A stretch of DNA of 64,000 bases from Planctomycetales bacterium (GTDB lineage: Bacteria; 4484-113): NCBI GenBank assembly GCA_030606285.1, contig JAUWGS010000003.1, positions 62,001 through 126,000 of the forward strand, read 5' to 3'. Made by a program: the position numbers and the translations under genes. The notes beneath the pieces were generated by a model, which was given only the letters and a program-made list of their open reading frames with translations, searched no databases and was not told the origin of the DNA. Below are positions 1-64,000 of the stretch, piece by piece (positions within the stretch are counted from its first letter, which is position 1; the number at the start of each line of letters is the position of its first letter).

Positions 1-1
1 C

Positions 2-901
2 GCAGTCAGTCAAGCCGCCAGCGAGAGGATCCGCGAAGAGCTGTTCTTGATGCTGCGACAGCCTCGTGCCCACGCCGGGCTGGTGGCCCTCGACAAGGCG
101 GGCGTGCTGACAGCTCTCTTCCCGGAAATTGAGCCGATGCGGCACTTCAAGCAAAACGACTTCCACCACCTACCGGTGCTTGCGCACAGCCTCGAAGCAA
201 TCCGAGAGCTGGAGCATATCCTCAGCACCGGGGATGGCCTGGCTGATGACGTGCGCGATAAGGTGCTTGCGGAGATGCGCGAGATTATCTCGCCGCCCGC
301 CACACGGGCATCCCTCATTAAACTCGCACTGCTCTTCCACGATCTCGGCAAACCCGGGACTGCGCAAGTACAGGAAAACGGCAAGCTCACTTTTTACGGG
401 CATCAGCAGGCAGGACGTGAGATCGCCGAGCCCGTACTCGAAAGATTGCGCCTTTCAAGCTGGGAGCGGGATGTGCTGCTCCTGCTCATTGAAGAGCACC
501 TCCGGGTGGGCTTTTACTGCAATGAGCCGCAGCTGACAAAGAAGCTCATATACCGTTTTCAACGCAAGCTCGGCGATGCTGTCACGATGAGCTGCATTCA
601 TGCGCTGGCGGATGCGAGAGCGACCCGCGGACCGGATGCGGGCGAGGGCTTCCTCGAAAAGCACGAAGAGGTGGTAAACGCGATCCTCTGGCATCACTAT
701 TTCAGCGAGGAGATAGTGGAACCGATACCGATGCTTATGGGCGATCAGATTATGGTGGAGACCGGCCTGCCGGAAGGCCCCCGCATTGGGATTTTGAAAG
801 AAGCGCTGCTCGAAGCGCAGGTTGAGGGAACGGTGCAGAATGTGAACGAAGCGAAGGCCTTCGTGCGGAAACACGCCGCCGAGGGCTTCGAGACGGTATA
901 A
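2..901 (+). CDS. CCA-adding enzyme / poly(A) polymerase family, C-terminal part (5' end outside window)
   Basis: The reading frame is open from the left edge, so only about 299 C-terminal residues are visible; the nucleotidyltransferase head lies upstream. The first visible residues (SERIREELFLMLRQP, then a run ending LFPEIE) match the RNA-binding region typical of tRNA nucleotidyltransferase and poly(A) polymerase family proteins. An HD domain follows with LFHDLGKP and FYGHQQAGREIAEPVL, as in HD-bearing CCA enzymes. Family role: adding or repairing the 3' CCA of tRNA, or polyadenylation. Which activity applies cannot be decided without the head domain. The ATG at 47 is internal, not the true start. 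Confidence 0.85.
   Translation, partial: AVSQAASERIREELFLMLRQPRAHAGLVALDKAGVLTALFPEIEPMRHFKQNDFHHLPVLAHSLEAIRELEHILSTGDGLADDVRDKVLAEMREIISPPATRASLIKLALLFHDLGKPGTAQVQENGKLTFYGHQQAGREIAEPVLERLRLSSWERDVLLLLIEEHLRVGFYCNEPQLTKKLIYRFQRKLGDAVTMSCIHALADARATRGPDAGEGFLEKHEEVVNAILWHHYFSEEIVEPIPMLMGDQIMVETGLPEGPRIGILKEALLEAQVEGTVQNVNEAKAFVRKHAAEGFETV
896..901 (+). promoter_or_regulatory. Possible -10 box overlapping the preceding stop codon
   Basis: TATAAT at 896-901 overlaps the TAA stop of the preceding gene and lies 19 bases before the ATG at 921. The downstream gene has a weak purine-rich stretch (agaggcag) before its ATG. No convincing -35 was found. Confidence 0.35.
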
Positions 902-920
902 TCAAACAGAGGCAGTCTAT

Positions 921-1316
921 ATGATGGTCTTTGAACCAAGAGTAGTCGTTGCCTGGTTCGCCACCTTTTTCGCGCTCTTTTTCGGCTTCCTCCTGATAGG
1001 TTTCTTCATCCCGGCGCTGGCCACGGTTGTCATCTTTGGCGCGGTCTTCGCCGCCGCCTACAACTTGTACATGGAGATGCCCGGCCGCAAAGAGGAGAAT
1101 GAACGTTTCATCCGTAAGTGGAGGGCGAATTTGGAAAGGCGCTGGGCTGAACGCCCAACAGTAGTTCGCTCGGTGACCTATTACATACGAATGGCGCCTT
1201 TTGAGCCAAGCGCGGCAATCGCTCTGCTGGTAGCACTCGTAGTACTTATCCTGGTCATCGCGCTTCTGACTATCTACCTCCCTTCTCTTATCATCGTCCT
1301 ATCCGAGTTGCGCTGA
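921..1316 (+). CDS. Small integral membrane protein, function unknown
   Basis: A 131-residue protein. Residues about 8-50 are strongly hydrophobic and could form two membrane segments (FFALFFGFLLIGFFIPAL, then VVIFGAVFAAAYNLY). A basic cytosolic-looking middle (GRKEENERFIRKWRANLERR) follows, then a C-terminal hydrophobic helix (ALLVALVVLILVIALLTIYL). It starts 19 bases after the CCA-enzyme gene and ends 18 bases before the PHP gene, so it is probably cotranscribed with one or both. I do not recognise the family. The topology is read from hydrophobicity only. Confidence 0.7.
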   Translation: MMVFEPRVVVAWFATFFALFFGFLLIGFFIPALATVVIFGAVFAAAYNLYMEMPGRKEENERFIRKWRANLERRWAERPTVVRSVTYYIRMAPFEPSAAIALLVALVVLILVIALLTIYLPSLIIVLSELR

Positions 1317-1322
1317 TATAAT
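1317..1322 (+). promoter_or_regulatory. -10 box before the PHP gene
   Basis: TATAAT at 1317-1322 lies 12 bases before the ATG at 1335, which would leave a leader of only a few bases. No Shine-Dalgarno sequence is seen. The -35 is weak. Confidence 0.4.
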
Positions 1323-1334
1323 TAGCGCGCTGAT

Positions 1335-2201
1335 ATGACCGACATAGGCTGCGATCTGCACTTCCATTCAACACACTCAGACGGACGCTACAGCCCCTCG
1401 CAACTGGCACGCCTTCTGAAAAGGCGCGGTATTCGCGTCGCCGCACTGACCGATCACGATACTTTTGGGGGCAGCCTAAAGTTCTTCGAGGAAGCGCTTC
1501 GCCTTGGCATCGTCGCGATTCCTGCGCTCGAACTGACCACGTGGCTCGAAACCGGCGGCGCAGGTGAAGAAGTCCACATTCTGGCGATGGGTCTGCGCAT
1601 TGACGAGAAGCTTGCGCATGGGCTCGCGCAGATTAAGCAGCAGCGAAACGAGTTGCAGGTGAGAATCTGCGAGCGGCTGCGCACCGAGGGTTACAGCTTC
1701 GACTTCGAACGACTCCGGCGGAGAGCAGAGCCGGACCCGGTCATGGTGGTCCACTTCGTCTGGGACTATATGTTGCGACGCCCATTGTGGTCGGCCATAG
1801 GCCTGGCCACAGGCGGCGTCAGGCGCTGGTTCGACCGTTTCGAGAAAGACACTTATGGGCCCGGTGGCAAGGCATACCTGCCACCGCCGCTGTCGTTTAC
1901 TGAGGGAATCGCTTGGGCAAGGCGCCACGGCGCGCTGGCGGTTGTCGCCCACCCAGGAAAGATCGCGTCCTCAAAGGTGAGAGAAACCGCCCTCGCCGCC
2001 GACATTGACGGCATTGAGACATTCTATAAAGGGCAGGAGACGATGAAAGACGAACTGCTTCGGCTCGCCAGAGCACGCGGGCTCGTCACCACAGGTGGTA
2101 GTGACTACCACGGGTATTCCGGCCCGCCCTATTCGGGCTGGAAGATGCCGCAGGAGAACGTTAACGACCTGCTGCAACGATTGGGGCTGGCCCGCGTCTA
2201 G
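1335..2201 (+). CDS. PHP-domain metal-dependent phosphoesterase
   Basis: A 288-residue PHP-family phosphoesterase. Metal-binding motifs are in the expected order: DLHFHSTHSDG (residues 7-17), LTDHDT (38-43), a glutamate in IPALEL, VHILAMG, AHPGK (about 204) and GSDYHG near the C-terminus. The layout fits the TrpH/YciV group, whose characterised members hydrolyse nucleoside 3',5'-bisphosphates or trim 5' ends of RNA. The substrate here is inferred only. The gene converges on the amidase gene and the two stop codons share bases (CTAG at 2198-2201) inside a short hairpin. Confidence 0.85.
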   Translation: MTDIGCDLHFHSTHSDGRYSPSQLARLLKRRGIRVAALTDHDTFGGSLKFFEEALRLGIVAIPALELTTWLETGGAGEEVHILAMGLRIDEKLAHGLAQIKQQRNELQVRICERLRTEGYSFDFERLRRRAEPDPVMVVHFVWDYMLRRPLWSAIGLATGGVRRWFDRFEKDTYGPGGKAYLPPPLSFTEGIAWARRHGALAVVAHPGKIASSKVRETALAADIDGIETFYKGQETMKDELLRLARARGLVTTGGSDYHGYSGPPYSGWKMPQENVNDLLQRLGLARV

Positions 2202-2207
2202 CGCGGG
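2191..2207. terminator. Hairpin over two interlocked stop codons (possible bidirectional terminator)
   Basis: A perfect 6-bp stem CCCGCG / CGCGGG (2191-2196 and 2202-2207) with a 5-base loop that contains the stop codons of both convergent genes. There is no T-run on either side, so intrinsic termination is uncertain. Confidence 0.45.
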
Positions 2208-2656
2208 AGCCTCTCGGTCGGGAACTTCAGCCCTGGACAGCTTGTGCGTGACCCTCTCACTTCGCGGTGCAGCATAATTCGAGCCCTGGGATAGTGGCGG
2301 AGCAGTAAGCGGAGGAGTCCCGTGAGCGACTCCATCTGGGCATCAGTTGGCTCAGACCGGTTGAAGTCACCCACAAGACAGATGCCTACACCATCGAGGT
2401 TCGCCCCTCTCGCGTGGTAGCTCACTGTCGTGAGCGCATTAGTCTTGAAGATTACGCCGTCGGGCGAGACCACGTAGTGGTAGCCAATGCCGGGCCATCC
2501 GCGTGCGTGGACGTGATGCCAGGCGAAGGACTTCGGCGTGCCGCCGCGCGTGCCCGAATGATGCACAATGAGCTTATCAATGCTGCGCAGCGGCCTTGTT
2601 GCGTACTTCCTCGAGCGGCTGTGTGCCAGTTCGTCGCGGATGTCGACAATTCGCAT
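2198..2656 (-). CDS. N-acetylmuramoyl-L-alanine amidase, phage endolysin type (PGRP/Amidase_2)
   Basis: A 152-residue peptidoglycan amidase that would cut the bond between MurNAc and L-alanine. Visible family motifs: LIVHHSG (Zn ligand His), GIGYHYVVSPDG, the GANLDGVGICLVGDF core strand, and a C-terminal HREV...TSCPG containing the second His and Cys ligands. It resembles T7-lysozyme-size single-domain endolysins with no wall-binding module. I chose the ATG at 2656, not a longer upstream frame, because GGAAGGTGA precedes it and it begins 4 bases after the holin-like gene ends. It is the last gene of the phage-like cluster and would act in cell lysis. Confidence 0.88.
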   Translation of the reverse strand: MRIVDIRDELAHSRSRKYATRPLRSIDKLIVHHSGTRGGTPKSFAWHHVHARGWPGIGYHYVVSPDGVIFKTNALTTVSYHARGANLDGVGICLVGDFNRSEPTDAQMESLTGLLRLLLRHYPRARIMLHREVRGSRTSCPGLKFPTERLPR

Positions 2657-2660
2657 CCAC

Positions 2661-2972
2661 TCACCTTCCGCCGGCCTCGCGCCCACGGTTGAACTGCACA
2701 ACCAGCTCGCTGTTGCGCTGTATGGCCGTGCCCAGGCCTGAGAGCTCCCGCGAGACGCACTTCGCGGACTGCTCACCGCTCTCCTTCAACTCGCGCAGCG
2801 CTGCGAGGAACTCGCGCCTTTGCTCCTTTAGTTCCGCAAGGAACGCTTGGCGCTGCTGCCCGTTTTCCCTGGTCAGCGAGGGTATGATCACCCTCACAAG
2901 ATACCAGGCGAAGAAGAATGCCAAGCCTCCGCCTACGCCAAGGTTCCCAATGATGATTGGCCACTGCTCCAT
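2661..2972 (-). CDS. Holin-like small membrane protein of the phage-like cluster
   Basis: A 103-residue protein with one N-terminal membrane helix (residues about 6-31, rich in G, F and V: NLGVGGGLAFFFAWYLVRVI), followed by a long charged helical region rich in Glu, Arg and Lys that is probably coiled-coil. One membrane helix plus a charged tail is the layout of BhlA/UviB-type phage holin-like proteins. Its place directly before the amidase supports a lysis role. No sequence motif is decisive; a structural or tail-linked role remains possible. Confidence 0.6.
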   Translation of the reverse strand: MEQWPIIIGNLGVGGGLAFFFAWYLVRVIIPSLTRENGQQRQAFLAELKEQRREFLAALRELKESGEQSAKCVSRELSGLGTAIQRNSELVVQFNRGREAGGR

Positions 2973-2974
2973 AG

Positions 2975-3217
2975 CTAGGGCTTGCCCACGACAACTACCG
3001 CTTCAATCAGAAGATTGAGCAGGCTGTCTCGCAGATCATCCTTGTAGCGCTCACGGAAGCGTCTGAACACTTCACGGCGGGCTTCATCGCCAGCCAGACC
3101 CTCGGCGCGCACTTCGGCGACGATGGCCATAACGAGTTCAGCTTCCACCTCGTAGATGGCGAACAGTAGATTGAGAATAAACACAAGTATCTTCTTGCCA
3201 ATTCGCTTGAGCTCCAT
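2975..3217 (-). CDS. Small protein of the phage-like cluster, function unknown
   Basis: An 80-residue protein (start MELKRIGKKI). I chose the ATG at 3217 because a strong AAGGAGGAG lies just upstream; a longer frame to 3280 has no such signal. The N-terminus is hydrophobic (ILVFILNLLFAIYEVEAELV); the rest is charged and helical, with many Arg and Glu. It ends 2 bases before the holin-like gene, so the two are probably coupled. Its place between the fibre-like gene and the lysis genes is the only functional hint. Confidence 0.6.
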   Translation of the reverse strand: MELKRIGKKILVFILNLLFAIYEVEAELVMAIVAEVRAEGLAGDEARREVFRRFRERYKDDLRDSLLNLLIEAVVVVGKP

Positions 3218-3240
3218 GCTCTCCTCCTTGTAGTGAGCGG

Positions 3241-4038
3241 CTAGTCTGCCGCGAGTTCTATCCAGATAATAGCGGTGCACTCAGCGCTAAGAGCCGAGTC
3301 GGGTATTGACGCGGGAAGCTCAGTGGCGCTTCCGCTCTGGTAGATACCCGAGCCCGGGTAGTGAGCGCCGGGGGCTTCACACACTCCAAACCTGTAACCA
3401 TCCGATCCCGAGTACTTGTAGAGAAACGCCAGGAAATGCTGCCCCATCGGCAGGAGGACACTCGAGTCCAGAGCGAACCTGTGGACGTTTCCCGTGGCAA
3501 CCTGACTGAAATCGTTGAAACAGGGCGCTCCGAAGTGAGCCTCGCGCGTGAAGCCGTCATCACTTGCGTTGCGCTTGTACACTGCAACTTCGATAAGCGA
3601 CACCTGGTCGTCCGGGGCACCGTCGCGTTCTATCTGAAGGTAGTACGCGGCAACCTGCATACTCCCCGGCAGCTCTATCGGGTGCAAGTAGATGCGACTC
3701 CCCGTCAACGAAGCCGCAGTCGCGAGGGCAAGGGGAGTTCGCGGATTGGGACAGTACCTAAGGCGCGGAGCCGCCAGCGTAATAGTGTCAGTGGACTGGC
3801 TGGCCACAAGCCCATCGCCACCAGCGATGTCAACATCCCCTTCTATGCCATCTCCACCGGGGACTGAAAGACTGCTCACTCCCCCGAGTTCGAAGTCATC
3901 GCCGCCACCCGGACCGCCGAAGTAGGTCGCACGTGCCTTCAGCTCGCTGTCCATGCCGGTGATGCGCCTTTTCTGCGCTGCAAGGCGCTCATCCACCAGG
4001 GACTTCAGAGTCTGCGGAAGGCTTACATTCTTGGTCAT
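3241..4038 (-). CDS. Tail fibre / receptor-binding-like protein of the phage-like cluster
   Basis: A 265-residue protein. Residues 1-35 are helical and charged (KSLVDERLAAQKRRITGMD), a Gly-rich linker follows (PGGDGIEGDVDIAGGDG), and residues from about 100 on look like a beta-sandwich, with alternating hydrophobic strands and a terminal IIWIELAAD. An N-terminal helical anchor, flexible linker and C-terminal beta domain are common in tail fibre or host-binding proteins. Its place right after the hub-like gene, with a 4-base overlap, supports this. There is no recognisable catalytic motif. Confidence 0.5.
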   Translation of the reverse strand: MTKNVSLPQTLKSLVDERLAAQKRRITGMDSELKARATYFGGPGGGDDFELGGVSSLSVPGGDGIEGDVDIAGGDGLVASQSTDTITLAAPRLRYCPNPRTPLALATAASLTGSRIYLHPIELPGSMQVAAYYLQIERDGAPDDQVSLIEVAVYKRNASDDGFTREAHFGAPCFNDFSQVATGNVHRFALDSSVLLPMGQHFLAFLYKYSGSDGYRFGVCEAPGAHYPGSGIYQSGSATELPASIPDSALSAECTAIIWIELAAD

Positions 4039-5948
4039 CGCAGAACCTCCGCGTTGTAGTCTGTTCCGAAGATGCGCGTACGAGTTGGCGTGAGTTCCAC
4101 GCGCTCCACGAGGAACGCCTGATCATCGCCTGTTACAGGATGGGTGCAGGACACCGTGTCGCCGACACGAACTGTAGGATCGGCGATACACACGGCTTCG
4201 TAGCCAAGGTAAGCGTAGAGTGACTCTTCAAGCAGGTCCCGTGCGAGCTTCAGTGCTTCGCTTTCCGGTAGTTCATCTCCGACTTCAACCGTGAGCACTT
4301 GCGGCCCCGCGCCGTCTGTCTTCTCGAGCAGCTCCGGATAGTAGTAAGGCTCACCAGGATCAGTCCCCTGCACAGCCGCTTCCACAACGAAATCGTCTTC
4401 GCCAAAGATGCGTATCTCGTTTAGCGCCAGGCCTGGATCGCTTTCGTTGCTCACGCCGTCCTTGGCCGGCTTCACGCGAACCTTAACGTAGCGCATCCTC
4501 CGCATTGTCAGATTGGTCAGCAGCGCTTCAGCCAGCGGCGGAAGCAGCAAATGCGCATCAGGCGAGACCCGCTCGTAATCTATGTCGTCGGTGCTTCCCA
4601 GAATCTCATAGCCGTAGCTGAACTTGCTGTTGGCTGACTTCTGGCTGTTAACGTTCTTGGAATTGGAGGCGACGATTCCTACAGCGCTGACCCGTGGTGG
4701 CTGTCCGTTCTCGTCCAGCCCCAAGTCGTACTTGGCAAAGTCGTAGAATTCGTACGAGTATGGCGCATCGTGACGCCCGAATCCCCGATTGCTGTCACCA
4801 TCGCAGGTCAGAGCAACCGAGCCCTCGCCGAAGTGCTTCTCATTGCCGTTCCATTCGTATTTCTCGCCGACGCCAGCCTGCAGGTCTGTGACCGTCGCGT
4901 CAAGGGCGAGATTCAGCGGATTCGTGCGGACACCATGCACAACGACCCGCGTGTAAATGCGCTCTCTTGTGCGGCTTCGCGCAAACGACGAAACGTTGAT
5001 GAGTGACCGCGACGGCGTCTCCTCCTGCTCCAGTAGTCTGTGCGTGTACTTGCCCGCTTCACTGTCATAGTGGAAGCAGTAGTTGCGTGGCAGCCTGTCG
5101 GCAATCCTGGAAACGCAGTCCGAAGTACGCCCATCCCCGCGCTTCCATTCAAGCACATGCAGGTCGACGTCTATGTCGGGCAGGCAGAGTTCACCTACAG
5201 CCGCCCCCACACCGCCATCGTCATTGGGGAATTGAAGGCCCACTGCCACAGCCTCCGCCGCGTCACTAGTAGCCTCGATATAGCAGCGAACGCCACTGAC
5301 CACAGGGGATGCCGGCAGCGGGTCAAGGAACTTCACCACGCCACTCATCGGATAGACGCGATAGAAGTCAGGCGAGACCTCACTCCCGTCTTCGTACACC
5401 CTGATGTCTCCAGGCCTCCAGGCGCGCCTTTTCCCTTCACTGGAGAAACCCAGAGGTGTAACGTTGGGGTCAAAGCCATAGGTGTGGTCGTCGAACTCGC
5501 CAGCGAGAGCTGTGAGCGGTGCGTTTTCAATCTCGTCTGTTCTGTCGCCTTCTATCTCCACAGCACAGACGGTGCGCGATAGCTTTAGAGCATGGTCGCG
5601 CGCAAATACGCGGATGTACGCGCCATCTTCACGGATTTCTGTTACGAACCCGCGAAAGAGCGTTTCGCTCTCCCCTGCCACCTCACATATGAGCTTGACT
5701 TCCGAAAACAACGCCAGGACGTTCTCGGGGTCAAGCTCGGCGAAGTGCGCGTTGTCGCTAGCGGGGATTGTGAACTCCAGTGATGCGGCAAACTCGGTCC
5801 GGTCGTTGATCAGTACGAAGCCATCGCTGGCCAGTTTCAGCTCGATCCAATCGCCGCCTTCAGGATGCGAATTGCGCGCAAGAAGCGTGTAGCAGACCTG
5901 CTTGTTAAGCTGCTGAAGGTGCTGGCGGGCAGTCTCCGTGAAACCCAT
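4035..5948 (-). CDS. Large tail-tip / baseplate hub-like protein with a discoidin-like insert
   Basis: A 637-residue protein, the largest in the phage-like cluster. Residues about 1-150 and the last 80 (VRVGDTVSCTHPVTGDDQAF, ending RIFGTDYNAEVLR) have the look of tail-hub or tail-associated proteins, in which an OB-like domain is split around an insert. The middle (about 380-520) contains YEFYDFAKYDLGL, RMRYVKVRVKPA and LALNEIRIFGED, which resembles an F5/8-type C (discoidin) sugar-binding fold. This suggests a tail tip that also binds cell-surface glycans. It overlaps its neighbours by 1 and 4 bases. The assignment rests on position and fold-like features, not on a clear motif. Confidence 0.55.
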   Translation of the reverse strand: MGFTETARQHLQQLNKQVCYTLLARNSHPEGGDWIELKLASDGFVLINDRTEFAASLEFTIPASDNAHFAELDPENVLALFSEVKLICEVAGESETLFRGFVTEIREDGAYIRVFARDHALKLSRTVCAVEIEGDRTDEIENAPLTALAGEFDDHTYGFDPNVTPLGFSSEGKRRAWRPGDIRVYEDGSEVSPDFYRVYPMSGVVKFLDPLPASPVVSGVRCYIEATSDAAEAVAVGLQFPNDDGGVGAAVGELCLPDIDVDLHVLEWKRGDGRTSDCVSRIADRLPRNYCFHYDSEAGKYTHRLLEQEETPSRSLINVSSFARSRTRERIYTRVVVHGVRTNPLNLALDATVTDLQAGVGEKYEWNGNEKHFGEGSVALTCDGDSNRGFGRHDAPYSYEFYDFAKYDLGLDENGQPPRVSAVGIVASNSKNVNSQKSANSKFSYGYEILGSTDDIDYERVSPDAHLLLPPLAEALLTNLTMRRMRYVKVRVKPAKDGVSNESDPGLALNEIRIFGEDDFVVEAAVQGTDPGEPYYYPELLEKTDGAGPQVLTVEVGDELPESEALKLARDLLEESLYAYLGYEAVCIADPTVRVGDTVSCTHPVTGDDQAFLVERVELTPTRTRIFGTDYNAEVLR

Positions 5949-6400
5949 CAGTTCCTTCCCCGCCAGATTACGCTGCCGAGCTGCCCATAATCAATGAAAA
6001 CGCCGTCGTCGAGAATCAGCGCGGCAATCCTGATTGTCTCCCGGGCTGCCAGCTCGCTTATGTCCTCGTCGGCAAGGAGCGCGGGCGAAGCTTCAGTAAG
6101 AACCAGGCTGTATGCCAGACCTGTGCTCTCAACAAACGCTGTGACGGTGCCACCCGACTCGAGGTACTCCAGGCATCGTTCCCGAAGCGTTCCCACATTA
6201 ACGCCGGTTACCCCAAGCTGCGCCGGGGGAAGAGTGATGTGCGCTATTACCGGATAGCGCTCGCTTGCGAAATTCACCTTGTGCACATTTCCTGCAAGAT
6301 CGGTGGCGACTGCGAAACCCACGCCATGCTCCGTCTCCAGTGCCAGCGGAAACACATCTATCGTGTCGTCAACCGTAGGGCCAAACCAGAGTCTCAGCAT
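5948..6400 (-). CDS. Distal-tail-like protein of the phage-like cluster
   Basis: A 150-residue, beta-rich protein (LRLWFGPTVDDTIDVFPLAL near the start, GSVIWRGRN at the end). It lies between the short tape-measure candidate and the hub-like gene, where siphovirus-type clusters carry the distal tail protein. A strong GGAGGAG lies 6 bases before the ATG at 6400. There is no sequence motif, so the function is inferred from gene order. Confidence 0.5.
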   Translation of the reverse strand: MLRLWFGPTVDDTIDVFPLALETEHGVGFAVATDLAGNVHKVNFASERYPVIAHITLPPAQLGVTGVNVGTLRERCLEYLESGGTVTAFVESTGLAYSLVLTEASPALLADEDISELAARETIRIAALILDDGVFIDYGQLGSVIWRGRN

Positions 6401-6961
6401 CTACTTCTCCTCCGCGATTGAACGTGCCAGCATTCCCACAAGCTCCCGCTCAAGCCGGTCATCGCGCTCTGCACCCGGCGGAATGAGACGCGTGCGCTCA
6501 GCGAAACGGGGGAAGCCTCCGTACGGACGCTCTTCCACCTCCGGCAAGTCAAGCCTGCGTCTTTTAAAGAGCCTGGTGATGGCAGCGAAACCTGCGTCCA
6601 GCAGTGCCAGCGCTCCGCCGCCCACAAGGCTGGCCAGCAAGCCGCCACCCAGCTTGCTGGCGAGCAGCTTCTCCAGACGCCGGCCCGCAGCTCGCTCCAC
6701 CTGTCGCACCGCTGTTCGCACCACGACATCTAGGCTTTCGCCGCCCGCAAGCTGATAGCCCGTCCTGCGTGCCAGCGATTCAAGGCTTATGCCGAATAGG
6801 GAGTCAATGCTGGGTCCGCGCAGGCCACCTGAGCGTAAGGTTTCCCCGGAACTTCCAGTGACCCGAGCCCACAACTCACCCAGGCGCTGCGAGAGTTCTC
6901 CGACGCGCAGCGCCAGGTCGTCCAGCTCTTCTTGCGTGTTGTCCTTGAACAGCAACGACAT
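6401..6961 (-). CDS. Very short tape-measure-like tail protein candidate
   Basis: A 186-residue protein. Residues about 8-35 form a heptad-like helix (QEELDDLALRVGELSQRLGE). Residues about 95-135 are hydrophobic and Gly-rich (LASKLGGGLLASLVGGGALA) and could cross a membrane, and the C-terminal third is charged. A helical body plus a Gly-rich hydrophobic segment, directly after two chaperone-size ORFs, is what a tape-measure protein looks like, but it is far shorter than the usual many hundreds of residues. I chose the ATG at 6961 because it follows GGTGA and begins 1 base from the preceding stop region; a frame to 7039 overlaps the upstream gene. Confidence 0.5.
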   Translation of the reverse strand: MSLLFKDNTQEELDDLALRVGELSQRLGELWARVTGSSGETLRSGGLRGPSIDSLFGISLESLARRTGYQLAGGESLDVVVRTAVRQVERAAGRRLEKLLASKLGGGLLASLVGGGALALLDAGFAAITRLFKRRRLDLPEVEERPYGGFPRFAERTRLIPPGAERDDRLERELVGMLARSIAEEK

Positions 6962-6962
6962 A

Positions 6963-7208
6963 TCAGTCACCAAACATCCGTGAGAACAGTGCAGCGTCGC
7001 GACTCGGCGACTCGCCAAGCCGCTCTTCTGCTTCGCCATCTTTCACGCTTTGGCTGAGTTCGTCGAGCAGCATCGCAGCATCCGCCGACGTAAGACGGTG
7101 CATGACTTCCGTCGGAGTCATCCCAAGGGCGAGCGCCAGCTTTGCGACAAGCCTCGGGAGTTCGTCCTTCAGCAGTAGACCCCAGCCGGCAAGTGCCAGT
7201 TCAGACAT
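6963..7208 (-). CDS. Tail-assembly-chaperone-like protein, distal ORF
   Basis: An 81-residue helical protein (start MSELALAGWG, end FSRMFGD). With the preceding 139-residue ORF it forms a pair between the tail-tube gene and the tape-measure candidate, the position of tail assembly chaperones (the lambda G/GT or XkdN type). Its ATG lies inside the last codons of the preceding gene (8-base overlap), so it is translated by coupling or possibly by a +1 frameshift. No sequence motif is seen. Confidence 0.5.
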   Translation of the reverse strand: MSELALAGWGLLLKDELPRLVAKLALALGMTPTEVMHRLTSADAAMLLDELSQSVKDGEAEERLGESPSRDAALFSRMFGD

Positions 7209-7620
7209 CGCTCACCCCGTCAAGCCACGGCTTGAGTTTCTGTGGGGGCAACCGGGAGAACTCCTGCTCCCAGGCTTTGAGCAAGACTTGCACTGCATCC
7301 GCCGGTGCAAACTCAGAGAGCACCACGTCCGACGATTCACCTGTCAGTAACGAAAGCGCCTCGGCCAGTTCCTCGGGACTCCCATGGATTACCTTGAACA
7401 GCGCGGGAACCAGCGGCAGTTGCCTGAGCTGATCCCACCCGACGCGTTCTATCATCCCGCCGGCAAGGTCAAGTAGTAACAGAGCGCGGTGAAGGTTCAG
7501 TGGCCGCACACGAACGATGCGTCCGGAGCGCAGGGCAATCCGCGCGCCGGGACCCGCCAGCGGGAGATGAGATAACCGCTGCCTGATCCGCCTTAAGACA
7601 TCGCCTACGAGTACGCTCAT
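7201..7620 (-). CDS. Tail-assembly-chaperone-like protein, proximal ORF
   Basis: A 139-residue, mainly helical protein (LRRIRQRLSHLPLAG; later LFKVIHGSPEELAEALSLL). It follows the tail-tube gene with a 4-base overlap and precedes the 81-residue ORF. Gene order and size fit a tail assembly chaperone. Its last two sense codons and stop, GAT GTC TGA, overlap the ATG of the next ORF, whose frame is +1 relative to it. Confidence 0.5.
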   Translation of the reverse strand: MSVLVGDVLRRIRQRLSHLPLAGPGARIALRSGRIVRVRPLNLHRALLLLDLAGGMIERVGWDQLRQLPLVPALFKVIHGSPEELAEALSLLTGESSDVVLSEFAPADAVQVLLKAWEQEFSRLPPQKLKPWLDGVSDV

Positions 7621-8372
7621 GGGCGATTCTCCATCCTTGACATCATCTCGCCGTAAAACCTGACATATCCGAATGGCGAGTCGGGATGTGAGTCATCCGC
7701 CAGGCATCTGCCGATAAGTGGCACGTCAACCAGGTCTTCCGTTCCCGTGGCCAGCACGCCAGAAGCGTCCAGCTCCACTTGCCTTAGAAGAAGGACCATG
7801 AAGCTCTGACCGTCAGGATAGCGATGGACGGCTTCCAGCTTTGCCGTGACAGCGCTGGAATGCGCCAGTGGGACCTCGCGACCTTCAGGATAGTCGGTCG
7901 CGTACAAAACCTTGAGCAGTTGGCCTGGCTCAATGTTCCCGCTTGAGATGAGAGAGAACTGCCGATTCGCCCAGTCCGAGCTGTAGTCAACATCTTCAGT
8001 GTACAGAATGGAGCTATCCGCGCTTTTCACAAGTGGCGCAATGTGGGGAACGAAGCGTATTTGCGATGGCCGCTGTTCATAGAGCCGTATGTAGTCGGTT
8101 ACCCCGAGGTTGGCGGCGGTGAGGTGAGTGTTGGCGCCGCCCGCGAAGAAGGACACAGCAGCCGGGCTCAGCTCTTTGAAGCGCACTTCCAGCGTGAGAG
8201 CGCGACGAAGGGGCACGAGGTGCCGTGCCGCCAGCTCTCCAGCTACAGACTGCTCTACGGCCAGGCGCTCGACCACCTTGTGCAGTGTAAGTCCGACGGC
8301 GAGACCCATGTGCTGGTCATTCAGATAGATCTCAGAGTCGCCGAGTGTGAGTGCATAGTAGTTCGTTGACAT
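7617..8372 (-). CDS. Major tail (tube) protein candidate
   Basis: A 251-residue protein with alternating short hydrophobic strands (YALTLGDSEIYLNDQHMGLA; YVRFYGEMMSRMENRP at the end). A beta-rich protein of this size, between the head-tail completion genes and the chaperone pair, is best explained as the tail tube subunit. It overlaps the following gene by 4 bases. A function other than tail tube cannot be excluded by sequence alone. Confidence 0.55.
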   Translation of the reverse strand: MSTNYYALTLGDSEIYLNDQHMGLAVGLTLHKVVERLAVEQSVAGELAARHLVPLRRALTLEVRFKELSPAAVSFFAGGANTHLTAANLGVTDYIRLYEQRPSQIRFVPHIAPLVKSADSSILYTEDVDYSSDWANRQFSLISSGNIEPGQLLKVLYATDYPEGREVPLAHSSAVTAKLEAVHRYPDGQSFMVLLLRQVELDASGVLATGTEDLVDVPLIGRCLADDSHPDSPFGYVRFYGEMMSRMENRP

Positions 8373-8381
8373 AGCCCCTCC

Positions 8382-8819
8382 TCAACTCATGGGCAGATTC
8401 AATGCAAGCGCAGTCGCTTGCACGACGTGCACGGCCAGTTCAGGGTGGTCTTGCAGGTGTAGCTCCCGGCTCGTGATGTCGCGCAAAGCGACATAGTCAA
8501 TCGGATCGTCAGCAGGTTCGCGCGGATAGAAGTACCGGGGAATCGTGAAGCCCGGGCCGGCTGAACGCAACACTGTCAGCGCTACAGTTGCCAATCGACG
8601 TGCAATATGGGTCATGTCGCCGGACGCCAGGCAGTAGATGGTGAAGCGCGCACCGCTGAGTAAGCCTTTAGGCCGCACACTCGCTTCTCGCTGCTCTCGC
8701 CATACGACGCGGAAGCATGGAAAAGCTGCGTCCTGTTCCTCTGTAAACGCGATCTCACCGTAACTAGCGAGCTTGTCGGCAAGCCAGAGGTTAACACTGT
8801 ATATGGTGTAGAGGATCAC
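8382..8819 (-). CDS. Tail-completion-like protein of the phage-like cluster
   Basis: A 145-residue protein starting at a GTG (8819) that overlaps the upstream stop as GTGA, with AAGGAGG 8 bases before it; the longer frame to 8900 lies inside the upstream gene. The sequence (ILYTIYSVNLWLADKLASYG; FPCFRVVWREQ; HIARRLATVALTVLRSAG) has the strand-helix pattern of siphovirus tail terminator or completion proteins. The position just before the tail-tube gene agrees. The function is inferred. Confidence 0.5.
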   Translation of the reverse strand: MILYTIYSVNLWLADKLASYGEIAFTEEQDAAFPCFRVVWREQREASVRPKGLLSGARFTIYCLASGDMTHIARRLATVALTVLRSAGPGFTIPRYFYPREPADDPIDYVALRDITSRELHLQDHPELAVHVVQATALALNLPMS

Positions 8820-9211
8820 GCGATCAGCCTCCTTGCCAGCACGAGTTTGAGCGGCTCCAGGCCAAAGACTACCGGGGACTGCATCCGCACGACCTCCCAT
8901 TCGGCGCCTTCGAAGTAAAGATGGCTTCCAATCTCCACTGGATTGCTGCCGTGAATGACTAGTTTCTTAAGGCCAACCTGATCCCGATAACCCGCGAGGA
9001 CCTCACGTAGACCCTCCCCGCTACCGCTGTCAGCACTGAGCACAAGCGGCGTGGGTACAAGCTCCGTGTCCTCATATGGCCCAATAGGAGGCTCGCCCGC
9101 TTCCGGCAGACCGCCCGAAAGCTCGCGCGTCCGCAGGAAGACCGGCGTGCGGCTTCCGCCAAGATGTCGCAGTAGCTCGCTGAATACCCTTGATAGTTCT
9201 TGCTTGGCCAT
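8816..9211 (-). CDS. Head-tail joining-like protein
   Basis: A 131-residue protein with a helical start (MAKQELSRVFSELLRHLGG) and beta-rich remainder (VIHGSNPVEIGSHLYFEGAE; GLEPLKLVLARRLIA). Head-closure proteins between the connector and the tail-completion protein often have this size and composition. It overlaps the next gene by 4 bases and starts 1 base after the preceding gene. There is no diagnostic motif. Confidence 0.45.
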   Translation of the reverse strand: MAKQELSRVFSELLRHLGGSRTPVFLRTRELSGGLPEAGEPPIGPYEDTELVPTPLVLSADSGSGEGLREVLAGYRDQVGLKKLVIHGSNPVEIGSHLYFEGAEWEVVRMQSPVVFGLEPLKLVLARRLIA

Positions 9212-9212
9212 T

Positions 9213-9797
9213 TCAGTGCGGGTAGTCTTCCCTCAGCGGCACAGGCATCCGGTAGCCACTGGATAGCTGGTCGATCTCCGCTTGCAGACGTTCGCAGACC
9301 TTCGTCAGGTCTATGCTCATTCCTGAGAGGTTCGTGCGCAGCGCCAAACGCGCTCGAGCTGCCCGGACCAGGCCGAGGAGCTCAACAAGTACGGACCGCA
9401 GGTCTACCAGATATGTCTCAACAGTCACCGCTGCGTCTTCCACCGACAGCATATTGAAGATCACGCGTCCTCCGTACGTGTCCACAATGTCATCCTGCGT
9501 AGGTGCATAGCTTACGCCGTCAATCGCCAGCGCATAAGCGTCGTCAAGCCAGTTCCCGACACCCGCGTAATACGCGCCGTCGACATTTACCAATCGCCTC
9601 AGGCGTATCCGCAGAAGACCTGCGTTCAGCTCCTGATAGTCCACGCCATTCTCAGCGAGGTGCTGCGCAAGACACTTCGTGACCTCGTGCTGAACGTGAA
9701 TCGACAGTAGCGCTTTGAGTTCTTCATCTGAGAAGAGTGGATCAGTCTCGTTGCGCTCGCCGCAAAAGACCCGGATGTATTCGAGGTTGGTGTTCAT
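9213..9797 (-). CDS. Head-tail connector-like protein
   Basis: A 194-residue helical protein (EYIRVFCGERNETDPLFSDE, followed by several amphipathic helices). Helical proteins after the capsid gene commonly form the connector (adaptor) ring under the portal. It overlaps the preceding gene by 4 bases. The assignment is by order and composition. Confidence 0.45.
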   Translation of the reverse strand: MNTNLEYIRVFCGERNETDPLFSDEELKALLSIHVQHEVTKCLAQHLAENGVDYQELNAGLLRIRLRRLVNVDGAYYAGVGNWLDDAYALAIDGVSYAPTQDDIVDTYGGRVIFNMLSVEDAAVTVETYLVDLRSVLVELLGLVRAARARLALRTNLSGMSIDLTKVCERLQAEIDQLSSGYRMPVPLREDYPH

Positions 9798-10075
9798 GGT
9801 TCTACCTGTTCGCAGTACGATGGGGCAAGTTTACGGACTTCATAGCCCTCGGCCGCAAAGCGCACCGCGGCTACCGCGCCGACCTGAGATACGCCGTTCT
9901 CGAACCAGTGTCCCATCTGTGGACCGGTGTAGCGACGGTTTCGCAGCGTCACTTCGAAAACGCTTTCGTCCAGGTCCAGGGCATGCACGAGCTCGTCGAA
10001 CATCTGGCGGCTTTCCGCCTTAGAATGGCTGACAACCGTGCATGCCAGACGCACATAGCCGCGGGTACGCTCCAT
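9794..10075 (-). CDS. Small protein between capsid and connector genes
   Basis: A 93-residue protein (start MERTRGYVRLA, end KLAPSYCEQVEP). GAGG lies 8 bases before the ATG at 10075; an ATG at 10081 is possible but only 2 bases from the same signal. A longer frame to 10150 would overlap the capsid gene. The alternating strands could suit a head-decoration or head-completion protein. It is not recognised by motif. Confidence 0.5.
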   Translation of the reverse strand: MERTRGYVRLACTVVSHSKAESRQMFDELVHALDLDESVFEVTLRNRRYTGPQMGHWFENGVSQVGAVAAVRFAAEGYEVRKLAPSYCEQVEP

Positions 10076-10088
10076 GGTCATAGCCTCG

Positions 10089-11000
10089 CTACTGGTGAAT
10101 GCCCCGCAGACGTGCAGCGGACTTCGGGTTGAAGAGGGCAAGCCCGACATACCACTCGATCAACGTGCGATAGACCGGTGGATTCGCGATGAGCCCCATG
10201 TCCTCAACCTGGATGCCGCCGTTGCTCAGGCCGCAGACGAACTCATCAGCGCCGAATCTCGCCGCATAGATGCTTGAGCACTCCGTTTCGGTGCCTACTG
10301 TCTCGTCGAATCCCAGGATGTCCTCGTCGTTGTTGTCCTTGTCCACAACCTTGACGGGGATGCCATCGTAGTACGTGTGAACCTTGCCCCCGTCGTCCAT
10401 CTCGACAACGATCAGCTCAGTCTCCCGCCCAAGCTGTACCAGCTTGCGACGGTTGGCCTTGCTCAGATAGATCACGTCCGGGCCTCCCCAGACTGAATCG
10501 ATTAGCTGGTCAATGTACGCAAGCGAGAGCACATCACCGTTACCACCGCCATCATCGGCAGTGGAAACCTGGTCGCCGGTGAGTCGCTTCTGAAGACCGT
10601 CAAACGAGTTCGGGTCGACAGAACTGTCACCTTCGAAGAACTCCCGGGTGAAGGCCAGCGCAAGCGACTTAACCTTCAGGCGAGTCTGCAGTGCGCGCAG
10701 GTCGTTGATCGAGCCGCGCACCTGCTGCAGGTACCGGTCCACGTCCACAACGCCACCGAAGATAACCAGTGATTCACTGGCATCGGTGACCGTGCCTGTG
10801 CTCTCGGTGTAACTCGAGTTCACAGCGCGGAACTCCACGTCGGGCAATGTACCTTCCAGGTTGTAGCGGTACGAGTTACCTTGTACATCCATAAACGGAA
10901 GATCTTGCAGGACCGGGGAGTACTCGCCGAACGTTTCAATGACGCCACGGCGCAAGTAGTCAGTTTCCAGTTTGGCTGCCTCAGCCAATGTCAATGCCAT
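10089..11000 (-). CDS. Major capsid protein (HK97-fold type)
   Basis: A 303-residue protein. The N-terminal helix (MALTLAEAAKLETDYLRRGV), the early DLPFMDVQGNSYRY segment, the long central helix near ALQTRLKVKSLALAFTREFF, the IYLSKANRRKLVQLG segment and a C-terminal LIEWYVGLALFNPKSAARL match the pattern of HK97-fold capsid proteins that act without a fused protease. It follows a short acidic scaffold-like ORF and the portal gene, as expected. This is one of the two firmest phage assignments here. Confidence 0.78.
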   Translation of the reverse strand: MALTLAEAAKLETDYLRRGVIETFGEYSPVLQDLPFMDVQGNSYRYNLEGTLPDVEFRAVNSSYTESTGTVTDASESLVIFGGVVDVDRYLQQVRGSINDLRALQTRLKVKSLALAFTREFFEGDSSVDPNSFDGLQKRLTGDQVSTADDGGGNGDVLSLAYIDQLIDSVWGGPDVIYLSKANRRKLVQLGRETELIVVEMDDGGKVHTYYDGIPVKVVDKDNNDEDILGFDETVGTETECSSIYAARFGADEFVCGLSNGGIQVEDMGLIANPPVYRTLIEWYVGLALFNPKSAARLRGIHQ

Positions 11001-11014
11001 TTTTCTCTACCCTC

Positions 11015-11299
11015 CTAAGTGTGGGGTGAGCGCACACCATAGCCAAGCCGCAGATAGTCGCTGGCGGAGAGGTGCGTATGCCCGGTCTCCACCCTCGGAC
11101 TCTCCCGTCGCGCGGGGAACGCTTCCGCGACGCGCTTCTCGACTTCACTCCGAACGAGTTCCGCGATAATTGCGTCCGTCGGGGTTTCCCGCTCCGGCTC
11201 AGTCTCTTCAGTCAGAGCTTCATCTGACGGCTCGTGGTGTGCGCCCGTATCTGTTTCGTTTTCTTCCAGCTTCTCGTTGATCTCCATCGTCTCTTCCAC
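11015..11299 (-). CDS. Short acidic scaffold-like protein
   Basis: A 94-residue, very acidic protein (EINEKLEENETDTG; EALTEETEPERETP) with a basic C-terminal part. It starts at a GTG 5 bases after AGGAGG. Acidic, helical, low-complexity proteins between portal and capsid genes are usually scaffolds that guide capsid assembly, but most are longer. No protease gene is seen. The role is inferred from position and composition. Confidence 0.55.
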   Translation of the reverse strand: MEETMEINEKLEENETDTGAHHEPSDEALTEETEPERETPTDAIIAELVRSEVEKRVAEAFPARRESPRVETGHTHLSASDYLRLGYGVRSPHT

Positions 11300-11308
11300 T
11301 TCGGCCTC

Positions 11309-12688
11309 CTAGTGTTCGTCGAGCTCAATCTGGCCAGACTCGGCCGCCAGCAGTTCTCTGCGTAGGCGCGTTAGTTTCTCCTGCTCGGTGAACTGTAGAT
11401 CGGGTGCATAGATCAGGCACGGCCTTGCGGTTTCCACCTCTTCCTTTGGGATGAGCCCCAGTTTGACTCCGGCGTCAAGCACGAGCTCCAGGAAGTCCTC
11501 CACCGAGCGACCGATCTCCCGCCTCTTCGCCCGCGCAGCGTTCAGCAGCGGTTCGTAGAGTATCGACAGCGCGAACCCTGACATTGCGCCCACGCTGGTC
11601 AGCTTGTCCGGACTGAGCATCACGACGCCGGTCAGGTCAGTGAGCGCCTGCTTCAGTTCGCTGATGTGAGACTGCACCGGTGCCAGATCGCTGTCGTTGA
11701 TTAGGTACTCCAGCTCCGCGTTGTCGCCGATGACGCTGACTATCTGCGTGTCGTCCAGCTGATCGCTGACGAGCCGCCCATTTATGTTTTTAAGGATGGC
11801 GTTCATCGTGCGCGAGATGTTGCGCGAGCGTTGAGCCATCTTCCAGTTCACGTCGTCAAGCAGCGGCGTAAGGTCCGCAAGCTCACTTACGCCGAACTTC
11901 ACGCCGAGTTGCGGACGGTTCCTGACGTGCACCGCGGGAATCCGCCCGAACGGGTGCGACACTTCTCGCTCGATTACGAGCAGCGGCTCTCGCTCCGGCA
12001 ATACATGCGACAACAGCGCAGGCAATAGCCGCTTCCCCGCAGGCTCTGACAGCGCCTCGTCGCGATAGTAGACCACGCGGTCGGGATGCAGCTCCTCTCG
12101 ATGGATCGCGCGTGCACCCGCGTCGTCATAGTATGTAAACTCTTCCCTGATGAAGCGGACCTCCGCCAGGTCACGTGGGCTGTGCTCGAAATCGAATTCC
12201 ACGGCGGGGATTACCGCAAATGTGAGCGGAAAGTCGCCGCCTGCCGTATGCTGCAACTTCAGGAGAACGTTCCCGAATAGCAGCGCTTCCCTCGCGACAG
12301 GAGTCAGCCTTGACAGGAATCGGGAGATACGGATGAAGTCCGCGAGGAAACGTTCGGACACAGTCTCCGAGCCTTCACTCACCACCTCAGCGTTAGGCCG
12401 CATTCTCACGCCGACCGCACGGTCGAAGCTGAACGACGCCAGCCGGTCAATCAGGAATCGCGCGTAGTTGATGTAGATGTCCGGCGGCGATACGCTTGTC
12501 GCATAGCCGTTTCCACTAGCCCACTCTGCGGGATGCCGGTAGACGTCCCCACTGTAGTAGTGGGCGTACAACCTCAACTTCGCCATCCGGGACTGCCGCT
12601 CTTCGCGCCCAGCCGCTGTATCGATATAGCCTCTCGACTGGCTAGTTTCGGAGACTCTTCGCAATTGTCGCAAAAGCGTCATCGTCAT
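11309..12688 (-). CDS. Phage portal protein (SPP1 gp6 / HK97-type family)
   Basis: A 459-residue protein. Residues 50-100 (YYSGDVYRHP, YINYARFLIDRLASFSFDRAV), the ALLFGNVLLKLQHT strand, the PFGRIPAVHVRN stretch and the helical middle (DVNWKMAQRSRNISRTMNAI; SGFALSILYEPLLNAA) match portal proteins of tailed phages. The portal is the dodecameric ring for DNA entry and exit. It is the first gene of the cluster, transcribed from a strong extended -10 promoter 55 bases upstream. No terminase gene lies beside it. Confidence 0.82.
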   Translation of the reverse strand: MTMTLLRQLRRVSETSQSRGYIDTAAGREERQSRMAKLRLYAHYYSGDVYRHPAEWASGNGYATSVSPPDIYINYARFLIDRLASFSFDRAVGVRMRPNAEVVSEGSETVSERFLADFIRISRFLSRLTPVAREALLFGNVLLKLQHTAGGDFPLTFAVIPAVEFDFEHSPRDLAEVRFIREEFTYYDDAGARAIHREELHPDRVVYYRDEALSEPAGKRLLPALLSHVLPEREPLLVIEREVSHPFGRIPAVHVRNRPQLGVKFGVSELADLTPLLDDVNWKMAQRSRNISRTMNAILKNINGRLVSDQLDDTQIVSVIGDNAELEYLINDSDLAPVQSHISELKQALTDLTGVVMLSPDKLTSVGAMSGFALSILYEPLLNAARAKRREIGRSVEDFLELVLDAGVKLGLIPKEEVETARPCLIYAPDLQFTEQEKLTRLRRELLAAESGQIELDEH

Positions 12689-12742
12689 AAATCCATTCTT
12701 TACCCAACCATCCCACCCATCCGAATCACACCGTCCATTTAC

Positions 12743-12751
12743 ATTATAGCA
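12743..12751 (-). promoter_or_regulatory. Extended -10 promoter of the phage-like cluster
   Basis: On the minus strand this reads TGCTATAAT, an extended -10 element, with no clear -35. The predicted start is about 47 bases before the portal ATG. Just upstream, GCGAAA (12759-12764) and TTTCGC (12786-12791) form an inverted repeat that could be an operator. Confidence 0.55.
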
Positions 12752-12844
12752 GGTTTTGGCGAAAAGCGGACACCTATTTGGCCACTTTCGCTAAATAATG
12801 GCAAATTAGCTTTGTCGACCTGCAAGCTCAATCAGGGCAGCACA

Positions 12845-12873
12845 TTGACTGTTACCCGTCTCATCGTTAACAT
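12845..12873 (+). promoter_or_regulatory. Promoter of the response-regulator gene
   Basis: TTGACT (12845-12850), 17-base spacer, TAACAT (12868-12873). The start codon at 12883 is 9 bases after the -10, so the transcript would begin at or next to the ATG. No Shine-Dalgarno sequence is present. Confidence 0.55.
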
Positions 12874-12882
12874 TGACCTGCT

Positions 12883-13824
12883 ATGGATTTTGCTCTCCTA
12901 CCCAAACGCATTCTAGTTGTGGACGACGAAGAGATAATCCGCGATGTTATCTCCAACAAGATCCAGAAATCACTCGGATATGAGGTTGTTGAGGCAGGAA
13001 ACGGTGTGGAAGCGCTCAAGCACGTTGAGGAGGCTATTCCTGACCTCATTGTCACCGACATCAAGATGCCCGAAATGAGCGGCATCGAGTTGTTGGGTGA
13101 GATCCGCAAGCGCCGCCTGAATGTGCCCGTGATTATCCTGACTGGCTACGGCACAATGGAAGATGCGATTTCAGCCATCCGGCTTGGTGCAAAAAGCTTC
13201 ATTAAGAAGCCGTTCGACATCAATGAGGTCATATCGCTCATCGAGAACATCTTCACGGTGCATCAGGAGACGGCGGATGTACAGGAAATCGTCCCATTTG
13301 TCCGCAGCCAGAGCTTCACCATACGCGTCCCCACCAACTACGTGTATCTTTCCAAGGTGATCAACTACGTCTTCGCTTCCGTTCGCGACTGCTGGGAGAT
13401 GGAGGGAGGCCAGCTCAACGATATCAAGGTGGCGCTTTACGAAGCCTTGCTGAACGCCTTTGAGCATGGCAATCTTCAGGTGGACAAGCGCGTGAAGGAA
13501 AGCTCCCTGATTCTCGGCCACAGCGTCTATCGCAAGTACCTGCTCGAGCAGATGGCTGAAGAGGAAAACAGGAAGAAAACTATTACCGTCTTCGTCTCGA
13601 TCGATCCGCTCCGCGTTGAGGTCCGAGTGCTCGACGAAGGATCCGGGTTCGACCACTCCTCCGTAAGCGAGCATCTCGACCCGGAGTCCTTTATGAAGAC
13701 GTATGGACGCGGACTTTTTTTAATCAAGAGCCTGATGGATGAGGTTTCCTTCAATGAGCGAGGCAATATGGTGACGTTCCTCAAGTATCGTCCTCGCGCT
13801 GCCGAGGGTTCCCGGGAAGAATGA
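12883..13824 (+). CDS. Response regulator fused to an anti-sigma-type ATPase (RsbW-like) domain
   Basis: A 313-residue two-domain protein. Residues 8-125 form a receiver domain: acidic pair D14-D15, phospho-acceptor D59 (IVTDIKMPEMSG), T88 and K110 (KKPFD). Residues about 140-305 form a GHKL ATPase of the anti-sigma kinase group: N-box ALYEALLNAFEHGN, G1-type DEGSGFD and GRGLFLIKSL. It would link phosphorelay input to partner switching or sigma-factor control. No histidine kinase is adjacent. It is transcribed away from the phage-like cluster and converges on the Ser/Thr kinase gene. Confidence 0.85.
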   Translation: MDFALLPKRILVVDDEEIIRDVISNKIQKSLGYEVVEAGNGVEALKHVEEAIPDLIVTDIKMPEMSGIELLGEIRKRRLNVPVIILTGYGTMEDAISAIRLGAKSFIKKPFDINEVISLIENIFTVHQETADVQEIVPFVRSQSFTIRVPTNYVYLSKVINYVFASVRDCWEMEGGQLNDIKVALYEALLNAFEHGNLQVDKRVKESSLILGHSVYRKYLLEQMAEEENRKKTITVFVSIDPLRVEVRVLDEGSGFDHSSVSEHLDPESFMKTYGRGLFLIKSLMDEVSFNERGNMVTFLKYRPRAAEGSREE

Positions 13825-13860
13825 GACTGACAAAAACCAGCCAGCGTTGACCGAAACAGG

Positions 13861-14991
13861 CTATCCACTTCTGAAGAAGAAGTAGATCATCAACACAACC
13901 AGCAGTGCCAGAATGAAGTTCAGCACAGCCGTAAGTGTCCTATCCAGGCGTAGTTCCGGGCTGACGCGAAAGACCTGATCAGCGAAGCGCATGGCCATTT
14001 CACGCTTCAGAAGCGGACGGTGGCACTTCGCGCAGATGAGGTTCTTCGGGTTGTTTGGAGTGCCGCAGTCAACGCAGTAACAGGTGTCACCTATCCCCTG
14101 AACCGGTGCAGCTTCGTCCTGGTCTTGCCTGGCTGCAGATGCCACTGTGCTCTCCGCTACCGGCACTTTTGCGTCCACCGCCAGCAGGTCCTGCTGGAAG
14201 TTGTGCGCATCCTGGTAGCGCTCTTCCGAACGCTTGTGCATTGCCCGCGCCAGCACCTGATCCATCGCTTCCGGTACTTCCTCTGTGTAGTGTGATGCCG
14301 CGGGCGGCGTGAGATTCACCACGTTGTACATAATGGCCGTGATGCTCTCACCATCGAATGGCTTGTGCTTCGTCGCAAGCTCGTAGAGAACTACACCAAG
14401 TGAGAAAAGGTCGGAACGTGGTGTTACCTCCCCCCCGCTCACCTGCTCAGGGGACATGTAGTTCGGCGTACCTACAACCGTTCCTGTACGGCTGATGGTG
14501 GCATCGGTCAGGATGCGTGCTATCCCGAAGTCCGCAAGTTTAACCGTCCCTGAAGGCAGCTTCACGATGTTCGCGGGCTTGATGTCCCGGTGGATCACGC
14601 CTGCACGATGGCACGCGTCAAGCCCTGCGAGGACCTGGACTCCTACGTCGACTATGTCCTCAACCGTAAACGACACTCCCATCGCGAGCAGTTCTTTCAG
14701 GTTTGGGCCATCAAGGAACTCCATCGCGATGTATTCCTGTCCCTCGTGGGTGCCGACCTCGCGGATCCCAACGATGTTTGCGTCCTCGATCGTCGTTAGA
14801 ATGTTGGCCTCCTTCTGGAAGCGCGCGAGCAGTTCGTCACGTTGCTGATCGGATAGGCTTGTGTCTGGATAGAACGCCTTCAGGGCGACGATTTCTTCGT
14901 CGCGCACATCCCGAGCACGGTACACCTTACCCATCGAGCCCTGCCCGATGAGTTCCAACAGCTCGAAATGCGCGATCCGTTCGTGCTCCAC
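13861..14991 (-). CDS. Membrane-anchored Ser/Thr protein kinase with zinc-ribbon domain
   Basis: A 376-residue Hanks-type kinase. Seen: Gly loop GQGSMGKVY (16-24), Lys38 (VALKAF), HRDIKPANI with Asp136, DFG (154-156), and GTPNYMSPEQ of the activation segment. After a linker, two CxxC pairs (CVDC and CAKC, about 306-325) form a zinc ribbon, and a C-terminal helix (LNFILALLVVLMIYFFF) anchors it in the membrane, with the kinase in the cytoplasm. It has no extracellular PASTA sensor. The GTG start at 14991 follows a TATAAT by 8 bases. Neighbours are signalling genes. Targets are unknown; the VWA protein at 20514 has candidate Thr sites. Confidence 0.9.
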   Translation of the reverse strand: MEHERIAHFELLELIGQGSMGKVYRARDVRDEEIVALKAFYPDTSLSDQQRDELLARFQKEANILTTIEDANIVGIREVGTHEGQEYIAMEFLDGPNLKELLAMGVSFTVEDIVDVGVQVLAGLDACHRAGVIHRDIKPANIVKLPSGTVKLADFGIARILTDATISRTGTVVGTPNYMSPEQVSGGEVTPRSDLFSLGVVLYELATKHKPFDGESITAIMYNVVNLTPPAASHYTEEVPEAMDQVLARAMHKRSEERYQDAHNFQQDLLAVDAKVPVAESTVASAARQDQDEAAPVQGIGDTCYCVDCGTPNNPKNLICAKCHRPLLKREMAMRFADQVFRVSPELRLDRTLTAVLNFILALLVVLMIYFFFRSG

Positions 14992-14999
14992 GTTAAAGG

Positions 15000-15005
15000 A
15001 TTATA
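15000..15005 (-). promoter_or_regulatory. -10 box of the Ser/Thr kinase gene
   Basis: TATAAT on the minus strand, 8 bases before the GTG start at 14991. There is no Shine-Dalgarno sequence between them, so a leaderless transcript is likely. The -35 is weak. Confidence 0.5.
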
Positions 15006-15029
15006 GCTCAGGAGGTGCTGTCGCGGTGC

Positions 15030-16172
15030 TCATTCAGACAGTATGCTGGTTAGCGCCTTATCAATAAGCTGAACTGCCACGTCTGGCTGAAACTCCATGG
15101 AATCATAGATCGCCCTGAGCTCCTCTTCGGTCAGGTCTTCTGAGATAAGGATCACGTAGATGCCCGTCTCACCGAGAGGAAGATCAAGAAAACGCTTCCC
15201 GTCCTTGCGCCATGTTTTCTGAAACTCCTTGCGGAACCCCTCATGCCGAGTTTCGAAGACCGAGACCAGCTGCACATCCGCCACGTTGATTAGTTCAATG
15301 TGATAGAGCAGACGACCCGAAAAGTATAGCGGCGTTACCGATTCTATGACGAATCCCTCGGGAAGTTGGCTGGGAAGCGCCGGAAGGAAATCGCCAGTGC
15401 CGGTTTCCTCCATATCGCGGAACTCATCCAAGGACTTCTGGTGATGGCGTTGTTGTGGCAGCCGTCTCTGGAAGATCCTCAATCGTTCACGCTCACCTTC
15501 GGCTATCTGCGCAGCAGGGCCGAAGACCTGGAAATCTGACGGCGCTGCGAAGAAGCCTAGTGCAAAGCCTCCCGGTGCGACGGCTTCCACATTACTCAAT
15601 ACCACCTTGAATCCCAGCTCCCCCTTCTGTCCCTCCGCTGTAAATACTCTGAGCAGTTCATCTTCGGCGTCAAACACCGCAGAGAAGCCTTTTACCCCCG
15701 CAAAGCCACTTAGAACGTACGACGCTCGTCCTTGCCGATACTCCTCCGTGAGAACTAGTTGCTTCTCCTGCACCGCACGCCCCAGACAGCTGGCGATCAG
15801 GATAAAGATGGGCGACAGCCTGCGCCCCCTCATAACAAGCGCCCTTCGCTCGCGCGGGAACACGCGTGTGCTGGTCCGCCCATCCTCCAAATAGTAGCCT
15901 ATGAGCTCCTCGCCCTCATAGTACTCCAATCTGAAATGGTTGGGCGGCTGCCTATAAAGACGACCGGTCAGGCTTTCGCTCTCCTTCCCGACAACCTTAA
16001 AAACGACATCGGCCTTGAAGCTGGACTCCATAAGCGTACGCAACAGGCGCTCGGCCGTCTCGGTTGCCTCCCCGGTGATTGCAGCCACAGGCTGTACGAA
16101 AACCAACAGCGCAAAAAGCGCTGCTGGAAGCAGTTTCAGCCAGTTTTCTTTCATGGCTCTCAAGGATTTCAC
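15030..16172 (-). CDS. Exported RseB/LolA-like sigma-regulatory protein
   Basis: A 380-residue secreted protein. A signal peptide is seen at the N-terminus (LLPAALFALLVFVQPVAA). Residues about 40-200 have the LolA/RseB pattern (FKADVVFKVVGKESESLTGR; HFRLEYYEGEELIGYYLEDG). The C-terminal half (PEGFVIESVTPLYFSGRLLY; GETGIYVILISEDLTEEEL) resembles the second domain of RseB (MucB). It follows an ECF sigma factor and its anti-sigma factor, the order of rpoE-rseA-rseB, so it probably tunes anti-sigma release by sensing the envelope. I chose the GTG at 16172 after AGAAGGTG; an ATG at 16154 is possible. Confidence 0.7.
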   Translation of the reverse strand: MKSLRAMKENWLKLLPAALFALLVFVQPVAAITGEATETAERLLRTLMESSFKADVVFKVVGKESESLTGRLYRQPPNHFRLEYYEGEELIGYYLEDGRTSTRVFPRERRALVMRGRRLSPIFILIASCLGRAVQEKQLVLTEEYRQGRASYVLSGFAGVKGFSAVFDAEDELLRVFTAEGQKGELGFKVVLSNVEAVAPGGFALGFFAAPSDFQVFGPAAQIAEGERERLRIFQRRLPQQRHHQKSLDEFRDMEETGTGDFLPALPSQLPEGFVIESVTPLYFSGRLLYHIELINVADVQLVSVFETRHEGFRKEFQKTWRKDGKRFLDLPLGETGIYVILISEDLTEEELRAIYDSMEFQPDVAVQLIDKALTSILSE

Positions 16173-16190
16173 CAATATGCACCTTCTCGT

Positions 16191-16793
16191 CTACTCTTCC
16201 TCTGCTGCAGGCTCCTCCTCATCTTCCGCGTTCTCCTCGGGCAGCTCCTTATATAGCGCCTCATCGTCCTCTTCACCACCAAGACGCTGAACGATCTGCT
16301 CAAATTCCGGTGTCCACTCACCCCGCACCTTCAGCAGTTCACGCGCCTCTTCGTGCCGCCCCACTACAAGCTCGGTGAAGCTGCCGTAGCCATTCGCGTC
16401 TGGCGAGCGCGACACCACAACAGGAGCCGGTGCAACATCAGGCAAGCTCTTATAAATCCCCGGAGCCGACGGGCGGACAAGCAGAGTCCCACCTAGCATG
16501 ACCATCAGGGCAATCACAGCCGCCGCTCCAGCGTAGGCGTAACTCCATCTCCAGATTACACGTCTCCGGCGACGCTGGTTGATCTCAGCCATTGTCCGCG
16601 TTGCCAAGAAACTCGAGGTTACTTCGGGTTCGAGTTCCGACAGCTTAGACTTCACGTCGATCTGCAGAGTATATTCCCGACGACAGTCCTCGCATCCGTC
16701 CAGATGCGACTGCAGCTTCTCGCGCAAATTGTCATCGGCAATCTCGCCGTCCGCCAACGCTCCCAACAAGGTTCTCACTTCGGCGCAATTCAT
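16191..16793 (-). CDS. Membrane anti-sigma factor with zinc-finger (ZAS-type) domain
   Basis: A 200-residue protein. The N-terminal zinc-binding anti-sigma motif is visible: C3, then H30 and C34-x2-C37 (HLDGCEDC), the H-x3-C-x2-C signature. A basic stretch (NQRRRRRVIWRW) precedes one membrane helix (about 85-108), and the C-terminal part, with a long Glu-rich tail, would lie outside the cytoplasm. It overlaps the sigma gene by 4 bases and is followed by the RseB-like gene. It would hold the ECF sigma factor inactive until a signal. Confidence 0.88.
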   Translation of the reverse strand: MNCAEVRTLLGALADGEIADDNLREKLQSHLDGCEDCRREYTLQIDVKSKLSELEPEVTSSFLATRTMAEINQRRRRRVIWRWSYAYAGAAAVIALMVMLGGTLLVRPSAPGIYKSLPDVAPAPVVVSRSPDANGYGSFTELVVGRHEEARELLKVRGEWTPEFEQIVQRLGGEEDDEALYKELPEENAEDEEEPAAEEE

Positions 16794-17413
16794 GATTCCT
16801 CACCCATATAGGCGAACTCTCCAGTGAATATTACTCTGAGTTTCCTTCGCGCATAGAATATTCGAGACTGCACAGTGCCTAGGGGCACGCTCATAATCTC
16901 CGCAATTTCCCTGTAGCTCAATCCCTCTATATCGCACATCACCAGGATCTCACGCTGCTCCGGCTTCAGTTGTACCAGCGCGTTCCACACGGTTTCACGC
17001 GTTCGTTGCCGCTTCAGCTCTTTCTCCGGTGTATCCGGATCCACATAGTGTTCTGTATGGCATTCCTCCACATCCGTGGTCTCCAGCTTGCGTTTCCGCA
17101 ACATGTCCCGGAGGTGATTGTGCGCAATGCTGAACAGCCACGACTTGAACTTGGCCGGCTCTCGAAGCTTGTTTAGGCTGAAATAGGCCTTGACTAGGAC
17201 CTCCTGTGTCACATCTTCCGCCTGTTGACGGTGGCGTATCCGCGCCAGTACGAAATTGAATATGCGGTTCTGGTAGAGCGTTACCAGCTCGGCAAAAGCA
17301 GCGTCGTCGCCTTGCTTTGTGCGCGTCACCAGCTCTGCCTCAACGGGCAGGGGCGTAGCCGTACTCGCTGCGTCGCGGTCAGCCATCAGCTCAACCGAAA
17401 GCACCAGAGCCAT
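16790..17413 (-). CDS. ECF-type RNA polymerase sigma factor
   Basis: A 207-residue sigma-70 family ECF factor. Region 2 is clear (QNRIFNFVLARIRHRQQAED, FKSWLFSIAHNHLRDMLRKR), and region 4 has a helix-turn-helix (LSYREIAEIMSVPLGTVQSR). It has the sigma-E-like form that works with a membrane anti-sigma factor, which is the next gene. The ATG at 17413 is used; the codon before it is GTG. I cannot identify its own promoter motif with confidence. Confidence 0.9.
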   Translation of the reverse strand: MALVLSVELMADRDAASTATPLPVEAELVTRTKQGDDAAFAELVTLYQNRIFNFVLARIRHRQQAEDVTQEVLVKAYFSLNKLREPAKFKSWLFSIAHNHLRDMLRKRKLETTDVEECHTEHYVDPDTPEKELKRQRTRETVWNALVQLKPEQREILVMCDIEGLSYREIAEIMSVPLGTVQSRIFYARRKLRVIFTGEFAYMGEES

Positions 17414-17452
17414 CACATAGTTATGACGGCTGGCAAATGTGTTTGTTCACAA

Positions 17453-18760
17453 TCAGAAGCGCCACCTAAGCTCACCAATAATACCAAAATCCGGAGCGGT
17501 ATCGGTCCGCATATCTTCAGAGAAACCCCCGCTGAACAGGAGTCGCTTTCCTAGTAGCTTGTGAAAGCCGAACAACAGCTCGTTAGAGTCCCGGTCGAGA
17601 GTCCCGGTGCCGGTCGACAGCGGGTACTGAGCGAAGTTCACTTGGCCGGTCACCCACCACGTGGGGCGTAACCTGTACTCGCATGCAATAGATCCCGTCC
17701 AGACGTTGTTAGCCTCAAAGCCTGCGAAGCTTGGGTCTCCAATGATGATGTAGTTGAGATTCGCGTACCCCGCCCAGCGATGCCCCAGCCTCTCGTAAGC
17801 AAGACCAACGCCAAAGTCAGTACCACCTGAGCCAAGGCCGTCGTCCGGGTCGCCTGTCGGCAACTTCACCGCTGCTCTGTAAGCCAGCGTGCTCCTGGGA
17901 CTGCTGCTGATCTCTCCCTTACACGCCAGCGAAACATCGGCCAGGCCGATCCTGTCTGAAGGATAGTTCAGCACGTTACCATTACTGCTGCGGACGAAGA
18001 AGTGGTAGTCGTTCGCAGGATAGTCCGGCCTATCTCCGCGCGGTAAGCCCAACAGGCCATGCCAGCCGTCGATTATGTTGTCCATAAAACCGTGCGTGTT
18101 ATCCCTGATCGGGACCTGTGCTGACAACTCACCCCAGGGTGTGCCTTGCCGATACTCCAGTGTGTAGTTCCAGCATTCGATATCCAGATCCACAATCGTC
18201 CCTGCTTCCGCTTTCTTCACCATATTGCTGGACCCCTCGAAGCGGAACACGAACTCCTTAACACCGTCCGGAAGTACCTGTGCTCGTTCAGCAGGGAAGT
18301 TGTAGAACATGAGATGCAGCGGGTGCTGGTTCCGCGTGGGCAGCGGGCCAAAGAAGCGCCCCACCTCTCCTTCGCGAGGCTGCTCAACGCGCTCTTCCAC
18401 CTCCTGATCCTCTAGAATGTCCAGGCCCTCTGAGACTTCCTGCTCCGGCTCAACGGCGGTCTCTTTTGAGGAGACTACCTCGGTGGCAGGTTCCCCGACA
18501 GTTGTCGACTCATAATCCTGCTCACCATTGGGCTGGGATTCCAGCACTTCCCGCGACGGCCCTTCCTCCCCTGGCTCAGATTCCTCGCTCACATCTCCAT
18601 CATCTTCAGAAGAGCCGCTATCCGGTGCCAGCTCGCCTCCAATGAAATGGACCACCTCGGGATCGGGTGACGCCTCATCAGCCCATGCGTGGCTCCCTGT
18701 AAGCAAAAGCGTAAGTATCACCGTGCAGAGTAGACAAAGGCCTGATCGGAGAAGTGCCAC
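17453..18760 (-). CDS. DUF3187-like outer-membrane beta-barrel protein
   Basis: A 435-residue exported protein. A signal peptide ends near GSHAWA. Residues about 25-130 are an acidic, disordered linker. From about 135 (GPLPTRNQHPLHLMFYNFPA) the sequence matches DUF3187: alternating beta strands, IGLADVSLACKG, YRAAVKLPTGDPDDGLGSGG, ending in ELRWRF with a terminal aromatic, as in outer-membrane barrels. This indicates a diderm envelope. The long acidic linker between signal and barrel is unusual. It lies 39 bases upstream of the ECF sigma gene and may be in its regulon; that is inference. Confidence 0.72.
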   Translation of the reverse strand: MALLRSGLCLLCTVILTLLLTGSHAWADEASPDPEVVHFIGGELAPDSGSSEDDGDVSEESEPGEEGPSREVLESQPNGEQDYESTTVGEPATEVVSSKETAVEPEQEVSEGLDILEDQEVEERVEQPREGEVGRFFGPLPTRNQHPLHLMFYNFPAERAQVLPDGVKEFVFRFEGSSNMVKKAEAGTIVDLDIECWNYTLEYRQGTPWGELSAQVPIRDNTHGFMDNIIDGWHGLLGLPRGDRPDYPANDYHFFVRSSNGNVLNYPSDRIGLADVSLACKGEISSSPRSTLAYRAAVKLPTGDPDDGLGSGGTDFGVGLAYERLGHRWAGYANLNYIIIGDPSFAGFEANNVWTGSIACEYRLRPTWWVTGQVNFAQYPLSTGTGTLDRDSNELLFGFHKLLGKRLLFSGGFSEDMRTDTAPDFGIIGELRWRF

Positions 18761-18820
18761 CGGTTCATTCTACACCAGCAATCCCTAGGCGGCAACAGGC
18801 AGAATCTCCATTCGACTCCC

Positions 18821-19657
18821 TCACCTCTGTCCGAGTCTCGTCCGGAGCCATGCACTCGCGGAGTCAAGCGCTGTTACGACAATAAGGATGAGGATGAATG
18901 CCGTGCTGACCTTGCTGTATTGGAGCAAGTTGAGGTACTGCAACAGGCAATACCCGATGCCGCCCGCTCCCACTATGCCGAGGATTATGCTCATTCGAAT
19001 GTTGATGTCCCAGCGGTAGATGGAGAACGCCAGGAATGTCGGCGCGACCTGTGGCAGGACGCCGTACCATATCACCTGGAATCGGTTCCCGCCGCATGCC
19101 TGAATCGCCTCAACCGGACCTGGATCAATAGCCTCAATCGACTCGCTGAACAGCTTCCCCAGCATTCCTACACTGTGTAGACCCAGAGCGAGAACGCCGG
19201 GAAACGGCCCGATGCCAACCATAAGGACGAAGAGCAGGGCAAGCAGCATCGGTTCGAAGGCACGGAGTACATTGAAGATGAGCCGCACCATTGCATAGAC
19301 CACGCGTCCTGCGACCGTCCCGAGCATCAGGTTCTTCGCGGCGAGAAACGAAAGCGGGAAGCTGATGAGTATTGCCAGGAGTGTGCCTATGAGCGCCATC
19401 TCCACCGTTTCGTTCATCAGTTTCAGAAGAAGCGGTAGGATGCTCCAGTCAGGACGCACAATCTCGCTTAAGATTTCCTTCGCGCTTGCTGCTCCGGCCA
19501 GCAGCTTGAGCGGATTGAACTCCGTATGGACGACCGCGAGCGCCGTATAAGCGACGAGAGACAGGCCGACGAACCACTTGATAAGGTTCGCGGTCCTGGC
19601 ATAGGGCCTTTCTACCCTTGGATGTAGAGCCATGCCACTTGCCTTCTCAACCGTCAT
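18821..19657 (-). CDS. phnE: Phosphonate-type ABC transporter permease (PhnE-like)
   Basis: A 278-residue inner-membrane permease with several membrane segments and the PhnE pattern: NETVEMALIGTLLAILISFP, then LRAFEPMLLALLFVLMVGIG, and the EAA-like GPVEAIQACGGNRFQVIWYG, ending with TALDSASAWLRTRL. The family imports phosphonate, phosphite or related compounds. It overlaps the ATPase gene by 11 bases. No substrate-binding protein gene is next to it. Confidence 0.82.
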   Translation of the reverse strand: MTVEKASGMALHPRVERPYARTANLIKWFVGLSLVAYTALAVVHTEFNPLKLLAGAASAKEILSEIVRPDWSILPLLLKLMNETVEMALIGTLLAILISFPLSFLAAKNLMLGTVAGRVVYAMVRLIFNVLRAFEPMLLALLFVLMVGIGPFPGVLALGLHSVGMLGKLFSESIEAIDPGPVEAIQACGGNRFQVIWYGVLPQVAPTFLAFSIYRWDINIRMSIILGIVGAGGIGYCLLQYLNLLQYSKVSTAFILILIVVTALDSASAWLRTRLGQR

Positions 19658-20399
19658 ACTCCTCCCCGTAGATTCTCTTCAGTACCGGAGTCGTGAGATC
19701 GTCGGGAGGCCCCTGCCAAACACATCGCCCTTCCCGGACGCCCAGTATGCGGTCACTGTACTTTCGCGCAAGCTCGACGGCATGCAGATTGATTAACGCC
19801 GCCAGCCCCTCTTGCCGTACTATCTTCACGAAATGCCCCAGCACGGTGTCCGCGGTTAGCGGGTCTAAGCTACTCACCGGTTCGTCAGCAAGCAGAAGCC
19901 TGGGCTCTTGGGCAAGCGCGCGTGCAACTCCAACACGCTGCTGCTGCCCGCCTGAAAGCTCACTTGCGCGCTTGTCCCATTCATTCAGCAGGCCGACCCT
20001 GTCCAGCGCAGTCACCGCGATTTCACGATCGCGCTTCGAGAAGCTGTAGAGCGGCTGCATCCAGCACGACTGATAGCTCAGCCGTCCCATGAGGACGTTT
20101 GACAGAACTGAAAGGTTGCCTATCAGGTTGAAGTGCTGGAATATCATTGCGATCTTGCGGCGCAGGTACCGCAACGACCCAGCATCCCAGCCAACGGCCT
20201 GACCGTCGAATTCCACACTCCCGCCAGTTGGGTGCACCAGTCCGTTGATACAGCGAAGCAGAGTGGATTTGCCCGCTCCGGAGAGGCCGATTACCGACAC
20301 GATCTCTCCGCGGGTGAGCGTGAGCGAAACTCCGCGCAACGCCTTAGTACCGTCGGGGTAGGTGTGCGCAAGGTTATCCACTACAAGCAGCCCGGGCAT
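19647..20399 (-). CDS. phnC: Phosphonate-type ABC transporter ATPase (PhnC-like)
   Basis: A 250-residue ATP-binding subunit. Walker A GLSGAGKST, signature LSGGQQQRVGVARALAQEP and Walker B LLLADEPVSSLD are present, and INLHAVELARKYSDRILGVR is PhnC-like. The ATG at 20399 was chosen because the family starts near LLVVDNLAHTYPDG; the frame can be extended to 20666, but the extra residues are not ABC-like. It energises import with the PhnE-like permease. The missing phnD gene leaves the substrate unknown. Confidence 0.82.
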   Translation of the reverse strand: MPGLLVVDNLAHTYPDGTKALRGVSLTLTRGEIVSVIGLSGAGKSTLLRCINGLVHPTGGSVEFDGQAVGWDAGSLRYLRRKIAMIFQHFNLIGNLSVLSNVLMGRLSYQSCWMQPLYSFSKRDREIAVTALDRVGLLNEWDKRASELSGGQQQRVGVARALAQEPRLLLADEPVSSLDPLTADTVLGHFVKIVRQEGLAALINLHAVELARKYSDRILGVREGRCVWQGPPDDLTTPVLKRIYGEEYDG

Positions 20400-20475
20400 G
20401 CCCCGTATCTTAGGCTGACACACCAGGTTTGGCAACCGTCTACTCCGAGAACGTCTTCCCGCACAAGGTCCCTCT

Positions 20476-20504
20476 TTTACAACCTTGCTGCGAAATGCTA
20501 GTCT
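20476..20504 (+). promoter_or_regulatory. Promoter of the VWA gene
   Basis: TTTACA (20476-20481), 17-base spacer, TAGTCT (20499-20504). The ATG at 20514 is 9 bases after the -10, so a leaderless transcript is likely. Confidence 0.45.
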
Positions 20505-20513
20505 AATTGGCAC

Positions 20514-21911
20514 ATGGTTCGAGAAGCAAACATTGATGATGCCACCATCGTTTCCCCCGAGACCAGTGGTGATGCCACGATCGTGTCGCAGGGCAGCGGC
20601 GACGCCACCGTAGTTGCCAGCATGCCTCCAGGGGTACTTGACGAGGATGCCACGGTTATAGGCCACGCCCTTGAGACAGTGGACCTAGCGGAGCTCAAGC
20701 CCGAGGTAACGCTGAACCTCGCGTTGCACAACCCCTACGCCCTAGCGACCGCACGTAGCGAGAACTACTTGCTCTGTGAACTCTCTGGAGCGTTTAAGGG
20801 ACACAGGCTCGTCCGCCCACCGGTTCACCTCTCTGTGGTTCTCGACAAATCAGGATCGATGGAGGGAAAGCCGCTGGAGTACGTCAAAGAGGCGTGCCGC
20901 CAGCTCATCGACAAGCTGGGCCCCGTGGACACGCTCTCCATCGTGACCTTTGCGGAAAGCGTGGACCTGGTGCTTGCACAGTCCCCTGTAACGAAGAAGG
21001 AAGCCCTCAAGACTCAGCTTGACCTCATACGTCCGCGCGGCACAACCAACCTCTACGGCGGAATGGTTGCCGGTGCCAACCAGCTCGCGACAGTTAAGGC
21101 CCCAACCCATCTGGCACGCGTGATCCTGCTGACAGACGGTGAAGCCAACGAAGGGGTTACCGAGTACAGCGAAATCATCGGTAAGGCGCGACAGATACGC
21201 CGCGATGGCTTTAGCATCACGGGTGTCGGAGTGGGGATTGAGTACAACGAAGAGCTTATGCGTGGCATTGCTAAGAACACTCTCGGCAACTACTACTATG
21301 TGGATGCCGCCAGCGAAATCCCCCGCGTGTTTGAGACAGAACTTGCGACGCTGTTTGAGGTTGTAGCCAAGAACGTTCGCCTCTCCGTTGACCTCCCGAA
21401 GGGCGCACGCCTGGAAAAGTTCTACGGACGTGAAGTCACAACCGAAGACGGCGCAAGCACCGCCGAGCTCCCTGACATTGTTGCCGGCGACCCCCAAAAC
21501 CTGCTACTAAAGCTGGCTTTCGATTCTCATCCTGCCGCGCGTTTCAGGATCCTTCAGACAGATCTGTCGTTCGAATACCTCGGCCAGACAACCCGCACCA
21601 CAATGAGCGCCGAAGCGGTTGTCCAGTTCACACCTGATAGGCAGCAGATCCTCAACTCCATCAACGCCAAGGTCGACTCAGTGATGCGCGTCAAGGACGT
21701 CGTCGCCGAGATAAGCCGGGCCAAGCAGCTCCTCTCAGAGGATGCCGGCACAGCCACAGTCATCATAGACCGCGCGAAGACAGTCCTGATGCAGGCTGGA
21801 CGGGAGGGTGACGCAACGCTGGTCGCCAATGCCGCAGATCTGCTCGCCTCCGGCGAGGTTGAGAAAGCTGACAAGACTCTGGGCGCAACTAGCTGGGAGC
21901 TGGAAGAGTAA
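20514..21911 (+). CDS. VWA-domain protein with four N-terminal DAT[IV] repeats
   Basis: A 465-residue soluble-looking protein without a signal peptide. Residues 102-285 form a von Willebrand A domain with an intact MIDAS: DKSGSM (111-116), the Thr in RPRGTTNLYGG, and LLTDGEAN. The C-terminal half is strand-rich, then helical. The first 50 residues carry DAT at 9-11, 20-22, 30-32 and 45-47, each followed by [IV][VI]. The spacing and acidic context suit phospho-Thr sites for a Ser/Thr kinase or FHA-type partner. Partners are unknown. It is divergent from the PhnC-like gene. Confidence 0.75.
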   Translation: MVREANIDDATIVSPETSGDATIVSQGSGDATVVASMPPGVLDEDATVIGHALETVDLAELKPEVTLNLALHNPYALATARSENYLLCELSGAFKGHRLVRPPVHLSVVLDKSGSMEGKPLEYVKEACRQLIDKLGPVDTLSIVTFAESVDLVLAQSPVTKKEALKTQLDLIRPRGTTNLYGGMVAGANQLATVKAPTHLARVILLTDGEANEGVTEYSEIIGKARQIRRDGFSITGVGVGIEYNEELMRGIAKNTLGNYYYVDAASEIPRVFETELATLFEVVAKNVRLSVDLPKGARLEKFYGREVTTEDGASTAELPDIVAGDPQNLLLKLAFDSHPAARFRILQTDLSFEYLGQTTRTTMSAEAVVQFTPDRQQILNSINAKVDSVMRVKDVVAEISRAKQLLSEDAGTATVIIDRAKTVLMQAGREGDATLVANAADLLASGEVEKADKTLGATSWELEE

Positions 21912-21934
21912 GAACGGCCTGCAGGCCTCGAAAC

Positions 21935-23068
21935 TTACACGCTGTCCCAGAACTCTAGCAGCTGGGGTGAGTAGTATGTCGCTGGTCTTTTCCTACGTGT
22001 AGCTTGTCTAAGAAAGCCCATTTCCGTTAAGCGTTCGATAATATGATAGCTTGTTGGCCGGCTAATCTTATCTCCGCATTTATCTTCCAAGTGCTCTCTT
22101 AAGCTTTTGGCCGTTATATAAAGGCGTTCGAATATAATGTCGACTGTCTTTATGTCTAAAATAGAAGCCCGTCTATCCTCAAGCATCTTCCTAGTATCAT
22201 CGTATAGCTTTGAAAGGTGGCCTAGAGCTTCGAACCTGCTTTGAGCTTGCCTTGATACCGCAGCAAGGAAGAACTCAACCCATGCGGCCCAGTTACCGTG
22301 ATTGCTGACTGCCTCAAGTCCGCTATAGTAACCTTCCTTGTACGTCTCGAAATACTGGCTCATGTTCAAGATTGGGTATTTGAGCAGTCCTCTATCGTGC
22401 AAGTATAGCGAAATCACTAACCTCCCCGCTCTTCCATTACCGTCCCAGAAAGGATGTATCGCTTCAAACTGATAGTGTATTAGGGCGCAGCGTATTAGCT
22501 CCGCTTCTCCGTCCTGAGCATTCATGTACCCATCAAGTTCGCTCATAAGCTCCGGGATGAATTGGTGCGGAGGCGGAATGTACTTCGCATCTCGATTACT
22601 TACTCCCCCTAACCGGACTCCTCCAGTTCTAAACTGCCCTGGAGTTTTCTTCTCTCCACGTACACCTTTCATAAGCTCCTTATGGATCTCACAGATAAGA
22701 CGCCCAGATAAAGGCAGTCTGCCCATACTAACAAACCCCATCGTCATCGCAGTAGAGTAGTTCCATGCTTCTTGACCGTCAGGATTCTTCTCAAATAGAT
22801 TCGGCTGTGCGGAGTACTCCACTACTTCATCAAACGTTGTCCTAGTACCTTCAAGCCTAACACTGGCTACAGCCTCTTTCAGTATTGACGGCAAAGTCAT
22901 TACTTCAATGTGTTTAAACATGCTTGATGCGCCTTTCAAGAGCGCTAGTGAGCGTTCCGCCTTAGACACTAAGTCAAGAAGCTCACGTGTGTATTCCAGC
23001 TTAGGCGGTAGCGGTTCAGGAATATGGGCGAAAACGCCCACTTCAATCTCATAGCGCGTCTGTCGCAT
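21935..23068 (-). CDS. Fic-family nucleotidyltransferase (AMPylase type)
   Basis: A 377-residue protein. The Fic active-site motif HPFWDGNGRAGR is at 205-216 with catalytic H205. The inhibitory helix motif [ST]xxxE[GN] is present near the N-terminus as S69-VRL-E73-G74, as in the class in which inhibition lies in the same chain. A C-terminal winged-helix-like part (SYHIIERLTEMGFLRQATR) follows. Family role: transfer of AMP or another nucleotide to a protein hydroxyl. The gene is visibly more AT-rich than its neighbours, which suggests recent gain. Its -10 (TGCTATAAT) is 6 bases from the ATG. Confidence 0.88.
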   Translation of the reverse strand: MRQTRYEIEVGVFAHIPEPLPPKLEYTRELLDLVSKAERSLALLKGASSMFKHIEVMTLPSILKEAVASVRLEGTRTTFDEVVEYSAQPNLFEKNPDGQEAWNYSTAMTMGFVSMGRLPLSGRLICEIHKELMKGVRGEKKTPGQFRTGGVRLGGVSNRDAKYIPPPHQFIPELMSELDGYMNAQDGEAELIRCALIHYQFEAIHPFWDGNGRAGRLVISLYLHDRGLLKYPILNMSQYFETYKEGYYSGLEAVSNHGNWAAWVEFFLAAVSRQAQSRFEALGHLSKLYDDTRKMLEDRRASILDIKTVDIIFERLYITAKSLREHLEDKCGDKISRPTSYHIIERLTEMGFLRQATRRKRPATYYSPQLLEFWDSV

Positions 23069-23074
23069 AGGAGC

Positions 23075-23083
23075 ATTATAGCA
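23075..23083 (-). promoter_or_regulatory. Extended -10 promoter of the Fic gene
   Basis: The minus strand reads TGCTATAAT; its TATAAT lies 6 bases before the ATG at 23068. No Shine-Dalgarno sequence is seen. Confidence 0.5.
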
Positions 23084-23148
23084 CGAAGTAAAGCAATCAG
23101 GCTTATAGTATACTTCGCAGGTCGATTAGTTAAGCTTACTTGAATTCA

Positions 23149-23162
23149 GGTCAAGCTTGACC
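23149..23162. repeat. Perfect 14-bp palindrome
   Basis: GGTCAAGCTTGACC equals its own reverse complement. It lies about 80 bases upstream of the Fic gene start and may be an operator. No regulator is assigned. Confidence 0.5.
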
Positions 23163-23421
23163 GTGCTAAATAAAGCAATAGGGTGTTTGCTTAACTTCAA
23201 CGGCTAGTTTGTAAAGCAGGGTCAACTTGATTAGGGCTGGACCGAGCATGCGCTCGTACCTAGTGAATTGCCCGATAGACTTCAATACCTATACAATCAG
23301 AACTGCGTAATCCGTGTAACCTGAGTAAATTGAGGACGGCTTGCGCTTGCAGCCAACTTGTGCTTAGTGCGGTCTTGCGGCAAGCGCTCCCGCTGCTGGC
23401 AGTCCTGTCAGCTACCTGTCC

Positions 23422-23955
23422 CTACAACTCCCCTTCCAGCTTGAGTTCTTCCCATACTTTCAGGAATATTTTCAGGTCCTCATCGCTAAAAAGCAGCACA
23501 TCTACCATTCCTGGCAGCTCGTTCTCCCTAAGCCACCGCGATATGACAGGCAACATCGCGTGTGCACAATCGTCGGGTGAAATCCCGCCTATTCCGGCAC
23601 CCAAAGCCGGGAATGCAATGGAATCGACACCGTTGTCCTTTGCTAGAGCCAGCGCCCCCATCGTACCCATCCTCACGCTCCTCTCAGTGGCTGGCTCTCC
23701 CACTTCCATTGTGGCCACGTGGATCACGTAGTCCGCGTACAGCTCACCCCCCTGCGTCATTACGCTGCCACCGGGCTTTATGGGAGCCTGAGCCATCGCT
23801 TCTCTCTCAATGACATCTCCCCCACGCTCTTTCAGCGCTCCCGCGACCCCGGAACCCATCCACAGCTCAGTGTTAGCAGCGTTCACTACCGTTTGTGCCT
23901 TGGACTGCGAAATGTCGCCCTGTCGAATTGTCAGCCTACCAGGTATTACTTCCAA
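23422..23955 (-). CDS. Macro-domain protein (ADP-ribose / O-acetyl-ADP-ribose hydrolase type)
   Basis: A 177-residue stand-alone macro domain. Visible motifs: VVNAANTELWMGSGVAGALK with the NAAN ligand residues and a Gly-rich loop (MGSGVAGAL), IHVATME, and FPALGAGIGGISPD. MacroD-like members remove ADP-ribose from proteins or deacetylate O-acetyl-ADP-ribose. It lies beside an AT-rich Fic gene but has the usual GC of the region. No ADP-ribosyltransferase partner is seen. Confidence 0.85.
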   Translation of the reverse strand: MEVIPGRLTIRQGDISQSKAQTVVNAANTELWMGSGVAGALKERGGDVIEREAMAQAPIKPGGSVMTQGGELYADYVIHVATMEVGEPATERSVRMGTMGALALAKDNGVDSIAFPALGAGIGGISPDDCAHAMLPVISRWLRENELPGMVDVLLFSDEDLKIFLKVWEELKLEGEL

Positions 23956-24058
23956 CGTGATCCACCCCGTGTTGCCAATCTAATTTACCTCAAAGTAGCA
24001 CCTTCCACAACACACTCTAGAGAATCTTGATAGAATCACCTAAGCTTCTATTAGGGCA

Positions 24059-24997
24059 ATGACTATGTTTGAGGATCAAATACGCAGCAACATCAACCGG
24101 ACTTGGGTTCTCGTCATCGGGTTCGTCGTGTTCTTCACCGTCTTGATCTACTTGGTCGGCTGGTTCTTCAGCTACTATTACGACAATCCTGACATCGCTA
24201 CTTACTTCCTCATCGGTGCCCTTACATTCACGTTACTGTCGAGCTGGGGCAGCTATTACTACTCGGACAGGATCGTTATCTCCTCAGTAGGGGCGCGCCC
24301 GGCAGACCCCTTCCAGCACAAGCGCCTGTACGATATGGCTGAAGGGCTCCAGCTTGCAGCCGGACTGCCCGTGATGCCCAAGCTCTACGTAATGGATGAC
24401 CCCTCACCGAATGCCTTCGCAACTGGCCGGAATCCAGCCCACTCCGCCATTGTTGTCACAACCGGGTTGCTCGACATACTTAAGAAAGATGAACTCGAAG
24501 GCGTGCTGGCCCACGAGATGGGTCACATCCTCAACTACGACATCCTGCTGGCCACGCTAATTAGCGTGCTGGTAGGCACCGTCATACTGATTAGCCATTT
24601 CTTCTGGCGCTGGATGTGGTATTTCGGTGGCGGGCGCCGACGCGGGGGCGGAGGTAGCGGCGGCAGCGCTGCGGTGCTCGTTATGCTGGCAATCGCTATC
24701 GTCTTCCTCATTCTCGCCCCAATCGCAGCCCAGCTCATCCAGCTTGCAGTCTCTCGCAAGCGCGAGTTCCTCGCTGACGCAACATCAGCCAGGCTAACCA
24801 GGTATCCGGAGGGCCTCGCCAAGGCACTTCAGAAGATCTCCGCGACGCCAACGCCCGTTGCCAGAGCATCCAAGGCAACCGCACATATGTTCATTGATGA
24901 TCCTCTGAAGAAGCCGAAGCGCAGCAGCTGGCTGACGAACCTATTCTCAACCCACCCTCCTTTAGAGGAACGCGTATCTCGCCTTCTGGCGATGTAA
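24059..24997 (+). CDS. htpX: HtpX-like M48 zinc metalloprotease
   Basis: A 312-residue inner-membrane protease. Two N-terminal membrane segments (WVLVIGFVVFFTVLIYLVGW; TYFLIGALTFTLLSSW), the HEMGH zinc motif in LEGVLAHEMGHILNYD, a Gly-rich loop (GGGRRRGGGGSGGS), a further hydrophobic hairpin, and the EFLADATSARLT helix with the third Zn ligand are visible. It ends in HPPLEERVSRLL. HtpX degrades damaged membrane proteins. An ATG at 24065 is also possible. The gene ends 3 bases before the convergent dapL-like gene. Confidence 0.9.
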   Translation: MTMFEDQIRSNINRTWVLVIGFVVFFTVLIYLVGWFFSYYYDNPDIATYFLIGALTFTLLSSWGSYYYSDRIVISSVGARPADPFQHKRLYDMAEGLQLAAGLPVMPKLYVMDDPSPNAFATGRNPAHSAIVVTTGLLDILKKDELEGVLAHEMGHILNYDILLATLISVLVGTVILISHFFWRWMWYFGGGRRRGGGGSGGSAAVLVMLAIAIVFLILAPIAAQLIQLAVSRKREFLADATSARLTRYPEGLAKALQKISATPTPVARASKATAHMFIDDPLKKPKRSSWLTNLFSTHPPLEERVSRLLAM

Positions 24998-25000
24998 CTT

Positions 25001-26179
25001 CTACTCGCTCAGAAACCGCTTAAGCCTTTTAAGCCCTTTGGCGATATCCTCCTCCGTTGTCGTGAGCGAAAGCCGGAAGTACTCTTTGCCGTGAGGCCCG
25101 TAGGCCGCTCCAGGCCCAATGACGAAGCCCTCTCGTTGCAGAAGATCACTGGCGAATCGGATGCCGTCCTCGTGCCCCTCAGGCAGACGACACCAGAAGT
25201 ACAGTGTTGCTTTTGGATTCGGATGCCAGATGCCCATTTCATCCAGCGCAGAGGCAACATAATCCCGACGTGCTTTGATACGATTGCGATTACCATCCAG
25301 AAACGCGTCGCGCTCAGGATGCTTCAGCGCTCTCGCCAGAGCGTGCTGGATGGCATTGAACTGCCCGGAATCCACGTTGCTCTTCACGGTAAGCAACGCC
25401 TCCACGAGCCTCGGGTTACCGACCGCCCAGCCGATTCGCCAACCTGTCATGTTGAACATCTTACTGAAGCTGTGGAACTCCAGGCATGTGTCCTTGGCGC
25501 CTGGAAACTCCAGTATGCTGTGGGGACGCTCGCTTGCATCAAAGTAGACCTCGGAGTAGGGATTGTCTGCAAGCACAGCTATATCATACTTGCGCGCGAA
25601 GTTCAGAAGGTCTTTGTAGAACTCCGGCGGAGCGCACGCACCGGTTGGATTGTTCGGGTAGTTGACATAGATGACAGTTGCGCGGTGCGCCACATCCTCG
25701 GGCACCTTGCCTAAGTCGGGCAGGAAATCTTTCTCTCGCGTCAGCCCCATGAAGCGAACTTCAGCGCCAGCGTACAGGCAATTAGTGTTGTAGACGGGAT
25801 AGGCCGGTTCAGGAATCAGCGCCACGTCCCCCGGATCACATAACGCCCAAGCCGCGTGCGCCACCCCCTCCTTGCCGCCAAGGAGCGTTATAGCATCCGA
25901 ATGCGGGTTCAGGTCAGTCACTCCAAAGCGGTCCCGCATCCATTGAACCACTGCATCCAGAAACTCCGGCAAGCCCTTGTAGTCGGGGTATCGGTGATAG
26001 TCCGGGCGGCGGATTTCCTCGGCCAGCAGCTCATACATCCAATCAGGTGGAGGTATGTCAGGGTCGGCAATGCCCATCGAGACCACATCCAGACCGCGTG
26101 CGATAGCCTTGTCCCGTGCCCGATCGACCTCGGCAAAGAGGTAAGGTGGTTGCTCAGTGACCCGTTTACTTAGCTTCAT
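25001..26179 (-). CDS. dapL: Class I/II aminotransferase, LL-diaminopimelate aminotransferase (DapL)-like
   Basis: A 392-residue PLP enzyme. The pattern DVVSMGIADPDIPPP, LLGGKEGVAH, YVNYPNNPTGACAPPEF and the PLP lysine motif SFSKMFNMTGWRIGW with R for carboxylate binding match the DapL group, which makes LL-diaminopimelate from tetrahydrodipicolinate for lysine and cell-wall synthesis. Related enzymes act on other amino acids, so specificity is inferred. The ATG at 26179 is chosen because AAAGGAG lies 6 bases upstream; the in-frame TTG at 26185 touches that signal. Confidence 0.8.
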   Translation of the reverse strand: MKLSKRVTEQPPYLFAEVDRARDKAIARGLDVVSMGIADPDIPPPDWMYELLAEEIRRPDYHRYPDYKGLPEFLDAVVQWMRDRFGVTDLNPHSDAITLLGGKEGVAHAAWALCDPGDVALIPEPAYPVYNTNCLYAGAEVRFMGLTREKDFLPDLGKVPEDVAHRATVIYVNYPNNPTGACAPPEFYKDLLNFARKYDIAVLADNPYSEVYFDASERPHSILEFPGAKDTCLEFHSFSKMFNMTGWRIGWAVGNPRLVEALLTVKSNVDSGQFNAIQHALARALKHPERDAFLDGNRNRIKARRDYVASALDEMGIWHPNPKATLYFWCRLPEGHEDGIRFASDLLQREGFVIGPGAAYGPHGKEYFRLSLTTTEEDIAKGLKRLKRFLSE

Positions 26180-26223
26180 TGCCAACTCCTTTGTTGTCTA
26201 GGCAGCCTTCCACAGGGCAGGGC

Positions 26224-26239
26224 TGTTCCACGTGGAACA
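26224..26239. promoter_or_regulatory. parS-like ParB binding site
   Basis: TGTTCCACGTGGAACA is a perfect 16-bp palindrome. It matches the bacterial parS consensus (TGTTNCACGTGNAACA), and the GTTCCACGTGGAAC core is the form known from Pseudomonas. It sits in the intergenic gap between the trmO and dapL-like genes. ParB spreads from such sites for chromosome segregation; they cluster near the replication origin. No parAB genes are in the window. Confidence 0.85.
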
Positions 26240-26240
26240 C

Positions 26241-26687
26241 TCAACTCGCGCTCCCCTGTCGCGCCTCCGCCTCGTCCAGCCAACCGCGTCGCAGTTCTTT
26301 AGGGGGCACGCTGGACAGGTAGGGCTTGATATCCAGAACCGATGTGCCATCTAGCATGTCCAAGCCGCGAACATGCAGCACGTTACCCTCCCGGGCAAGC
26401 AGCTGAACCACCGTCAGCCCTATCGGGTTCGGACGTCGCGGAGACCGTGTCGCAAACACGCCGTGGGACCTCTCACTTGAAGGTGGATGCGCCAGCAAGG
26501 AGAAGCCCTCTAATTCACTGAAAGCCCAGATTATGAACAGGTGCGACATGCCTTCTATGTCCGTCAGCCCCTGCTCATACTCCGGCTCTACAACGATTTT
26601 CCCCTCGGCCACATGCTTGGCTCCTAGGCCTTTCGGCACATCAGTGTGCTTGACGTGCGGGCTTCTGACGTGACCGATGGGGCGCAT
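26241..26687 (-). CDS. trmO: TrmO/TsaA-like tRNA methyltransferase
   Basis: A 148-residue protein of the TsaA family, which N6-methylates t6A37 of tRNA-Thr in characterised members. Visible: MRPIGHVRSPHV, the IEGMSHLFIIWAFSELEGF strand, GVFATRSPRRPNPIGLTVVQ with the conserved RSPxRPNPIGL, and LDGTSVLDIKPYLSSVP. I chose the ATG at 26687 because AAAGGAG is 6 bases before it; a GTG at 26711 is upstream. The longer C-terminal domain of some members is absent. Confidence 0.85.
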   Translation of the reverse strand: MRPIGHVRSPHVKHTDVPKGLGAKHVAEGKIVVEPEYEQGLTDIEGMSHLFIIWAFSELEGFSLLAHPPSSERSHGVFATRSPRRPNPIGLTVVQLLAREGNVLHVRGLDMLDGTSVLDIKPYLSSVPPKELRRGWLDEAEARQGSAS

Positions 26688-26737
26688 CACAAACTCCTTT
26701 ACGTGCGTCACAAGGCAATGATACCATCCCGCGTCGC

Positions 26738-27514
26738 CTATAGAAGCGAGCGCTCTACATGCACAACTTTGCCGTATACGTGCAGGTCTTCCTTGCTGCC
26801 TTCTTCAATCACTATTGGCTCGTAGCTGCTGTTGCACGGCTGCAAGATGACCAGGTCATCCTGCAGAACAATGCGCTTGATGCTGTGCTCGCCGCCACTG
26901 ATCCGAACCACGCAGATGTCACCACTCCTATACGGCGTATTTGGACTGACAACAACTAAGTCACCCTCCAGAATTCCCGCTTCGACCATCGAGTTGCCCT
27001 TGACGCGCAACGCGAACGCTTCTTCGTCACCGTTCAATTTGCTTTCGTGAATTCTTGTGGTCTCAAACTCATCGTACTCAAGAATGACAGCCTGTGATCC
27101 TGCACCGAAGGACGCCGGTATAGTGGTGAACACAGGCACGCGGCGGTAACCACGTGCGCCTGCACTCTCAAGCGCGGCGTCAGCGTGGCTCAGTTCAGCC
27201 GCCACCTCCCACAGCCGTTTGGCGAGCATTCGTCTCCTGTTATCCCCGAGCCGCCCAATTGCTTCTACGGCCATCTCCCCTCTTTCGTCATCCTCCGTTC
27301 CGCACGTGTAACCGCACACTTTCAGAAACTCCCAATACGGCACTCCCTGCAGTGCTTCAGCCAGCCTCTTCAAGACCATTGGCGACGGACGTTTTATCAC
27401 ACCTCGCTCAATCTGTGAGATATACGAGTGTGATACGCCAATAGTCTGTGCGAGCGCTCGGGCGGATAATCCCAGTTCTAACCGCCCCCTCCGCACAATT
27501 GTTTTCAGGTCCAT
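26738..27514 (-). CDS. XRE-type repressor with S24 (LexA-like) peptidase domain
   Basis: A 258-residue regulator. Residues 4-60 form an XRE helix-turn-helix (LSARALAQTIGVSHSYISQI). Residues about 125-255 form an S24 domain with S175 (GNSMVE) and K213 (HSIKRI), the Ser-Lys pair of LexA and CI repressors. A118-G119 is a plausible self-cleavage site. Thus it may be inactivated under SOS/RecA. TAGGG/CCCTA half-sites overlap its own promoter and the divergent promoter of the HTH gene at 27639. The phage-like cluster lies 14 kb away; a link is not shown. Confidence 0.85.
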   Translation of the reverse strand: MDLKTIVRRGRLELGLSARALAQTIGVSHSYISQIERGVIKRPSPMVLKRLAEALQGVPYWEFLKVCGYTCGTEDDERGEMAVEAIGRLGDNRRRMLAKRLWEVAAELSHADAALESAGARGYRRVPVFTTIPASFGAGSQAVILEYDEFETTRIHESKLNGDEEAFALRVKGNSMVEAGILEGDLVVVSPNTPYRSGDICVVRISGGEHSIKRIVLQDDLVILQPCNSSYEPIVIEEGSKEDLHVYGKVVHVERSLL

Positions 27515-27554
27515 AGGGCACCCTATACTATACGGATGTAGGGTATGCTATAAT
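27514..27554. promoter_or_regulatory. Divergent promoter region with TAGGG/CCCTA operator half-sites
   Basis: TAGGG at 27514-27518 and 27539-27543 and CCCTA at 27521-27525 form two overlapping inverted pairs. Minus-strand TATAGT (27527-27532) drives the S24 repressor. Plus-strand TGCTATAAT (27546-27554) drives the 27639 gene. Binding here would control both. Confidence 0.6.
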
Positions 27555-27638
27555 AATGTGCGCCGTTTGTCAAGTCTCGTGCTCCTTTCGTGCTGCGCAG
27601 TGTGAGCGGGGCTTCAACGGCACAGGAGGTGTAGTGCT

Positions 27639-27887
27639 TTGTATCATCCCGACTTCGCGCAGCTCCTCGAACATCTACGGCACTCAATAAAAGACTTCGC
27701 GCTGTTTGAAGCTGTCTACCTGACGGGGCTACCGCTGCGCGATCTGGCCAGGATGATTGGTGTAACGGAACGAAGCCTGCGCCGTCGGTTGCGATCAGTA
27801 AGAAAAGCTGTCTCCAAGAGCATTGGTGGACCCGATGAGATCGAACGTCACGACAACCTCATTGTCGCTCGTGATTATTTCGAATAG
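27639..27887 (+). CDS. Small helix-turn-helix protein divergent from the S24 repressor
   Basis: An 82-residue protein. Residues about 25-60 form a sigma-region-4-like HTH (AVYLTGLPLRDLARMIGVTE followed by RSLRRRLRSVRKAV). It is too short to be a sigma factor. The TTG start at 27639 follows AGGAGG by 9 bases. Its divergent position and shared operators with the repressor recall a cI/cII-like switch, but no phage genes follow. Its 3' end overlaps the convergent ispF fusion gene by 13 bases. Confidence 0.65.
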   Translation: MYHPDFAQLLEHLRHSIKDFALFEAVYLTGLPLRDLARMIGVTERSLRRRLRSVRKAVSKSIGGPDEIERHDNLIVARDYFE

Positions 27888-28861
27888 TCGTCAAGCAGGC
27901 GATTAGCCGTCTTGTCTGCCACTTGGTTTTCTTCACGAGGCACCAGCTTCAGTCTCAGATTGTTGAAGGATTTAAGTTCTCCTAGTATTTCTCGCGCCAG
28001 CTCCCTCAGCCGTGCGTCTTTGATGCGATACCTGCCTATAAGCTGGTTGAACACGAGACTCGAATCAAGGCAAATCACGATTTCGGCATCTCGTAGGTCC
28101 CGCTCTGAGAGCAACGACAGCCCAAAGCGCACACCCTCGTATTCCGCAACGTTGTTGGTGGTCGTGCCCAGATACCTCGCGTCCGAGAACAGCACTTCGC
28201 CGCCCGCGTTTCGGCAGACCGCAGCGGCTGCGGCAGGTCCGGGGTTGCCTCTGCTGCCACCGTCAACATTCACTACGATAGCTCCTCGTGGTATCTCGCC
28301 CACATGCTCCAGCGGGAACTTGCTCTCAAACACTTCGTCGCTGATTGAGCTCTTCCTGCCGGACTCCGCACTAGTGATGATGCCCATAACGATGACTGTC
28401 GCTGCAATCGCCTCACCTTCGCCGATTGTACCCAGTCCCTCGCAAGTGCGAGCCTTAACTGATACGTCCGATTCAGAAAGCCCTACCAGCTCGCCTATCC
28501 TCTCTCGCATCGCACCATAGTGCGCGGATAGTAGCGGCAACTCCGCAAGTATCGTCACGTCGACCTGTTCCAACTCCAGTCCCCGCTCCGTCAGTCTTTC
28601 CTTCACTGCGGCCACGAGTTCACTGCTGGGCCTGCCCGCGAAACGCGGATCCTTGGCGGGAAAGAGTATTCCGATGTCCGGTTCGCCGGCAGCCGCTAGT
28701 GCTGCGTCCGAAAGCGCGTGCAGAACCACGTCGCCGTCGGTCTCCGAGACCAGCCCGAAATCGCACTCAATTCTCACGCCGCCCAGCATCAACGGCGCGC
28801 CCCGTTTTGTGCGGTGTATGTCAAATCCGGTACCAATCCGCCTTCGTATCTGTCTAGTCAT
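27875..28861 (-). CDS. ispF: IspF (MECDP synthase) fused to an RNase HI domain
   Basis: A 328-residue fusion. Residues 5-162 are IspF: FDIH with metal ligands D14 and H16, DGDVVLHAL with H48, and VSVKARTCEGLGTIGEGEAI. This makes the cyclodiphosphate intermediate of the MEP pathway. Residues 190-328 are an RNase HI domain: NVDGGSRGNPG with D200, E240 (NNVAEYEG), D266 (CLDSSLV) and D316 (ENQVADKTANR), so all four acidic catalytic residues are present. H34 of E. coli IspF, near the substrate, appears replaced by Glu. It overlaps ispD by 8 bases. The two activities have no obvious common pathway. Confidence 0.85.
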   Translation of the reverse strand: MTRQIRRRIGTGFDIHRTKRGAPLMLGGVRIECDFGLVSETDGDVVLHALSDAALAAAGEPDIGILFPAKDPRFAGRPSSELVAAVKERLTERGLELEQVDVTILAELPLLSAHYGAMRERIGELVGLSESDVSVKARTCEGLGTIGEGEAIAATVIVMGIITSAESGRKSSISDEVFESKFPLEHVGEIPRGAIVVNVDGGSRGNPGPAAAAAVCRNAGGEVLFSDARYLGTTTNNVAEYEGVRFGLSLLSERDLRDAEIVICLDSSLVFNQLIGRYRIKDARLRELAREILGELKSFNNLRLKLVPREENQVADKTANRLLDDYSK

Positions 28862-29576
28862 ACTTCATCGCATCCAGGTAAGATTCAACTATGTTGACAT
28901 CCACGGCGAACGCCACCTTAACATTACTCCGCTCTCCGGGCACGGTCACCAGGTTGTAGCCACCTGCAACGAAAACGCTTCCGTCATCGGTGTGCTGATC
29001 GGTGCGCGACTGCACTCTCTCGAGTGCCGCGCGGTACTCCTCGGTGAAGAACGCCTGAGGAGTCTGTGCCAGCAGGATCTGATTTCGCGGAAGGTAGCCG
29101 ATCGTACGTCGTGCATGGTCCTCCTGAACAACCGAGTCGGCCGGGCTCATCACGGGCACCACGCCAACGCCTGGCTTCAGCGCGTCAAGGACTCGACGAT
29201 ACAGCAAGGCTGTAGCGAGCGGACGGTCGCCATCATGTATCATTACGCACCGCCCCGTGGCGTGTTTCAGGCCACACCTAACCGACGCAGCTCGGCTGTC
29301 GCCCCCCTCACAGACCACAACCTGATCCACTGACCGCGCGTTCGCTCTTTTTATATCGGAGACTAACCCATCCGCCTGCCGCCTGATGCTAGGATGACAC
29401 ACTACCACGAGTTCATCCACGAACTCCAGCGATAACGCTGTCTCCAGTGGATACGCGATGAGCGGTTTCCTCTTCACGTTTGCCAGAAGTTTCGGAGCGC
29501 CCGTGCCAAAGCGTCTGCCGGTGCCGCCTGCGAGAAGAATCACGCTGACTTCGCACTCTCTTCGCCGATCCTCCAC
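28854..29576 (-). CDS. ispD: 2-C-methyl-D-erythritol 4-phosphate cytidylyltransferase
   Basis: A 240-residue MEP-pathway enzyme that makes CDP-methylerythritol. Visible: LLAGGTGRRFGTGAPK nucleotide-binding loop, a VMIHDGDRPLA core, RNQILLAQTPQAF and GERSNVKVAFAVD. DGDRP replaces the usual DAARP. It starts at a GTG 3 bases after the PIN-TRAM gene stop and overlaps ispF by 8 bases. Gene order PIN-TRAM, ispD, ispF is known from several phyla. Confidence 0.9.
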   Translation of the reverse strand: MEDRRRECEVSVILLAGGTGRRFGTGAPKLLANVKRKPLIAYPLETALSLEFVDELVVVCHPSIRRQADGLVSDIKRANARSVDQVVVCEGGDSRAASVRCGLKHATGRCVMIHDGDRPLATALLYRRVLDALKPGVGVVPVMSPADSVVQEDHARRTIGYLPRNQILLAQTPQAFFTEEYRAALERVQSRTDQHTDDGSVFVAGGYNLVTVPGERSNVKVAFAVDVNIVESYLDAMKYD

Positions 29577-29579
29577 CGA

Positions 29580-30761
29580 TCACACCTGGCTTTTCAACAC
29601 TTTGCGGACCCGTCCAAAAATCAGCCTTCCAGCCACGGTCTGCATGATTGAGGTCACTTCTACTTCACATACGCTGCCAATGTGACGCATCCCCTGTTCA
29701 ACAACAACCATCGTGCCGTCATCGAGATAACCCACGCCCTGTCCCGTCTCTTTGCCCTCACGGATTACACTGACCACCAGCGTCTCACCGGGTATGACCA
29801 TCGGCTTCACCGCGTTGGCCAACTCGTTGATGTTCAGGACGCGGATGTCTCTGATACCTGCGACACGGTTGAGATTGTAGTCGTTCGTGACAACTTCACC
29901 GCCCAGTTCTTCTGCAATCAACATCAGCCTTTCGTCGACCGCTACATGGTCATGGTCGTACTTGCTGTCATCATAGATATGCACCGGGTTTGGCGCATTC
30001 TCCTGCAGGTTCTTGAGGATCTCCAGTCCCCGTCGGCCCTTATTCCGTTTGATCTGGTCGGAAGAATCCGCGATCAGTTGCATCTCTCTGATTACGGAGT
30101 TGGGGACAACGAGCAGCCCGGGGATGAAGCCACTGCGCACAATCTCTGTGATCCGCCCGTCTATTATCACTGAAGTATCCAGTAGTCTGGGCTTCGTGTC
30201 CAATTCGTAGAGCGACAGGATCGACTCACGGCTGCTTGTTGGGTAGAAGATGTTCGTCGTAATGAAACCGCCGATGTAACCGAAGCTGAGCAACACCAAC
30301 GCGTTCAGCAGCACCATCACGAACTCGGAGTTCCAGAAACCCTTCGACAGGCTGTTAAGATAGAAGAAAAGCGGAACATTCAGCAGGAAGAACGAAACCA
30401 GCACTCCACCCAGAAAACCCATCGCGCCTGCGATGAAGCGTTGACGAGTGACTCCTTTGAGTAGCCTCTGTACTGAACCACTCAGCGCTACGAGGCCCAT
30501 CTCGATAAACGGCGTCATCAAGTAGCCCAGCACTATAAACGCGATGATTACATAGCTGTTGAATCTGTCCAGCGATTCCAGGAAGTCGGCAACGCCTTCA
30601 CCCTCCAGGAATACTGGAGGGATCGAAGTGGCATATTCGCGCAGTATCCCTTCCCACGCACGGACTGACGGCTCGAACAGACTCGAGGAGTAGAGCGCGA
30701 TCGCAAACCCCACAAGGCCGCCCAGCAGAGCGGAGAAGACCCTGGCAACAAATCCTCTCAT
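29580..30761 (-). CDS. PIN-TRAM membrane protein (YacL-like)
   Basis: A 393-residue protein with an N-terminal set of membrane helices (residues about 1-150), a PIN nuclease domain (LLDTSVIIDGRI, VVPNSVIREMQLIA, DERLMLIAEELGG, VVTNDYNLNRVA; acidic residues kept) and a C-terminal TRAM domain (GETLVVSVIREGKETGQGVG). This is the family that often precedes ispD. A cleaved RNA is likely but the target is unknown. The ATG at 30761 follows TTGGCA-N18-TATACT by 7 bases, so leaderless; the frame extends upstream, but that part would be promoter. Confidence 0.88.
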   Translation of the reverse strand: MRGFVARVFSALLGGLVGFAIALYSSSLFEPSVRAWEGILREYATSIPPVFLEGEGVADFLESLDRFNSYVIIAFIVLGYLMTPFIEMGLVALSGSVQRLLKGVTRQRFIAGAMGFLGGVLVSFFLLNVPLFFYLNSLSKGFWNSEFVMVLLNALVLLSFGYIGGFITTNIFYPTSSRESILSLYELDTKPRLLDTSVIIDGRITEIVRSGFIPGLLVVPNSVIREMQLIADSSDQIKRNKGRRGLEILKNLQENAPNPVHIYDDSKYDHDHVAVDERLMLIAEELGGEVVTNDYNLNRVAGIRDIRVLNINELANAVKPMVIPGETLVVSVIREGKETGQGVGYLDDGTMVVVEQGMRHIGSVCEVEVTSIMQTVAGRLIFGRVRKVLKSQV

Positions 30762-30768
30762 CCCACAA

Positions 30769-30798
30769 AGTATATACCCTTTAACATTTGCCTGCCAA
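30769..30798 (-). promoter_or_regulatory. Promoter of the PIN-TRAM - ispD - ispF operon
   Basis: Minus strand: TTGGCA (30793-30798), 18-base spacer, TATACT (30769-30774), then 7 bases to the ATG at 30761. A leaderless start is likely. Confidence 0.55.
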
Positions 30799-30834
30799 AC
30801 TCCGCACACCTGAAGCTCCCACACATCCTTACGG

Positions 30835-30840
30835 TATAAT
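30835..30840 (+). promoter_or_regulatory. -10 box before the PASTA gene
   Basis: TATAAT at 30835-30840, 25 bases before the ATG at 30866. The -35 is weak and no Shine-Dalgarno sequence is seen. Confidence 0.4.
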
Positions 30841-30865
30841 AGTCACCGCATCCAAAAACACACCG

Positions 30866-31855
30866 ATGAGCAGCAAACGCAACACCGACCGTCGCCGCAG
30901 AGCCACCAGACTTCTAGGTGGTTTGCTCGTCACGCTATTCTTCCTAGCAGTCGGCGTCATCGCAGTCCTAGCCGTTGTCTTCGTACGCGCCTGCGGCTCT
31001 GTCCCAGCACAGGAAATCACAGTTCCAGCAGTGGTTTCAATGACGGTGGAAGACGCCGAGCATGCCTTGAACGAGCTTAATCTGGGTCTCCGAGTAGTGG
31101 ACTCCACGTTCTCCAACGACCAGCCCGCAGGCACTGTCTTGAGCCAGCAACCACCCAGCGGCTCCCGAGTGCGGGAGGGCAGAGTGGTTGGGGTTGTGCG
31201 CAGTCTGGGCAAGCAGAACCTTAAAGTACCCGACCTTATCGGCAGTACGCTGGCGGACGCTCAGAAAAGACTCGGCTTGGCGAAGCTCTCCGTCGGAACA
31301 GTCGAGAAGGTTTACTTGAAGAAGCGCAAGCAGGGGGAGGTGGTCAAGCAGAATCCAGAGCCGGGCAAGATGTTCACCTCTCCTGTGAGAGTGGATCTTA
31401 CCGTTGCCTGCACAGATGCCAACTGTACCGTCCTCGTCCCTCAGGTCGTGGGCAGGCCCCTCTACGTGGCCGAGAGACTGCTGCGCAGCGCCAACTTGGC
31501 TGCCCGAAACGTGGCTTACGTCGCCTCGCCACTGGGTGAACCGGCTGAAGTGCTCTCACAGTCGCTGGAAGCCGGGACATCCGCCCAACTAGGCACCGGC
31601 GTGGATCTAACGGTCAGCGTGCCGGAAGAACTCGTGGCCAGCGCAGTGCACCGCTTCCGCTTCAAATTCCGTCTACCCTCCGGTCTGCCTGGCGGCGAAT
31701 TGAAGCTCGTGACCCACGACGAGCTGGGTCAGGGCGTAGCGTATCGCGATGAAGTCGAGGCAGGCGAGACGGTCGAACAGATACTCAGTGTCCAGGGCAG
31801 AGCGAGAATAAAGGTGTATTTTGATGGCACGCTGATAAGGGAGGACACGATTTGA
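30866..31855 (+). CDS. Membrane-anchored protein with three PASTA repeats
   Basis: A 329-residue protein. A short basic cytoplasmic start (SSKRNTDRRRRATR), one membrane helix (LLVTLFFLAVGVIAVLAVVF), then three PASTA domains (from about residues 50, 118 and 195: VPAVVSMTVEDAEHALNEL, VPDLIGSTLADAQKRL, VPQVVGRPLYVAERLL), and a distinct C-terminal beta domain. PASTA domains bind peptidoglycan or beta-lactams and usually belong to kinases or PBPs; neither is fused here. I used the ATG at 30866. It overlaps rpe by 4 bases. Confidence 0.82.
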   Translation: MSSKRNTDRRRRATRLLGGLLVTLFFLAVGVIAVLAVVFVRACGSVPAQEITVPAVVSMTVEDAEHALNELNLGLRVVDSTFSNDQPAGTVLSQQPPSGSRVREGRVVGVVRSLGKQNLKVPDLIGSTLADAQKRLGLAKLSVGTVEKVYLKKRKQGEVVKQNPEPGKMFTSPVRVDLTVACTDANCTVLVPQVVGRPLYVAERLLRSANLAARNVAYVASPLGEPAEVLSQSLEAGTSAQLGTGVDLTVSVPEELVASAVHRFRFKFRLPSGLPGGELKLVTHDELGQGVAYRDEVEAGETVEQILSVQGRARIKVYFDGTLIREDTI

Positions 31856-32514
31856 GACTTGCACCCTCCATTCTGGCCGCGGACTTCACCAACCTCGCAC
31901 AGGCTTTCAAACTTATCGAGAACGCACGATGCGAGTACGTGCACTTTGATGTAATGGACGGCCACTTCGTTCCAAATCTCACATTCGGCCCACCACTTGT
32001 CTCCCTCGCGCGCAATCTAACGAAGGTCCCTTTTGACGTGCACCTCATGGTCACTAATCCCAGCGACTACGTTGACCTGCTTAGTGAACTCGGTGTAAAG
32101 ATCGTCTCGTTCCACATTGAAACAACTAAGGCTGCCCCTCGCCTGATGCATAGGATTCAGGAGCACGGAATGCTCGCCAGCGTTGCCCTCAATCCCCAGA
32201 CCCCACTGACAGAAATCGAGGACATCCTGCCCTTGCTGGATAACGTCATGCTAATGACAGTTGATCCAGGCTTCGCCGGTCAGAAACTCATCCAGACGAT
32301 GTTCCACAAGATAGAAAAGCTCCACACATACCGCGAAGACCGGGAGCTGATGTTCACAATCGAAGTTGACGGCGGGGTGTGTGAGGAGAACCTCGAGTCA
32401 TTGCGGCAGCTCGGAGTCGATATGGTAGTCGCGGGCAAAGGCTTCTTCCAGGCGAAGGACCCGGTGCTGTTCGCTGCGCGCGTGCACGGAAGCCGCCGCA
32501 GGTTCCACGCCTAG
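31852..32514 (+). CDS. rpe: Ribulose-phosphate 3-epimerase
   Basis: A 220-residue TIM-barrel enzyme that interconverts ribulose 5-phosphate and xylulose 5-phosphate. Motifs: LAPSILAADF, FDVMDGHFVPNLTFGP, PFDVHLMV, MLMTVDPGFAGQKLI and FTIEVDGGV, with metal His and Asp residues kept. The start is TTG (31852), overlapping the stop of the PASTA gene, with GGGAGG just upstream. Confidence 0.93.
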   Translation: MRLAPSILAADFTNLAQAFKLIENARCEYVHFDVMDGHFVPNLTFGPPLVSLARNLTKVPFDVHLMVTNPSDYVDLLSELGVKIVSFHIETTKAAPRLMHRIQEHGMLASVALNPQTPLTEIEDILPLLDNVMLMTVDPGFAGQKLIQTMFHKIEKLHTYREDRELMFTIEVDGGVCEENLESLRQLGVDMVVAGKGFFQAKDPVLFAARVHGSRRRFHA

Positions 32515-32521
32515 AAGCGCT

Positions 32522-33271
32522 CTAACGCTCAGTCTCCTCGGGAATCTCTTCGACAAAATCCTCGGACGCTACGCCTGACATCCGCCGATGGAAGAGCAAT
32601 AACAGGCCCGCTAGCAGCACCGGCACACCGAGCAGCAGAGCTCTCAAGATTAGGCCTAGATCAGTGAACTCCATCCGTCCGGCAATGAGCACTAAGTAGC
32701 CGACACCCAGAAGCAGGAGAAGTCCGCCTCCCACCTTTGGCAGCCAGTGGGAGATAACAGTCACGAGCAGCACCAACAGAGGTATAAATGCCTGCGTTGT
32801 GAAGAAATACCCGTCCAGGATAGTGAAGAGTGTCAGGAAGCCGCCGACAATGTATCCCATTGCCAGCGCTAGTGTTCTCGTATCGTAAGTGAGACCTAGG
32901 GCTGCAAAGAACTTGTAGGCGATCGGGGCAATCAGCACTATGAACCACTCAGGCTCTATTCCCCTGCCAACGCTGATAGTGCGCGCGATGAATATCGCGG
33001 CTATCACCGCCAGAGTGAGATAGAAGGCAATATGACTGCTGCGGTACGAGATAAAGCGGACACGCTCATCTTGGTCTTTCGTGAACCCAATCTCCCGAAC
33101 GAGCGGTCCCAGAAAAGCCGGCAATACCAGCAACAGCAAATACGCCGGATGCAGCGCTAAGCCAAGAATTACCGATACCAAGCAAATGCCTGCCATTGTC
33201 CAGTGAAAAGCCGTCATCCTGCGCAGTCGTTCCATCGCCTGCGCCTTCCAAGTTTCCTTCACACTATCCAT
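32522..33271 (-). CDS. Integral membrane protein paired with an XRE regulator
   Basis: A 249-residue protein with about six membrane helices. The first part has DQDERVRFISYRSSHIAFYL, which resembles the small DUF2178-type membrane proteins often found after an XRE gene. The C-terminal tail is acidic (DFVEEIPEETER). It overlaps the regulator gene by 8 bases, so it is probably regulated by it. The function is unknown. Confidence 0.65.
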   Translation of the reverse strand: MDSVKETWKAQAMERLRRMTAFHWTMAGICLVSVILGLALHPAYLLLLVLPAFLGPLVREIGFTKDQDERVRFISYRSSHIAFYLTLAVIAAIFIARTISVGRGIEPEWFIVLIAPIAYKFFAALGLTYDTRTLALAMGYIVGGFLTLFTILDGYFFTTQAFIPLLVLLVTVISHWLPKVGGGLLLLLGVGYLVLIAGRMEFTDLGLILRALLLGVPVLLAGLLLLFHRRMSGVASEDFVEEIPEETER

Positions 33272-33473
33272 CGTCCTCCTCCGTCAGTTCGAATAGATCA
33301 CCCACCCGGACAAGTAATGCCCGAGCCAGTTTCAGGGCCAGCTTGACCGACGGGTTGTAGCGACCCCGTTCCACGGCGACTATGGTCTGTCGCGACACGC
33401 CGGCAGTGCGCGCCAGCTCCTCTTGGGTCATGCCCCCAGCCATATGCCTCCTTTCCGCTAATCGATTCCTCAT
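33264..33473 (-). CDS. Small XRE-family regulator (YozG-like)
   Basis: A 69-residue single helix-turn-helix protein (MTQEELARTAGVSRQTIVAV, ending GDLFELTEEDDG), the form of the many small regulators encoded before a membrane-protein gene. It starts at the ATG 33473. An inverted repeat with 8-bp arms flanks its -10 box, which suggests autoregulation. Confidence 0.85.
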   Translation of the reverse strand: MRNRLAERRHMAGGMTQEELARTAGVSRQTIVAVERGRYNPSVKLALKLARALLVRVGDLFELTEEDDG

Positions 33474-33482
33474 TCCAATAGC

Positions 33483-33517
33483 GCGATGTAAAGTATACGC
33501 GCCATATCATACATCGC
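33483..33517. promoter_or_regulatory. Inverted repeat around the XRE promoter
   Basis: GCGATGTA (33483-33490) and TACATCGC (33510-33517) are exact inverted 8-bp arms, 19 bases apart. A minus-strand -10 TATACT lies between (33492-33497). A probable operator for the small XRE protein. Confidence 0.6.
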
Positions 33518-33552
33518 CGTAGCGCGCCTGTCAACAATACCCCCTTTCTGCG

Positions 33553-34416
33553 TCAATTGCCACGTCTCTCTGTGGCGTCCTGCCGCCCATCTGGACACTC
33601 AACCGCGATGCGTTGTCGTGCAGCCTTTACATAGCGCTCCTCGCTGTCTATTAGAATGTAATGTCGCCCGTGCAGCTTCGCAGCCACTCCAGTTGTGCCG
33701 GTGCCACAGAATGGATCAAGAACAAGATCACCTTCCTCTGTCGATGCTTGAATGATTCTCTCAAGAAGCGCCAGCGGCTTCTGGGTACTATGGAGTTTTT
33801 TGCCGTTACTGTCCTTCAGGCGCTCACCGCCCGTACACAGCGGGAAGTACCAATCGCTGCGCATCTGCTTACCTTTGTTCTGCTCCTTCATCTCACGGTA
33901 GTTGAAGGTGTAGTCCTTGCGCCGTCTGTCTGTGACCGCCCAGATGAGAATCTCGTGAGCATTGGTGAACCTGACACCCCGGAAGTTCGGCATCGGATTG
34001 TCCTTCACCCACACTATGTCGTTCAGGATCCAGAAATCCAGGTCCTGCAGGTGCTTACCCAGCCGGTAGATGTTGTGGTAAGTGCCGATAACCCAGATGG
34101 TGCCGTTAGGCTTGAGCAAGCGGCGGCACTCGCCGAGCCAGGCGTGCGAGAACTCGTCGTATTCCATGAATGAATCGAACCTATCCCATTCGTCATCTAC
34201 GGCATCCACCTTAGTCCGGTTGGGGCGGATTAGCTCGTTCTGCAATTGCAGGTTGTACGGCGGATCGGCAAAGACGAGGTCTACCGCTCCATCCGGGATC
34301 TGCTTCATTACCTCAAGGCAGTCCCCATGGGTTACACGCCCTATTAGTGCCTCGAATGACTCAACCTTAGCAGTCATTTCAGTTCCCGCAGGGAGCTTCG
34401 TTCCCCGCTCCGCCAT
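33553..34416 (-). CDS. CcrM-like adenine-N6 DNA methyltransferase
   Basis: A 287-residue beta-class methyltransferase. ADPPYNLQL (motif IV, 50-58), DEWDRFDSFMEYDEFS, LKPNGTIWVIGTYHNIYRLG, FWILNDIVWVKDNPMPNFRG, FTNAHEILIWA, HSTQKPLALLERI and DPFCGTGTTGVAA (motif I) closely follow the CcrM group, which methylates GANTC. It ends soon after the core, so the C-terminal extension of Caulobacter CcrM is missing. No restriction gene is adjacent. The site specificity is inferred. The gene follows a membrane-type gene by 9 bases. Confidence 0.88.
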   Translation of the reverse strand: MAERGTKLPAGTEMTAKVESFEALIGRVTHGDCLEVMKQIPDGAVDLVFADPPYNLQLQNELIRPNRTKVDAVDDEWDRFDSFMEYDEFSHAWLGECRRLLKPNGTIWVIGTYHNIYRLGKHLQDLDFWILNDIVWVKDNPMPNFRGVRFTNAHEILIWAVTDRRRKDYTFNYREMKEQNKGKQMRSDWYFPLCTGGERLKDSNGKKLHSTQKPLALLERIIQASTEEGDLVLDPFCGTGTTGVAAKLHGRHYILIDSEERYVKAARQRIAVECPDGRQDATERRGN

Positions 34417-34425
34417 CCATCTTTA

Positions 34426-35448
34426 TTACCAAAGGGTGATATCGAAACCGTAATAGTGCAAATCGGAGAAGAAGCGTTCCGTGCCGCCCACAACCTTGCC
34501 GAGATACCCCTTGATCTCTGCGTACTTCACCGTCAAGGCCGGTAGCACCAGTTTGCACCCCCAGGCGCGTTCGCCGTCAACATCTCCGAAGCTCACTTCG
34601 AGAAACGCCAGCGGACGCACAATGATTGAGCGCCCACGCGAGACTTCGGTTTCGGGCTTAGGACGAGCGCCCTCCGCAGCGAACGGCCACTTCGTAAGTT
34701 CCGCCTGTTCCCCCGATACGCTGACCCACGCCACCGGGTTGAATCTCCACCCCTGTCGTCTCTCTTTTTGCCTTGAGAGAAGCTGCGAGCCGACAGGTAA
34801 TTGCAGCTTTCGCGCATCGAGTTGCCGCTGCACCAGGGCGTAGCGTATCCACGGAAGTCCTGCGAGAATCCCCACGCTGTGATCCTCTCCGTTGACCAAC
34901 GAATCCGCAAACAGCGGTGTCGACCTGACTGGCGTAGAGAATGCCGGTCTCCTCGCAGGATAGTGCTCGCGCCGGAATTCCCGCAATGACGTGCCCACGC
35001 TGAGCGGGTAACAGCCGAGCGAGTAGGCCAGGCACGTTTCATCCCCCTTCACGCGCTCACGAGGATATGGGAACTCCCCCTTCGGGTGGTTCGTGTAATC
35101 ATAGCCATGCTCATCAACCAGTGTGAATCCCCAGCCAACTGAACCCAATGGCAATGGAAGAACCGCCGACTCATAGTCGTTGTCCAGCTGGTCCATCTCC
35201 AGCCTTCCGTCCTTCGCAGGAAAGTGCCGTGCCGAGTGGTTATGCGAGATGCGCGGCAACAGGCTGCCAGGCATTGCCGCGGGATTGTACAGGAAGGCGG
35301 ATGGGCTTTCCGGCAGCGTACTCAGCGTCATCGCACTTCCAAGCCCGTCGGTCGTGATGTGTTGGAAGTCGTAGAACTCTTCGTCCCAGGCCCAGGCAGT
35401 GCCTGTGATCACGATAAGCGCAAAAACGAGGATCAAGAGCGTCCTCAT
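34426..35448 (-). CDS. Exported protein with beta-barrel character
   Basis: A 340-residue protein. The signal peptide (MRTLLILVFALIVITGTAWA) is clear when the ATG at 35448 is used; this start follows GAGAGAAC, whereas the upstream frame runs into tpiA. The mature part begins with ITTDGLGSAMTLSTLPESPS, AFLYNPAAMPG, then alternating strands typical of outer-membrane barrels (the PorV/UPF0164 look). There is no enzyme motif. It may be an outer-membrane protein. Confidence 0.6.
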   Translation of the reverse strand: MRTLLILVFALIVITGTAWAWDEEFYDFQHITTDGLGSAMTLSTLPESPSAFLYNPAAMPGSLLPRISHNHSARHFPAKDGRLEMDQLDNDYESAVLPLPLGSVGWGFTLVDEHGYDYTNHPKGEFPYPRERVKGDETCLAYSLGCYPLSVGTSLREFRREHYPARRPAFSTPVRSTPLFADSLVNGEDHSVGILAGLPWIRYALVQRQLDARKLQLPVGSQLLSRQKERRQGWRFNPVAWVSVSGEQAELTKWPFAAEGARPKPETEVSRGRSIIVRPLAFLEVSFGDVDGERAWGCKLVLPALTVKYAEIKGYLGKVVGGTERFFSDLHYYGFDITLW

Positions 35449-35455
35449 CGTTCTC

Positions 35456-36235
35456 TCACTGCCCCTCCATCTCGCGGTAAAGCGCCGCAAAGCTGTCCGC
35501 GTCCAAGCTTGCGCCGCCAACGAGCGCGCCGGTGATGTCCCAGACGCTCATATAGCCCGATAGATTCCCCGGCTTCACCGAGCCTCCATACATGATTGCG
35601 ACCTCGTTCCCCCGCTCCTCGCCAATGTATTCCACCAGCCGCTCCCTGATGAAGACCGCCATCTCCTCAACGTCGGGAACGGTTGCACTCCGGCCTGTAC
35701 CAATCGCCCATACCGGCTCATAGGCAACTGCCAGCGTGCGTTCAGTAACGCCAGCGCGGCTTGCCAGTGCGGTCTCAAGCTGCTCGTCGACAACGCGTTG
35801 GGCATCGCCCGCATCACGCTCCTTCGCCAGTTCACCTACGCAGAGGACCGCAAGAACGCCAGCGTTGATCGTAGCCCGAAGCTTGGCCGCAACAAACCGG
35901 TTGTCCTCGCCAAGCACATGTCGCCGCTCCGAATGCCCAACGATCACTGCACTGCCACCGGCATCCTTAATCTGGGGCAGGCTTACTTCACCCGTGAATG
36001 CCCCGTGAGCTTCGAAGTAGCAGTCCTGCGCGCCAACGCGTATCGTCGTATCGCGCGCCGTCGTGGCAACCGACTGCAAGCTGATTAGGCCAGGGAATAT
36101 CAGCACCTGAACCTCTCCCGCTCCCGGCTTGACCAGCCCCGGGATCTGCTCCACGAGTCGGCCGACAAACGCCTGGCCTTCACTGCCCGTCTTGTTCATT
36201 TTCCAGTTGGCTGCAAGCCAGAGCTTTGGCATCAT
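35456..36235 (-). CDS. tpiA: Triose-phosphate isomerase
   Basis: A 259-residue glycolytic enzyme. ANWKMN (N10, K12), VIVGHSERRHVLGED with the catalytic His, the AYEPVWAIGTGRSA loop with catalytic Glu, and MYGGSVKPGN are visible. A GGGGGA precedes the ATG. It is followed by an exported-protein gene on the same strand, 7 bases away. Confidence 0.95.
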   Translation of the reverse strand: MMPKLWLAANWKMNKTGSEGQAFVGRLVEQIPGLVKPGAGEVQVLIFPGLISLQSVATTARDTTIRVGAQDCYFEAHGAFTGEVSLPQIKDAGGSAVIVGHSERRHVLGEDNRFVAAKLRATINAGVLAVLCVGELAKERDAGDAQRVVDEQLETALASRAGVTERTLAVAYEPVWAIGTGRSATVPDVEEMAVFIRERLVEYIGEERGNEVAIMYGGSVKPGNLSGYMSVWDITGALVGGASLDADSFAALYREMEGQ

Positions 36236-36270
36236 TCCCCCCGGTCCTTAGCGGACGCACTATCTTCAAG

Positions 36271-36276
36271 TATAAT
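36271..36276 (+). promoter_or_regulatory. -10 box before the 83-residue gene
   Basis: TATAAT at 36271-36276, followed by GGGAGG (36298-36303) before the start at 36315. The -35 is weak. Confidence 0.4.
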
Positions 36277-36314
36277 CATATCACAGCGATTCCACGCGGG
36301 AGGCATACTTGGTT

Positions 36315-36566
36315 ATGAGGCTGGTGGATAAATATAAAGACGATGGCACTGTGCTCAACATCACCGGTAACGCCGGTATCCATTACAACAGCGTGCTCAT
36401 CACAGAGGCGTACGACGACTTCATCGTCGTTGAACCCGCTTCGGGCGCTGAACGTGCTGGAGGGGCTTTTCGCGGTGACCGCGCAAACATCAACCTTGCC
36501 ACCATCATACGGCTTGAAGAAGCGGGAACCGAACAGAAGCTTCGGGCACGACTAAAAGGCCTCTAG
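36315..36566 (+). CDS. Small protein with an Sm-like strand pattern
   Basis: An 83-residue protein (start MRLVDKYKDDGTVLN). It has a run of strands with ITGNAGIHYNSVLITEAYDD, then FIVVEPASG, and INLATIIRLEE near the end, an arrangement that resembles the Sm1/Sm2 motifs of Hfq and LSm proteins, but the match is by eye only. A TTG at 36309 is an alternative start 5 bases from GGGAGG. It might also be unrelated. The gene ends in a convergent gap. Confidence 0.55.
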   Translation: MRLVDKYKDDGTVLNITGNAGIHYNSVLITEAYDDFIVVEPASGAERAGGAFRGDRANINLATIIRLEEAGTEQKLRARLKGL

Positions 36567-36618
36567 CCCGCTGGTGAGCGCACCCCTCTTTGCGGCAAAC
36601 ATCACGCTTGTGTGGATG

Positions 36619-36636
36619 GAGCACTTGTGTGTGCTC
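36619..36636. terminator. Hairpin between convergent genes
   Basis: GAGCAC (36619-36624), loop TTGTGT, GTGCTC (36631-36636). No clear T-run follows. It sits between two convergent genes. Confidence 0.35.
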
Positions 36637-36656
36637 AGTGTTCTAACTGACCCCTG

Positions 36657-38120
36657 CTACTGCTTTCCGCCGTACTTCTCCAGGTCCTTTCCGGTGATGC
36701 GCCGTGCACCCACAAGGCGTCGCTTGTAGTATCCTTCCGACAACGAGTTAACCCGCACTTTCCCGCCAGCACTCGATGCGTGAACGAAACTACCGTCGCC
36801 GATATAGACGCCCACGTGACTCGGACCCGCCTTGTAGGTTGTGAAGAAGATCAGGTCGCCTACTTCCAGGTCTTCCTTGTCCACGGGCGTCCCCATCTGG
36901 TAGTACTGCTCGCTGGCGCGACGCGGCAGGTTCTTTAGCCCGAACTGCTCGCGCAGCAGGAAGTAGACGAATCCGCTGCAGTCAAATCCGGAAGGACTGC
37001 TGCCTCCCCAGCGGTAGCGCACTCCACGCAAGTCGAGTCCCCGCGCAGCCAGCCGCCGCCCGATGTCGCGACCAGCGGCCGTGCCAAACTTCTCAGCGGA
37101 AACCAGGTACTCGCTGTAGACCCACCCTCGCTGCCCTTCATGGTCTACCAGAGACCATTTCTCGTCGCGACCAAGGGCTTCCACCTCAGTGCCAGCATTG
37201 AGCTGGTCAATGATGTCCGCGTCAACGTTGGGCGTGTGCCGGAAGTTCACGCTGGTACCAACAACCTTATACGTAGGAAGCTTGGGCTCTGCAAGCTCGG
37301 AGTACTCCTTTGCTACCCAGCCTTCAAAGCCCTTCGTAGGCGAGATGACCCGGTAGAAGTCCTTTGCCTCACCGAGCATCACGAAGCGCTCGTCCTTGCT
37401 CAACACGACGACGATCTCAGATTCAAAAGAAGGCTCCACCCGCAGGTTCACGTCGCGGGCAGTCACCACGACTTCTTTGAGCTGGTATACGAAAGAGCCG
37501 AAAACAAAGCCCTTACGGTTGTTATAGGGAACGCTCACGTAATACCAGGGGCCAGAGACAGAGATGATATAGACCTTGGTGCTGCGAAGCAGTGTGTCCA
37601 GGACGTTTGACCTGAGATCTGGCTTCTCGCGGATATTCACGTCATCAGCCGAGATGAGTGCGATGGGAGCGCATTCCGGCTGGTATTCCGTCGCATGCTC
37701 CGGGTCAAGCTCCGGTATTACGGACCGCTCAGTCTCCTCGTTGCTTTCCTCATTCTCTGGCTCGACTGCATCCGGAGCGCCTTGCTGACCCGGCTCCTCC
37801 TCATCTGCCGCGCCAATGGTAGGCCTGGAGACACCGTTACCGCTCCCGCCAAGCGGGCCCAGCTTACTGAGCACCCACCCTCTTTCGTTCTCCAGCGGCA
37901 GGGCGAGGTACCGGCGGCCGCTCAGGGTCTTCACGACAGCGTGGGAGAGATCTAGCTGCAGTGTGCTGACTGCGATACCGGAAGTTGCGGCAGCGGGTCC
38001 CGGCCTTACGCCCCGCTGGGCCAGGTAAGCTGGCGTGGCAGCTTCGGCACGGGGGTTGCCCAGCGCCAGGGCCAGGACAATCCCGACCAGCACCACTACT
38101 GTAACTCGCCGCTTGAACAT
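36657..38120 (-). CDS. Exported NlpC/P60 peptidase with three SH3b domains
   Basis: A 487-residue cell-wall hydrolase. A signal peptide is at the start (VTVVVLVGIVLALALG). An acidic linker precedes three bacterial SH3 repeats (with ISADDVNIREKPDLRS, VTARDVNLRVEPSFES and VVGTSVNFRHTPNVDA). The C-terminal NlpC/P60 domain has the catalytic Cys (SGFDCSGFVYFLL), and His in PSHVGVYIGDGSFVHASS. It would cut peptide stems of peptidoglycan. The ATG at 38120 gives the signal peptide; the frame extends to 38219 without one. Confidence 0.9.
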   Translation of the reverse strand: MFKRRVTVVVLVGIVLALALGNPRAEAATPAYLAQRGVRPGPAAATSGIAVSTLQLDLSHAVVKTLSGRRYLALPLENERGWVLSKLGPLGGSGNGVSRPTIGAADEEEPGQQGAPDAVEPENEESNEETERSVIPELDPEHATEYQPECAPIALISADDVNIREKPDLRSNVLDTLLRSTKVYIISVSGPWYYVSVPYNNRKGFVFGSFVYQLKEVVVTARDVNLRVEPSFESEIVVVLSKDERFVMLGEAKDFYRVISPTKGFEGWVAKEYSELAEPKLPTYKVVGTSVNFRHTPNVDADIIDQLNAGTEVEALGRDEKWSLVDHEGQRGWVYSEYLVSAEKFGTAAGRDIGRRLAARGLDLRGVRYRWGGSSPSGFDCSGFVYFLLREQFGLKNLPRRASEQYYQMGTPVDKEDLEVGDLIFFTTYKAGPSHVGVYIGDGSFVHASSAGGKVRVNSLSEGYYKRRLVGARRITGKDLEKYGGKQ

Positions 38121-38261
38121 AAGGCGAAACGGCCTTCCTCCCGGGCAGGCACCAATGATTCTAGCAAATTGGCCTTGTGAGACGCAAACAGGGACGCGAG
38201 CGCTGAAACAACTGTTCACTCTGCCTTATCTGCGCTTGCGTCGGTGGCACGTGCCCATCTC

Positions 38262-41200
38262 CTACATCGGAGTGCCACCGTCAGCATCTATGCCGCAGCC
38301 GTATTCATTAGACCAGTAGCTGTTCGGACCCGTCGGATCAGGCGGATTGCCGGGATTCTGCGGCCCGTTTACGTATGAGCCGCGAATCCAGATCAGTCCG
38401 TTACCCGCATCGATGTGGATTTCATTTGGGCTGTCCCAGTTGTAGTTGAACGGCTCCAGCGTCGGAATATCCGAGAACTTCTCATCATAGACATCCTCGT
38501 CGCCGCCACAGTCCACGAAGAAACCGAAGTTGTAATAGTGCGTGTTGCGGTACCACTGCATGTTCCAGGCATCATTTACGAGCTCGTTGCTGAAGTAGCC
38601 GCGTCCAAGCGTTGAAGCCGAGCCGGCACCGCCCACGAGATTGTACTGGTCTGTGCCGTCGAAATCCACCAGATACCCCGCGCCACACTCATTAGAGGCA
38701 CCAAGCGAATGCCCCGCGCCGTTATAAATGTCATCGCCGGACTCATCAACTACCCAGGCGACAGAGACATCGTGCCCACTCCCCACACCGCAGCTCTGGA
38801 GATTCTCGTAGCTGTCGTTGCCTGCCTTGTCCATCAGGATACAGGCGGATTGATGCGCATTTCCGGAGCAACCATACCATTGGGTGGCATAATTATCGTT
38901 GCCGCCCGCGTCGTAAACAATGCCTGTAGAGAAGAAGTAAGCGGTGCCTGTACAGAATACACCGCCATAGTAGCTATCGTCGCCCCCACCATCGTAGATC
39001 AGCCCAAGGCCACCGGCGATATCGTTGCCTCGCAGTCCAAAGCCCGCGCCCTGGCAGAAGTTGCCGTTCTTCTCTGTGTTCTGAGGTGATTGGTAGTCGT
39101 TCAGAACAGGATCGTATTCGCGCTCAGCGTGATAGTCATCGATACCGGTTCCTCCGTCATAGAGAACCCCAACGCCAAGCACGAACCCGAAACCCTGCCC
39201 ATAAGCGTACATGTAATAGTCGTCGCTGCCACCAAGGTCGGCAAGTATGCCGATGCCATTAAAGGACGCTCCCTGCGAGAGCGCTTCAGAGGTGTAGCTG
39301 TCAGAGCCCCCGTCATCATAGAGAACGCCAATACCATAGATGCCCAGGCCCTGCGAGAGACGAACCGATGAGTACTGGTCGCTATCTTCGCCGATGTCAA
39401 CCAGGATTCCCACGCCGCAACGGCCCACTCCCTGCTGGCTCGTGTTGTCATTAGGCGGGTTGTTTACGCGGTCGACATCAAGCGGGTCGTCAATGCGGTT
39501 GTGCACGTCGCTGCCATCGAGGTCCAGACATACCGAGATCCCGTTGTTTGGTGAATTATTCGCTCCTGCCGGGGCGTTATACGTGTCATTACCTCCAGCG
39601 TCGACTATGAGCAGGTAGTCCCGATTGTCGTAACTGTTGGCACCGGTGTCTTTCACAACGATGCGACCCGCACTAGTGTCCACGGTGAAATCGTAAGTTC
39701 CTCCCACGCTGCCGAAACCGTTCGCCAGCGCAGTGTCGATGCCGGTTCCGACAAGGCGTGCCGCTCGCACCATGTTCCGGATGTCGCTGCTAACCGTATG
39801 GTCAGTCACACTACCCGAGCACCGCACGAGTATCCAGTGCGCCCAGCTGTAGTACTCGCTAAGGTTTCCTGCAATGCCCATGTCGCTGAGTGCGTCTTCA
39901 CGGTAAGGGATTGCGGCCTCGGTATACTGAAGAATACGTGCAATCTCCTGCTGTAATACCATGGGCACATCGCTGGCATCATTTCGGATCTCAGTCCCGT
40001 TTGGCGTGTCACCAATCGACTCCATCAGCGAAATGACGGCTTCCGCCAGCGGTTCCGATGGATCTAACGTTGGCGTGAAGCTTGGCAGCCCCGATGACAA
40101 GCCAAAACGGTCATCAGCCCAGGTCACTAACGCATCAATGGAATCAGCACATGCTGCTAAATCGCTAGCCACCCCCTCGGTGTATTCGGGCATGTACAGG
40201 TGATCGTTGCGCCAATATGATGCGTATTCCGGTAGCTGCAATTGTCCGGAGTACGCATAGTCGTCGCCTGGTACACCGTAATACGAGAAGTTGACCAAGT
40301 CCGGCGTCAGCCCGGAGGCGTATATCGCCTGTTCGAACACCGGCGGAAATTCCACGTCAATCCCTGCTCGCTTCGGCACTCCGGCATCATCTATCTCAGC
40401 CCACAGCATGTGGGCTCCACTTGGCACGCTATAAGCAGTGAGGATGATCTCGTAGTCCGGACCGTTATCATTTCCCCTCGGTTCCACTTCATCGTCAACA
40501 TATAGGTACACCGTGGAGTCGGGATTACTCGGGCCAGCAACTTCAACGGTGATCCTGCCGAAAACAGTCTCTCCGGGAGCTGGTGAGACGATACCGAACT
40601 TGGTGAATACAACTTCCCTTGTTCCCTCTCTTTCCAGGGCATCCTTTGCGACAGCGGTCAGTGTCCGATCGCCTCCTAAGATACCTTCCGTTGGAAGAGC
40701 CGCTGTGTATGGCGGAGCGCTCCAACTCGCAAGCGGCGTCTCTCCGTCGTCCAGAAAAACCTCAACCAGCTCAATGGTTGACGTGTCGGTAATTGCTTCA
40801 ATCTCTATTGCGAGCTCATCGATTACGATCTCCTGCTCAACGGGGCACACGATAGTGACATGCGGATTGTGTTCCGTTACCGTGAGATTCACCGTGGCGG
40901 AGCCAGTGTTCTCGTTAGCGTCATATGCCAGTGCCGTCAAAACGGTGTTGCCATCAGCCCATTCGGATGTATCCAGCACCGTCTCATAAGGTTCTTCGGT
41001 AAGCGTAGCCAGCGGATCTACAAAGCCTGTCAGATATAGCTCCACCCGGTCTACGCCCAGCGGCGATACAGCCGTTACCTCCACCTGCAGGCTGAGCCCG
41101 TCAACGGTCGTGCCTTCACCGGGCTCTACGATAGTTACGATCGGGCCCGCAGAGCCGCCTTTGACCACGGTGCTCCGGGCGCCAATCTCGTTGCCGTGGA

Positions 41201-42221
41201 ATGGAGCCACCTGGTAGTAACTACTTGGCTGGGGGGTTTCATCGCTGTAGATGTAGCGCACTCTTGGCGGGGCGCTGACATCCGGCCTTAGTATCTGGTC
41301 ATAATAGTCTTGATCGGCAATCGATCCAAGTTGAGCTTCAGCTTCACTGAGCGAATCTGCGGTCGTACGATAGATGGCGTAGCCTTCAAGCACTGCGCCA
41401 TAGCCCATAGCAATTGGGGTTATATCGGAAATGCCGATGTTTCCGCTTCCATCCGCGTCTGCTAACTCCGCAGCTGGTGATTCCCCCGATTCGTGACCGT
41501 ACCACATTGCGATGGGCGTTATGTCCGCGATATTCACCGCACCGTCATTGTTAGTGTCACCGTAATTCCGCTCGTACCAGACGATGGTGCTGTCGTCATC
41601 GGAGCCGTCTTCAAGCTCAACTATGTTCCCGTCGCCACTTGGCGCAACCGAGGCACATCTTCCCGCTCCACCTGAGCCAAAGGTCGCCTCCGCGATCACA
41701 GCTTCACCTTCCGGCTCACAAACTGGCTGTAGCTTCACTACTCCAACCGGCAGCAGACCCGGCACATCCATGGGAGAGAAGGTTAGTACCGCATCCGTTG
41801 TGTATCGAGGCGCGAAGTCCACTGTCACCGGCGCAAGACCCGAAGGCGGCTCTATCTCAAACAGAAGCGCGTGGCGCTCAGCCAGATTTCGGCGCGACAT
41901 TATACGCACAGATGTCCCGTTGTCGGAGACATCCAGGTAGAACTGCTTGGCGAACGTCTCCTCGCTTCTCCCCTGCAGGTAGTAGCACGTAAGCTTGTAT
42001 CCATCATATTCGCGTGACTCACCCGGCATCCAGTCGGTCCTGACGAGCACAGAGTCTCTTGGCGCTTCTGGCGAAGGCGCACGGTTACCTTCAGCTTCAA
42101 CAAGCTGTAGGGCTGATACAGTAGGGATTGGCTGCTTGTGACCGCCGCAAGCGACGAAGAAGACGGCGAACACAAAAACTAAAGCGAGACCTATGAAGAT
42201 AATATGCGTTCGCGTGCACAT
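38262..42221 (-). CDS. 1319-residue lipoprotein with dockerin-like, Ig-like and GxDxY repeat regions
   Basis: A giant exported lipoprotein. The N-terminus has a lipobox (FFVACGG). Residues about 220-275 carry two calcium-binding dockerin-like loops (GDTNNDGAVNIADITPIAMW; ADADGSGNIGISDITPIAMG). About 350-620 hold three Ig-like domains (VTIVEPGEG, VTIVCPVEQ, IVSPAPGETV). From about 870, a repeat of 30-50 residues recurs some ten times, with consensus [DE]xGGxDxY and GxGILxD (e.g. GIGVLYDDGGSDSYTSEALS). The last repeats are looser. Perhaps a surface or scaffold protein; the ligand is unknown. Confidence 0.82.
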   Translation of the reverse strand: MCTRTHIIFIGLALVFVFAVFFVACGGHKQPIPTVSALQLVEAEGNRAPSPEAPRDSVLVRTDWMPGESREYDGYKLTCYYLQGRSEETFAKQFYLDVSDNGTSVRIMSRRNLAERHALLFEIEPPSGLAPVTVDFAPRYTTDAVLTFSPMDVPGLLPVGVVKLQPVCEPEGEAVIAEATFGSGGAGRCASVAPSGDGNIVELEDGSDDDSTIVWYERNYGDTNNDGAVNIADITPIAMWYGHESGESPAAELADADGSGNIGISDITPIAMGYGAVLEGYAIYRTTADSLSEAEAQLGSIADQDYYDQILRPDVSAPPRVRYIYSDETPQPSSYYQVAPFHGNEIGARSTVVKGGSAGPIVTIVEPGEGTTVDGLSLQVEVTAVSPLGVDRVELYLTGFVDPLATLTEEPYETVLDTSEWADGNTVLTALAYDANENTGSATVNLTVTEHNPHVTIVCPVEQEIVIDELAIEIEAITDTSTIELVEVFLDDGETPLASWSAPPYTAALPTEGILGGDRTLTAVAKDALEREGTREVVFTKFGIVSPAPGETVFGRITVEVAGPSNPDSTVYLYVDDEVEPRGNDNGPDYEIILTAYSVPSGAHMLWAEIDDAGVPKRAGIDVEFPPVFEQAIYASGLTPDLVNFSYYGVPGDDYAYSGQLQLPEYASYWRNDHLYMPEYTEGVASDLAACADSIDALVTWADDRFGLSSGLPSFTPTLDPSEPLAEAVISLMESIGDTPNGTEIRNDASDVPMVLQQEIARILQYTEAAIPYREDALSDMGIAGNLSEYYSWAHWILVRCSGSVTDHTVSSDIRNMVRAARLVGTGIDTALANGFGSVGGTYDFTVDTSAGRIVVKDTGANSYDNRDYLLIVDAGGNDTYNAPAGANNSPNNGISVCLDLDGSDVHNRIDDPLDVDRVNNPPNDNTSQQGVGRCGVGILVDIGEDSDQYSSVRLSQGLGIYGIGVLYDDGGSDSYTSEALSQGASFNGIGILADLGGSDDYYMYAYGQGFGFVLGVGVLYDGGTGIDDYHAEREYDPVLNDYQSPQNTEKNGNFCQGAGFGLRGNDIAGGLGLIYDGGGDDSYYGGVFCTGTAYFFSTGIVYDAGGNDNYATQWYGCSGNAHQSACILMDKAGNDSYENLQSCGVGSGHDVSVAWVVDESGDDIYNGAGHSLGASNECGAGYLVDFDGTDQYNLVGGAGSASTLGRGYFSNELVNDAWNMQWYRNTHYYNFGFFVDCGGDEDVYDEKFSDIPTLEPFNYNWDSPNEIHIDAGNGLIWIRGSYVNGPQNPGNPPDPTGPNSYWSNEYGCGIDADGGTPM

Positions 42222-42594
42222 AATTACATAAACCTCCGGCGATTGCTTTCCATCTCAGATTGTACTACTAACACGTTGCTCTGCCTAATCAGCTGCGTGT
42301 TTACTGTGTATTGGTAACCGGTGGAAAGTCTGCTTTCAACCCGTTTACACCTGCTGCAACCCGTCAACCTAAGCCAACTTACCTCTGTAAACGTCGGCGA
42401 AAAGAACGCTAAGTGCTCGAACGGTCATGAAAAAGGCCACGTTATACCTCACTTGTGAGAAACTGCCGTTCAGCCCAAGCTCGCATTACGGCTAAGTCCG
42501 CCTAAATATTCTAGCTTCGTGTCCACCGTATCAACACTCTTACTACTACAATTTCTACGATTCTTAATCAGTGAGTATAAAGAGCAATTGATAG
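42222..42594. other. AT-rich intergenic region, nothing clear
   Basis: About 370 bases between the repeat lipoprotein and the mqnD-like gene. It holds a weak 5-bp-arm inverted repeat CTCAC-TT-GTGAG at 42448-42459 and GGAGG 13 bases before the lipoprotein ATG. I see no ORF, RNA gene or terminator. Confidence 0.4.
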
Positions 42595-43440
42595 CTAATC
42601 GTTGTCATCCACAGAAAGCACATCTATGGCCTTGTTTTGTGTAGGCTTCCAAACATCGCTTCTTTCAAGGAATAGCCCGATTGCTTGTAGACCAGTTTCA
42701 CTTAGATTCAGCGTGAGATCATTCACGTACATATTGACAAATTCCTGTGCTTTGGTCGCAGGGAGACCTCGTGCGAAGGATAGAGCATATTCGAGTGCAT
42801 CGTGCTGGTTGGTGAGCGCGTAGGCAATGCTCTTCTTCAGTAGTCTGGCCACGTCGTGTTTTGCATCTTCTGGTATGTCTCGCTTTATCACATTGATCCC
42901 CAGTGGAAGCGGAAGACCTGTTTCATCCTTCCACCAGGCACCCAGGTCTGCCACGAGTTTCAATTCCTCATCGCGGTAAGTGAGCTGTCCTTCATGAATT
43001 AGGAGCCCAGCGTCATATTCGCCAGCGAGAACGCGAGCTTCAATCTCGTCAAACTTAACCGCATGTACCGCAGGCTCGTAGGGATGGAGATACAGGCGCA
43101 GTGCAAGATAGGCGCTCGTTTGCAGTCCGGGAATGGCGATGGTTGCCCTCACCAGGTCATCACTGGCGAGGGGCTCTCTTGATACGACAATCGGCCCGTA
43201 GCCGTCACCCATGCTCGCCCCGCAGGGGAGAATCTGGTACTTGTCGGCCACGCGGGGATATGCAGCAACGCTCAACGCGGTCACGTCGAAGATTCCTCTT
43301 GTGGCATCGTCGTTCAGCGTCTGGATGTCGGAAAGCGTGTGCTCAAAGCTGTACCGTCCTGTGTCAATGAGGCCCTCGGCCAACGCGTAGAACATGAAGG
43401 CATCGTCAGCATCCGGACTGTGCGCCAGTGTTATCTTCAC
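42595..43440 (-). CDS. mqnD: MqnD-like 1,4-dihydroxy-6-naphthoate synthase (futalosine pathway)
   Basis: A 281-residue protein of the MqnA/MqnD (periplasmic-binding-like) fold. KITLAHSPDADDAFMFYALA, FDVTALSVAAYPRVADKYQI, CGASMGDGYGPIVVSREP, DAGLLIHEGQLTYRDEEL and LPLPLGINVIKRDI fit the MqnD group. It converts cyclic dehypoxanthinyl futalosine to dihydroxynaphthoate for menaquinone. The start is the GTG at 43440, 7 bases after TGTTATAAT; the frame extends to 43545 but that part overlaps the divergent promoter. Confidence 0.78.
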   Translation of the reverse strand: MKITLAHSPDADDAFMFYALAEGLIDTGRYSFEHTLSDIQTLNDDATRGIFDVTALSVAAYPRVADKYQILPCGASMGDGYGPIVVSREPLASDDLVRATIAIPGLQTSAYLALRLYLHPYEPAVHAVKFDEIEARVLAGEYDAGLLIHEGQLTYRDEELKLVADLGAWWKDETGLPLPLGINVIKRDIPEDAKHDVARLLKKSIAYALTNQHDALEYALSFARGLPATKAQEFVNMYVNDLTLNLSETGLQAIGLFLERSDVWKPTQNKAIDVLSVDDND

Positions 43441-43447
43441 GCTGGCG

Positions 43448-43474
43448 ATTATAACAGCAGGCGGGTGGTAGAAT
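43448..43474. promoter_or_regulatory. Divergent leaderless promoters in a 44-base gap
   Basis: Minus-strand TGTTATAAT (the -10 is at 43448-43453, 7 bases before the GTG at 43440) and plus-strand TAGAAT (43469-43474, 10 bases before the GTG at 43485). Only 44 bases separate the two starts and no Shine-Dalgarno is seen for either. Confidence 0.55.
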
Positions 43475-43484
43475 CGCTGAACTC

Positions 43485-44744
43485 GTGGGACAAACAACAA
43501 TCGAGAAGTTGGTGTCTGCAAAGCTCGGGCGCCCGGTGGCTGCAAGCGAGGTCATCTGGCTTCCTCAGGACGTGGTTACTGCACGCGACTTCGGCGGTGC
43601 CAATGTCATCAAGAACTTCCTCGCCGCCTACGGCGAGAATGCAGATGTGTTCGACGCCGAGAGGATACGGTTCACCTTCGACTGCAACGCTCCCGCGAAT
43701 ACGGCCGGCTATGCAACGAATCAGCAGATATGTCGTGACTTCGCAAGGCTGCGTGGTATCAGGGTGCACGACGTGGATGCCGGCATTGGCAGCCACTTGC
43801 TCATCGAGCAGGGGCTTGCGCTCCCCGGTCTGACTGCGATAGGGACTGATAGCCACTACAACATACTGGGCGCGGTGGGAGCTCTCGGCCAGGGCATGGG
43901 AGATGTGGATATCGCCTATGCGTTCCGCACCGGGCAGGTGTGGTTCGAAGTCCCGGCGACAGTGCGAGTGAACATCGACGGGCAGCTGGGACCGAACGCA
44001 TCCGCCAAGGATCTCACGTTGGCTGTCGTGCACCATTTCGGCAGTGGCGGGCTACTGGGGCGCGCCGTCGAGTTCTATGGCGACGTGGTAGAGACGCTCG
44101 ATCTGCCGGGGCGTATCACACTGGCATCAATGGCAACAGAGATGAGTGCCGTAATCGCCCTTATCCCGCCTGAAGCCTCTGTCCTGGAATGGCTTGCTGA
44201 ACGTGCGGGCGTGCCCACTGAGACCATAACTGCGGATCCTGACACGCAGTATATTGAGGAAGTGACGCTGGACCTTGGCGTGATTGAGCCGATGATAGCC
44301 GAGCCATACTCGCCGACGAGGGTTCGTCCGGTGAGTGCTGTAGCAGGAGAGGGCGTGCGAATAGACACGGGCTTCATCGGTTCGTGCACCAACGGGCGCT
44401 TTGAGGACTTCAGTGAGGGTTATGCCCAGCTTGAGGATGGAAGCATCGTTGCGGGAGTGACGCTGAAGCTCGTCCCTGCGACCCGCGAGGTGTACGGGCA
44501 GATGCTGTCAGAGGGGCTGATTGAACGCTTTTTCCAGGCTGGAGCGCTGATTCACAACCAGGGGTGTGGGGGCTGCGCGGCGGGTCAGGTGGGAATGACA
44601 GGCGAAGGCGAAGTGCAGGTGAGCACGTCCAATCGCAACTTCCGCGGCAAGCAGGGCGCTGGCCGAACGTACCTGGCAAGCCCGGCGACTGTGGCTGCCA
44701 GCGTTCGTGCGGGCCGTATCACTGTGCCGGAGGTAAGGCGATGA
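43485..44744 (+). CDS. Diverged LeuC-like (aconitase-family) large subunit
   Basis: A 419-residue iron-sulfur hydro-lyase subunit. Fe-S Cys residues are present: FIGSCTNGRFED and NQGCGGCAAGQ. The substrate loop is not the usual GSDSHTxTxGA but IGTDSHYNILGAVGALGQGM, and NQGCGGC replaces NPGCGPC. The substrate is therefore not assumed; it could be a homoaconitate, dimethylmalate or related acid. It starts at GTG 43485, close to a TAGAAT, and overlaps the small-subunit gene by 4 bases. A second, canonical pair is at 47579-49311. Confidence 0.8.
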   Translation: MGQTTIEKLVSAKLGRPVAASEVIWLPQDVVTARDFGGANVIKNFLAAYGENADVFDAERIRFTFDCNAPANTAGYATNQQICRDFARLRGIRVHDVDAGIGSHLLIEQGLALPGLTAIGTDSHYNILGAVGALGQGMGDVDIAYAFRTGQVWFEVPATVRVNIDGQLGPNASAKDLTLAVVHHFGSGGLLGRAVEFYGDVVETLDLPGRITLASMATEMSAVIALIPPEASVLEWLAERAGVPTETITADPDTQYIEEVTLDLGVIEPMIAEPYSPTRVRPVSAVAGEGVRIDTGFIGSCTNGRFEDFSEGYAQLEDGSIVAGVTLKLVPATREVYGQMLSEGLIERFFQAGALIHNQGCGGCAAGQVGMTGEGEVQVSTSNRNFRGKQGAGRTYLASPATVAASVRAGRITVPEVRR

Positions 44745-45256
44745 GCCAGATGCGGGTAACGGGCAGCGCATTCCCGCTCGTGGACGCAAGCGGTGCGTTG
44801 CTGGATAACATCGACACCGACATGATATTCCACAATCGCTGGCTGCACATCACCGAGCCTTCACAGATGGCCCAGCACGCGTTTGGGAACCTGGAGGGGT
44901 ACGAGGATTTCACCGCACGCGTTGAGCCCGGCTCGTGGGTGGTCGTCGGCCGCAATTTCGGGGCGGGGAGCAGCCGCCAGCAGGCGGTGGAGTGCTTCAA
45001 GGCACTGGGCTGCGCCGGTGTGATTGCCCGAAGCGTTGCACCGATCTATCTGCGCAACGCTATAAACACAGCGCTGCCGATTGCACAGATGCCCGATCTG
45101 GCTGGAGCTATTGAGCTTGGCGACGAGCTGGTGCTGGACTTCGCCACCGGCACGGTCACGAATCTCCGCCCCGGGCAGGTCCATGTGCCCACGCCCGCGA
45201 TTTCCCGTGTCCAGGTGGAGATCTATCGGGCTGGGGGATTGTTGAACCTCCAGTGA
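44741..45256 (+). CDS. Diverged LeuD-like (aconitase-family) small subunit
   Basis: A 171-residue small subunit with the swivel-domain signature: LLDNIDTDMIFHNRWLHI, VVGRNFGAGSSRQQAVECF, and IAQMPDLAGAIELGDELVLD. The ATG at 44741 overlaps the large-subunit stop as ATGA, with GGAGG upstream; the frame extends to 44564 inside the large-subunit gene. It forms the active enzyme with the preceding gene product. Confidence 0.82.
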   Translation: MSQMRVTGSAFPLVDASGALLDNIDTDMIFHNRWLHITEPSQMAQHAFGNLEGYEDFTARVEPGSWVVVGRNFGAGSSRQQAVECFKALGCAGVIARSVAPIYLRNAINTALPIAQMPDLAGAIELGDELVLDFATGTVTNLRPGQVHVPTPAISRVQVEIYRAGGLLNLQ

Positions 45257-45303
45257 ATGCTCGGGCGTTTTGCCACCCCGGGGGGTTCAGCGGTCGCGTA
45301 AAC

Positions 45304-46434
45304 TCAGCCGGCGCGCTGTTTGACTACGATCCCGCGTGCGTCGAGTAACTGCATCAGCGTACGATAGCAGCTCTCCTCCGTGCCCAGGGACTCCGGCGGG
45401 GAGATGCCCTTGCGAGTGAACGCGCCGTCACGAATGAGCCGGGCAACTGATGTGGCCATGTAACCCGTTGTCCTTGCCATCGACGTGGTCTGGCGCTCTC
45501 GGTCGTAGTGGTCAACCAGGTCGAACGTATGGCTGAGTTTCTGGCCGTCCTTCGTTCCGTCTACTATGACGCGTAGAACGGTCAGATCCTCATCGCCTTC
45601 GCGGAGCTTCCAGCTGGGAAAGAGCAGCTTGCTGATGACTTCGATGGGTCTAACGGCAACGCCGCCTACCTCTATGGCATCCTTACCGAACATGCCTGCT
45701 TCACGAAGACCCCGCATCTTCTCTGCGTGCCCGGGGTAGCGCAGAGTCTTCTCGTACATCCGGTCGGCCTTGATTGTCGTCAGCAAAGAGCGTAGTCCGT
45801 CGCTGGCAAAAGCTTCGAGTGTTCCGATGCCCGGGAGTTGGATGAATTCGACCTCCGAAAGCGCATCCACCGTGACGATCTTGCCTTCTCGGACGATTCT
45901 CGCAGGACGTGTGTACTCCTCGATTACGTCCAGCGGCGAGAAAACGGCCTTGTAATTCCAGGGCGGCTCCGGGTTGGCGGGTAATCCCCCTGCGTATATA
46001 GCTACCAGCTCAATGCTGTCCAGTTGGGAAGAGGCGTCCGCAACCAGAACGTGCGACAGCCCCGGGGCGACACCGCAGTCTACAACAGCGATGACACCCG
46101 CTCGCCGTGCACGGTCGTGCAGCTTCAGTGTGTCCTCTGGCGTAAAGGAGATGTCCACAGCGTGCGTGCCGGCATCAATGACGGCTTCTAGCGTCTGGTA
46201 CCCCATGAATCCTGGCACTGCAACTACTGCGATGTCGTGTTCCTTGACGAGCTGCGTAAGGTTGTCTCTCTCAGCCAGATTCGCTTCAACAGTGATGATG
46301 CCGGGTGTGTCGCCTAGCGCGCTCAGCGCACGGGTATTGATGTCCACCGCTGTCACGGCGAACTCGCTGTCCCGCGCCAGGTCGCGTGCAATCTCATTTC
46401 CTACAAGACCGCAGCCGAGAACAATAGCTTTCAT
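45304..46434 (-). CDS. Saccharopine-dehydrogenase-family oxidoreductase
   Basis: A 376-residue NAD(P)-dependent protein. The Rossmann start MKAIVLGCGLVGNEIARDLA, FAVTAVDINTRAL, then TPEDTLKLHDRARRAGVIAV, VDCGVAPGLSHVL, and GLPANPEPPWNYKAVFSPLD match the saccharopine dehydrogenase / lysine 6-dehydrogenase-like group. The substrate is unknown. It is the last gene of the eight-gene operon and abuts the ICDH-like gene (0 bases). It may act on a 2-oxoacid or amino acid formed from the citrate arm. Confidence 0.78.
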   Translation of the reverse strand: MKAIVLGCGLVGNEIARDLARDSEFAVTAVDINTRALSALGDTPGIITVEANLAERDNLTQLVKEHDIAVVAVPGFMGYQTLEAVIDAGTHAVDISFTPEDTLKLHDRARRAGVIAVVDCGVAPGLSHVLVADASSQLDSIELVAIYAGGLPANPEPPWNYKAVFSPLDVIEEYTRPARIVREGKIVTVDALSEVEFIQLPGIGTLEAFASDGLRSLLTTIKADRMYEKTLRYPGHAEKMRGLREAGMFGKDAIEVGGVAVRPIEVISKLLFPSWKLREGDEDLTVLRVIVDGTKDGQKLSHTFDLVDHYDRERQTTSMARTTGYMATSVARLIRDGAFTRKGISPPESLGTEESCYRTLMQLLDARGIVVKQRAG

Positions 46435-47559
46435 TTATCCCCCCGTGATTTTGCGTGCTACTTCTTCTGCAACGTCGAGCGTCGAGTTGCTGCCACCCAT
46501 ATCATACGTCCGAATCTCGCCTTCGGCAATCACTGCTGCAATTGCGTGCTCCAATCGGATTGCGCTCTCGGCTTCTCCAAGCCAATCGAGCATCAGCTTC
46601 ACGGAAAGCAACATAGCCATGGGGTTGACTTTGTGCAGGCCGGCGTACTTCGGCGCGCTTCCATGCGTAGGCTCGAAAAGCGCGTATTTGTCGCCCAGAT
46701 TGCCGCTGCAAGCAAAGCCAAGCCCGCCAACGAGCTGGCCCGCCAGGTCGCTGATAATGTCTCCGAACATGTTGCTGGCAATGAGAACGTCGTAGTCCTG
46801 CGGGTTCTTAACCAGCCACATGCACATTGCGTCGATGTTAGCCTCGTCGAACCGAATGTCAGTGTAGTCTGCGGCGATCTTTCTGGCGGATCTCACCATC
46901 AGGCCGCTGGTTTCGCGGATAACGTTTGGCTTCTCAACGATAGTCACGCGCTTGCGGCTGTGCCTAAGAGCGTATTCAAAAGCCTGTCGGGCAATGCTCT
47001 CGCATCCCTTCACCGTGTTCAGGCGAAGGCTGACGGCGATCTCCTTGTTGGGGACGCTGGCGAAGCGCTTCATCTTTGGGTGGGCATCTACGGCCTTTCT
47101 CACGGCGTCGGGCAGCGGGAACCACTCTATCCCGACGTACAGGTCTTCAGTATTCTCGCGGAACACAACCAGGTCTATTTCGTCCCGGTAGTTCAGCGGA
47201 TTGCCCGGAAAAGCCTTGCATGGTCGCAGATTAGTGTGGAGGTTGAACTCCTGGCGAATCTGCACGATGGGTGAGAAATACGAGTAGCCCTTGTCTCGCA
47301 GCTCCGGTGCCAGCTCTTGTACGGCTTCATCGCGCGGTTTGCTGGTGATGGCACCGAACAGGGCGCAATCCGTCTGCCTTAGGACTTCTTTCGTTCGTTC
47401 GGGCAGTGGAGTACCTTCGTTGCACCAGAACTCCCAGCCGACGTCAGCGGGGATGCGCTCGGCATCGAGTCTGATGGCATCGAGCACTATACCCGCAGCC
47501 TCCATTACGTCCCTTCCGACTCCATCGCCTGGCAGCCAGGCTATGCGGTATTTGGCCAT
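46435..47559 (-). CDS. Isocitrate-dehydrogenase-like beta-decarboxylating dehydrogenase
   Basis: A 374-residue enzyme. IDLVVFRENTEDLYVGIEW (about 128-146) matches isocitrate dehydrogenase (E. coli form RENSEDIYAGIEW), not the IPMDH pattern. The motif HGSAPKYAGLHKVNP has Lys-Tyr, the NADP-type pair of E. coli ICDH, where NAD enzymes have Asp-Ile. The phospho-regulated Ser region differs (SPIVQIRQEFNL). Homoisocitrate or tartrate dehydrogenases are close relatives, so the substrate is a strong inference only. The ATG at 47559 follows AGGAGG; the frame extends to 47694 but that is not homologous. Confidence 0.8.
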   Translation of the reverse strand: MAKYRIAWLPGDGVGRDVMEAAGIVLDAIRLDAERIPADVGWEFWCNEGTPLPERTKEVLRQTDCALFGAITSKPRDEAVQELAPELRDKGYSYFSPIVQIRQEFNLHTNLRPCKAFPGNPLNYRDEIDLVVFRENTEDLYVGIEWFPLPDAVRKAVDAHPKMKRFASVPNKEIAVSLRLNTVKGCESIARQAFEYALRHSRKRVTIVEKPNVIRETSGLMVRSARKIAADYTDIRFDEANIDAMCMWLVKNPQDYDVLIASNMFGDIISDLAGQLVGGLGFACSGNLGDKYALFEPTHGSAPKYAGLHKVNPMAMLLSVKLMLDWLGEAESAIRLEHAIAAVIAEGEIRTYDMGGSNSTLDVAEEVARKITGG

Positions 47560-47578
47560 GCAGAATCCTCCTGATGGT

Positions 47579-48061
47579 TTATTTGGCAAATCGGTCGCGC
47601 AAGTATTCGATAAGCCCACCCGCGTCGAGTATCGCCTGGACCTCGGGCGGGAAGGGGGCAAATGTATACTCACCTCTGCTGGTTCTGACAACACCTGCCG
47701 CCAGATCTACTTCTGCTTCGTCCCCAGAGTTCAGGGCGCGGGCGGCTTCGGGCAGTGCCAGTGCTGGCAGAGCGCTGTTGATGCAGTTGCGGTAGTAGAT
47801 GCGGGCGAAGCTCTCCGCGATGACTGCAGCGACTCCTGAGTATTTCAGTGCCAGGACAGCCTGCTCTCGGCTGCTGCCACATCCGAAATTCTTCCCGGCC
47901 ACGATGATGTCGCCGGGCTTCACCTTCGTCGCAAACTCCGGATCTAGGTCTTCCAGTGCGTGTTGTGCCATCTCCTGGGGATCAGTGACGGTATAGGTGT
48001 GTTTACCGGGGAAGAGCACATCGGTGTTCACATCATCTCCGTACTTGAAGATACGGCCCAT
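47579..48061 (-). CDS. LeuD-like (aconitase-family) small subunit
   Basis: A 160-residue small subunit: [60 protein letters not shown]. This is the swivel domain for a LeuC-type partner. The ATG at 48061 is one base from the large-subunit stop (TGATG), with GGAGG upstream; a frame to 48247 runs inside the large-subunit gene. Confidence 0.88.
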
Positions 48062-49311
48062 CAGAAGTATTCCTCCGGTGATGCGATTTCGCCTTTGATA
48101 GCGCTGGCAGCAACCGTGGCTGGACTCGCCAGGTAGATCTCTGAATCGGGATGGCCCATTCTCCCCTTGAAATTGCGGTTTGCCGTGGAGATGCAGACTT
48201 CGCCAGGCGCGAGCGCCCCTTCGTGGGCGCCCAGGCATGGCCCGCATCCGGGGTTCATCCAGACGGCACCGGCGTCGAGTAGTGTCCGCACAATCCCTTC
48301 CTCCAGGGCTTGGCGGTAGACCTTCGCAGAAGCCGGGAATACGAGAAGCCGGACGTGACTAGCAACGGTTCGCCCGGTCAACACGTTCGCCGCTGACCGT
48401 AAGTCCTCAATGCGTCCGTTGGTGCACGTTCCAACCAGGGCCTGGTCGATCCGCTTCCCCGCCAAATCTCCAACCGGATGAATGTTGTCGACAGCGTGGG
48501 GGGCGGCAACGACCGGCTCGACTTCGGCAAGGTTGAACGCCAGTTCCTCGACGTACTGGGCATCGGGATCAGAGCGCAGATGCCTGAACTCGTTGCGCGT
48601 CTCACCCAGGAATTCCGCAACAGTTTCATCAGGAGCGAAGTACCCATTCTTCGCTCCCATCTCCGCAGCCAGATTGCAGAGCGCCATGCGGTCGGATATT
48701 GAGAATTGGTCGCCAGTCTCGCAGGAGAACTCAACAGCGCGGTAAAGCGCACCATCCGCGCCGATGCGGCCGATGATCGTCAGCGCCAAATCCTTTGATG
48801 AAGCAAATCTGCGCAGCTTCCCGCGGAACACTATGCGCATGGTGTCCGGACAGCGCAGCCAGAGTTCGCCGGTTACCCAAATCCCAGCGGCTTCGGTGCG
48901 TCCGATTCCCGCGGCGAATGCTCCGACGGCGCCCGCTGTTGTTGTGTGGGAGTCGCTGCCCAGTATGAGCCTGCCCGGGTACGCGTAGTGCTCCTCCACC
49001 ATGATCTGGTGACACACTCCACGCCCGACGTCGTAGAAGTTATGGATGCCCTGATCGGCGACGAACTCGCGGATTGACTTGTGATTCGCAGCGTGGGTGC
49101 TGTCGGCGGCGGGAGTCACATGATCGAGCACAACGACTGCGCGTTCCGGATACTTGAGTCTCGTCGCCCCGATCTCGGGCAGCTTCCTCAATATGGCAGC
49201 AGTGTTATCGTGGGTTAGTATGTAGTCGGGCTCCAGCGTGACGATTTCGCCGGCACGAACGTCCCTGCCGGCCTTGCCGCTGAAGACCTTCTCGGAAAAC
49301 GTTTTACCCAT
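48061..49311 (-). CDS. LeuC-like (aconitase-family) large subunit
   Basis: A 416-residue hydro-lyase. Canonical motifs: LGSDSHTTTAGAVGAFAAGI, VGTCTNGRIEDLR, NPGCGPCLGAHEGALAPGEV and STANRNFKGRMG, so the Fe-S cysteines are intact. This form covers isopropylmalate, homoaconitate and related substrates. In this operon, between an ICDH-like enzyme and CoA-ligase and lyase genes, an aconitase (citrate/isocitrate) role is possible. The gene overlaps the HD-domain gene by 8 bases. Confidence 0.85.
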   Translation of the reverse strand: MGKTFSEKVFSGKAGRDVRAGEIVTLEPDYILTHDNTAAILRKLPEIGATRLKYPERAVVVLDHVTPAADSTHAANHKSIREFVADQGIHNFYDVGRGVCHQIMVEEHYAYPGRLILGSDSHTTTAGAVGAFAAGIGRTEAAGIWVTGELWLRCPDTMRIVFRGKLRRFASSKDLALTIIGRIGADGALYRAVEFSCETGDQFSISDRMALCNLAAEMGAKNGYFAPDETVAEFLGETRNEFRHLRSDPDAQYVEELAFNLAEVEPVVAAPHAVDNIHPVGDLAGKRIDQALVGTCTNGRIEDLRSAANVLTGRTVASHVRLLVFPASAKVYRQALEEGIVRTLLDAGAVWMNPGCGPCLGAHEGALAPGEVCISTANRNFKGRMGHPDSEIYLASPATVAASAIKGEIASPEEYF

Positions 49312-49858
49312 ACTTAAGTTTCAAGGGTTCGAAGTTCAAAAAGTCGGCGTGGTTGACGACGATCGCCTCTGGCGTTGCGCGGAGGCCGTCCCCCTCGTGG
49401 CTATGATACATCACGCCGTGCACAACCCGGTCGGGCAGGCCCCATTTCATGCATATCCCCGCGCCGGACACCGGGTGTCGCAGTAGCTTCCCGCATTTGC
49501 TCTTACGCCAGTTCCCATTGGGCTCGCGCTCGTACTCGAGAATCTTGCCGACATCGTGGAGCAGCGCGGTCGCGAGCAGAAGGTCACGGTCAAACTCCAT
49601 CGCGTCCTCGCCCTGCCAGTTGTCTGCAAGAGCTTCCGCGATGGCCAGAGCGGTGCGCGTCACGCGCCGCGTGTGATCCACGAAACTGACAGAGCACGGA
49701 CTGATAAGCAGCGTAAACGGCATCTCTGCAAGTTCAGCAGGCGTTCGACCGGCAATCTGCATTGCGTCAAGAAAGGCGCTTACGCATTGTTCTCGCAGGC
49801 CTTCGTCCTCGATGTCGCCGAGTTCAGGAATGGCTGCCAGTAATTCGTCTTTCATCAC
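49304..49858 (-). CDS. HD-domain phosphohydrolase inside the citrate operon
   Basis: A 184-residue protein with an HD domain: SFVDHTRRV, ALLHDVGKILEY (the HD pair) and a later VVHGVMYHSHEG His motif. It would hydrolyse a nucleotide or phosphate ester. It lies inside the operon, overlapping both neighbours (8 bases with the LeuC-like gene, 4 with the lyase gene), so it is regulated with them. It may process a cofactor, such as a CoA or nucleotide derivative; that is speculation. Confidence 0.8.
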   Translation of the reverse strand: MMKDELLAAIPELGDIEDEGLREQCVSAFLDAMQIAGRTPAELAEMPFTLLISPCSVSFVDHTRRVTRTALAIAEALADNWQGEDAMEFDRDLLLATALLHDVGKILEYEREPNGNWRKSKCGKLLRHPVSGAGICMKWGLPDRVVHGVMYHSHEGDGLRATPEAIVVNHADFLNFEPLKLKYG

Positions 49859-50640
49859 TCACCCCCCAGTTGCCTTGCCGGTGGTCCATCGTACACGGCT
49901 TTGCCCGGGTCAATGCGGCGCATCGGCTTTTCCCGCGTGACTTCTTCGAGGAAATGAGCTGTCATACCAGCCACGCGTGGGAGTATGAAGAAGAAGTTGC
50001 ACACTTCCAGCGGGAACCGCAGCTCACACAACAGGGCGGCAACAGCACCGTCAACGTTCAAGGGGAGCTTGCGTCCGCTCTGGCTGCTCAGCTCCTCGCT
50101 GATGGCTCTCGCCAGCTTCAGATAGACGCCGTCCTTGCCTGCCGCTGCGGCCAGCTCGAACAGGCGCCAGGTGCGCGGGTCCTGCGTATGGATGCGATGT
50201 CCGTATCCGAAGAGGCGCCGCTTCTCTGCGAGTGCTTGCGATACGAAACCCTTGGCGAACTCTTCGGCCGTTTGCCTGGAGGCATCGAGCTCCTCCTTTA
50301 GCTGGAGGAATGCGCGCATAGCAGGTTCAATTGCCGCGCCGTGATATTTGTTAATTGACAGGATTCCGGCTGCGAGTGCAGCGTTCAATGGCGCACCTGT
50401 TGAAGCTGAAAGCCTTGCCGCTTGAGCCGACGGAGGGGTCACGCCGTGATCGATACTGGCCAGCAGCATCGCGTCGTACAGCTTCTCCTCGGCCGGTTCA
50501 GGCAGTCGCGCATGGAAGAGAAGAAAGACGCCGCCTGCAAAGCTCACTTCACCGAGAAGTTCGTCAAGGCGGTATCCTCGCAGCCGTATCTCGTTCGGCT
50601 CTATGGACGTGATTGCGGTTTTCCAGGTCTGATCGTTCAT
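49855..50640 (-). CDS. Short citrate-synthase-family protein, citryl-CoA lyase-like
   Basis: A 261-residue protein of the citrate synthase fold. The catalytic set is complete: H100 (NKYHGAAIEPAM), H148 (FGYGHRIHTQDPR) and D197 (LPLNVDGAV), the equivalents of H274, H320 and D375. Full citrate synthases have about 370-430 residues; this length fits the Hydrogenobacter-type citryl-CoA lyase that works with a separate citryl-CoA synthetase. The next genes upstream encode a CoA ligase alpha and beta pair. It could run citryl-CoA cleavage or the reverse condensation. Confidence 0.75.
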   Translation of the reverse strand: MNDQTWKTAITSIEPNEIRLRGYRLDELLGEVSFAGGVFLLFHARLPEPAEEKLYDAMLLASIDHGVTPPSAQAARLSASTGAPLNAALAAGILSINKYHGAAIEPAMRAFLQLKEELDASRQTAEEFAKGFVSQALAEKRRLFGYGHRIHTQDPRTWRLFELAAAAGKDGVYLKLARAISEELSSQSGRKLPLNVDGAVAALLCELRFPLEVCNFFFILPRVAGMTAHFLEEVTREKPMRRIDPGKAVYDGPPARQLGGE

Positions 50641-51545
50641 TTTCCATTCAACTCCGCAAGGACTCTGGCAGTTTCGGATGGAAGGTCCTCGAATCTCTCA
50701 ACGATGACAGCTCCCGCATCGCCAAGCGCGCTGACTTTGCTCTGGTAGTCACCGCGACCGCCTTCAACGATAGCGCCAGCGTGCGAGAAGCGCGTTCCTT
50801 CTTCAGCCTGCTTGCCCCCGATGTATGCAACTAGCGGCTTGGTGAAAGCTCCCTGCATCATCATCTCGGCTACCCGTTCTTCCTGGGTAGTTCCAATCTC
50901 GCCGAACATCACGACGGCATCGGTTTCGTCATCTTCCTCAAATAGCTTGAGGATTTCGGGATGCGGCAGGCCTACAATGCTGTCTCCACCCACGTGAACG
51001 ATTGTGCTCGCGCCGATTCCGGCCTTCTTCAGATAGTACGCGATGCTCGACGTTATGCCGCCGCTTCGGCTGGACACGCCGACGCGGCCGGGCATGAAGA
51101 ATTTGCGTGCCGCCTCCGGGCTCCCGCCCATCATTCCCAACACTCCTTTGCTGGGGGAAAGGCATCCGAGCGTATTGGGCCCGAGAAAACGCGCATTGCG
51201 CTCCTGAGCGAACTTACAGAGCTTCATCACATCATGCAGTGGAACCCGGTCTGGCACGATGACGATGAACTTAACACCAGCGTCCATGGCTTCCATCGCT
51301 GCGTCTGCAGCGAAGGCCGCCGGGACGAACACCACGCTCGCATCAACCTCTCCCACCTGCTTAACAGCGCTGGCTACGGTGTCGAATACGGGCAGCCCAA
51401 GTGTTTCCTCGCCGCCGCGCCCTGGTGTGACGCCAGCGACGATGTTCGGCCCGTATCCCTGCATAAGGCGGGTTCTTACCTGGCCTTCGCGTCCGGTAAT
51501 TCCCTGCACGATAACCCGCGTGTTCTCGTTTACCAGGATGCTCAC
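50637..51545 (-). CDS. Succinyl-CoA synthetase alpha-like CoA ligase subunit
   Basis: A 302-residue subunit. RVIVQGITGREG (CoA-binding start), TPGRGGEETLGLPVFDTV, RFLGPNTLGCLSP and the phosphohistidine region RFSHAGAIVEGG match SucD. The GTG at 51545 overlaps the beta-subunit stop as GTGA and follows GAGGTG; a frame to 51569 exists. With the preceding beta subunit and the citryl-CoA-lyase-like protein it may form citryl-CoA synthetase rather than succinyl-CoA synthetase. Confidence 0.83.
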   Translation of the reverse strand: MSILVNENTRVIVQGITGREGQVRTRLMQGYGPNIVAGVTPGRGGEETLGLPVFDTVASAVKQVGEVDASVVFVPAAFAADAAMEAMDAGVKFIVIVPDRVPLHDVMKLCKFAQERNARFLGPNTLGCLSPSKGVLGMMGGSPEAARKFFMPGRVGVSSRSGGITSSIAYYLKKAGIGASTIVHVGGDSIVGLPHPEILKLFEEDDETDAVVMFGEIGTTQEERVAEMMMQGAFTKPLVAYIGGKQAEEGTRFSHAGAIVEGGRGDYQSKVSALGDAGAVIVERFEDLPSETARVLAELNGK

Positions 51546-53086
51546 CGCGCACCTCGTTTTGCGAGACACTCGTCGAACCCGGGAATCGGGAGGCTTAGTG
51601 CAATTGAGCGCATTCCGGCGTCATAACACGCCAGCTCGCACGCCAGGCACTCGGTGCAGCGATGGGCCGATTCTTCTGCGGGTTCTTTTAGCCGGGGCGT
51701 GTCGTCATCAATCTCGAGGATCTCGACATGGCAGCTCTTGATGCACGCCTTGGATTCACAGTTCCTGCAGATCGCGTGATCGAAGCTGATGGTGCCGGTG
51801 CGCACATCGAATGCGTATTCATCCATTGCGTCCTCGGTGCGCGCCGTGGGAGTGCAATCATATGGCTCGACTGGTGGATGTTCTCTGACCAATGCGTCCA
51901 GGCGCCCCGCGCAGAACGCCGCGCTGTCGTCTTTCCCGTACGCTTCAACGGGAACCGGTAGATCGGAAAGGAACTTCGAGAGTATCTCTATCGCGAGCTC
52001 CTCCTTGTTGCCGCCCAAGCGTATGACCGCGGGCACGTTGAGCGGCCATTCCCGGAAGGCCTTGACCATACCACGGGCCGAATGGAATTGCTCCTGGCTG
52101 GCAACGCCACTGCCGCTGGCGAAGTAGCCGACGATTGCTCCCTGCGCAAGGATGTGCTTAGCGGCGCGGTATACCTTGGCTGCGCTGGGGTTGCCGCTGG
52201 TATCGCAGAAGTTCTTGGCGGTGAAGCGGTGCCTGACGAGCGCGTCCATGCTCATCATGCTTCCGCCCCCGCCGGCACCGTGGAATCCCACGGGCCGGTC
52301 TCCTTCAGTGCCAAGCTCCAGGAAGTAGAAGGTCCCGCGATGATCGGTTGCCTCATATGCCGCTGCGATCTTCTCCAGATCTGTCGGTGGATGTCCTATC
52401 TCGCGCGCAATCTCGATTCGCAGCTCGGGGTGCCGGACCACAGCGTAGTCGTCGACCGAAAAGTGGCAGTCCGCAGCAAAGAGTCTCCCGTCGTCAGTCA
52501 TAACCAGCGGGTTAACTTCAAGGCTTCTCGCTTCCTCAGCGAGGAACACCTGTGCAAGTTGGACCAGGAAGCCGGCCACAGCAGAGATCTGTTTTCCCGT
52601 GATGCCGCACTCAACTGCCAGCGATCTGGCTTCGTAAGGCTTCAGGCCCGTTGCGGCATCAAAGGGACGCCTTGCGAGCTTGGCCTTGCCGTCCCGCGCC
52701 ATTTGCTCAACACCGCTGCCGCCACGGTCCGCGAGCAGGGCAAGCGGTCCCGGTATCTCGTCAGTGACTATGCAGGCTGCAAAGAATTCCGACGCTATGC
52801 GAAGTTTTTCCTCTATCAGAACAGTCTCAACAGGAAAGCCGCCGACAGCGCGCCCCAGAACGCTCGAAGCGGCATCGCTCACTTCCGCAGCGCTATCGCA
52901 GAAGTGAATCAGGCCTTTTCCCGCTCTACCGGTCACGAACGCTTGAGCCTTTAGCACAACGGGGAATCCGATGCGCTCAACTGCTGCGGCGGCTTCCACT
53001 ACGCTAGCGGCAATCTCCCCCCGGGGCACCGGGATTCCGAATTGAGCCAGTATCTCTTTGGCTTTGTGTTCCAGCAGCTTAGCCAC
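51542..53086 (-). CDS. CoA ligase beta subunit fused to a two-cluster ferredoxin domain
   Basis: A 514-residue protein. Residues 1-about 400 are a SucC-like ATP-grasp subunit (LLEHKAKEILAQFGIPVPRG, VVLKAQAFVTGRAGKGLIHF, SLEVNPLVMTDDGRLFAADC, GHPPTDLEKIAAAYEATD, GFHGAGGGGSMMSMD). Residues 434-495 form a ferredoxin-like domain with C440-x2-C443-x4-C448-x3-C452 and C477-x2-C480-x2-C483-x3-C487, room for two 4Fe-4S clusters. The fusion is unusual for this family; it suggests contact with a redox partner. A TATAAT (53107-53112) lies about 20 bases before the GTG start. Confidence 0.82.
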   Translation of the reverse strand: MAKLLEHKAKEILAQFGIPVPRGEIAASVVEAAAAVERIGFPVVLKAQAFVTGRAGKGLIHFCDSAAEVSDAASSVLGRAVGGFPVETVLIEEKLRIASEFFAACIVTDEIPGPLALLADRGGSGVEQMARDGKAKLARRPFDAATGLKPYEARSLAVECGITGKQISAVAGFLVQLAQVFLAEEARSLEVNPLVMTDDGRLFAADCHFSVDDYAVVRHPELRIEIAREIGHPPTDLEKIAAAYEATDHRGTFYFLELGTEGDRPVGFHGAGGGGSMMSMDALVRHRFTAKNFCDTSGNPSAAKVYRAAKHILAQGAIVGYFASGSGVASQEQFHSARGMVKAFREWPLNVPAVIRLGGNKEELAIEILSKFLSDLPVPVEAYGKDDSAAFCAGRLDALVREHPPVEPYDCTPTARTEDAMDEYAFDVRTGTISFDHAICRNCESKACIKSCHVEILEIDDDTPRLKEPAEESAHRCTECLACELACYDAGMRSIALSLPIPGFDECLAKRGAR

Positions 53087-53106
53087 GTTACAGCCCCCGC
53101 CGCGTG

Positions 53107-53112
53107 ATTATA
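53107..53112 (-). promoter_or_regulatory. -10 box of the citrate-arm operon
   Basis: TATAAT on the minus strand, about 20 bases before the GTG at 53086. A G-rich GGCGGGGG may serve for ribosome binding. The -35 is weak. Confidence 0.45.
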
Positions 53113-53191
53113 GCTGAGTTGGCCAGTGATGGTAACACCCGGTGTGCTGCGGACAGAACTACGGTAGAATGACTGTGTTTCGGAGAAGAAC

Positions 53192-54157
53192 ATGAGCAGA
53201 AAATTCACAACAGGTCTCATAATTTTTCTATTGTTCGTGGCCGCGCTCGTACTGCTGAGCCGGCAATTCCTTGTGGGCATGACCGGCAAGGACGGTTTCG
53301 CCGGACGTGGTGATCGTATTGCGCTCGTGTATGTCGAGGGTGCGATAACGGGCGACGCCGAGTCGGGAACGTCGTTGTTTGGCGGTTCGTACGTGTCTTC
53401 CGTAGAACTGATCGACATGCTCGAGGAAGCGCGCGAGGACGACGACATCCGCGCGGTCATTCTTCGCGTCAACTCCCCGGGCGGCAGTGCCGCGGCCAGT
53501 CACGAGATCTACGAGGAAGTCGTGAAGGTGAACGCCGAGAAACCGGTGGTTGTCAGCATGGGCGACGTGTGCGCGAGCGGGGGTTACTACATCTCATCTC
53601 CTGCCGGATATGTATTCGCAAATCCGAGCACGCTGACCGGCAGTATCGGCGTGATATGGGATAGCCTAGAATACTCCAGCCTGCTGGAAAGATACGGGAT
53701 TCGCAGCATTACGCTGAAAGCGGGCGAGTTTAAGGATATCGGCAGCATGACACGCGAGATGAAGGGAAACGAGCGCGCGATGTTACAGCGGATGCTGGAC
53801 CAGGTTCACGAGCAGTTCATAAATGCTGTTGCAGAGGGCAGGAAGATGGAAGTTGAGGATGTGCGGAAGCTGGCCACCGGGATGATCTACACCGGAGAGA
53901 ACGCGCTCGGGCTGAAGCTGGTGGACGAGCTGGGAGGTCTGGAAGCCGCGAAGGCAAAAGCCAGGGAGCTCGCCGGGCTGCCTGAAGATGCGGAAGTCGT
54001 GGCCTACAAACGCAAACGGACCGTCTTTGATATCTTCGATATGCTGAGTGCTGAGTCTGTCGGTTATCCGGGTCCGTTGCGCGGGCTGGAGCCACCATCT
54101 GCGCTCGAGACACTGGCACGAAGGCTTTTGCTACATGACATAGGCTATACAAACTAG
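53192..54157 (+). CDS. sppA: Signal peptide peptidase SppA (S49 family)
   Basis: A 321-residue inner-membrane protease. The N-terminal anchor (TGLIIFLLFVAALVLLS), VNSPGGSAAASHEIYEEV, DVCASGGYYISSPAGYVFA with the catalytic Ser, and SITLKAGEFKDIGS with the catalytic Lys fit the short SppA form. It clears signal peptides left in the membrane. TAGAAT and then GGAGAAG precede the ATG. It is divergent from the citrate-arm operon. Confidence 0.9.
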   Translation: MSRKFTTGLIIFLLFVAALVLLSRQFLVGMTGKDGFAGRGDRIALVYVEGAITGDAESGTSLFGGSYVSSVELIDMLEEAREDDDIRAVILRVNSPGGSAAASHEIYEEVVKVNAEKPVVVSMGDVCASGGYYISSPAGYVFANPSTLTGSIGVIWDSLEYSSLLERYGIRSITLKAGEFKDIGSMTREMKGNERAMLQRMLDQVHEQFINAVAEGRKMEVEDVRKLATGMIYTGENALGLKLVDELGGLEAAKAKARELAGLPEDAEVVAYKRKRTVFDIFDMLSAESVGYPGPLRGLEPPSALETLARRLLLHDIGYTN

Positions 54158-54185
54158 TGCGGACAAACGCTACGAAGAGAGCGGG

Positions 54186-55343
54186 CTATTTGGCCTCGAC
54201 AGGCATTGGGAGGTAGATGCGGATAGCCGCAAGGTCCACCAGCGCGTCGTCAACCCGCCCGGTTACGGTTGGCAACGCAGTCCACTCATCGCTTCCACGC
54301 ATCCTTCCCATAACGTAAAACCGACCCAGTAATCGGTTAAGGGCGCTTATGCTTCTAAGCTCAGGTGCATCGCCAAGAAACGGCAGGTAGCTGGGGTACA
54401 GATGCCCGAAGAAAAGCGGCGCTGTGCCTTCCCAGCTTGGATCCCGCGCGTCAACCGGTCCGACAACCATCCACTGAGTCAGCGTTCTGGCGAAGGTCAT
54501 CTCAGGACTCATCGCGTGACCGCTCGGGATTATCTGAAAGCCGCCAATCTCGCCGATGGGTGAAGTGCTTACGCATACCACACCAGGATGGTTAGCACGG
54601 AGGCGTCCGACGCCCGCGTAAATAGAGCCGCCGAATCTCCCCACTCCCGCGACCGGCTTGAGTACCTGTCCGATAACCTCAGGCTCTTTGCCAATGCGTT
54701 TCAGACTGATTAATCCACCGAAGCTGTTGTCGAACTCGATATAGTCAATGTCGGCTTTACGCGATACAGTAATAATGAGGATGTCACCTACTGCTGGCAC
54801 GTACGAGGGGAGCGCTTGCGATGGCTGCCACAAATCTTCAAAACCAGATGCTCTTTGTATAAAAAACTTGCTGCCCACAAGTGGTGTAAACGGACCGCCA
54901 AAAATGCCGGTGCCGGCAGAAATATCGGTAAATACGGACGCGCTCTCAGAGAAATAGCTTCCATAATCGGTCGGATCGAAATACAGGAATTCGGCCGGCT
55001 GAAGCGAAAATACGGTACCGCGGCCTGTCTCTGTTGAGTTACAAACTTTGATATGTATCGCGTTTACTGCCGTTGCACACACGGTGCTGTCTTCAGCCCA
55101 CGCGCTTGCAGTAAAGCCGTTGGCGTTGACTGCGCCGCACGGTGCCAGCACCTTGCCGATTATCCGAGTCTCGCCGTTTTCGCAAACCAAGATGCGCCCG
55201 CCAGGCCGATTATCGAGGCTGATTACGAGGATTTCTCCGGTAAGGACCGCACGGCTCATTGTGAAGGTTTCTCCGGCAAGGATCGTACGGCTCATTGTGA
55301 AGATAATGAGAATCGACAGCAGAAAAAGCGCGCAGCTTCTCAC
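54186..55343 (-). CDS. Exported protein with internal repeat, function unknown
   Basis: A 385-residue protein with a signal-like start (CALFLLSILIIFTMSRTILA). Two halves look alike: GEILVISLDNRPGGRILVCE with IIGKVLAPCGAV, and GDILIITVSRKADIDYIEFD with VIGQVLKPVAGV. A 36-bp tandem repeat (55235-55306) duplicates TMSR[TA][IV]L[AT]GE at its N-terminus, so the signal region is partly doubled. I do not recognise the family. It overlaps the glycosyltransferase gene by 4 bases. Confidence 0.65.
   Translation of the reverse strand: MRSCALFLLSILIIFTMSRTILAGETFTMSRAVLTGEILVISLDNRPGGRILVCENGETRIIGKVLAPCGAVNANGFTASAWAEDSTVCATAVNAIHIKVCNSTETGRGTVFSLQPAEFLYFDPTDYGSYFSESASVFTDISAGTGIFGGPFTPLVGSKFFIQRASGFEDLWQPSQALPSYVPAVGDILIITVSRKADIDYIEFDNSFGGLISLKRIGKEPEVIGQVLKPVAGVGRFGGSIYAGVGRLRANHPGVVCVSTSPIGEIGGFQIIPSGHAMSPEMTFARTLTQWMVVGPVDARDPSWEGTAPLFFGHLYPSYLPFLGDAPELRSISALNRLLGRFYVMGRMRGSDEWTALPTVTGRVDDALVDLAAIRIYLPMPVEAK
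55235..55306. repeat. 36-bp tandem duplication inside a signal-peptide region
   Basis: The unit starting ctccgg at 55235 recurs at 55271 (period 36). The copies differ at a few bases. It adds 12 residues to the exported protein at 54186-55343. Confidence 0.75.
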
Positions 55344-56059
55344 TTTTGTTCCTCCGAATAACGTTTGAACTTACTTCCTGCCCACGCGCCCAGTATCTCC
55401 CAGTACATCTTCAAGCGCGCCAGGAAGCCTCTCACGAAACCGCGCTTCTCTTCCTTCATCCTGTGTGTGAGGTCTGCCAGCTCGACGACACGAACCTTTA
55501 TGTTCTGCTCGTTCAGGTAGCGGTTCAGCGCAGTCTCCACCCCGAAGCCGACGCGCTCCCAGGCGGTAAAGCCCTTGAGGTCTTTGCGGAAACATGCACG
55601 CTGCCCACTGATGAACGGTGCGATCTTCTGCGCCATTGTCGTGACAGCTCGTCCGCCGACGAACACGCCCAGACTCGCTGTGTAGCCACTTCCGCCGGTA
55701 AGCGGCGCGAGCATACTGTGCAGGTGCGACGGCCTGAGCCCGATTAAGTCTGCGTCAATAAACATGACTATCTCGCCGGTGGCCAGCTGCAGGCCATCGC
55801 GCATTGCGAGAGCCTTGCCCAGATTCCTGGCGTGTGTTACCAGCTTCATCTGTGGCAGGACCACGCTAGGTTCCGCTTTGGCAAGAAGAGAATCCTGTGC
55901 GCGCTCGTAGGCCGATCCTGTGCCGTCGTCGCTGCCGTCGTCAACCAGGATGATCTCGCTGAATATGCCTGACTCCACGGCGGCCTGCGCAACGTCGCCG
56001 ACAGTGCCGGCCTCGTTGTACGCCGGGATAACAAGTGACACACTTGGTGTCGCGCTCAC
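55340..56059 (-). CDS. Family 2 glycosyltransferase
   Basis: A 239-residue GT2 enzyme. The fold start VSLVIPAYNEAGTVGDV, IILVDDGSDDGT, HARNLGKALAMRDGLQLATG and VMFIDADLIGL with the DxD motif are present. No membrane helices are obvious. The acceptor and donor are unknown; it may decorate an envelope sugar. It overlaps ispG by 4 bases. Confidence 0.85.
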   Translation of the reverse strand: MSATPSVSLVIPAYNEAGTVGDVAQAAVESGIFSEIILVDDGSDDGTGSAYERAQDSLLAKAEPSVVLPQMKLVTHARNLGKALAMRDGLQLATGEIVMFIDADLIGLRPSHLHSMLAPLTGGSGYTASLGVFVGGRAVTTMAQKIAPFISGQRACFRKDLKGFTAWERVGFGVETALNRYLNEQNIKVRVVELADLTHRMKEEKRGFVRGFLARLKMYWEILGAWAGSKFKRYSEEQK

Positions 56060-57177
56060 CGCTCGGCCTCCAGGGATTCAAGTTCCGAGAGGAGGGCGCT
56101 CAGGGCGCCGGCTTGATCGAGCCCCTTATCGATAACCTTGCCGCTGCGGTAGACCATGAATTTGCCGTTGACACTGATAATTCCAAGGTCGGCATGCTCC
56201 GCCTCGCCTGGGCCGTTCACCACGCACCCCATGATTGCCACACTGACGGGTTTGCTGAGAGTCATCACGCGTGTTCGGATTTCATCAGCCATCGTCGCGA
56301 CGTCAAACTCCGCCCGGGCGCAGGTTGGGCACGCGACGAGTCGCGGTGCTTCACGCAGACCCAGGCTCGCGAGTATCTCGCGGCACACGATGATTTCGTC
56401 CTCAACGTCGCCTGACAGGCTGGCTCGCACAGTGTCTCCCAGGCCTTCGGCTAGCAATATGCCTATGCCCACAGCGCTGCGTGCTGCTCCCGTAAGGCCT
56501 GGCCCGGCCTCGGTGATGCCAATATGCAGCGGCAGGTCGCTTTCAGCGGCGAACCGCCGATAGCACTCTATTGTATTGAGCACATCGCTGCTCTTCAGGG
56601 CCACGACTATGTCGCGGACGCCGAAGCCCTGCAGGATTTCCACATAGCGATGCGCGCTTTCCACCACTGCCTTTACAGGATTCTCGCGATGGAGCTGCTT
56701 CAGGTCATGGCTGATACTGGCTGCGTTGACGCCGACGCGGACGGGGATTTGCCGTCGTGCAAGCTCCTTTGCGACCGGAGCAATTCGTTCGCGGGTGCTG
56801 ATGTTCCCCGGGTTCAGGCGCACCTTGTCCGCGCCCGCCTCAATGGCGGCCAATGCCAGTTCAGGATTGAAATGAATGTCGGCGATGAGCGGGATGCTGA
56901 TGCCCGGTTTGATGGCGCGAAGCGCTTCGGCGCTGCGCTTATCGGGCACCGACACGCGCGCCAGGTCGCACCCGAGTTCTGCCATGCGGCCGATCTGGGC
57001 GACAGTAGCGTCAACATCAGTCGTCTCAGTGTTGGCCATGGACTGCAGCGCCACGGGATTGTCCCCGCCGATTAGGACCGATCCGATGGCGACCTCTCGC
57101 CTGCGCGGATGCGCGCTCGGCATTCGCGGAATAGGCTTCCTGCGGGCGAAAATCGGCTCATCTGTGGCAGAAGACAT
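56056..57177 (-). CDS. ispG: 4-hydroxy-3-methylbut-2-enyl diphosphate synthase (IspG)
   Basis: A 373-residue MEP-pathway enzyme. VLIGGDNPVALQSMANTETT, DKVRLNPGNISTRERI, VRVGVNAASISHDL, and the Fe-S cysteines in ACPTCARAEFD and IMGCVVNGPGEAEHADLGI are visible. The ATG at 57177 is 9 bases after TATAAT (57187-57192). It joins ispD, ispF and ispE, which are all in this window but not in one operon. Confidence 0.93.
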   Translation of the reverse strand: MSSATDEPIFARRKPIPRMPSAHPRRREVAIGSVLIGGDNPVALQSMANTETTDVDATVAQIGRMAELGCDLARVSVPDKRSAEALRAIKPGISIPLIADIHFNPELALAAIEAGADKVRLNPGNISTRERIAPVAKELARRQIPVRVGVNAASISHDLKQLHRENPVKAVVESAHRYVEILQGFGVRDIVVALKSSDVLNTIECYRRFAAESDLPLHIGITEAGPGLTGAARSAVGIGILLAEGLGDTVRASLSGDVEDEIIVCREILASLGLREAPRLVACPTCARAEFDVATMADEIRTRVMTLSKPVSVAIMGCVVNGPGEAEHADLGIISVNGKFMVYRSGKVIDKGLDQAGALSALLSELESLEAER

Positions 57178-57186
57178 CGCTTTGCT

Positions 57187-57192
57187 ATTATA
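57187..57192 (-). promoter_or_regulatory. -10 box of the ispG - glycosyltransferase operon
   Basis: TATAAT on the minus strand, 9 bases before the ATG at 57177. No Shine-Dalgarno sequence is seen. A leaderless transcript is likely. Confidence 0.5.
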
Positions 57193-57231
57193 GCCTAGCG
57201 CAGGCCGCTGCCGGCCACAGGGGAAGACGCT

Positions 57232-58263
57232 ATGAACATGGCAATTGTATCAGTGGTTCTCCTTACTCTAACGCTGCTCGCAGTGGTTGCAGTGCTCGTC
57301 GTGTTGCTATCGGGACGCAGTGCACCAGCCCCTCAGGTCGACATCAGCGATCTGAAGGGCGAGGTGGGGCAGGTAAAGGGGGCGGCTCAGGAGCTGAGCA
57401 ATTCGATCAAATCTCTGATAGGCTCGGTGGAATCCAGCCTTCACACCGGTGAGAGTTCCGTATCCGGCAGGCTGGGCAAGGTCGCTGAAGGGCTGACGAA
57501 GGTCCTGGAGGCCGAGCAACATGTTGCGGAACTGGCAAAGGACGTTGTGAGCTTCAAAGAGCTGCTTCGTGCGCCCAAGGCGCGTGGGGGCATGGGCGAA
57601 ACGATGCTGGAAATGCTTCTGGGCAATGTCCTGTCGTCTGAGCAATGGGAAAGGCAGTACATGCTTGGCTCTGAGCGCGTGGATGCAGTTGTGAAGATGC
57701 CGGAAGGACTGGTGCCGGTGGACAGCAAGTTCCCTCTTCCCTCGTTTAATAAGCTGCTGGCTGAGGAAACCGACGAGGGAAGGCGGCGTGCCCGCAAGGA
57801 ATTCTTGCGCGACGTGAAATCGCGCATTGATGAAATACGCAGCAAGTACATCAAGCCGGAACTCGGCACCGTTGACTTCGCGCTGATGTATGTCCCGGCG
57901 GAGAACGTATATTACGAAGCGGTGAATCCCGGGCCGGAAGGGGAGAGCATCCTGGATTACTCGCTGGAGCATAAAGTTATTCCGGTTTCGCCCTCTACCT
58001 TCTACGCCTATCTGGTTGCGCTGGCGTACGGTTTCCGGGGAATGAAAGTGGCCAAGCACGCCGAGGAGATTCGAAATCAGCTTGCAGGCTTGGCAAAGGA
58101 ACTGGACGCGGCGCAGGGCGATTTCGATACGCTCGGCAAGCAGCTGGACTGGGCTCGTGAGAACTACGAGAAGACTGGACGACACTTCGCAACTTTCGCG
58201 ATGAAGCTCCAGCAATACGGGCAGCTAAGCAGCGGTGAGGGTAGGGGCGAGCTTGAGGAGTGA
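57232..58263 (+). CDS. rmuC: RmuC family DNA recombination-limiting protein
   Basis: A 343-residue protein. An N-terminal membrane helix (MNMAIVSVVLLTLTLLAVVA), a coiled-coil (QVKGAAQELSNSIKSLIGSV), then the RmuC core with GGMGETMLEMLLGNVLSSEQ, LVPVDSKFPLPSFNKLL, and FALMYVPAENVYYEAV. The family is predicted to be a nuclease-fold protein that limits DNA inversions at short repeats. GGGGAAG precedes the ATG. It is divergent from ispG. Confidence 0.88.
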   Translation: MNMAIVSVVLLTLTLLAVVAVLVVLLSGRSAPAPQVDISDLKGEVGQVKGAAQELSNSIKSLIGSVESSLHTGESSVSGRLGKVAEGLTKVLEAEQHVAELAKDVVSFKELLRAPKARGGMGETMLEMLLGNVLSSEQWERQYMLGSERVDAVVKMPEGLVPVDSKFPLPSFNKLLAEETDEGRRRARKEFLRDVKSRIDEIRSKYIKPELGTVDFALMYVPAENVYYEAVNPGPEGESILDYSLEHKVIPVSPSTFYAYLVALAYGFRGMKVAKHAEEIRNQLAGLAKELDAAQGDFDTLGKQLDWARENYEKTGRHFATFAMKLQQYGQLSSGEGRGELEE

Positions 58264-58302
58264 CATCAGACCGTGTGATGACACAAAACGCCGCCATTCT
58301 GC

Positions 58303-58308
58303 TAGAAT
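58303..58308 (+). promoter_or_regulatory. -10 box of the miniprotein gene
   Basis: TAGAAT, 33 bases before the ATG at 58342, followed by a GGGGGG ribosome-binding stretch. Confidence 0.4.
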
Positions 58309-58341
58309 GACGGGCAGCGAATTCATTCTCGGGGGGCGCAA

Positions 58342-58425
58342 ATGCCGATCTGGCAAATCGCAGTAGTCGTTGTATTGGCTATCGTTATCGTCGTGCTGGT
58401 TGTGATGCGCGGGAAGCAGAAGTAA
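58342..58425 (+). CDS. 27-residue single-helix membrane miniprotein
   Basis: A very short gene between rmuC and dcd. The protein starts MPIWQIAVVVVLAIVIVVLV and ends with RGKQK, so it has a single hydrophobic helix with a positive C-terminal end (inside). GGGGGG lies 8 bases before the ATG and a TAGAAT lies upstream. It is a plausible small membrane protein, but a non-coding origin cannot be excluded. Confidence 0.55.
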   Translation: MPIWQIAVVVVLAIVIVVLVVMRGKQK

Positions 58426-58518
58426 CCACAACTTAAGCGGGATCCACAGTACTCTCCTTGGTGGGCGGCGCTTGCCGTGGGATAACTTCGCCTACGGTGG
58501 CACTGGTGCCTTTGCATC

Positions 58519-59073
58519 ATGATCAAACCCGATAGCTGGATACGCGCGATGGCACAAAAGCACGGCATGATAGAGCCGTTTGTGCCGGAGCAGGTGCGGG
58601 ACGGAAAAGTCTCCTACGGGCTTTCCGCGTACGGATACGACTTCCGCGTGGCCGACGAGTTCCGCGTCCTTTCTGATTTCGAGCCCGGGGGCGTGATTGA
58701 TCCCAAGGACTTCGATGGCAGTGCGTTCGTTGAGGTCAAGGATACGGCCTGCGAAATCCCGCCGAACTCCTACGTTCTGGCTCGCAGCCTTGAGTACTTC
58801 CGCATCCCGCGCAGCGTGCTGGCGCTGGTCATCGGCAAGAGCACGTATGCTCGGTGCGGCATCATCCTGAACGTCACGCCGCTGGAACCGGAGTGGGAAG
58901 GCTTCATCACGATGGCGGTCGTGAACTCCGCACCAATGCCGGTGCGCATCTACGCTAACGAAGGCATCAGCCAGGTCATCTTCTTCGAGAGCGACACCCC
59001 GCCCGATGTCTCTTACGCTGACAGGAAAGGCAAGTACCAGAAGCAGACCGACATCACCCCAGCGAAGGTGTAG
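58519..59073 (+). CDS. dcd: dCTP deaminase
   Basis: A 184-residue enzyme that makes dUTP from d[38 protein letters not shown] and [15 protein letters not shown] followed by TPLEPEWEG with the catalytic Glu match Dcd. There is no Shine-Dalgarno sequence before the ATG. Confidence 0.92.
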
Positions 59074-59153
59074 AGGCGTACTCCATGATGATGATAACGT
59101 TCTGCGTGACGCGCATGGGCTTTTCCGGCGTGTGATGTATCATCATTAGTGTC

Positions 59154-60557
59154 ATGATGAACATCAATGACATTCAAAGGCTCGCAGAACGGGGCGAATC
59201 CGAAATCCTCGAGTTTAAGAAGACCACCGGAGAGCGCGATGAGGCAGGAAAGACTCTCTGCGCGATGCTGAATAGCCAGGGAGGAAAGGTACTGATTGGC
59301 GTGTCTCCCCGAGGCAGGATTGTAGGCCAGGAGGTTTCTGAATCTACAATCAGTGATCTTGCCGTGGTATTCACTAAACTTGAGCCTTCCTACCAACCCA
59401 AGATTACGAGAATCCCCATAGAGGGAGCTAGAAAAGTGATCGTGTTGGAGGTAGAGCAGGGGCGCAATGGGCCGTATACATACGACGGTAGGGCTTACAT
59501 TCGCCAAGGCAATATGACAGTGAAGATGCCACGCGAAGAATATAAGCGCAAGCTCTTGGCTAAATCGCAAGCGGTTGAGCGTTGGGAGTCACTTCCAGCC
59601 ACGGGGATAACGATAGGCGACCTTGACCTGGATGAGATAGCTCGTACCGTTGAGGCCGGTATAAACAAAGGACGCATCACTGATCCGGGCACGAGAGAAC
59701 CGAGGGAATTGCTGAAAGGCCTTGGCTTGATCTCTAATGACAGGATTATTAGAGCTGCTATCGTGCTCTTCGGGAGGGAAGAGCAGATGCTCCCAAACTA
59801 CCCGCAGTGTCTTTTGCGACTCGCGCGATTCCGTGGGATAGACAAGACAGAGTACACTGACAACAGGCAGTACTATGGTAGCGCTTTCAATCTTCTAGTT
59901 CGGGCGGGTCGCTTTCTCCGTGATCATTTGCCGATTGCTGGGAGAGTAGTGCCCAACCTTTTCGAGCGTGAGGACGACCCACTGTATCCACCTGTTGCAT
60001 TGAGAGAGGCATTGGCGAATGCATTGGTCCACCGCGATTACACTGATCCAGGGGGGTCCGTAAGCGTTGCAGTCTATGATGACAGAGCAGAGATCGTTAA
60101 TGCAGGTGTGCTACCTGAAGGTCTGACCGTGGAAGACCTCTATCGCGAGCATGAGTCAAAACCCAGGAATCCCACGATAGCTAGTGTTTTCTACCTAAGA
60201 GGAATCATTGAGAGATGGGGCCATGGAACCTTGAGGATTGTTGAGCTTTGCCAACAAGCAGGACATCCCAAGCCGGAGTTTGAAGAAGTCGCATCCTCAT
60301 TCGGGGTACGTTTCCGCCCATCACCTTACATGTCCCCGTCAAGAATAGGACGCGAACTCACTAAGCGGCAACAAGAAATTTTAACACTTGTTGGGCGGAA
60401 GGGGAAAACTGCCCTCAGCCAGCTGCACGAGGCTTTGGGTAGGCGACCAGCGAAGAAGACCATAGCAGACGACCTCAAGTTCTTAAGGCAACTTGGCCTT
60501 GTAAGGTGCTACGGACGTGGCCGTGGTGCATTCTGGCAGCTATCTGAGCATAATTAG
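59154..60557 (+). CDS. AlbA_2/Schlafen-type ATP-binding regulator with winged helix
   Basis: A 467-residue protein. Residues 1-130 carry an AlbA_2 (Schlafen) domain: ESEILEFKKTTGERDEAGKT, LNSQGGKVLIGV, and IRQGNMTVKM. The middle has a GHKL-like ATP fold (ALREALANALVHRDYTDPGG with the N-box, DDRAEIVNAGVLPEG). The C-terminus is a winged helix (LTKRQQEILTLVGRKGKT, ADDLKFLRQLGLVRCYGRG). Homologs are regulators or defence-linked. The gene is more AT-rich than its neighbours and is followed by an 11-bp repeat array, so it may be acquired. Confidence 0.85.
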   Translation: MMNINDIQRLAERGESEILEFKKTTGERDEAGKTLCAMLNSQGGKVLIGVSPRGRIVGQEVSESTISDLAVVFTKLEPSYQPKITRIPIEGARKVIVLEVEQGRNGPYTYDGRAYIRQGNMTVKMPREEYKRKLLAKSQAVERWESLPATGITIGDLDLDEIARTVEAGINKGRITDPGTREPRELLKGLGLISNDRIIRAAIVLFGREEQMLPNYPQCLLRLARFRGIDKTEYTDNRQYYGSAFNLLVRAGRFLRDHLPIAGRVVPNLFEREDDPLYPPVALREALANALVHRDYTDPGGSVSVAVYDDRAEIVNAGVLPEGLTVEDLYREHESKPRNPTIASVFYLRGIIERWGHGTLRIVELCQQAGHPKPEFEEVASSFGVRFRPSPYMSPSRIGRELTKRQQEILTLVGRKGKTALSQLHEALGRRPAKKTIADDLKFLRQLGLVRCYGRGRGAFWQLSEHN

Positions 60558-60844
60558 GGGGTAAGCCATGAGTGAATTAAGCGCCTGGCTTGAATTACAG
60601 AACATTCGAGTAGTACTCGTTAGCCCAAGGTGCAGATTAGCCAAAATGAGCTCGTCGTTATCAAGTTATCAGTGGATTACCATCTGACTACCATCCAATT
60701 GCTATCTGGTTAACATCTAATCACCATCCAATTACCATCCAATTACCAGCTAATTATGATTATTGGGCTTGCGCAATCCGAGAGCTGGCGAAATGCGATT
60801 AAAGGCAAGAAGCTGTATGAGTAGTTGCTAAGTGTTGGCGGAAG
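60558..60844. other. AT-rich intergenic region with a repeat array
   Basis: 287 bases between the AlbA-type gene and acpS. The 11-bp array (60676-60763) is in its middle. I see no gene. Confidence 0.5.
60676..60763. repeat. Tandem array of eight degenerate 11-bp units
   Basis: Consecutive 11-mers: ATTACCATCTG, ACTACCATCCA, ATTGCTATCTG, GTTAACATCTA, ATCACCATCCA, ATTACCATCCA, ATTACCAGCTA, ATTATGATTAT. The first seven follow ATTACCATC[CT][AG]; the last is degraded. About one helical turn per unit suggests a protein-binding array. Confidence 0.8.
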
Positions 60845-61228
60845 CTAGCCCACCACCATCACCGCGACTGCAAACTCCTTCTCGTGGCTGATGGTGAGCT
60901 GGATATTTACGCGCTCTGGGTCGATGCCAACTTCGCGCATCTTCTCGCGGGCTTTCTCGCTCAGGCCGAAGTAGGGCTTGCCGCTTTCTTCGTGCTCCAC
61001 CCAGACACCGTGCCAGCCCGGCCAGACCTGGGTGGCCTTGAAAAACGCCTCCTTGGCAGCAAAGAATCCCGCAAGGCTCTGAAATGCAGCCACGCCACGG
61101 CTGCGCGCATACGCCAGTTCGCTTTCGGTAAACGCTCCTCGCGCAAGGGGGCTGTCAAGATTCTCACCGGCTTTCTGGCGGATGCGCTCGATCTTCACGA
61201 GGTCTACGCCAATGCCGTGCAACTTCAC
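60845..61228 (-). CDS. acpS: Holo-[acyl-carrier-protein] synthase
   Basis: A 127-residue phosphopantetheinyl transferase. IGVDLVKIERI with D9, LAGFFAAKEAFFKA with E60 and TISHEKEFAVAVMV are the Mg and CoA-binding motifs. It attaches 4'-phosphopantetheine to acyl carrier protein. Its start overlaps the upstream membrane-protein gene by 4 bases. Confidence 0.92.
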   Translation of the reverse strand: MKLHGIGVDLVKIERIRQKAGENLDSPLARGAFTESELAYARSRGVAAFQSLAGFFAAKEAFFKATQVWPGWHGVWVEHEESGKPYFGLSEKAREKMREVGIDPERVNIQLTISHEKEFAVAVMVVG

Positions 61229-61998
61229 TTGCCGCCCCCGGAAGCCGCTTTCTCCCTACGGCCAATCGCCTTCACGCGGAGTACTAGCGCCAAGTACAGG
61301 ATAAGGTTCCCGCCGAGGTAGCCAAGGAAATACCAGCCCAGATACGGCTGGTAAATCGTGAGCCAGATGCGCTCCTGCGCCACCTGAGGGAGTAACTGGT
61401 TCCAGTAGTACACGTCGCCCAGGCGCTCCCAGGCGGGGCTGACCAGCGAAAGCGTCACCACTGTCCACTCCGCCACGATCAGTGCCAGCAGCGCGACGAA
61501 AAACGCCCCTAATCCCTTTAATCCGCCGCGGGCTCTGGGATTGACGAGGAGGTACGCGGTCGGCACTAAGATAACAGTGAGCCAGATGAGGAATCCCCGC
61601 TGGAGGACTGTGAGGATATGGATGTACTGGAAGTAGCTAAGCAGCGCCAGATGAAGTCCGGCCACCACAAGCAGCAATAGCACAATCGCAAGGTGGAACT
61701 TGATGGCATAGCCTTTTGTATCGGTCGAGTGCCCCGCGTCCGGCTGAGGACGGCGAGACCGCGCATAGCTCTCCCAGATGAGCGCCGAGGCGAACGATGC
61801 CAGCAGCACAACTTCGACCACGAAGTTCAGGAGCGCAAGCAGGTGCTCAGTGGGCCAGCGCATCGTTGCCCGCTGGATCTCGTTGAGGTACACAACAATG
61901 AACAAGCCCGTACCGACAACGACCCACAGCAACCGGTTGCCGAACTGGCGCATAAGGATACACTCAACCGATTCTGCGAACGCAAAGAAGCCACGCAT
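61225..61998 (-). CDS. Integral membrane protein, function unknown
   Basis: A 257-residue protein with about seven hydrophobic helices (LLWVVVGTGLFIVVYL; LALLNFVVEVVLLASF; AIVLLLLVVAGLHLALL; LNEIQRATMRWP between). The ATG at 61998 is chosen because TATAAT lies 7 bases before it; the frame extends to 62115 over that promoter. It overlaps acpS by 4 bases. The family is not recognised. Confidence 0.65.
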   Translation of the reverse strand: MRGFFAFAESVECILMRQFGNRLLWVVVGTGLFIVVYLNEIQRATMRWPTEHLLALLNFVVEVVLLASFASALIWESYARSRRPQPDAGHSTDTKGYAIKFHLAIVLLLLVVAGLHLALLSYFQYIHILTVLQRGFLIWLTVILVPTAYLLVNPRARGGLKGLGAFFVALLALIVAEWTVVTLSLVSPAWERLGDVYYWNQLLPQVAQERIWLTIYQPYLGWYFLGYLGGNLILYLALVLRVKAIGRREKAASGGGK

Positions 61999-62005
61999 CT
62001 GGACT

Positions 62006-62011
62006 ATTATA
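62006..62011 (-). promoter_or_regulatory. -10 box of the membrane protein - acpS operon
   Basis: TATAAT on the minus strand, 7 bases before the ATG at 61998; a leaderless start is likely. Confidence 0.5.
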
Positions 62012-62066
62012 TCCCGGCACCCCTGCTGGCACTCAGCGTGTGCTGAATAAAGGTCGTCTCTGTTCA

Positions 62067-62095
62067 TTGACCGTATGTCTGTCCAATGATATAAT
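62067..62095 (+). promoter_or_regulatory. Strong promoter of the paired membrane-protein genes
   Basis: TTGACC (62067-62072), 17-base spacer, TATAAT (62090-62095). The ATG at 62103 is 7 bases later. This is the best sigma-70-type match in the window. Confidence 0.65.
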
Positions 62096-62102
62096 GTAAT
62101 AG

Positions 62103-62693
62103 ATGAATAGCACAATGGAGCTGGAATGGATGGGCTACCTGGGAGCGGCTATAGCGGTCCTGCTGCCGGTCTCCATATTGCTGGCGCTCATCTTTCAGTT
62201 CCGCATGAACCGCAGAACACCTCGTCCTTGGCCGGAGAACATGGAACCACCGGAGAGCGGCGTTGAACCTCTACACGCGAGGCTTGTCGACCGTCAGAGC
62301 CTGAGCGACGTCATCTATGCGGTCAACCGTATCAGGATGAACGAGAAACTCCTGAAGCGGAGATCGGGACTCCCTTGGCTGGTTCCCTACAAGACTCCGT
62401 CCAAGCCTGGCAAGCTCTGGCTGGGCCGGACCGGCCTGGTTTTCTACTACAAGCATCGTGACAGTTTCTATCGAATTGCCTACGCCGATATCACCGGCAT
62501 AGACAGCTTCCAGGGGTGGTACGACTTCAGAAAGCAGCCAGCGCTGATCGTTCACCACGAGATAGGCGAGGACCGCTTTGCCGTATTCCAGCTTGCGCCG
62601 GGAATCACCGAGCGATTCGGTAGGCTGCTTGCCGAGCGCGTTTCCAAGGGGGAAGGCGAAAAGGCATCAGCCGAGCAGGAGACTGTAGTATGA
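62103..62693 (+). CDS. Membrane-anchored PH-like-domain protein, first of a pair
   Basis: A 196-residue protein with an N-terminal membrane helix (YLGAAIAVLLPVSILLALIF) and a cytosolic beta-rich domain (KLWLGRTGLVFYYKHRDSFY, then DITGIDSFQGWYDFRKQPAL) that resembles bacterial PH-like domains. It overlaps the next gene, of like length and layout, by 4 bases, so the two may be distant paralogs acting together. The function is unknown. Confidence 0.65.
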   Translation: MNSTMELEWMGYLGAAIAVLLPVSILLALIFQFRMNRRTPRPWPENMEPPESGVEPLHARLVDRQSLSDVIYAVNRIRMNEKLLKRRSGLPWLVPYKTPSKPGKLWLGRTGLVFYYKHRDSFYRIAYADITGIDSFQGWYDFRKQPALIVHHEIGEDRFAVFQLAPGITERFGRLLAERVSKGEGEKASAEQETVV

Positions 62694-63280
62694 ATGTCGA
62701 AATCTATTCTGCCTTTCTCGTCCAGAGCACGCTCGACATCGTGCTGCCCATTATCGTTGCCGCAGTGCTGCTCCCGATAATGATCGGGCTCCTGCTGACT
62801 GTCAGGCGCGGGACGCAGTTGAGCAAGTACTCTTTGCCCGACTTCATGCCGGATGAGCAGCCGCCGGATGACCCGGTTTTCGGCAAGCGGGGCGCGTATT
62901 ACGCCGGTACGCTTTTCGCCGCGCAGAAAATGCTCGGCATGTTTCCTGTGCCCGTGGTGGGGAAGGGCTACCATATCAAAGGGAATGGTAAAGCCTGGCT
63001 GTCCGAAGAGGCGGTAATGTTGCACCGCTACTTCACGCGCAAGCCGCTAGTCATCCCTTTTGCCCTCATCCACAATGTTGACGTGCGCATTGGCTTCTTC
63101 GCTGGTAAGCGTGTCCCGGGCTATGTGCTGCACATAACCTGGGGGCGCAGCGAACTGCCTATGGTTTCAGGCATACAAGTATCCCGCAGGCGCGACCTCA
63201 GCGAGGAATGGGCGCGCGAGATCTCCCGCCGTGCTGAAGTGTGGAGGGTCAGGATCGCGACGGAGGAGTCACTGGACTAG
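62690..63280 (+). CDS. Membrane-anchored PH-like-domain protein, second of a pair
   Basis: A 196-residue protein. One membrane helix (VLPIIVAAVLLPIMIGLLL), then a beta-rich domain (GYHIKGNGKAWLSEEAVMLH, VIPFALIHNVDVRIG, YVLHITWG). Same layout as the preceding protein. Its stop shares bases with the stop of the convergent ispE (CTAG at 63277-63280). Confidence 0.65.
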   Translation: MNVEIYSAFLVQSTLDIVLPIIVAAVLLPIMIGLLLTVRRGTQLSKYSLPDFMPDEQPPDDPVFGKRGAYYAGTLFAAQKMLGMFPVPVVGKGYHIKGNGKAWLSEEAVMLHRYFTRKPLVIPFALIHNVDVRIGFFAGKRVPGYVLHITWGRSELPMVSGIQVSRRRDLSEEWAREISRRAEVWRVRIATEESLD

Positions 63281-64000
63281 CCTACGAAATCATAGACTGG
63301 CAGATGAGCTCCGTCTGCCTCCTCAGTCTTGGCAACGGCAAAGACGCAGCTCCCGCTGCCGGTGACGGAGACCAACGGGTAGCCAAAGGAAGTGAGCGTA
63401 TCCAGCAAGTCTCCGACCTCGCTGCTAATGTCTCTGGCGATTGAGGTGAAGTCGTTGCGGGCTACTCTGAACGCTGCCTTCGGGCTACCTGTGTGCCACT
63501 CGTCCAGGAATCCCTGCGTATGATTGTAGGAGGAGTGGCTCCTGACTTTCGCATACATCGACGCTGTGGAGAATGACGCCTCTGGAACGCCCAGTACGCA
63601 GCAATACTCGCCCAAGCCGCTAAGCGCAATAGATTCCACTTGTTCGCCGAAACCACGGGCTCTGACGGGTCCATGCAACATGAAGGCTGGGACATCCGCG
63701 CCAACACGCGCCGCAAGCTCTAGCCAATCGCTGTCGCTTAGTTGGGAGAGCCGGGCAAGGCTTCCTTCTCTGTATGCATCTAGAGCTGCCATTTCCCTGA
63801 CCATTCTGAGGAATCCCGCAGCATCGCTGCTTCCGCCCCCAAGACCACTGCCTGTGGGTATTCGCTTGATGACTCGCAAGAGCATGCCGGGCAGCTCGCC
63901 ACCGGCGCGTGTGTCCAGCTCTTGGTAGGCGCGGGTTATGCTGTTTTCCCCAGGGTCAACGGACGGCCGTGCGTCCGAAGCAAGCTCGGATGAGATGTCC
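63277..64000 (-). CDS. ispE: 4-diphosphocytidyl-2-C-methyl-D-erythritol kinase, C-terminal part
   Basis: A GHMP kinase of the MEP pathway; the N-terminus lies beyond the right edge, so about 240 residues are visible. The frame stays open to the edge, with VDPGENSITRAYQEL before the ATP loop IPTGSGLGGGSSDAAGF. Residues GADVPAFMLHGPVRARGFGE and VSVTGSGSCVFAV follow. The ATG at 63885 is internal. It phosphorylates CDP-methylerythritol. Confidence 0.9.
   Translation of the reverse strand, partial: DISSELASDARPSVDPGENSITRAYQELDTRAGGELPGMLLRVIKRIPTGSGLGGGSSDAAGFLRMVREMAALDAYREGSLARLSQLSDSDWLELAARVGADVPAFMLHGPVRARGFGEQVESIALSGLGEYCCVLGVPEASFSTASMYAKVRSHSSYNHTQGFLDEWHTGSPKAAFRVARNDFTSIARDISSEVGDLLDTLTSFGYPLVSVTGSGSCVFAVAKTEEADGAHLPVYDFVG

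What the first reader, a model, noticed from the sequence alone, without database searches (positions are those of the whole stretch)
2198..12688. Compact phage-structural cluster that looks like a gene-transfer-agent-like or domesticated element
Seen: about 15 minus-strand genes in siphovirus order (portal, acidic scaffold-like, capsid, connector, closure, completion, tail tube, chaperones, short tape measure, distal tail, hub, fibre, holin-like, amidase), with 1-14 base gaps or overlaps and one promoter. Missing: terminase, protease, integrase, replication, immunity. It sits between chromosomal genes with similar base composition. Known: GTAs and domesticated phages keep structural and lysis genes and drop mobility genes. 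Inference: a particle-making cluster with a distant or absent packaging enzyme.
Basis: partly seen in the sequence, partly recalled or inferred. Interest (0 to 1): 0.75.

Follow-up and report, generated by a model that had tools for sequence, protein, structure and literature searches.

The report
Domesticated phage cluster, likely gene-transfer agent
A bacterium from an almost unstudied phylum carries a compact, intact set of virus-particle genes that its relatives have inherited by descent and kept under selection, with the DNA-packaging enzyme elsewhere on the chromosome, so it probably builds small virus-like particles that carry the bacterium's own DNA.

Summary
In detail: 17 overlapping minus-strand ORFs (2198-12688) form a complete siphovirus head-tail-lysis module between chromosomal genes, with no terminase, integrase, replication or immunity gene. 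The reading needs one correction. The terminase is unlinked rather than absent: one TerL with intact catalytic motifs sits on another contig, at least 80 kb away, and orthologous TerLs are unlinked in three other genomes with the cluster.

The host belongs to GTDB phylum 4484-113 (Ca. Niteriota). Six of its ten held genomes carry the cluster once each, in the same gene order. MCP, portal, tube and connector trees all reproduce the host taxonomy. The congener G001 has it at the same locus. All 17 genes show purifying selection (dN/dS 0.03-0.35). Of the genes searched against phage collections, only the MCP has a close phage relative. This fits an ancient vertically inherited gene-transfer-agent-like element better than a prophage or a remnant.

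The other four genomes (family f2) carry a related tail module joined to a Mu-type head with linked TerL and an S24-type repressor.

Weak points: TerL was not found in G001 or G002, and particles, packaged DNA and delivery cannot be tested here.

The parts
11309..12688 (-). portal protein, first gene of the cluster
   Evidence: phrog_64 E 3.4e-24, SPP1_portal E 3.8e-15; orthologs in 5 other genomes of the phylum
11015..11299 (-). small acidic protein between portal and MCP, scaffold-like by position and pI 4.6
   Evidence: no family; ortholog in G001 61% and G002 33%; pI
10089..11000 (-). major capsid protein, BPP-1/epsilon15/JBD30 type
   Evidence: phrog_212 E 7.9e-81, GP7 E 2e-18; profile matches PDB 3j4u, 8cjz, 3j40
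9794..10150 (-). small conserved protein of unknown role
   Evidence: orthologs in G001, G002, G007, G009
9213..9797 (-). head-tail connector-like protein (by position)
   Evidence: conserved in 6 genomes; no family match
8816..9211 (-). head-closure-like protein (by position)
   Evidence: conserved; no family match
8382..8900 (-). tail-completion-like protein (by position)
   Evidence: conserved; no family match
7617..8372 (-). tail tube protein
   Evidence: phrog_807 E 4e-4; AlphaFold model (pLDDT 72) matches JBD30, YSD1 and Chi tube proteins, E 1.7e-8 to 1e-7 for the best
7201..7620 (-). tail assembly chaperone
   Evidence: phrog_1442 E 7.7e-5
6963..7208 (-). second tail-chaperone-like small protein
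   Evidence: phrog_337 tail protein E 0.027, weak; conserved position
6401..7039 (-). short tape measure protein, 212 aa at most
   Evidence: position before distal tail; 166-212 aa in the cluster's orthologs
5948..6400 (-). distal-tail-like protein
   Evidence: conserved in 6 genomes and detectable in f2
4035..5948 (-). tail hub, 637 aa
   Evidence: 10 of 10 genomes of the phylum, 2 of 375 others; no relative in IMG/VR or INPHARED
3241..4038 (-). fibre-like protein
   Evidence: conserved in f1, traces in f4
2975..3280 (-). small protein of the lysis end
   Evidence: conserved in f1, f4 (E 5.6e-15 in G008) and weakly in G254
2661..2972 (-). holin-like small membrane protein
   Evidence: hydrophobic N-terminus; G001 82%, relative in f2 genome G004 E 9e-5
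2198..2776 (-). N-acetylmuramoyl-L-alanine amidase (endolysin)
   Evidence: Amidase_2 E 1.5e-21, phrog_822 E 6.6e-28
12743..12751 (-). extended -10 promoter element TGCTATAAT
   Evidence: identical in G000 and G001 within a conserved block
12883..13824 (+). flanking host gene: response regulator with RsbW-like ATPase domain, divergent from the cluster
   Evidence: Pfam; conserved next to the cluster in G001 only, present elsewhere in 6 other genomes of the phylum
1335..2201 (+). flanking host gene: PHP-domain phosphoesterase at the amidase end
   Evidence: Pfam; same neighbour in G001

Best explanation
This is the structural and lysis locus of a domesticated siphovirus that works like a gene transfer agent. 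One conserved promoter drives a single operon that makes a capsid, a short non-contractile tail and lysis proteins. DNA is packaged by a TerL encoded far away on the chromosome, most simply by headful filling with host DNA. The particles are freed by the amidase and small membrane proteins. The element is inherited with the chromosome and does not replicate or integrate by itself. Shown: anatomy, intact genes, unlinked TerL, vertical inheritance, purifying selection. Inferred: particle formation, partnership of TerL with this head, random packaging and delivery to other cells.
For: Complete head-tail-lysis set with no mobility genes. One phrog_2-type TerL in the genome, unlinked by at least 80 kb, with Walker A GRRWGKT, Walker B VFDEA and the nuclease acidic motifs intact. 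Orthologous unlinked TerLs at 40-46% in G007, G008 and G009, about the same divergence as the portals at 42, 37 and 43%, among host genes (cytochrome c assembly, sigma factor, SDR), and none in the four f2 genomes. The six MCPs are one clade at 100/99 whose branching equals host taxonomy; portal, tube and connector give the same tree. G001 has the cluster at the same locus with both flanks. dN/dS is 0.03-0.35 in all 17 genes, with dS close to that of the flanking host genes. Tape measure of 166-212 aa in five clusters, against 1320 aa in a prophage of the same phylum.
Against: TerL was not found in G001 (88% complete) or G002 (77% complete), and the region around the G000 terL is not syntenic in G001. 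The G000 gene proposed as TerS has only chance-level to marginal similarity to the f3 TerS genes. No particle, packaged DNA or transfer has been observed. The MCP type is known from phages with heads of about 40 kb (own knowledge), so head size is open. Position is not conserved between families.
Confidence: 0.72

Rival explanations
1. A domesticated particle with another job: it forms heads and tails but kills competitors, acts as a decoy, or delivers protein rather than host DNA.
For: TerL is missing from two of six assemblies that have the cluster. Retention of structural and lysis genes under selection does not by itself require DNA transfer.
Against: Portal, connectors and capsid would be superfluous in a tailocin, yet the portal (dN/dS 0.088) and MCP (0.032) are among the most constrained genes. 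Each TerL found in these genomes matches the head type present.
Confidence: 0.15
2. A decaying remnant of an ordinary prophage that still looks intact.
For: No terminase, integrase, replication or repressor gene within the cluster. Remnants and GTAs look alike, as PMC11841831 warns.
Against: Seventeen open frames under purifying selection at dS about 1, and the same gene order across three families. A remnant would have decayed over that time.
Confidence: 0.05
3. Parts of an active phage or satellite that spreads horizontally within the phylum, with the terminase supplied by a separate element.
For: The cluster lies at different chromosomal sites in f1, f3 and f4.
Against: Four gene trees match the host taxonomy, there is one copy per genome, the G001 locus is identical, no repeats bracket it, and no viral contig carries any cluster gene except an MCP relative, apart from chance-level traces.
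Confidence: 0.06

Closest known systems
BhGTA (VSH-1, Brachygtaviriformidae) of Brachyspira hyodysenteriae
   Same: Structural cluster without terL; the single terL of the genome lies outside the cluster; co-diversification with the host; few genes with phage relatives (PMC9662315).
   Different: Different phylum. No sequence comparison was made with BhGTA proteins. Here the MCP has clear phage relatives and gene order is kept across families, whereas BhGTA homologs show no synteny between Brachyspira genomes.
RcGTA and relatives (Rhodogtaviriformidae)
   Same: Compact siphovirus-like structural cluster in the chromosome, vertical inheritance, purifying selection, short tail.
   Different: RcGTA has terL within its main cluster and a head protease (own knowledge). 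Profiles of MCP, portal, tube, connector and hub do not match RcGTA structures in the PDB.
Phages with phrog_212/GP7-type capsid (BPP-1, epsilon15, JBD30, Paenibacillus phage Unity)
   Same: Same major capsid protein family; up to 51.5% identity to Paenibacillus phages and 54% to IMG/VR contigs.
   Different: Those are complete phages; their portals and hubs are not close to these.
f2 clusters of the same phylum (type B)
   Same: Homologous tube, tape measure, distal tail and hub (31% identity), short tape measure of 218-237 aa.
   Different: Mu-type head (phrog_371 MCP, phrog_113 portal, phrog_976 protease), TerL (phrog_38) linked to the cluster, and a divergent HTH plus S24-peptidase regulator.

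Membership tests
Gene transfer agent (definition of Kogay et al. 2022, PMC9662315) | caudoviricete-derived structural proteins | tested here: met
   MCP phrog_212, portal phrog_64, tube phrog_807, amidase phrog_822; tube fold
Gene transfer agent (definition of Kogay et al. 2022, PMC9662315) | genome fully endogenized, often across several loci | tested here: met
   cluster at C27 and TerL at C26, at least 80 kb apart; no mobility genes
Gene transfer agent (definition of Kogay et al. 2022, PMC9662315) | mostly vertical inheritance, co-diversification with the host | tested here: met
   MCP, portal, tube and connector trees equal the host taxonomy; same locus in the congener
Gene transfer agent (definition of Kogay et al. 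2022, PMC9662315) | its own genome cannot be fully packaged | tested here: inconclusive
   the two loci span more than 90 kb, beyond one head of this capsid type as known from phages, but head size here is not measured
Gene transfer agent (definition of Kogay et al. 2022, PMC9662315) | packages mostly random host DNA | not testable with these tools
   needs particles and their DNA
Gene transfer agent (definition of Kogay et al. 2022, PMC9662315) | delivers DNA to other cells | not testable with these tools
   needs a culture; a ComEC-type competence protein is present in 9 of 10 genomes, a permissive but common trait
GTA small terminase lacking a DNA-binding domain (PMC11841831) | TerS next to TerL without helix-turn-helix | tested here: inconclusive
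   the ORF upstream of G000 terL has no HTH, but its homology to TerS is not significant; G007 and G009 TerS candidates do have HTH-like stretches
Rhodogtaviriformidae (RcGTA family) | sequence homology of structural proteins to RcGTA | tested here: not met
   no RcGTA chain among PDB matches for five profiles
Brachygtaviriformidae (BhGTA family) | terL outside the structural cluster | tested here: met
Brachygtaviriformidae (BhGTA family) | sequence homology to BhGTA proteins | not tested
   no BhGTA sequence was fetched
Intact temperate prophage | integrase, repressor, replication and terminase within one element | tested here: not met
   host genes on both sides, none of these genes between them; no bracketing repeats
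Tailocin | tail without head genes | tested here: not met
   portal and MCP present and strongly constrained

The most novel reading that the evidence does not exclude
Particle-making by domesticated siphoviruses is universal in the phylum 4484-113: every lineage keeps one short-tailed cluster with a related tail module, while the head and packaging module has been exchanged between lineages (phrog_212 head with unlinked TerL in f1, f3, f4; Mu-type head with linked TerL in f2). If so, the retained part of a GTA is the delivery tail, and the packaging head is replaceable.
Probability: 0.25. Interest if true: 0.8.

Novelty: new member of a known kind. Interest (0 to 1): 0.6.

Why it matters
Only three GTA families were formally described in 2022, in alphaproteobacteria and a spirochaete, and GTAs are hard to tell from remnants by sequence. 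A GTA-like element that has co-diversified across three families of a candidate phylum adds an apparently independent origin and gives a way of recognising others: conserved cluster plus unlinked terL plus short tape measure. It would imply phage-like gene transfer in a group known almost only from metagenomes. The f2 clusters offer a natural comparison for which parts of such an element are kept or replaced.

Tried and rejected
Loss of the cluster in f2, my first reading, was wrong: a hub profile found clusters with another head there. Vertical descent of the f2 tail from a common ancestor with f1 was not supported: the f2 hubs group with a prophage of G003, not with f1. The G000 TerS homology was not significant (34 and 146 of 1000 shuffles). 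The hub model was too poor for a fold search (pLDDT 53). PDB searches with the hub and connector profiles found nothing. I tried to place the missing G001 terL in an assembly gap; the flanks there carry other genes, so the locus is not syntenic. Literature searches found no report of GTAs in this phylum, within the limits of that library.
Full report
OBSERVATION. The window is G000:C27:62001-126000. Between a PHP-domain gene (1335-2201, +) and a response-regulator/ATPase gene (12883-13824, +) lie 17 minus-strand ORFs, with gaps from +14 to -116 bases. Family searches confirm portal, major capsid protein, tail tube, a tail chaperone and amidase. The tube model (pLDDT 72) matches siphophage tube proteins of JBD30, YSD1 and Chi. 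The MCP profile matches BPP-1, JBD30 and epsilon15 capsid proteins. The other names come from position and length. GC content equals that of the neighbourhood. No tRNA, no direct repeat of 11 bases or more bracketing the cluster, and no integrase, terminase, replication or immunity gene is present within it. An extended -10, TGCTATAAT (12751-12743), lies upstream of the portal inside a block conserved with G001.

HOST. A relative's MCP contig belongs to MAG Planctomycetales bacterium 4484_113 (same length and match as G002:C85). GTDB phylum 4484-113 is listed as Candidatus Niteriota in PMC11382960. Ten held genomes share the class with the window: f1 (G000-G002), f2 (G003-G006), f3 (G007, G009), f4 (G008).

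DISTRIBUTION AND INHERITANCE. Portal and MCP occur once each in G000, G001, G002, G007, G008 and G009 (in G001 the portal is split over two contig ends). The gene order is conserved throughout; G008 is completed by a second contig. In G001, about 75% identical in DNA, the cluster is at the same locus with both flanks. In f3 and f4 it lies among other chromosomal genes, so the position is fixed at genus level only. The six MCPs form one clade against 40 viral relatives (100/99), branching (((G000,G001),G002),(G007,G009)),G008. Portal, tube and connector trees agree; the distal-tail tree differs only in placing the long G008 branch, with weak support. For six taxa this is one of 105 unrooted topologies. 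G000-G001 dN/dS is 0.03-0.35 for all 17 genes (MCP 0.032, tube 0.057, portal 0.088), and dS of 0.5-1.6 is like that of flanking host genes (0.4-1.9). These dS values are high and the estimates rough, but the direction is clear.

TERMINASE. G000 has one phrog_2-type TerL, at C26:236020-237447. With the contig lengths of 189,617 and 253,759 the two loci are at least 80 kb apart. Its neighbours are a cystathionine synthase-like gene, lipoproteins and an amidohydrolase (names read from the sequence). Orthologs at 40-46% identity are in G007, G008 and G009, also away from the cluster and next to host genes, and not in f2. The Walker A, Walker B and nuclease motifs are conserved. The four form one group apart from viral TerLs (89/98, with long branches). 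TerL was not found in G001 or G002. In G001 the segment that carries terL in G000 is replaced by other sequence at two contig ends, so there it may be elsewhere, unassembled or lost. The ORF upstream of terL in G000 has no HTH and no significant TerS similarity; f3 candidates have an HTH-like stretch.

RELATION TO PHAGES. Only the MCP has clear viral relatives (38-54%). Portals reach about 28% over parts. The hub has no match in INPHARED or IMG/VR, and in 375 genomes outside the class only two match. No other cluster gene has more than chance-level or partial traces on the viral contigs that carry the MCP relatives.

A SECOND TYPE IN THE SAME PHYLUM. The hub profile also found clusters in all four f2 genomes. 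There a homologous tail (tube, 218-237-aa tape measure, distal tail, hub) is joined to a Mu-type head with linked TerL, protease and connector. A divergent regulator with HTH and S24-peptidase domains lies beside it. I saw no integrase in the flanks read, but these flanks were only read by eye. In the hub tree f2 groups with a G003 prophage that has a 1320-aa tape measure, so a separate origin from a related phage is more likely than common descent with f1. Portal dN/dS between G005 and G006 is 0.35, with the other four genes measured at 0.16-0.45, looser than in the window's cluster. Whether f2 clusters are GTA-like or prophage-derived in another sense is open.

MECHANISM. The best-supported model is a vertically inherited particle maker: one operon for a short-tailed siphovirus-like particle, packaging by an unlinked TerL, release by amidase. 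Unlinked terL has a precedent in BhGTA (PMC9662315). Packaging of random host DNA and transfer are inferred by analogy with known GTAs. Three of the six GTA-defining features are met, one is inconclusive and two cannot be tested here, so I call it GTA-like, not a proven GTA. Confidence is 0.72 for the model as stated.

VERDICT. Corrections: 17 ORFs, a distant rather than absent terminase, and position conserved within the genus only.

Noticed in passing
G003:C5:13423 (L271), G004:C104 (L272), G005:C54 (L273), G006:C205 (L274): All four f2 genomes carry a cluster with a Mu-type head, linked TerL, short tape measure and S24-type regulator, with a tail module related to the window's cluster.
   Followed up: partly
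L276 (G254:C167), about 973-15227: A genome of another phylum has a compact TerS-like/TerL/portal/protease/phrog_212-MCP/tail cluster of about 14 kb with a 174-aa tape-measure-like gene and a related hub, bounded by apparent host genes.
   Followed up: partly
L277 (G003:C47:62000-81999): An apparent prophage with Mu-type MCP and a 1320-aa tape measure whose hub is related to the f2 clusters.
   Followed up: partly
L049 (G009:C48): A separate prophage-like gene run with its own TerL, distinct from the unlinked TerL in G009.
   Followed up: no
L022:4687-5235: In G009 the lysin at the end of the cluster is a CHAP-domain protein instead of the amidase, and G008 has no lysin next to the cluster, so the lysis gene is exchanged between families.
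   Followed up: no
window 12883-14991: A response regulator fused to an RsbW-like ATPase domain and a Ser/Thr kinase sit beside the portal in G000 and G001; the regulator is conserved in the phylum without the cluster beside it, so a regulatory link is unproven.
   Followed up: partly

Follow-up and report, generated by a model that had tools for sequence, protein, structure and literature searches.

An isoprenoid enzyme and an RNase HI in one frame

Why is an enzyme of isoprenoid synthesis joined to an RNase HI, which removes RNA from RNA-DNA hybrids, and does either part depend on the other? This question is raised by one gene in the window analyzed here, a stretch of 64,000 nucleotides from a Planctomycetales bacterium (contig JAUWGS010000003.1, positions 62,001 to 126,000), the relevant features of which are listed in Table 1. 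The phylum of the window genome (G000) was sampled as 10 genomes, G000 to G009. An earlier note on this DNA had proposed that a single frame encodes IspF and a complete RNase HI, and this is borne out by the 328-residue frame with its Pfam and NCBIfam matches. In the AlphaFold2 model of the fusion (mean pLDDT of 85.7), both domains are well predicted and part of the linker is weak; the pTM of 0.50 means that the model does not tell how the domains are placed relative to each other. The 50 Foldseek matches listed for this model were all solved IspF or IspDF chains.

Two observations concern the ends of the gene. On the plus strand, a short open frame (window 27639-27887) shares 13 bases with the 3' end of the fusion gene and has a subthreshold match to sigma-70 region 4 (20.1 bits; cut-off, 25.7); a similar frame in G001 (L046:5835-6134) also overlaps the end of the fusion gene. 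In G007, no ATG, GTG, or TTG is present among the first 23 codons of the fusion frame (L045:3826-3895), and either a CTG near the frame start may serve as start codon or a base may be in error.

Table 1. Features of the fusion gene and its upstream neighbors in the window
Feature	Position	Strand	Description and evidence
IspF::RNase HI fusion gene	27875..28861	-	328 aa, ATG start, one open frame
IspF domain, residues 8-159	28385..28840	-	YgbB/IspF (PF02542) 160.6 bits at residues 8-159, cut-off 26.7; NCBIfam ispF (TIGR00151) 149.6 bits, cut-off 116.45; solved IspF matched by Foldseek with a target TM of about 0.92
Glu40-Thr41, for near-invariant His34-Ser35 of E. coli IspF	28739..28744	-	Alignment mapped through the E. 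coli enzyme
Linker, residues 160-194	28280..28384	-	Model confidence low at 165-182
RNase HI domain, residues 195-326, with D200, E240, D266, D316	27884..28279	-	RVT_3 (PF13456) 75.7 bits at residues 198-321, cut-off 21.6; RNase_H (PF00075) 27.0 bits, just above cut-off 25.8
ispD, separate gene	28854..29576	-	PF01128 124.2 bits; 3' end overlaps fusion start by 8 bases
PIN-TRAM-like membrane protein gene, first of conserved trio	29580..30824	-	TRAM 20.8 bits, just below cut-off 21

Active sites of the two domains

Residues of the IspF domain were numbered via the solved E. coli enzyme. D14, H16, H48, D62, and E141, which correspond to E. coli D8, H10, H42, D56, and E135, are all present in G000; we take D8, H10, and H42 to be the metal (Zn) ligands. 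The earlier note had also read a substrate-side His as changed to Glu, correctly so: the equivalent of E. coli His34 is Glu40, and of 56 unfused IspF sequences, 55 have His at this position and one has Tyr. Position 35 is Ser in all 56 unfused sequences and Thr in the three members of the G000 family (G000, G001, and G002). Within this family, position 34 is Glu in G000 and G001 and Ala in G002, and T132 is replaced by Arg.

In mycobacterial IspF, according to the structural report (PMC2151065), the 2-phosphate is bound by the main-chain amides of the His and Ser and by the Ser hydroxyl, and the His side chain stabilizes a flexible loop. Since the phosphate contacts described there are main-chain amides and a hydroxyl, with the His side chain serving as loop stabilizer, we do not take His34-Ser35 as strictly defining IspF. 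Thr retains the hydroxyl, so the joint change to Glu-Thr looks tolerable.

As to the C-terminal domain, the four catalytic acids that the earlier note had listed (D200, E240, D266, and D316) are invariant in each of the 10 phylum fusions. No PF00075 match besides the fused domain was found in these genomes, all of which also contain RNase HII. With its active site intact, the domain is probably a working RNase HI.

Occurrence and possible origin of the fusion

The fusion, which the earlier note had proposed to look for in relatives, is encoded by a single frame in every one of the 10 phylum genomes, spread over four families, and neither a frameshift nor separation of the two genes in all close relatives was found. 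G000 carries a single copy. Outside the phylum, at least 3 of the 375 nonphylum genomes of a sample of 385 that includes the 10 of the phylum (G118, G254, and G381) have one match that extends over both domains without a change of frame; the DNA of these three was read as well. In a smaller sample, 0 of 87 nonphylum genomes had a one-frame fusion, and at none of 105 other nonphylum loci were both domains found within the stretch fetched. The three outsiders rule out that the fusion is limited to one phylum. An assembly or frame artefact, which would be allowed if one genome were read alone, has a negligible chance of being the explanation and can be ruled out, since the single frame is present in 13 genomes, one of which (G118) is 99% complete in 4 contigs. 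The fusion is thus rare but real. In the G381 protein (L143:4853-5824), the equivalent of IspF Asp56 is Ser and the metal ligands are intact.

The gene order PIN-TRAM, IspD, fusion is found in the window and in 9 of 9 relatives, including those in which IspD and IspF have decayed (see below). We use the PIN name for the product of the first gene as a presumption, based on a weak NCBIfam match. Among the outsiders, G381 has the same order, and in G118 IspD adjoins the fusion and no PIN-TRAM match was found there; the G254 stretch contained neither a PIN-TRAM nor an IspD match. In G090, which is unrelated to the phylum, PIN-TRAM, ispD, ispF, a CutA-like gene, and RNase H are unfused neighbors on the same strand (L140:2979-6039), an arrangement that suggests how the join of ispF and RNase H could start. 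The earlier note had offered a gene-order accident as one reading; the G090 order indicates that this may describe the origin of the fusion, but it does not by itself explain its retention.

The trees do not settle whether there was one fusion origin or several. (i) For the RNase H domain, a single fusion clade was not rejected (p-AU of 0.346) and was seen in 0% of 200 bootstrap trees; this test covered 27 of 62 rows, with 35 Actinomycetota left out, and the full 62-row tree has 105 columns and long branches. (ii) For the IspF domain, the p-AU of a single fusion clade was 0.076, and the free tree was 53.5 log units better; this tree comprised 67 rows and omitted G004 to G006 as too decayed.

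Replacement of the MEP pathway in three genomes

The distribution of pathway genes divides the phylum. IspG was detected in 7 of the 10 genomes, being missing in G004, G005, and G006. IspH and Dxr were each detected in 6; they are missing in the same three genomes and, in addition, in G002 (a genome that is 77% complete) and G007, respectively. HMG-CoA reductase and mevalonate-diphosphate decarboxylase were found in exactly G004 to G006. These three genomes are 84 to 89% complete, so that single gene absences are weak, but the joint pattern is not. G004 also encodes a GHMP kinase that matches phosphomevalonate kinase best, with 61.2 bits, which falls short of the equivalog cut-off (165.7); the kinase gene is located about 3 kb from the fusion on the same contig, which speaks against contamination. 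The mevalonate pathway has replaced the MEP pathway in G004 to G006. All three pass a domain search for both ispD and ispF; such matches hence do not prove that the MEP pathway is present.

The window genome, in turn, has IspD, IspG, IspH, and Dxr and lacks HMG-CoA reductase, and a search of it for a second IspF found none. With no other IspF and with IspG and IspH present, the fused IspF most likely works in G000. In the MEP members in general, the fused domain is likewise probably a working IspF, as it is the sole IspF and later pathway genes are present.

Decay and constraint after the switch

The metal ligands D8/H10/H42 are E/G/R in G004, S/H/Q in G005, and Q/Q/Q in G006 and remain D/H/H in the other seven genomes. 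E135 is lost in all three mevalonate members and D56 in two of them. H42Q and D56G are common to G005 and G006, suggesting that the loss predates their split, and the retention of H10 in G005 and its loss in G004 and G006 fit the expectation of continuing decay after one loss. The acids of the RNase H domain are intact in all three.

The remainder of the domain has fared differently according to the kind of position. Compared with the 56 unfused IspF sequences, 42, 40, and 35 of 47 hydrophobic core columns are retained in G004, G005, and G006, respectively, the G006 count being lowered by 10 unknown bases in its fusion gene; the hydrophobic fraction of other columns in these rows is 0.28 to 0.30. 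Retention of conserved polar or glycine/proline columns was 13, 9, and 7 of 26, respectively, versus 21 to 26 of 26 in the seven MEP members. The Pfam IspF profile still matches (101.6, 55.5, and 48.1 bits for G004, G005, and G006), and the AlphaFold2 model of the G005 protein, for which the input alignment included true IspF sequences, matches solved IspF with a target TM of mostly 0.77 to 0.86. The IspF of these three genomes is catalytically wrecked and, as profile matches and model indicate, apparently still folded.

Constraint is also visible at the codon level. Pairwise codon likelihood fits, in which branch lengths were at the bound in many rows, rejected an omega of 1 between G005 and G006 for the IspF part (LRT of 82.8) and for IspD (LRT of 155.9). 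The corresponding NG86 dN/dS values are 0.49 for IspF, 0.25 for IspD, and 0.16 for RNase H, and those for IspF of G004 versus G005 and G006 are 0.82 to 1.0; because synonymous sites are saturated and GC3 is high, all of these omega values are rough, though neutrality is rejected. Identity between G005 and G006 is 54% for IspF, the fastest-evolving folded region, 76% for IspD, and 85% for RNase H.

The IspD frame is open in all three mevalonate genomes, and Pfam IspD still matches (87.1 bits in G004 and 48.7 bits in G005). Equivalog scores of the decayed IspD proteins are 72.5 and 103.8 for a cut-off of 181.3, below which the IspD of G000 also falls (156.5). The C-terminal IspD motif (K/R)YGGLGW is common to G003 to G006 (L041 to L044). 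In G004 to G006, its GGLGW part is conserved because the same DNA provides the fusion gene with its ribosome-binding site and start. This start-signal explanation fails in G003, where the ATG of the fusion is located about 90 bases past the IspD end motif.

Interpretation

The reading that we favor, with a probability of about 0.58, is that the fusion is a bifunctional enzyme in the MEP members and that, in the mevalonate members, a dead IspF serves as structural domain of RNase HI. Accordingly worded, the proposed sequence of events would be as follows. (i) ispF became joined to a nearby rnhA-type gene, giving a two-domain protein. (ii) This protein would have been passed on throughout the phylum, in which no other RNase HI was detected. 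(iii) In MEP members, both the IspF, which in G000 has the unusual Glu-Thr pair in its substrate loop, and the RNase HI would be active. Solved IspF domains form homotrimers (PMC2151065), so the fusion is probably a trimer as well and would display three RNase H domains. (iv) Once mevalonate had replaced MEP in G004 to G006, IspF chemistry would have been freed from selection and the metal site would have decayed. (v) The IspF fold would have been kept as a folded, probably oligomerizing N-terminal platform needed by RNase H. Against such a platform it can be argued that a frame must stay open by default when a needed domain lies downstream in it and that an omega below 1 could come from the avoidance of misfolding alone.

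The main rival, which we consider somewhat unlikely, is that the join is a passenger fixed by drift, with IspF and RNase H acting independently. The dead IspF of the mevalonate members would then be an N-terminus that cannot be removed, because the start codon and ribosome-binding site precede it, and that must stay soluble. This would agree with the rapid evolution of the IspF part, with a variable linker (20 to 24% identity in three distant pairs and 38% between G000 and G001), and with the RNase HI-CobC fusion of Mycolicibacterium, the domains of which are reported to be functionally dissociated and the fixation of which is ascribed to probable drift (PMC7466739). It accords less well with the persistence of the fusion across the four families and with the retention of the IspF core while polar sites were lost. 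What drift explains least well is that the separate IspD is kept, at 76% identity between G005 and G006, with the pathway gone; the IspD stop and fusion start overlap in G004 to G006, which would protect the IspD frame but not its residues.

The same retention of IspD is what could point to repurposing, in which IspD and IspF of G004 to G006 would be changed enzymes or form a dedicated pseudoenzyme complex with RNase H. The open and constrained IspD frame, the surviving Pfam match, and the conserved gene order are in its favor; the decayed IspD scores far below the equivalog cut-off, though that of G000 is also below, and no partner or substrate is indicated. We regard this possibility as doubtful.

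Quite improbable, in our view, is a regulatory role of the IspF part in MEP members, by which the binding of substrate, product, or isoprenoid would control RNase H and tie hybrid removal to isoprenoid supply. The structural report describes isoprenoid diphosphates bound in the central cavity of IspF trimers (PMC2151065), and Glu40-Thr41 is unusual, but the linker shows little conservation and was modeled with low confidence, and RNase H persists beside a dead IspF in three genomes. The suggestion of the earlier note that the fusion may link lipid synthesis to hybrid removal finds no support here, and the three mevalonate genomes argue that RNase H needs no IspF chemistry. Its interpretation as a whole is partly supported.

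Relation to known fusions

Both RNase HI and IspF are known to occur fused to other enzymes. (i) The domain resembles IspF (2-C-methyl-D-erythritol 2,4-cyclodiphosphate synthase; PF02542, TIGR00151) in fold, active-site residues, and its status as sole copy beside other MEP genes and differs in the added C-terminal RNase HI, the Glu-Thr pair, and the loss of catalytic residues in G004 to G006. (ii) RVT_3-type RNase HI proteins (PF13456; LC11 3u3g, Rv2228c 3hst, and Halobacterium 4e19) share the domain and four acids, but the fusion has an N-terminal IspF domain and is not a free protein. (iii) The bifunctional RNase H/CobC acid phosphatases (Rv2228c and MSMEG_4305; PRK07238) likewise combine RNase HI, a variable linker, and a metabolic enzyme, but there RNase H is N-terminal and its partner CobC-like, whereas here it is C-terminal and joined to IspF; the fusion scored 110.8 bits against the 326 of PRK07238, with only the RNase H part matching (positions 4 to 134 of 378). 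(iv) Bifunctional IspDF (1w55 and 8xhu; PRK09382) is also a fusion that contains IspF, and the IspD and IspF genes are neighbors here, but IspD is a separate gene and RNase HI is the added part; the score was 163.8 bits against 417, with only the IspF part matching. The pairing of IspF with RNase H was not found in the titles and abstract starts of the open-access literature searched. IspDF fusions are mentioned in a survey that covered the MEP pathway in 4,400 species (PMC10663253); the portion of its text that was available contains no occurrence of the word "RNase".

A broader proposal, which we put forward tentatively and hold to be unlikely as it stands, is that an operon of PIN-TRAM, IspD, and IspF::RNase HI has a role in turning over RNA or hybrids. 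IspF, with IspD, would be the assembly platform of RNase HI, both having survived the mevalonate switch as pseudoenzymes, and the same particle may sense isoprenoid intermediates in MEP members.

This is a phylum whose only detected RNase HI is inseparable from an isoprenoid enzyme. Within one order, the same fused IspF occurs both in genomes that have its pathway and in genomes that lack it, a natural separation of enzyme chemistry from structural use that makes the question of why unrelated enzymes fuse testable.
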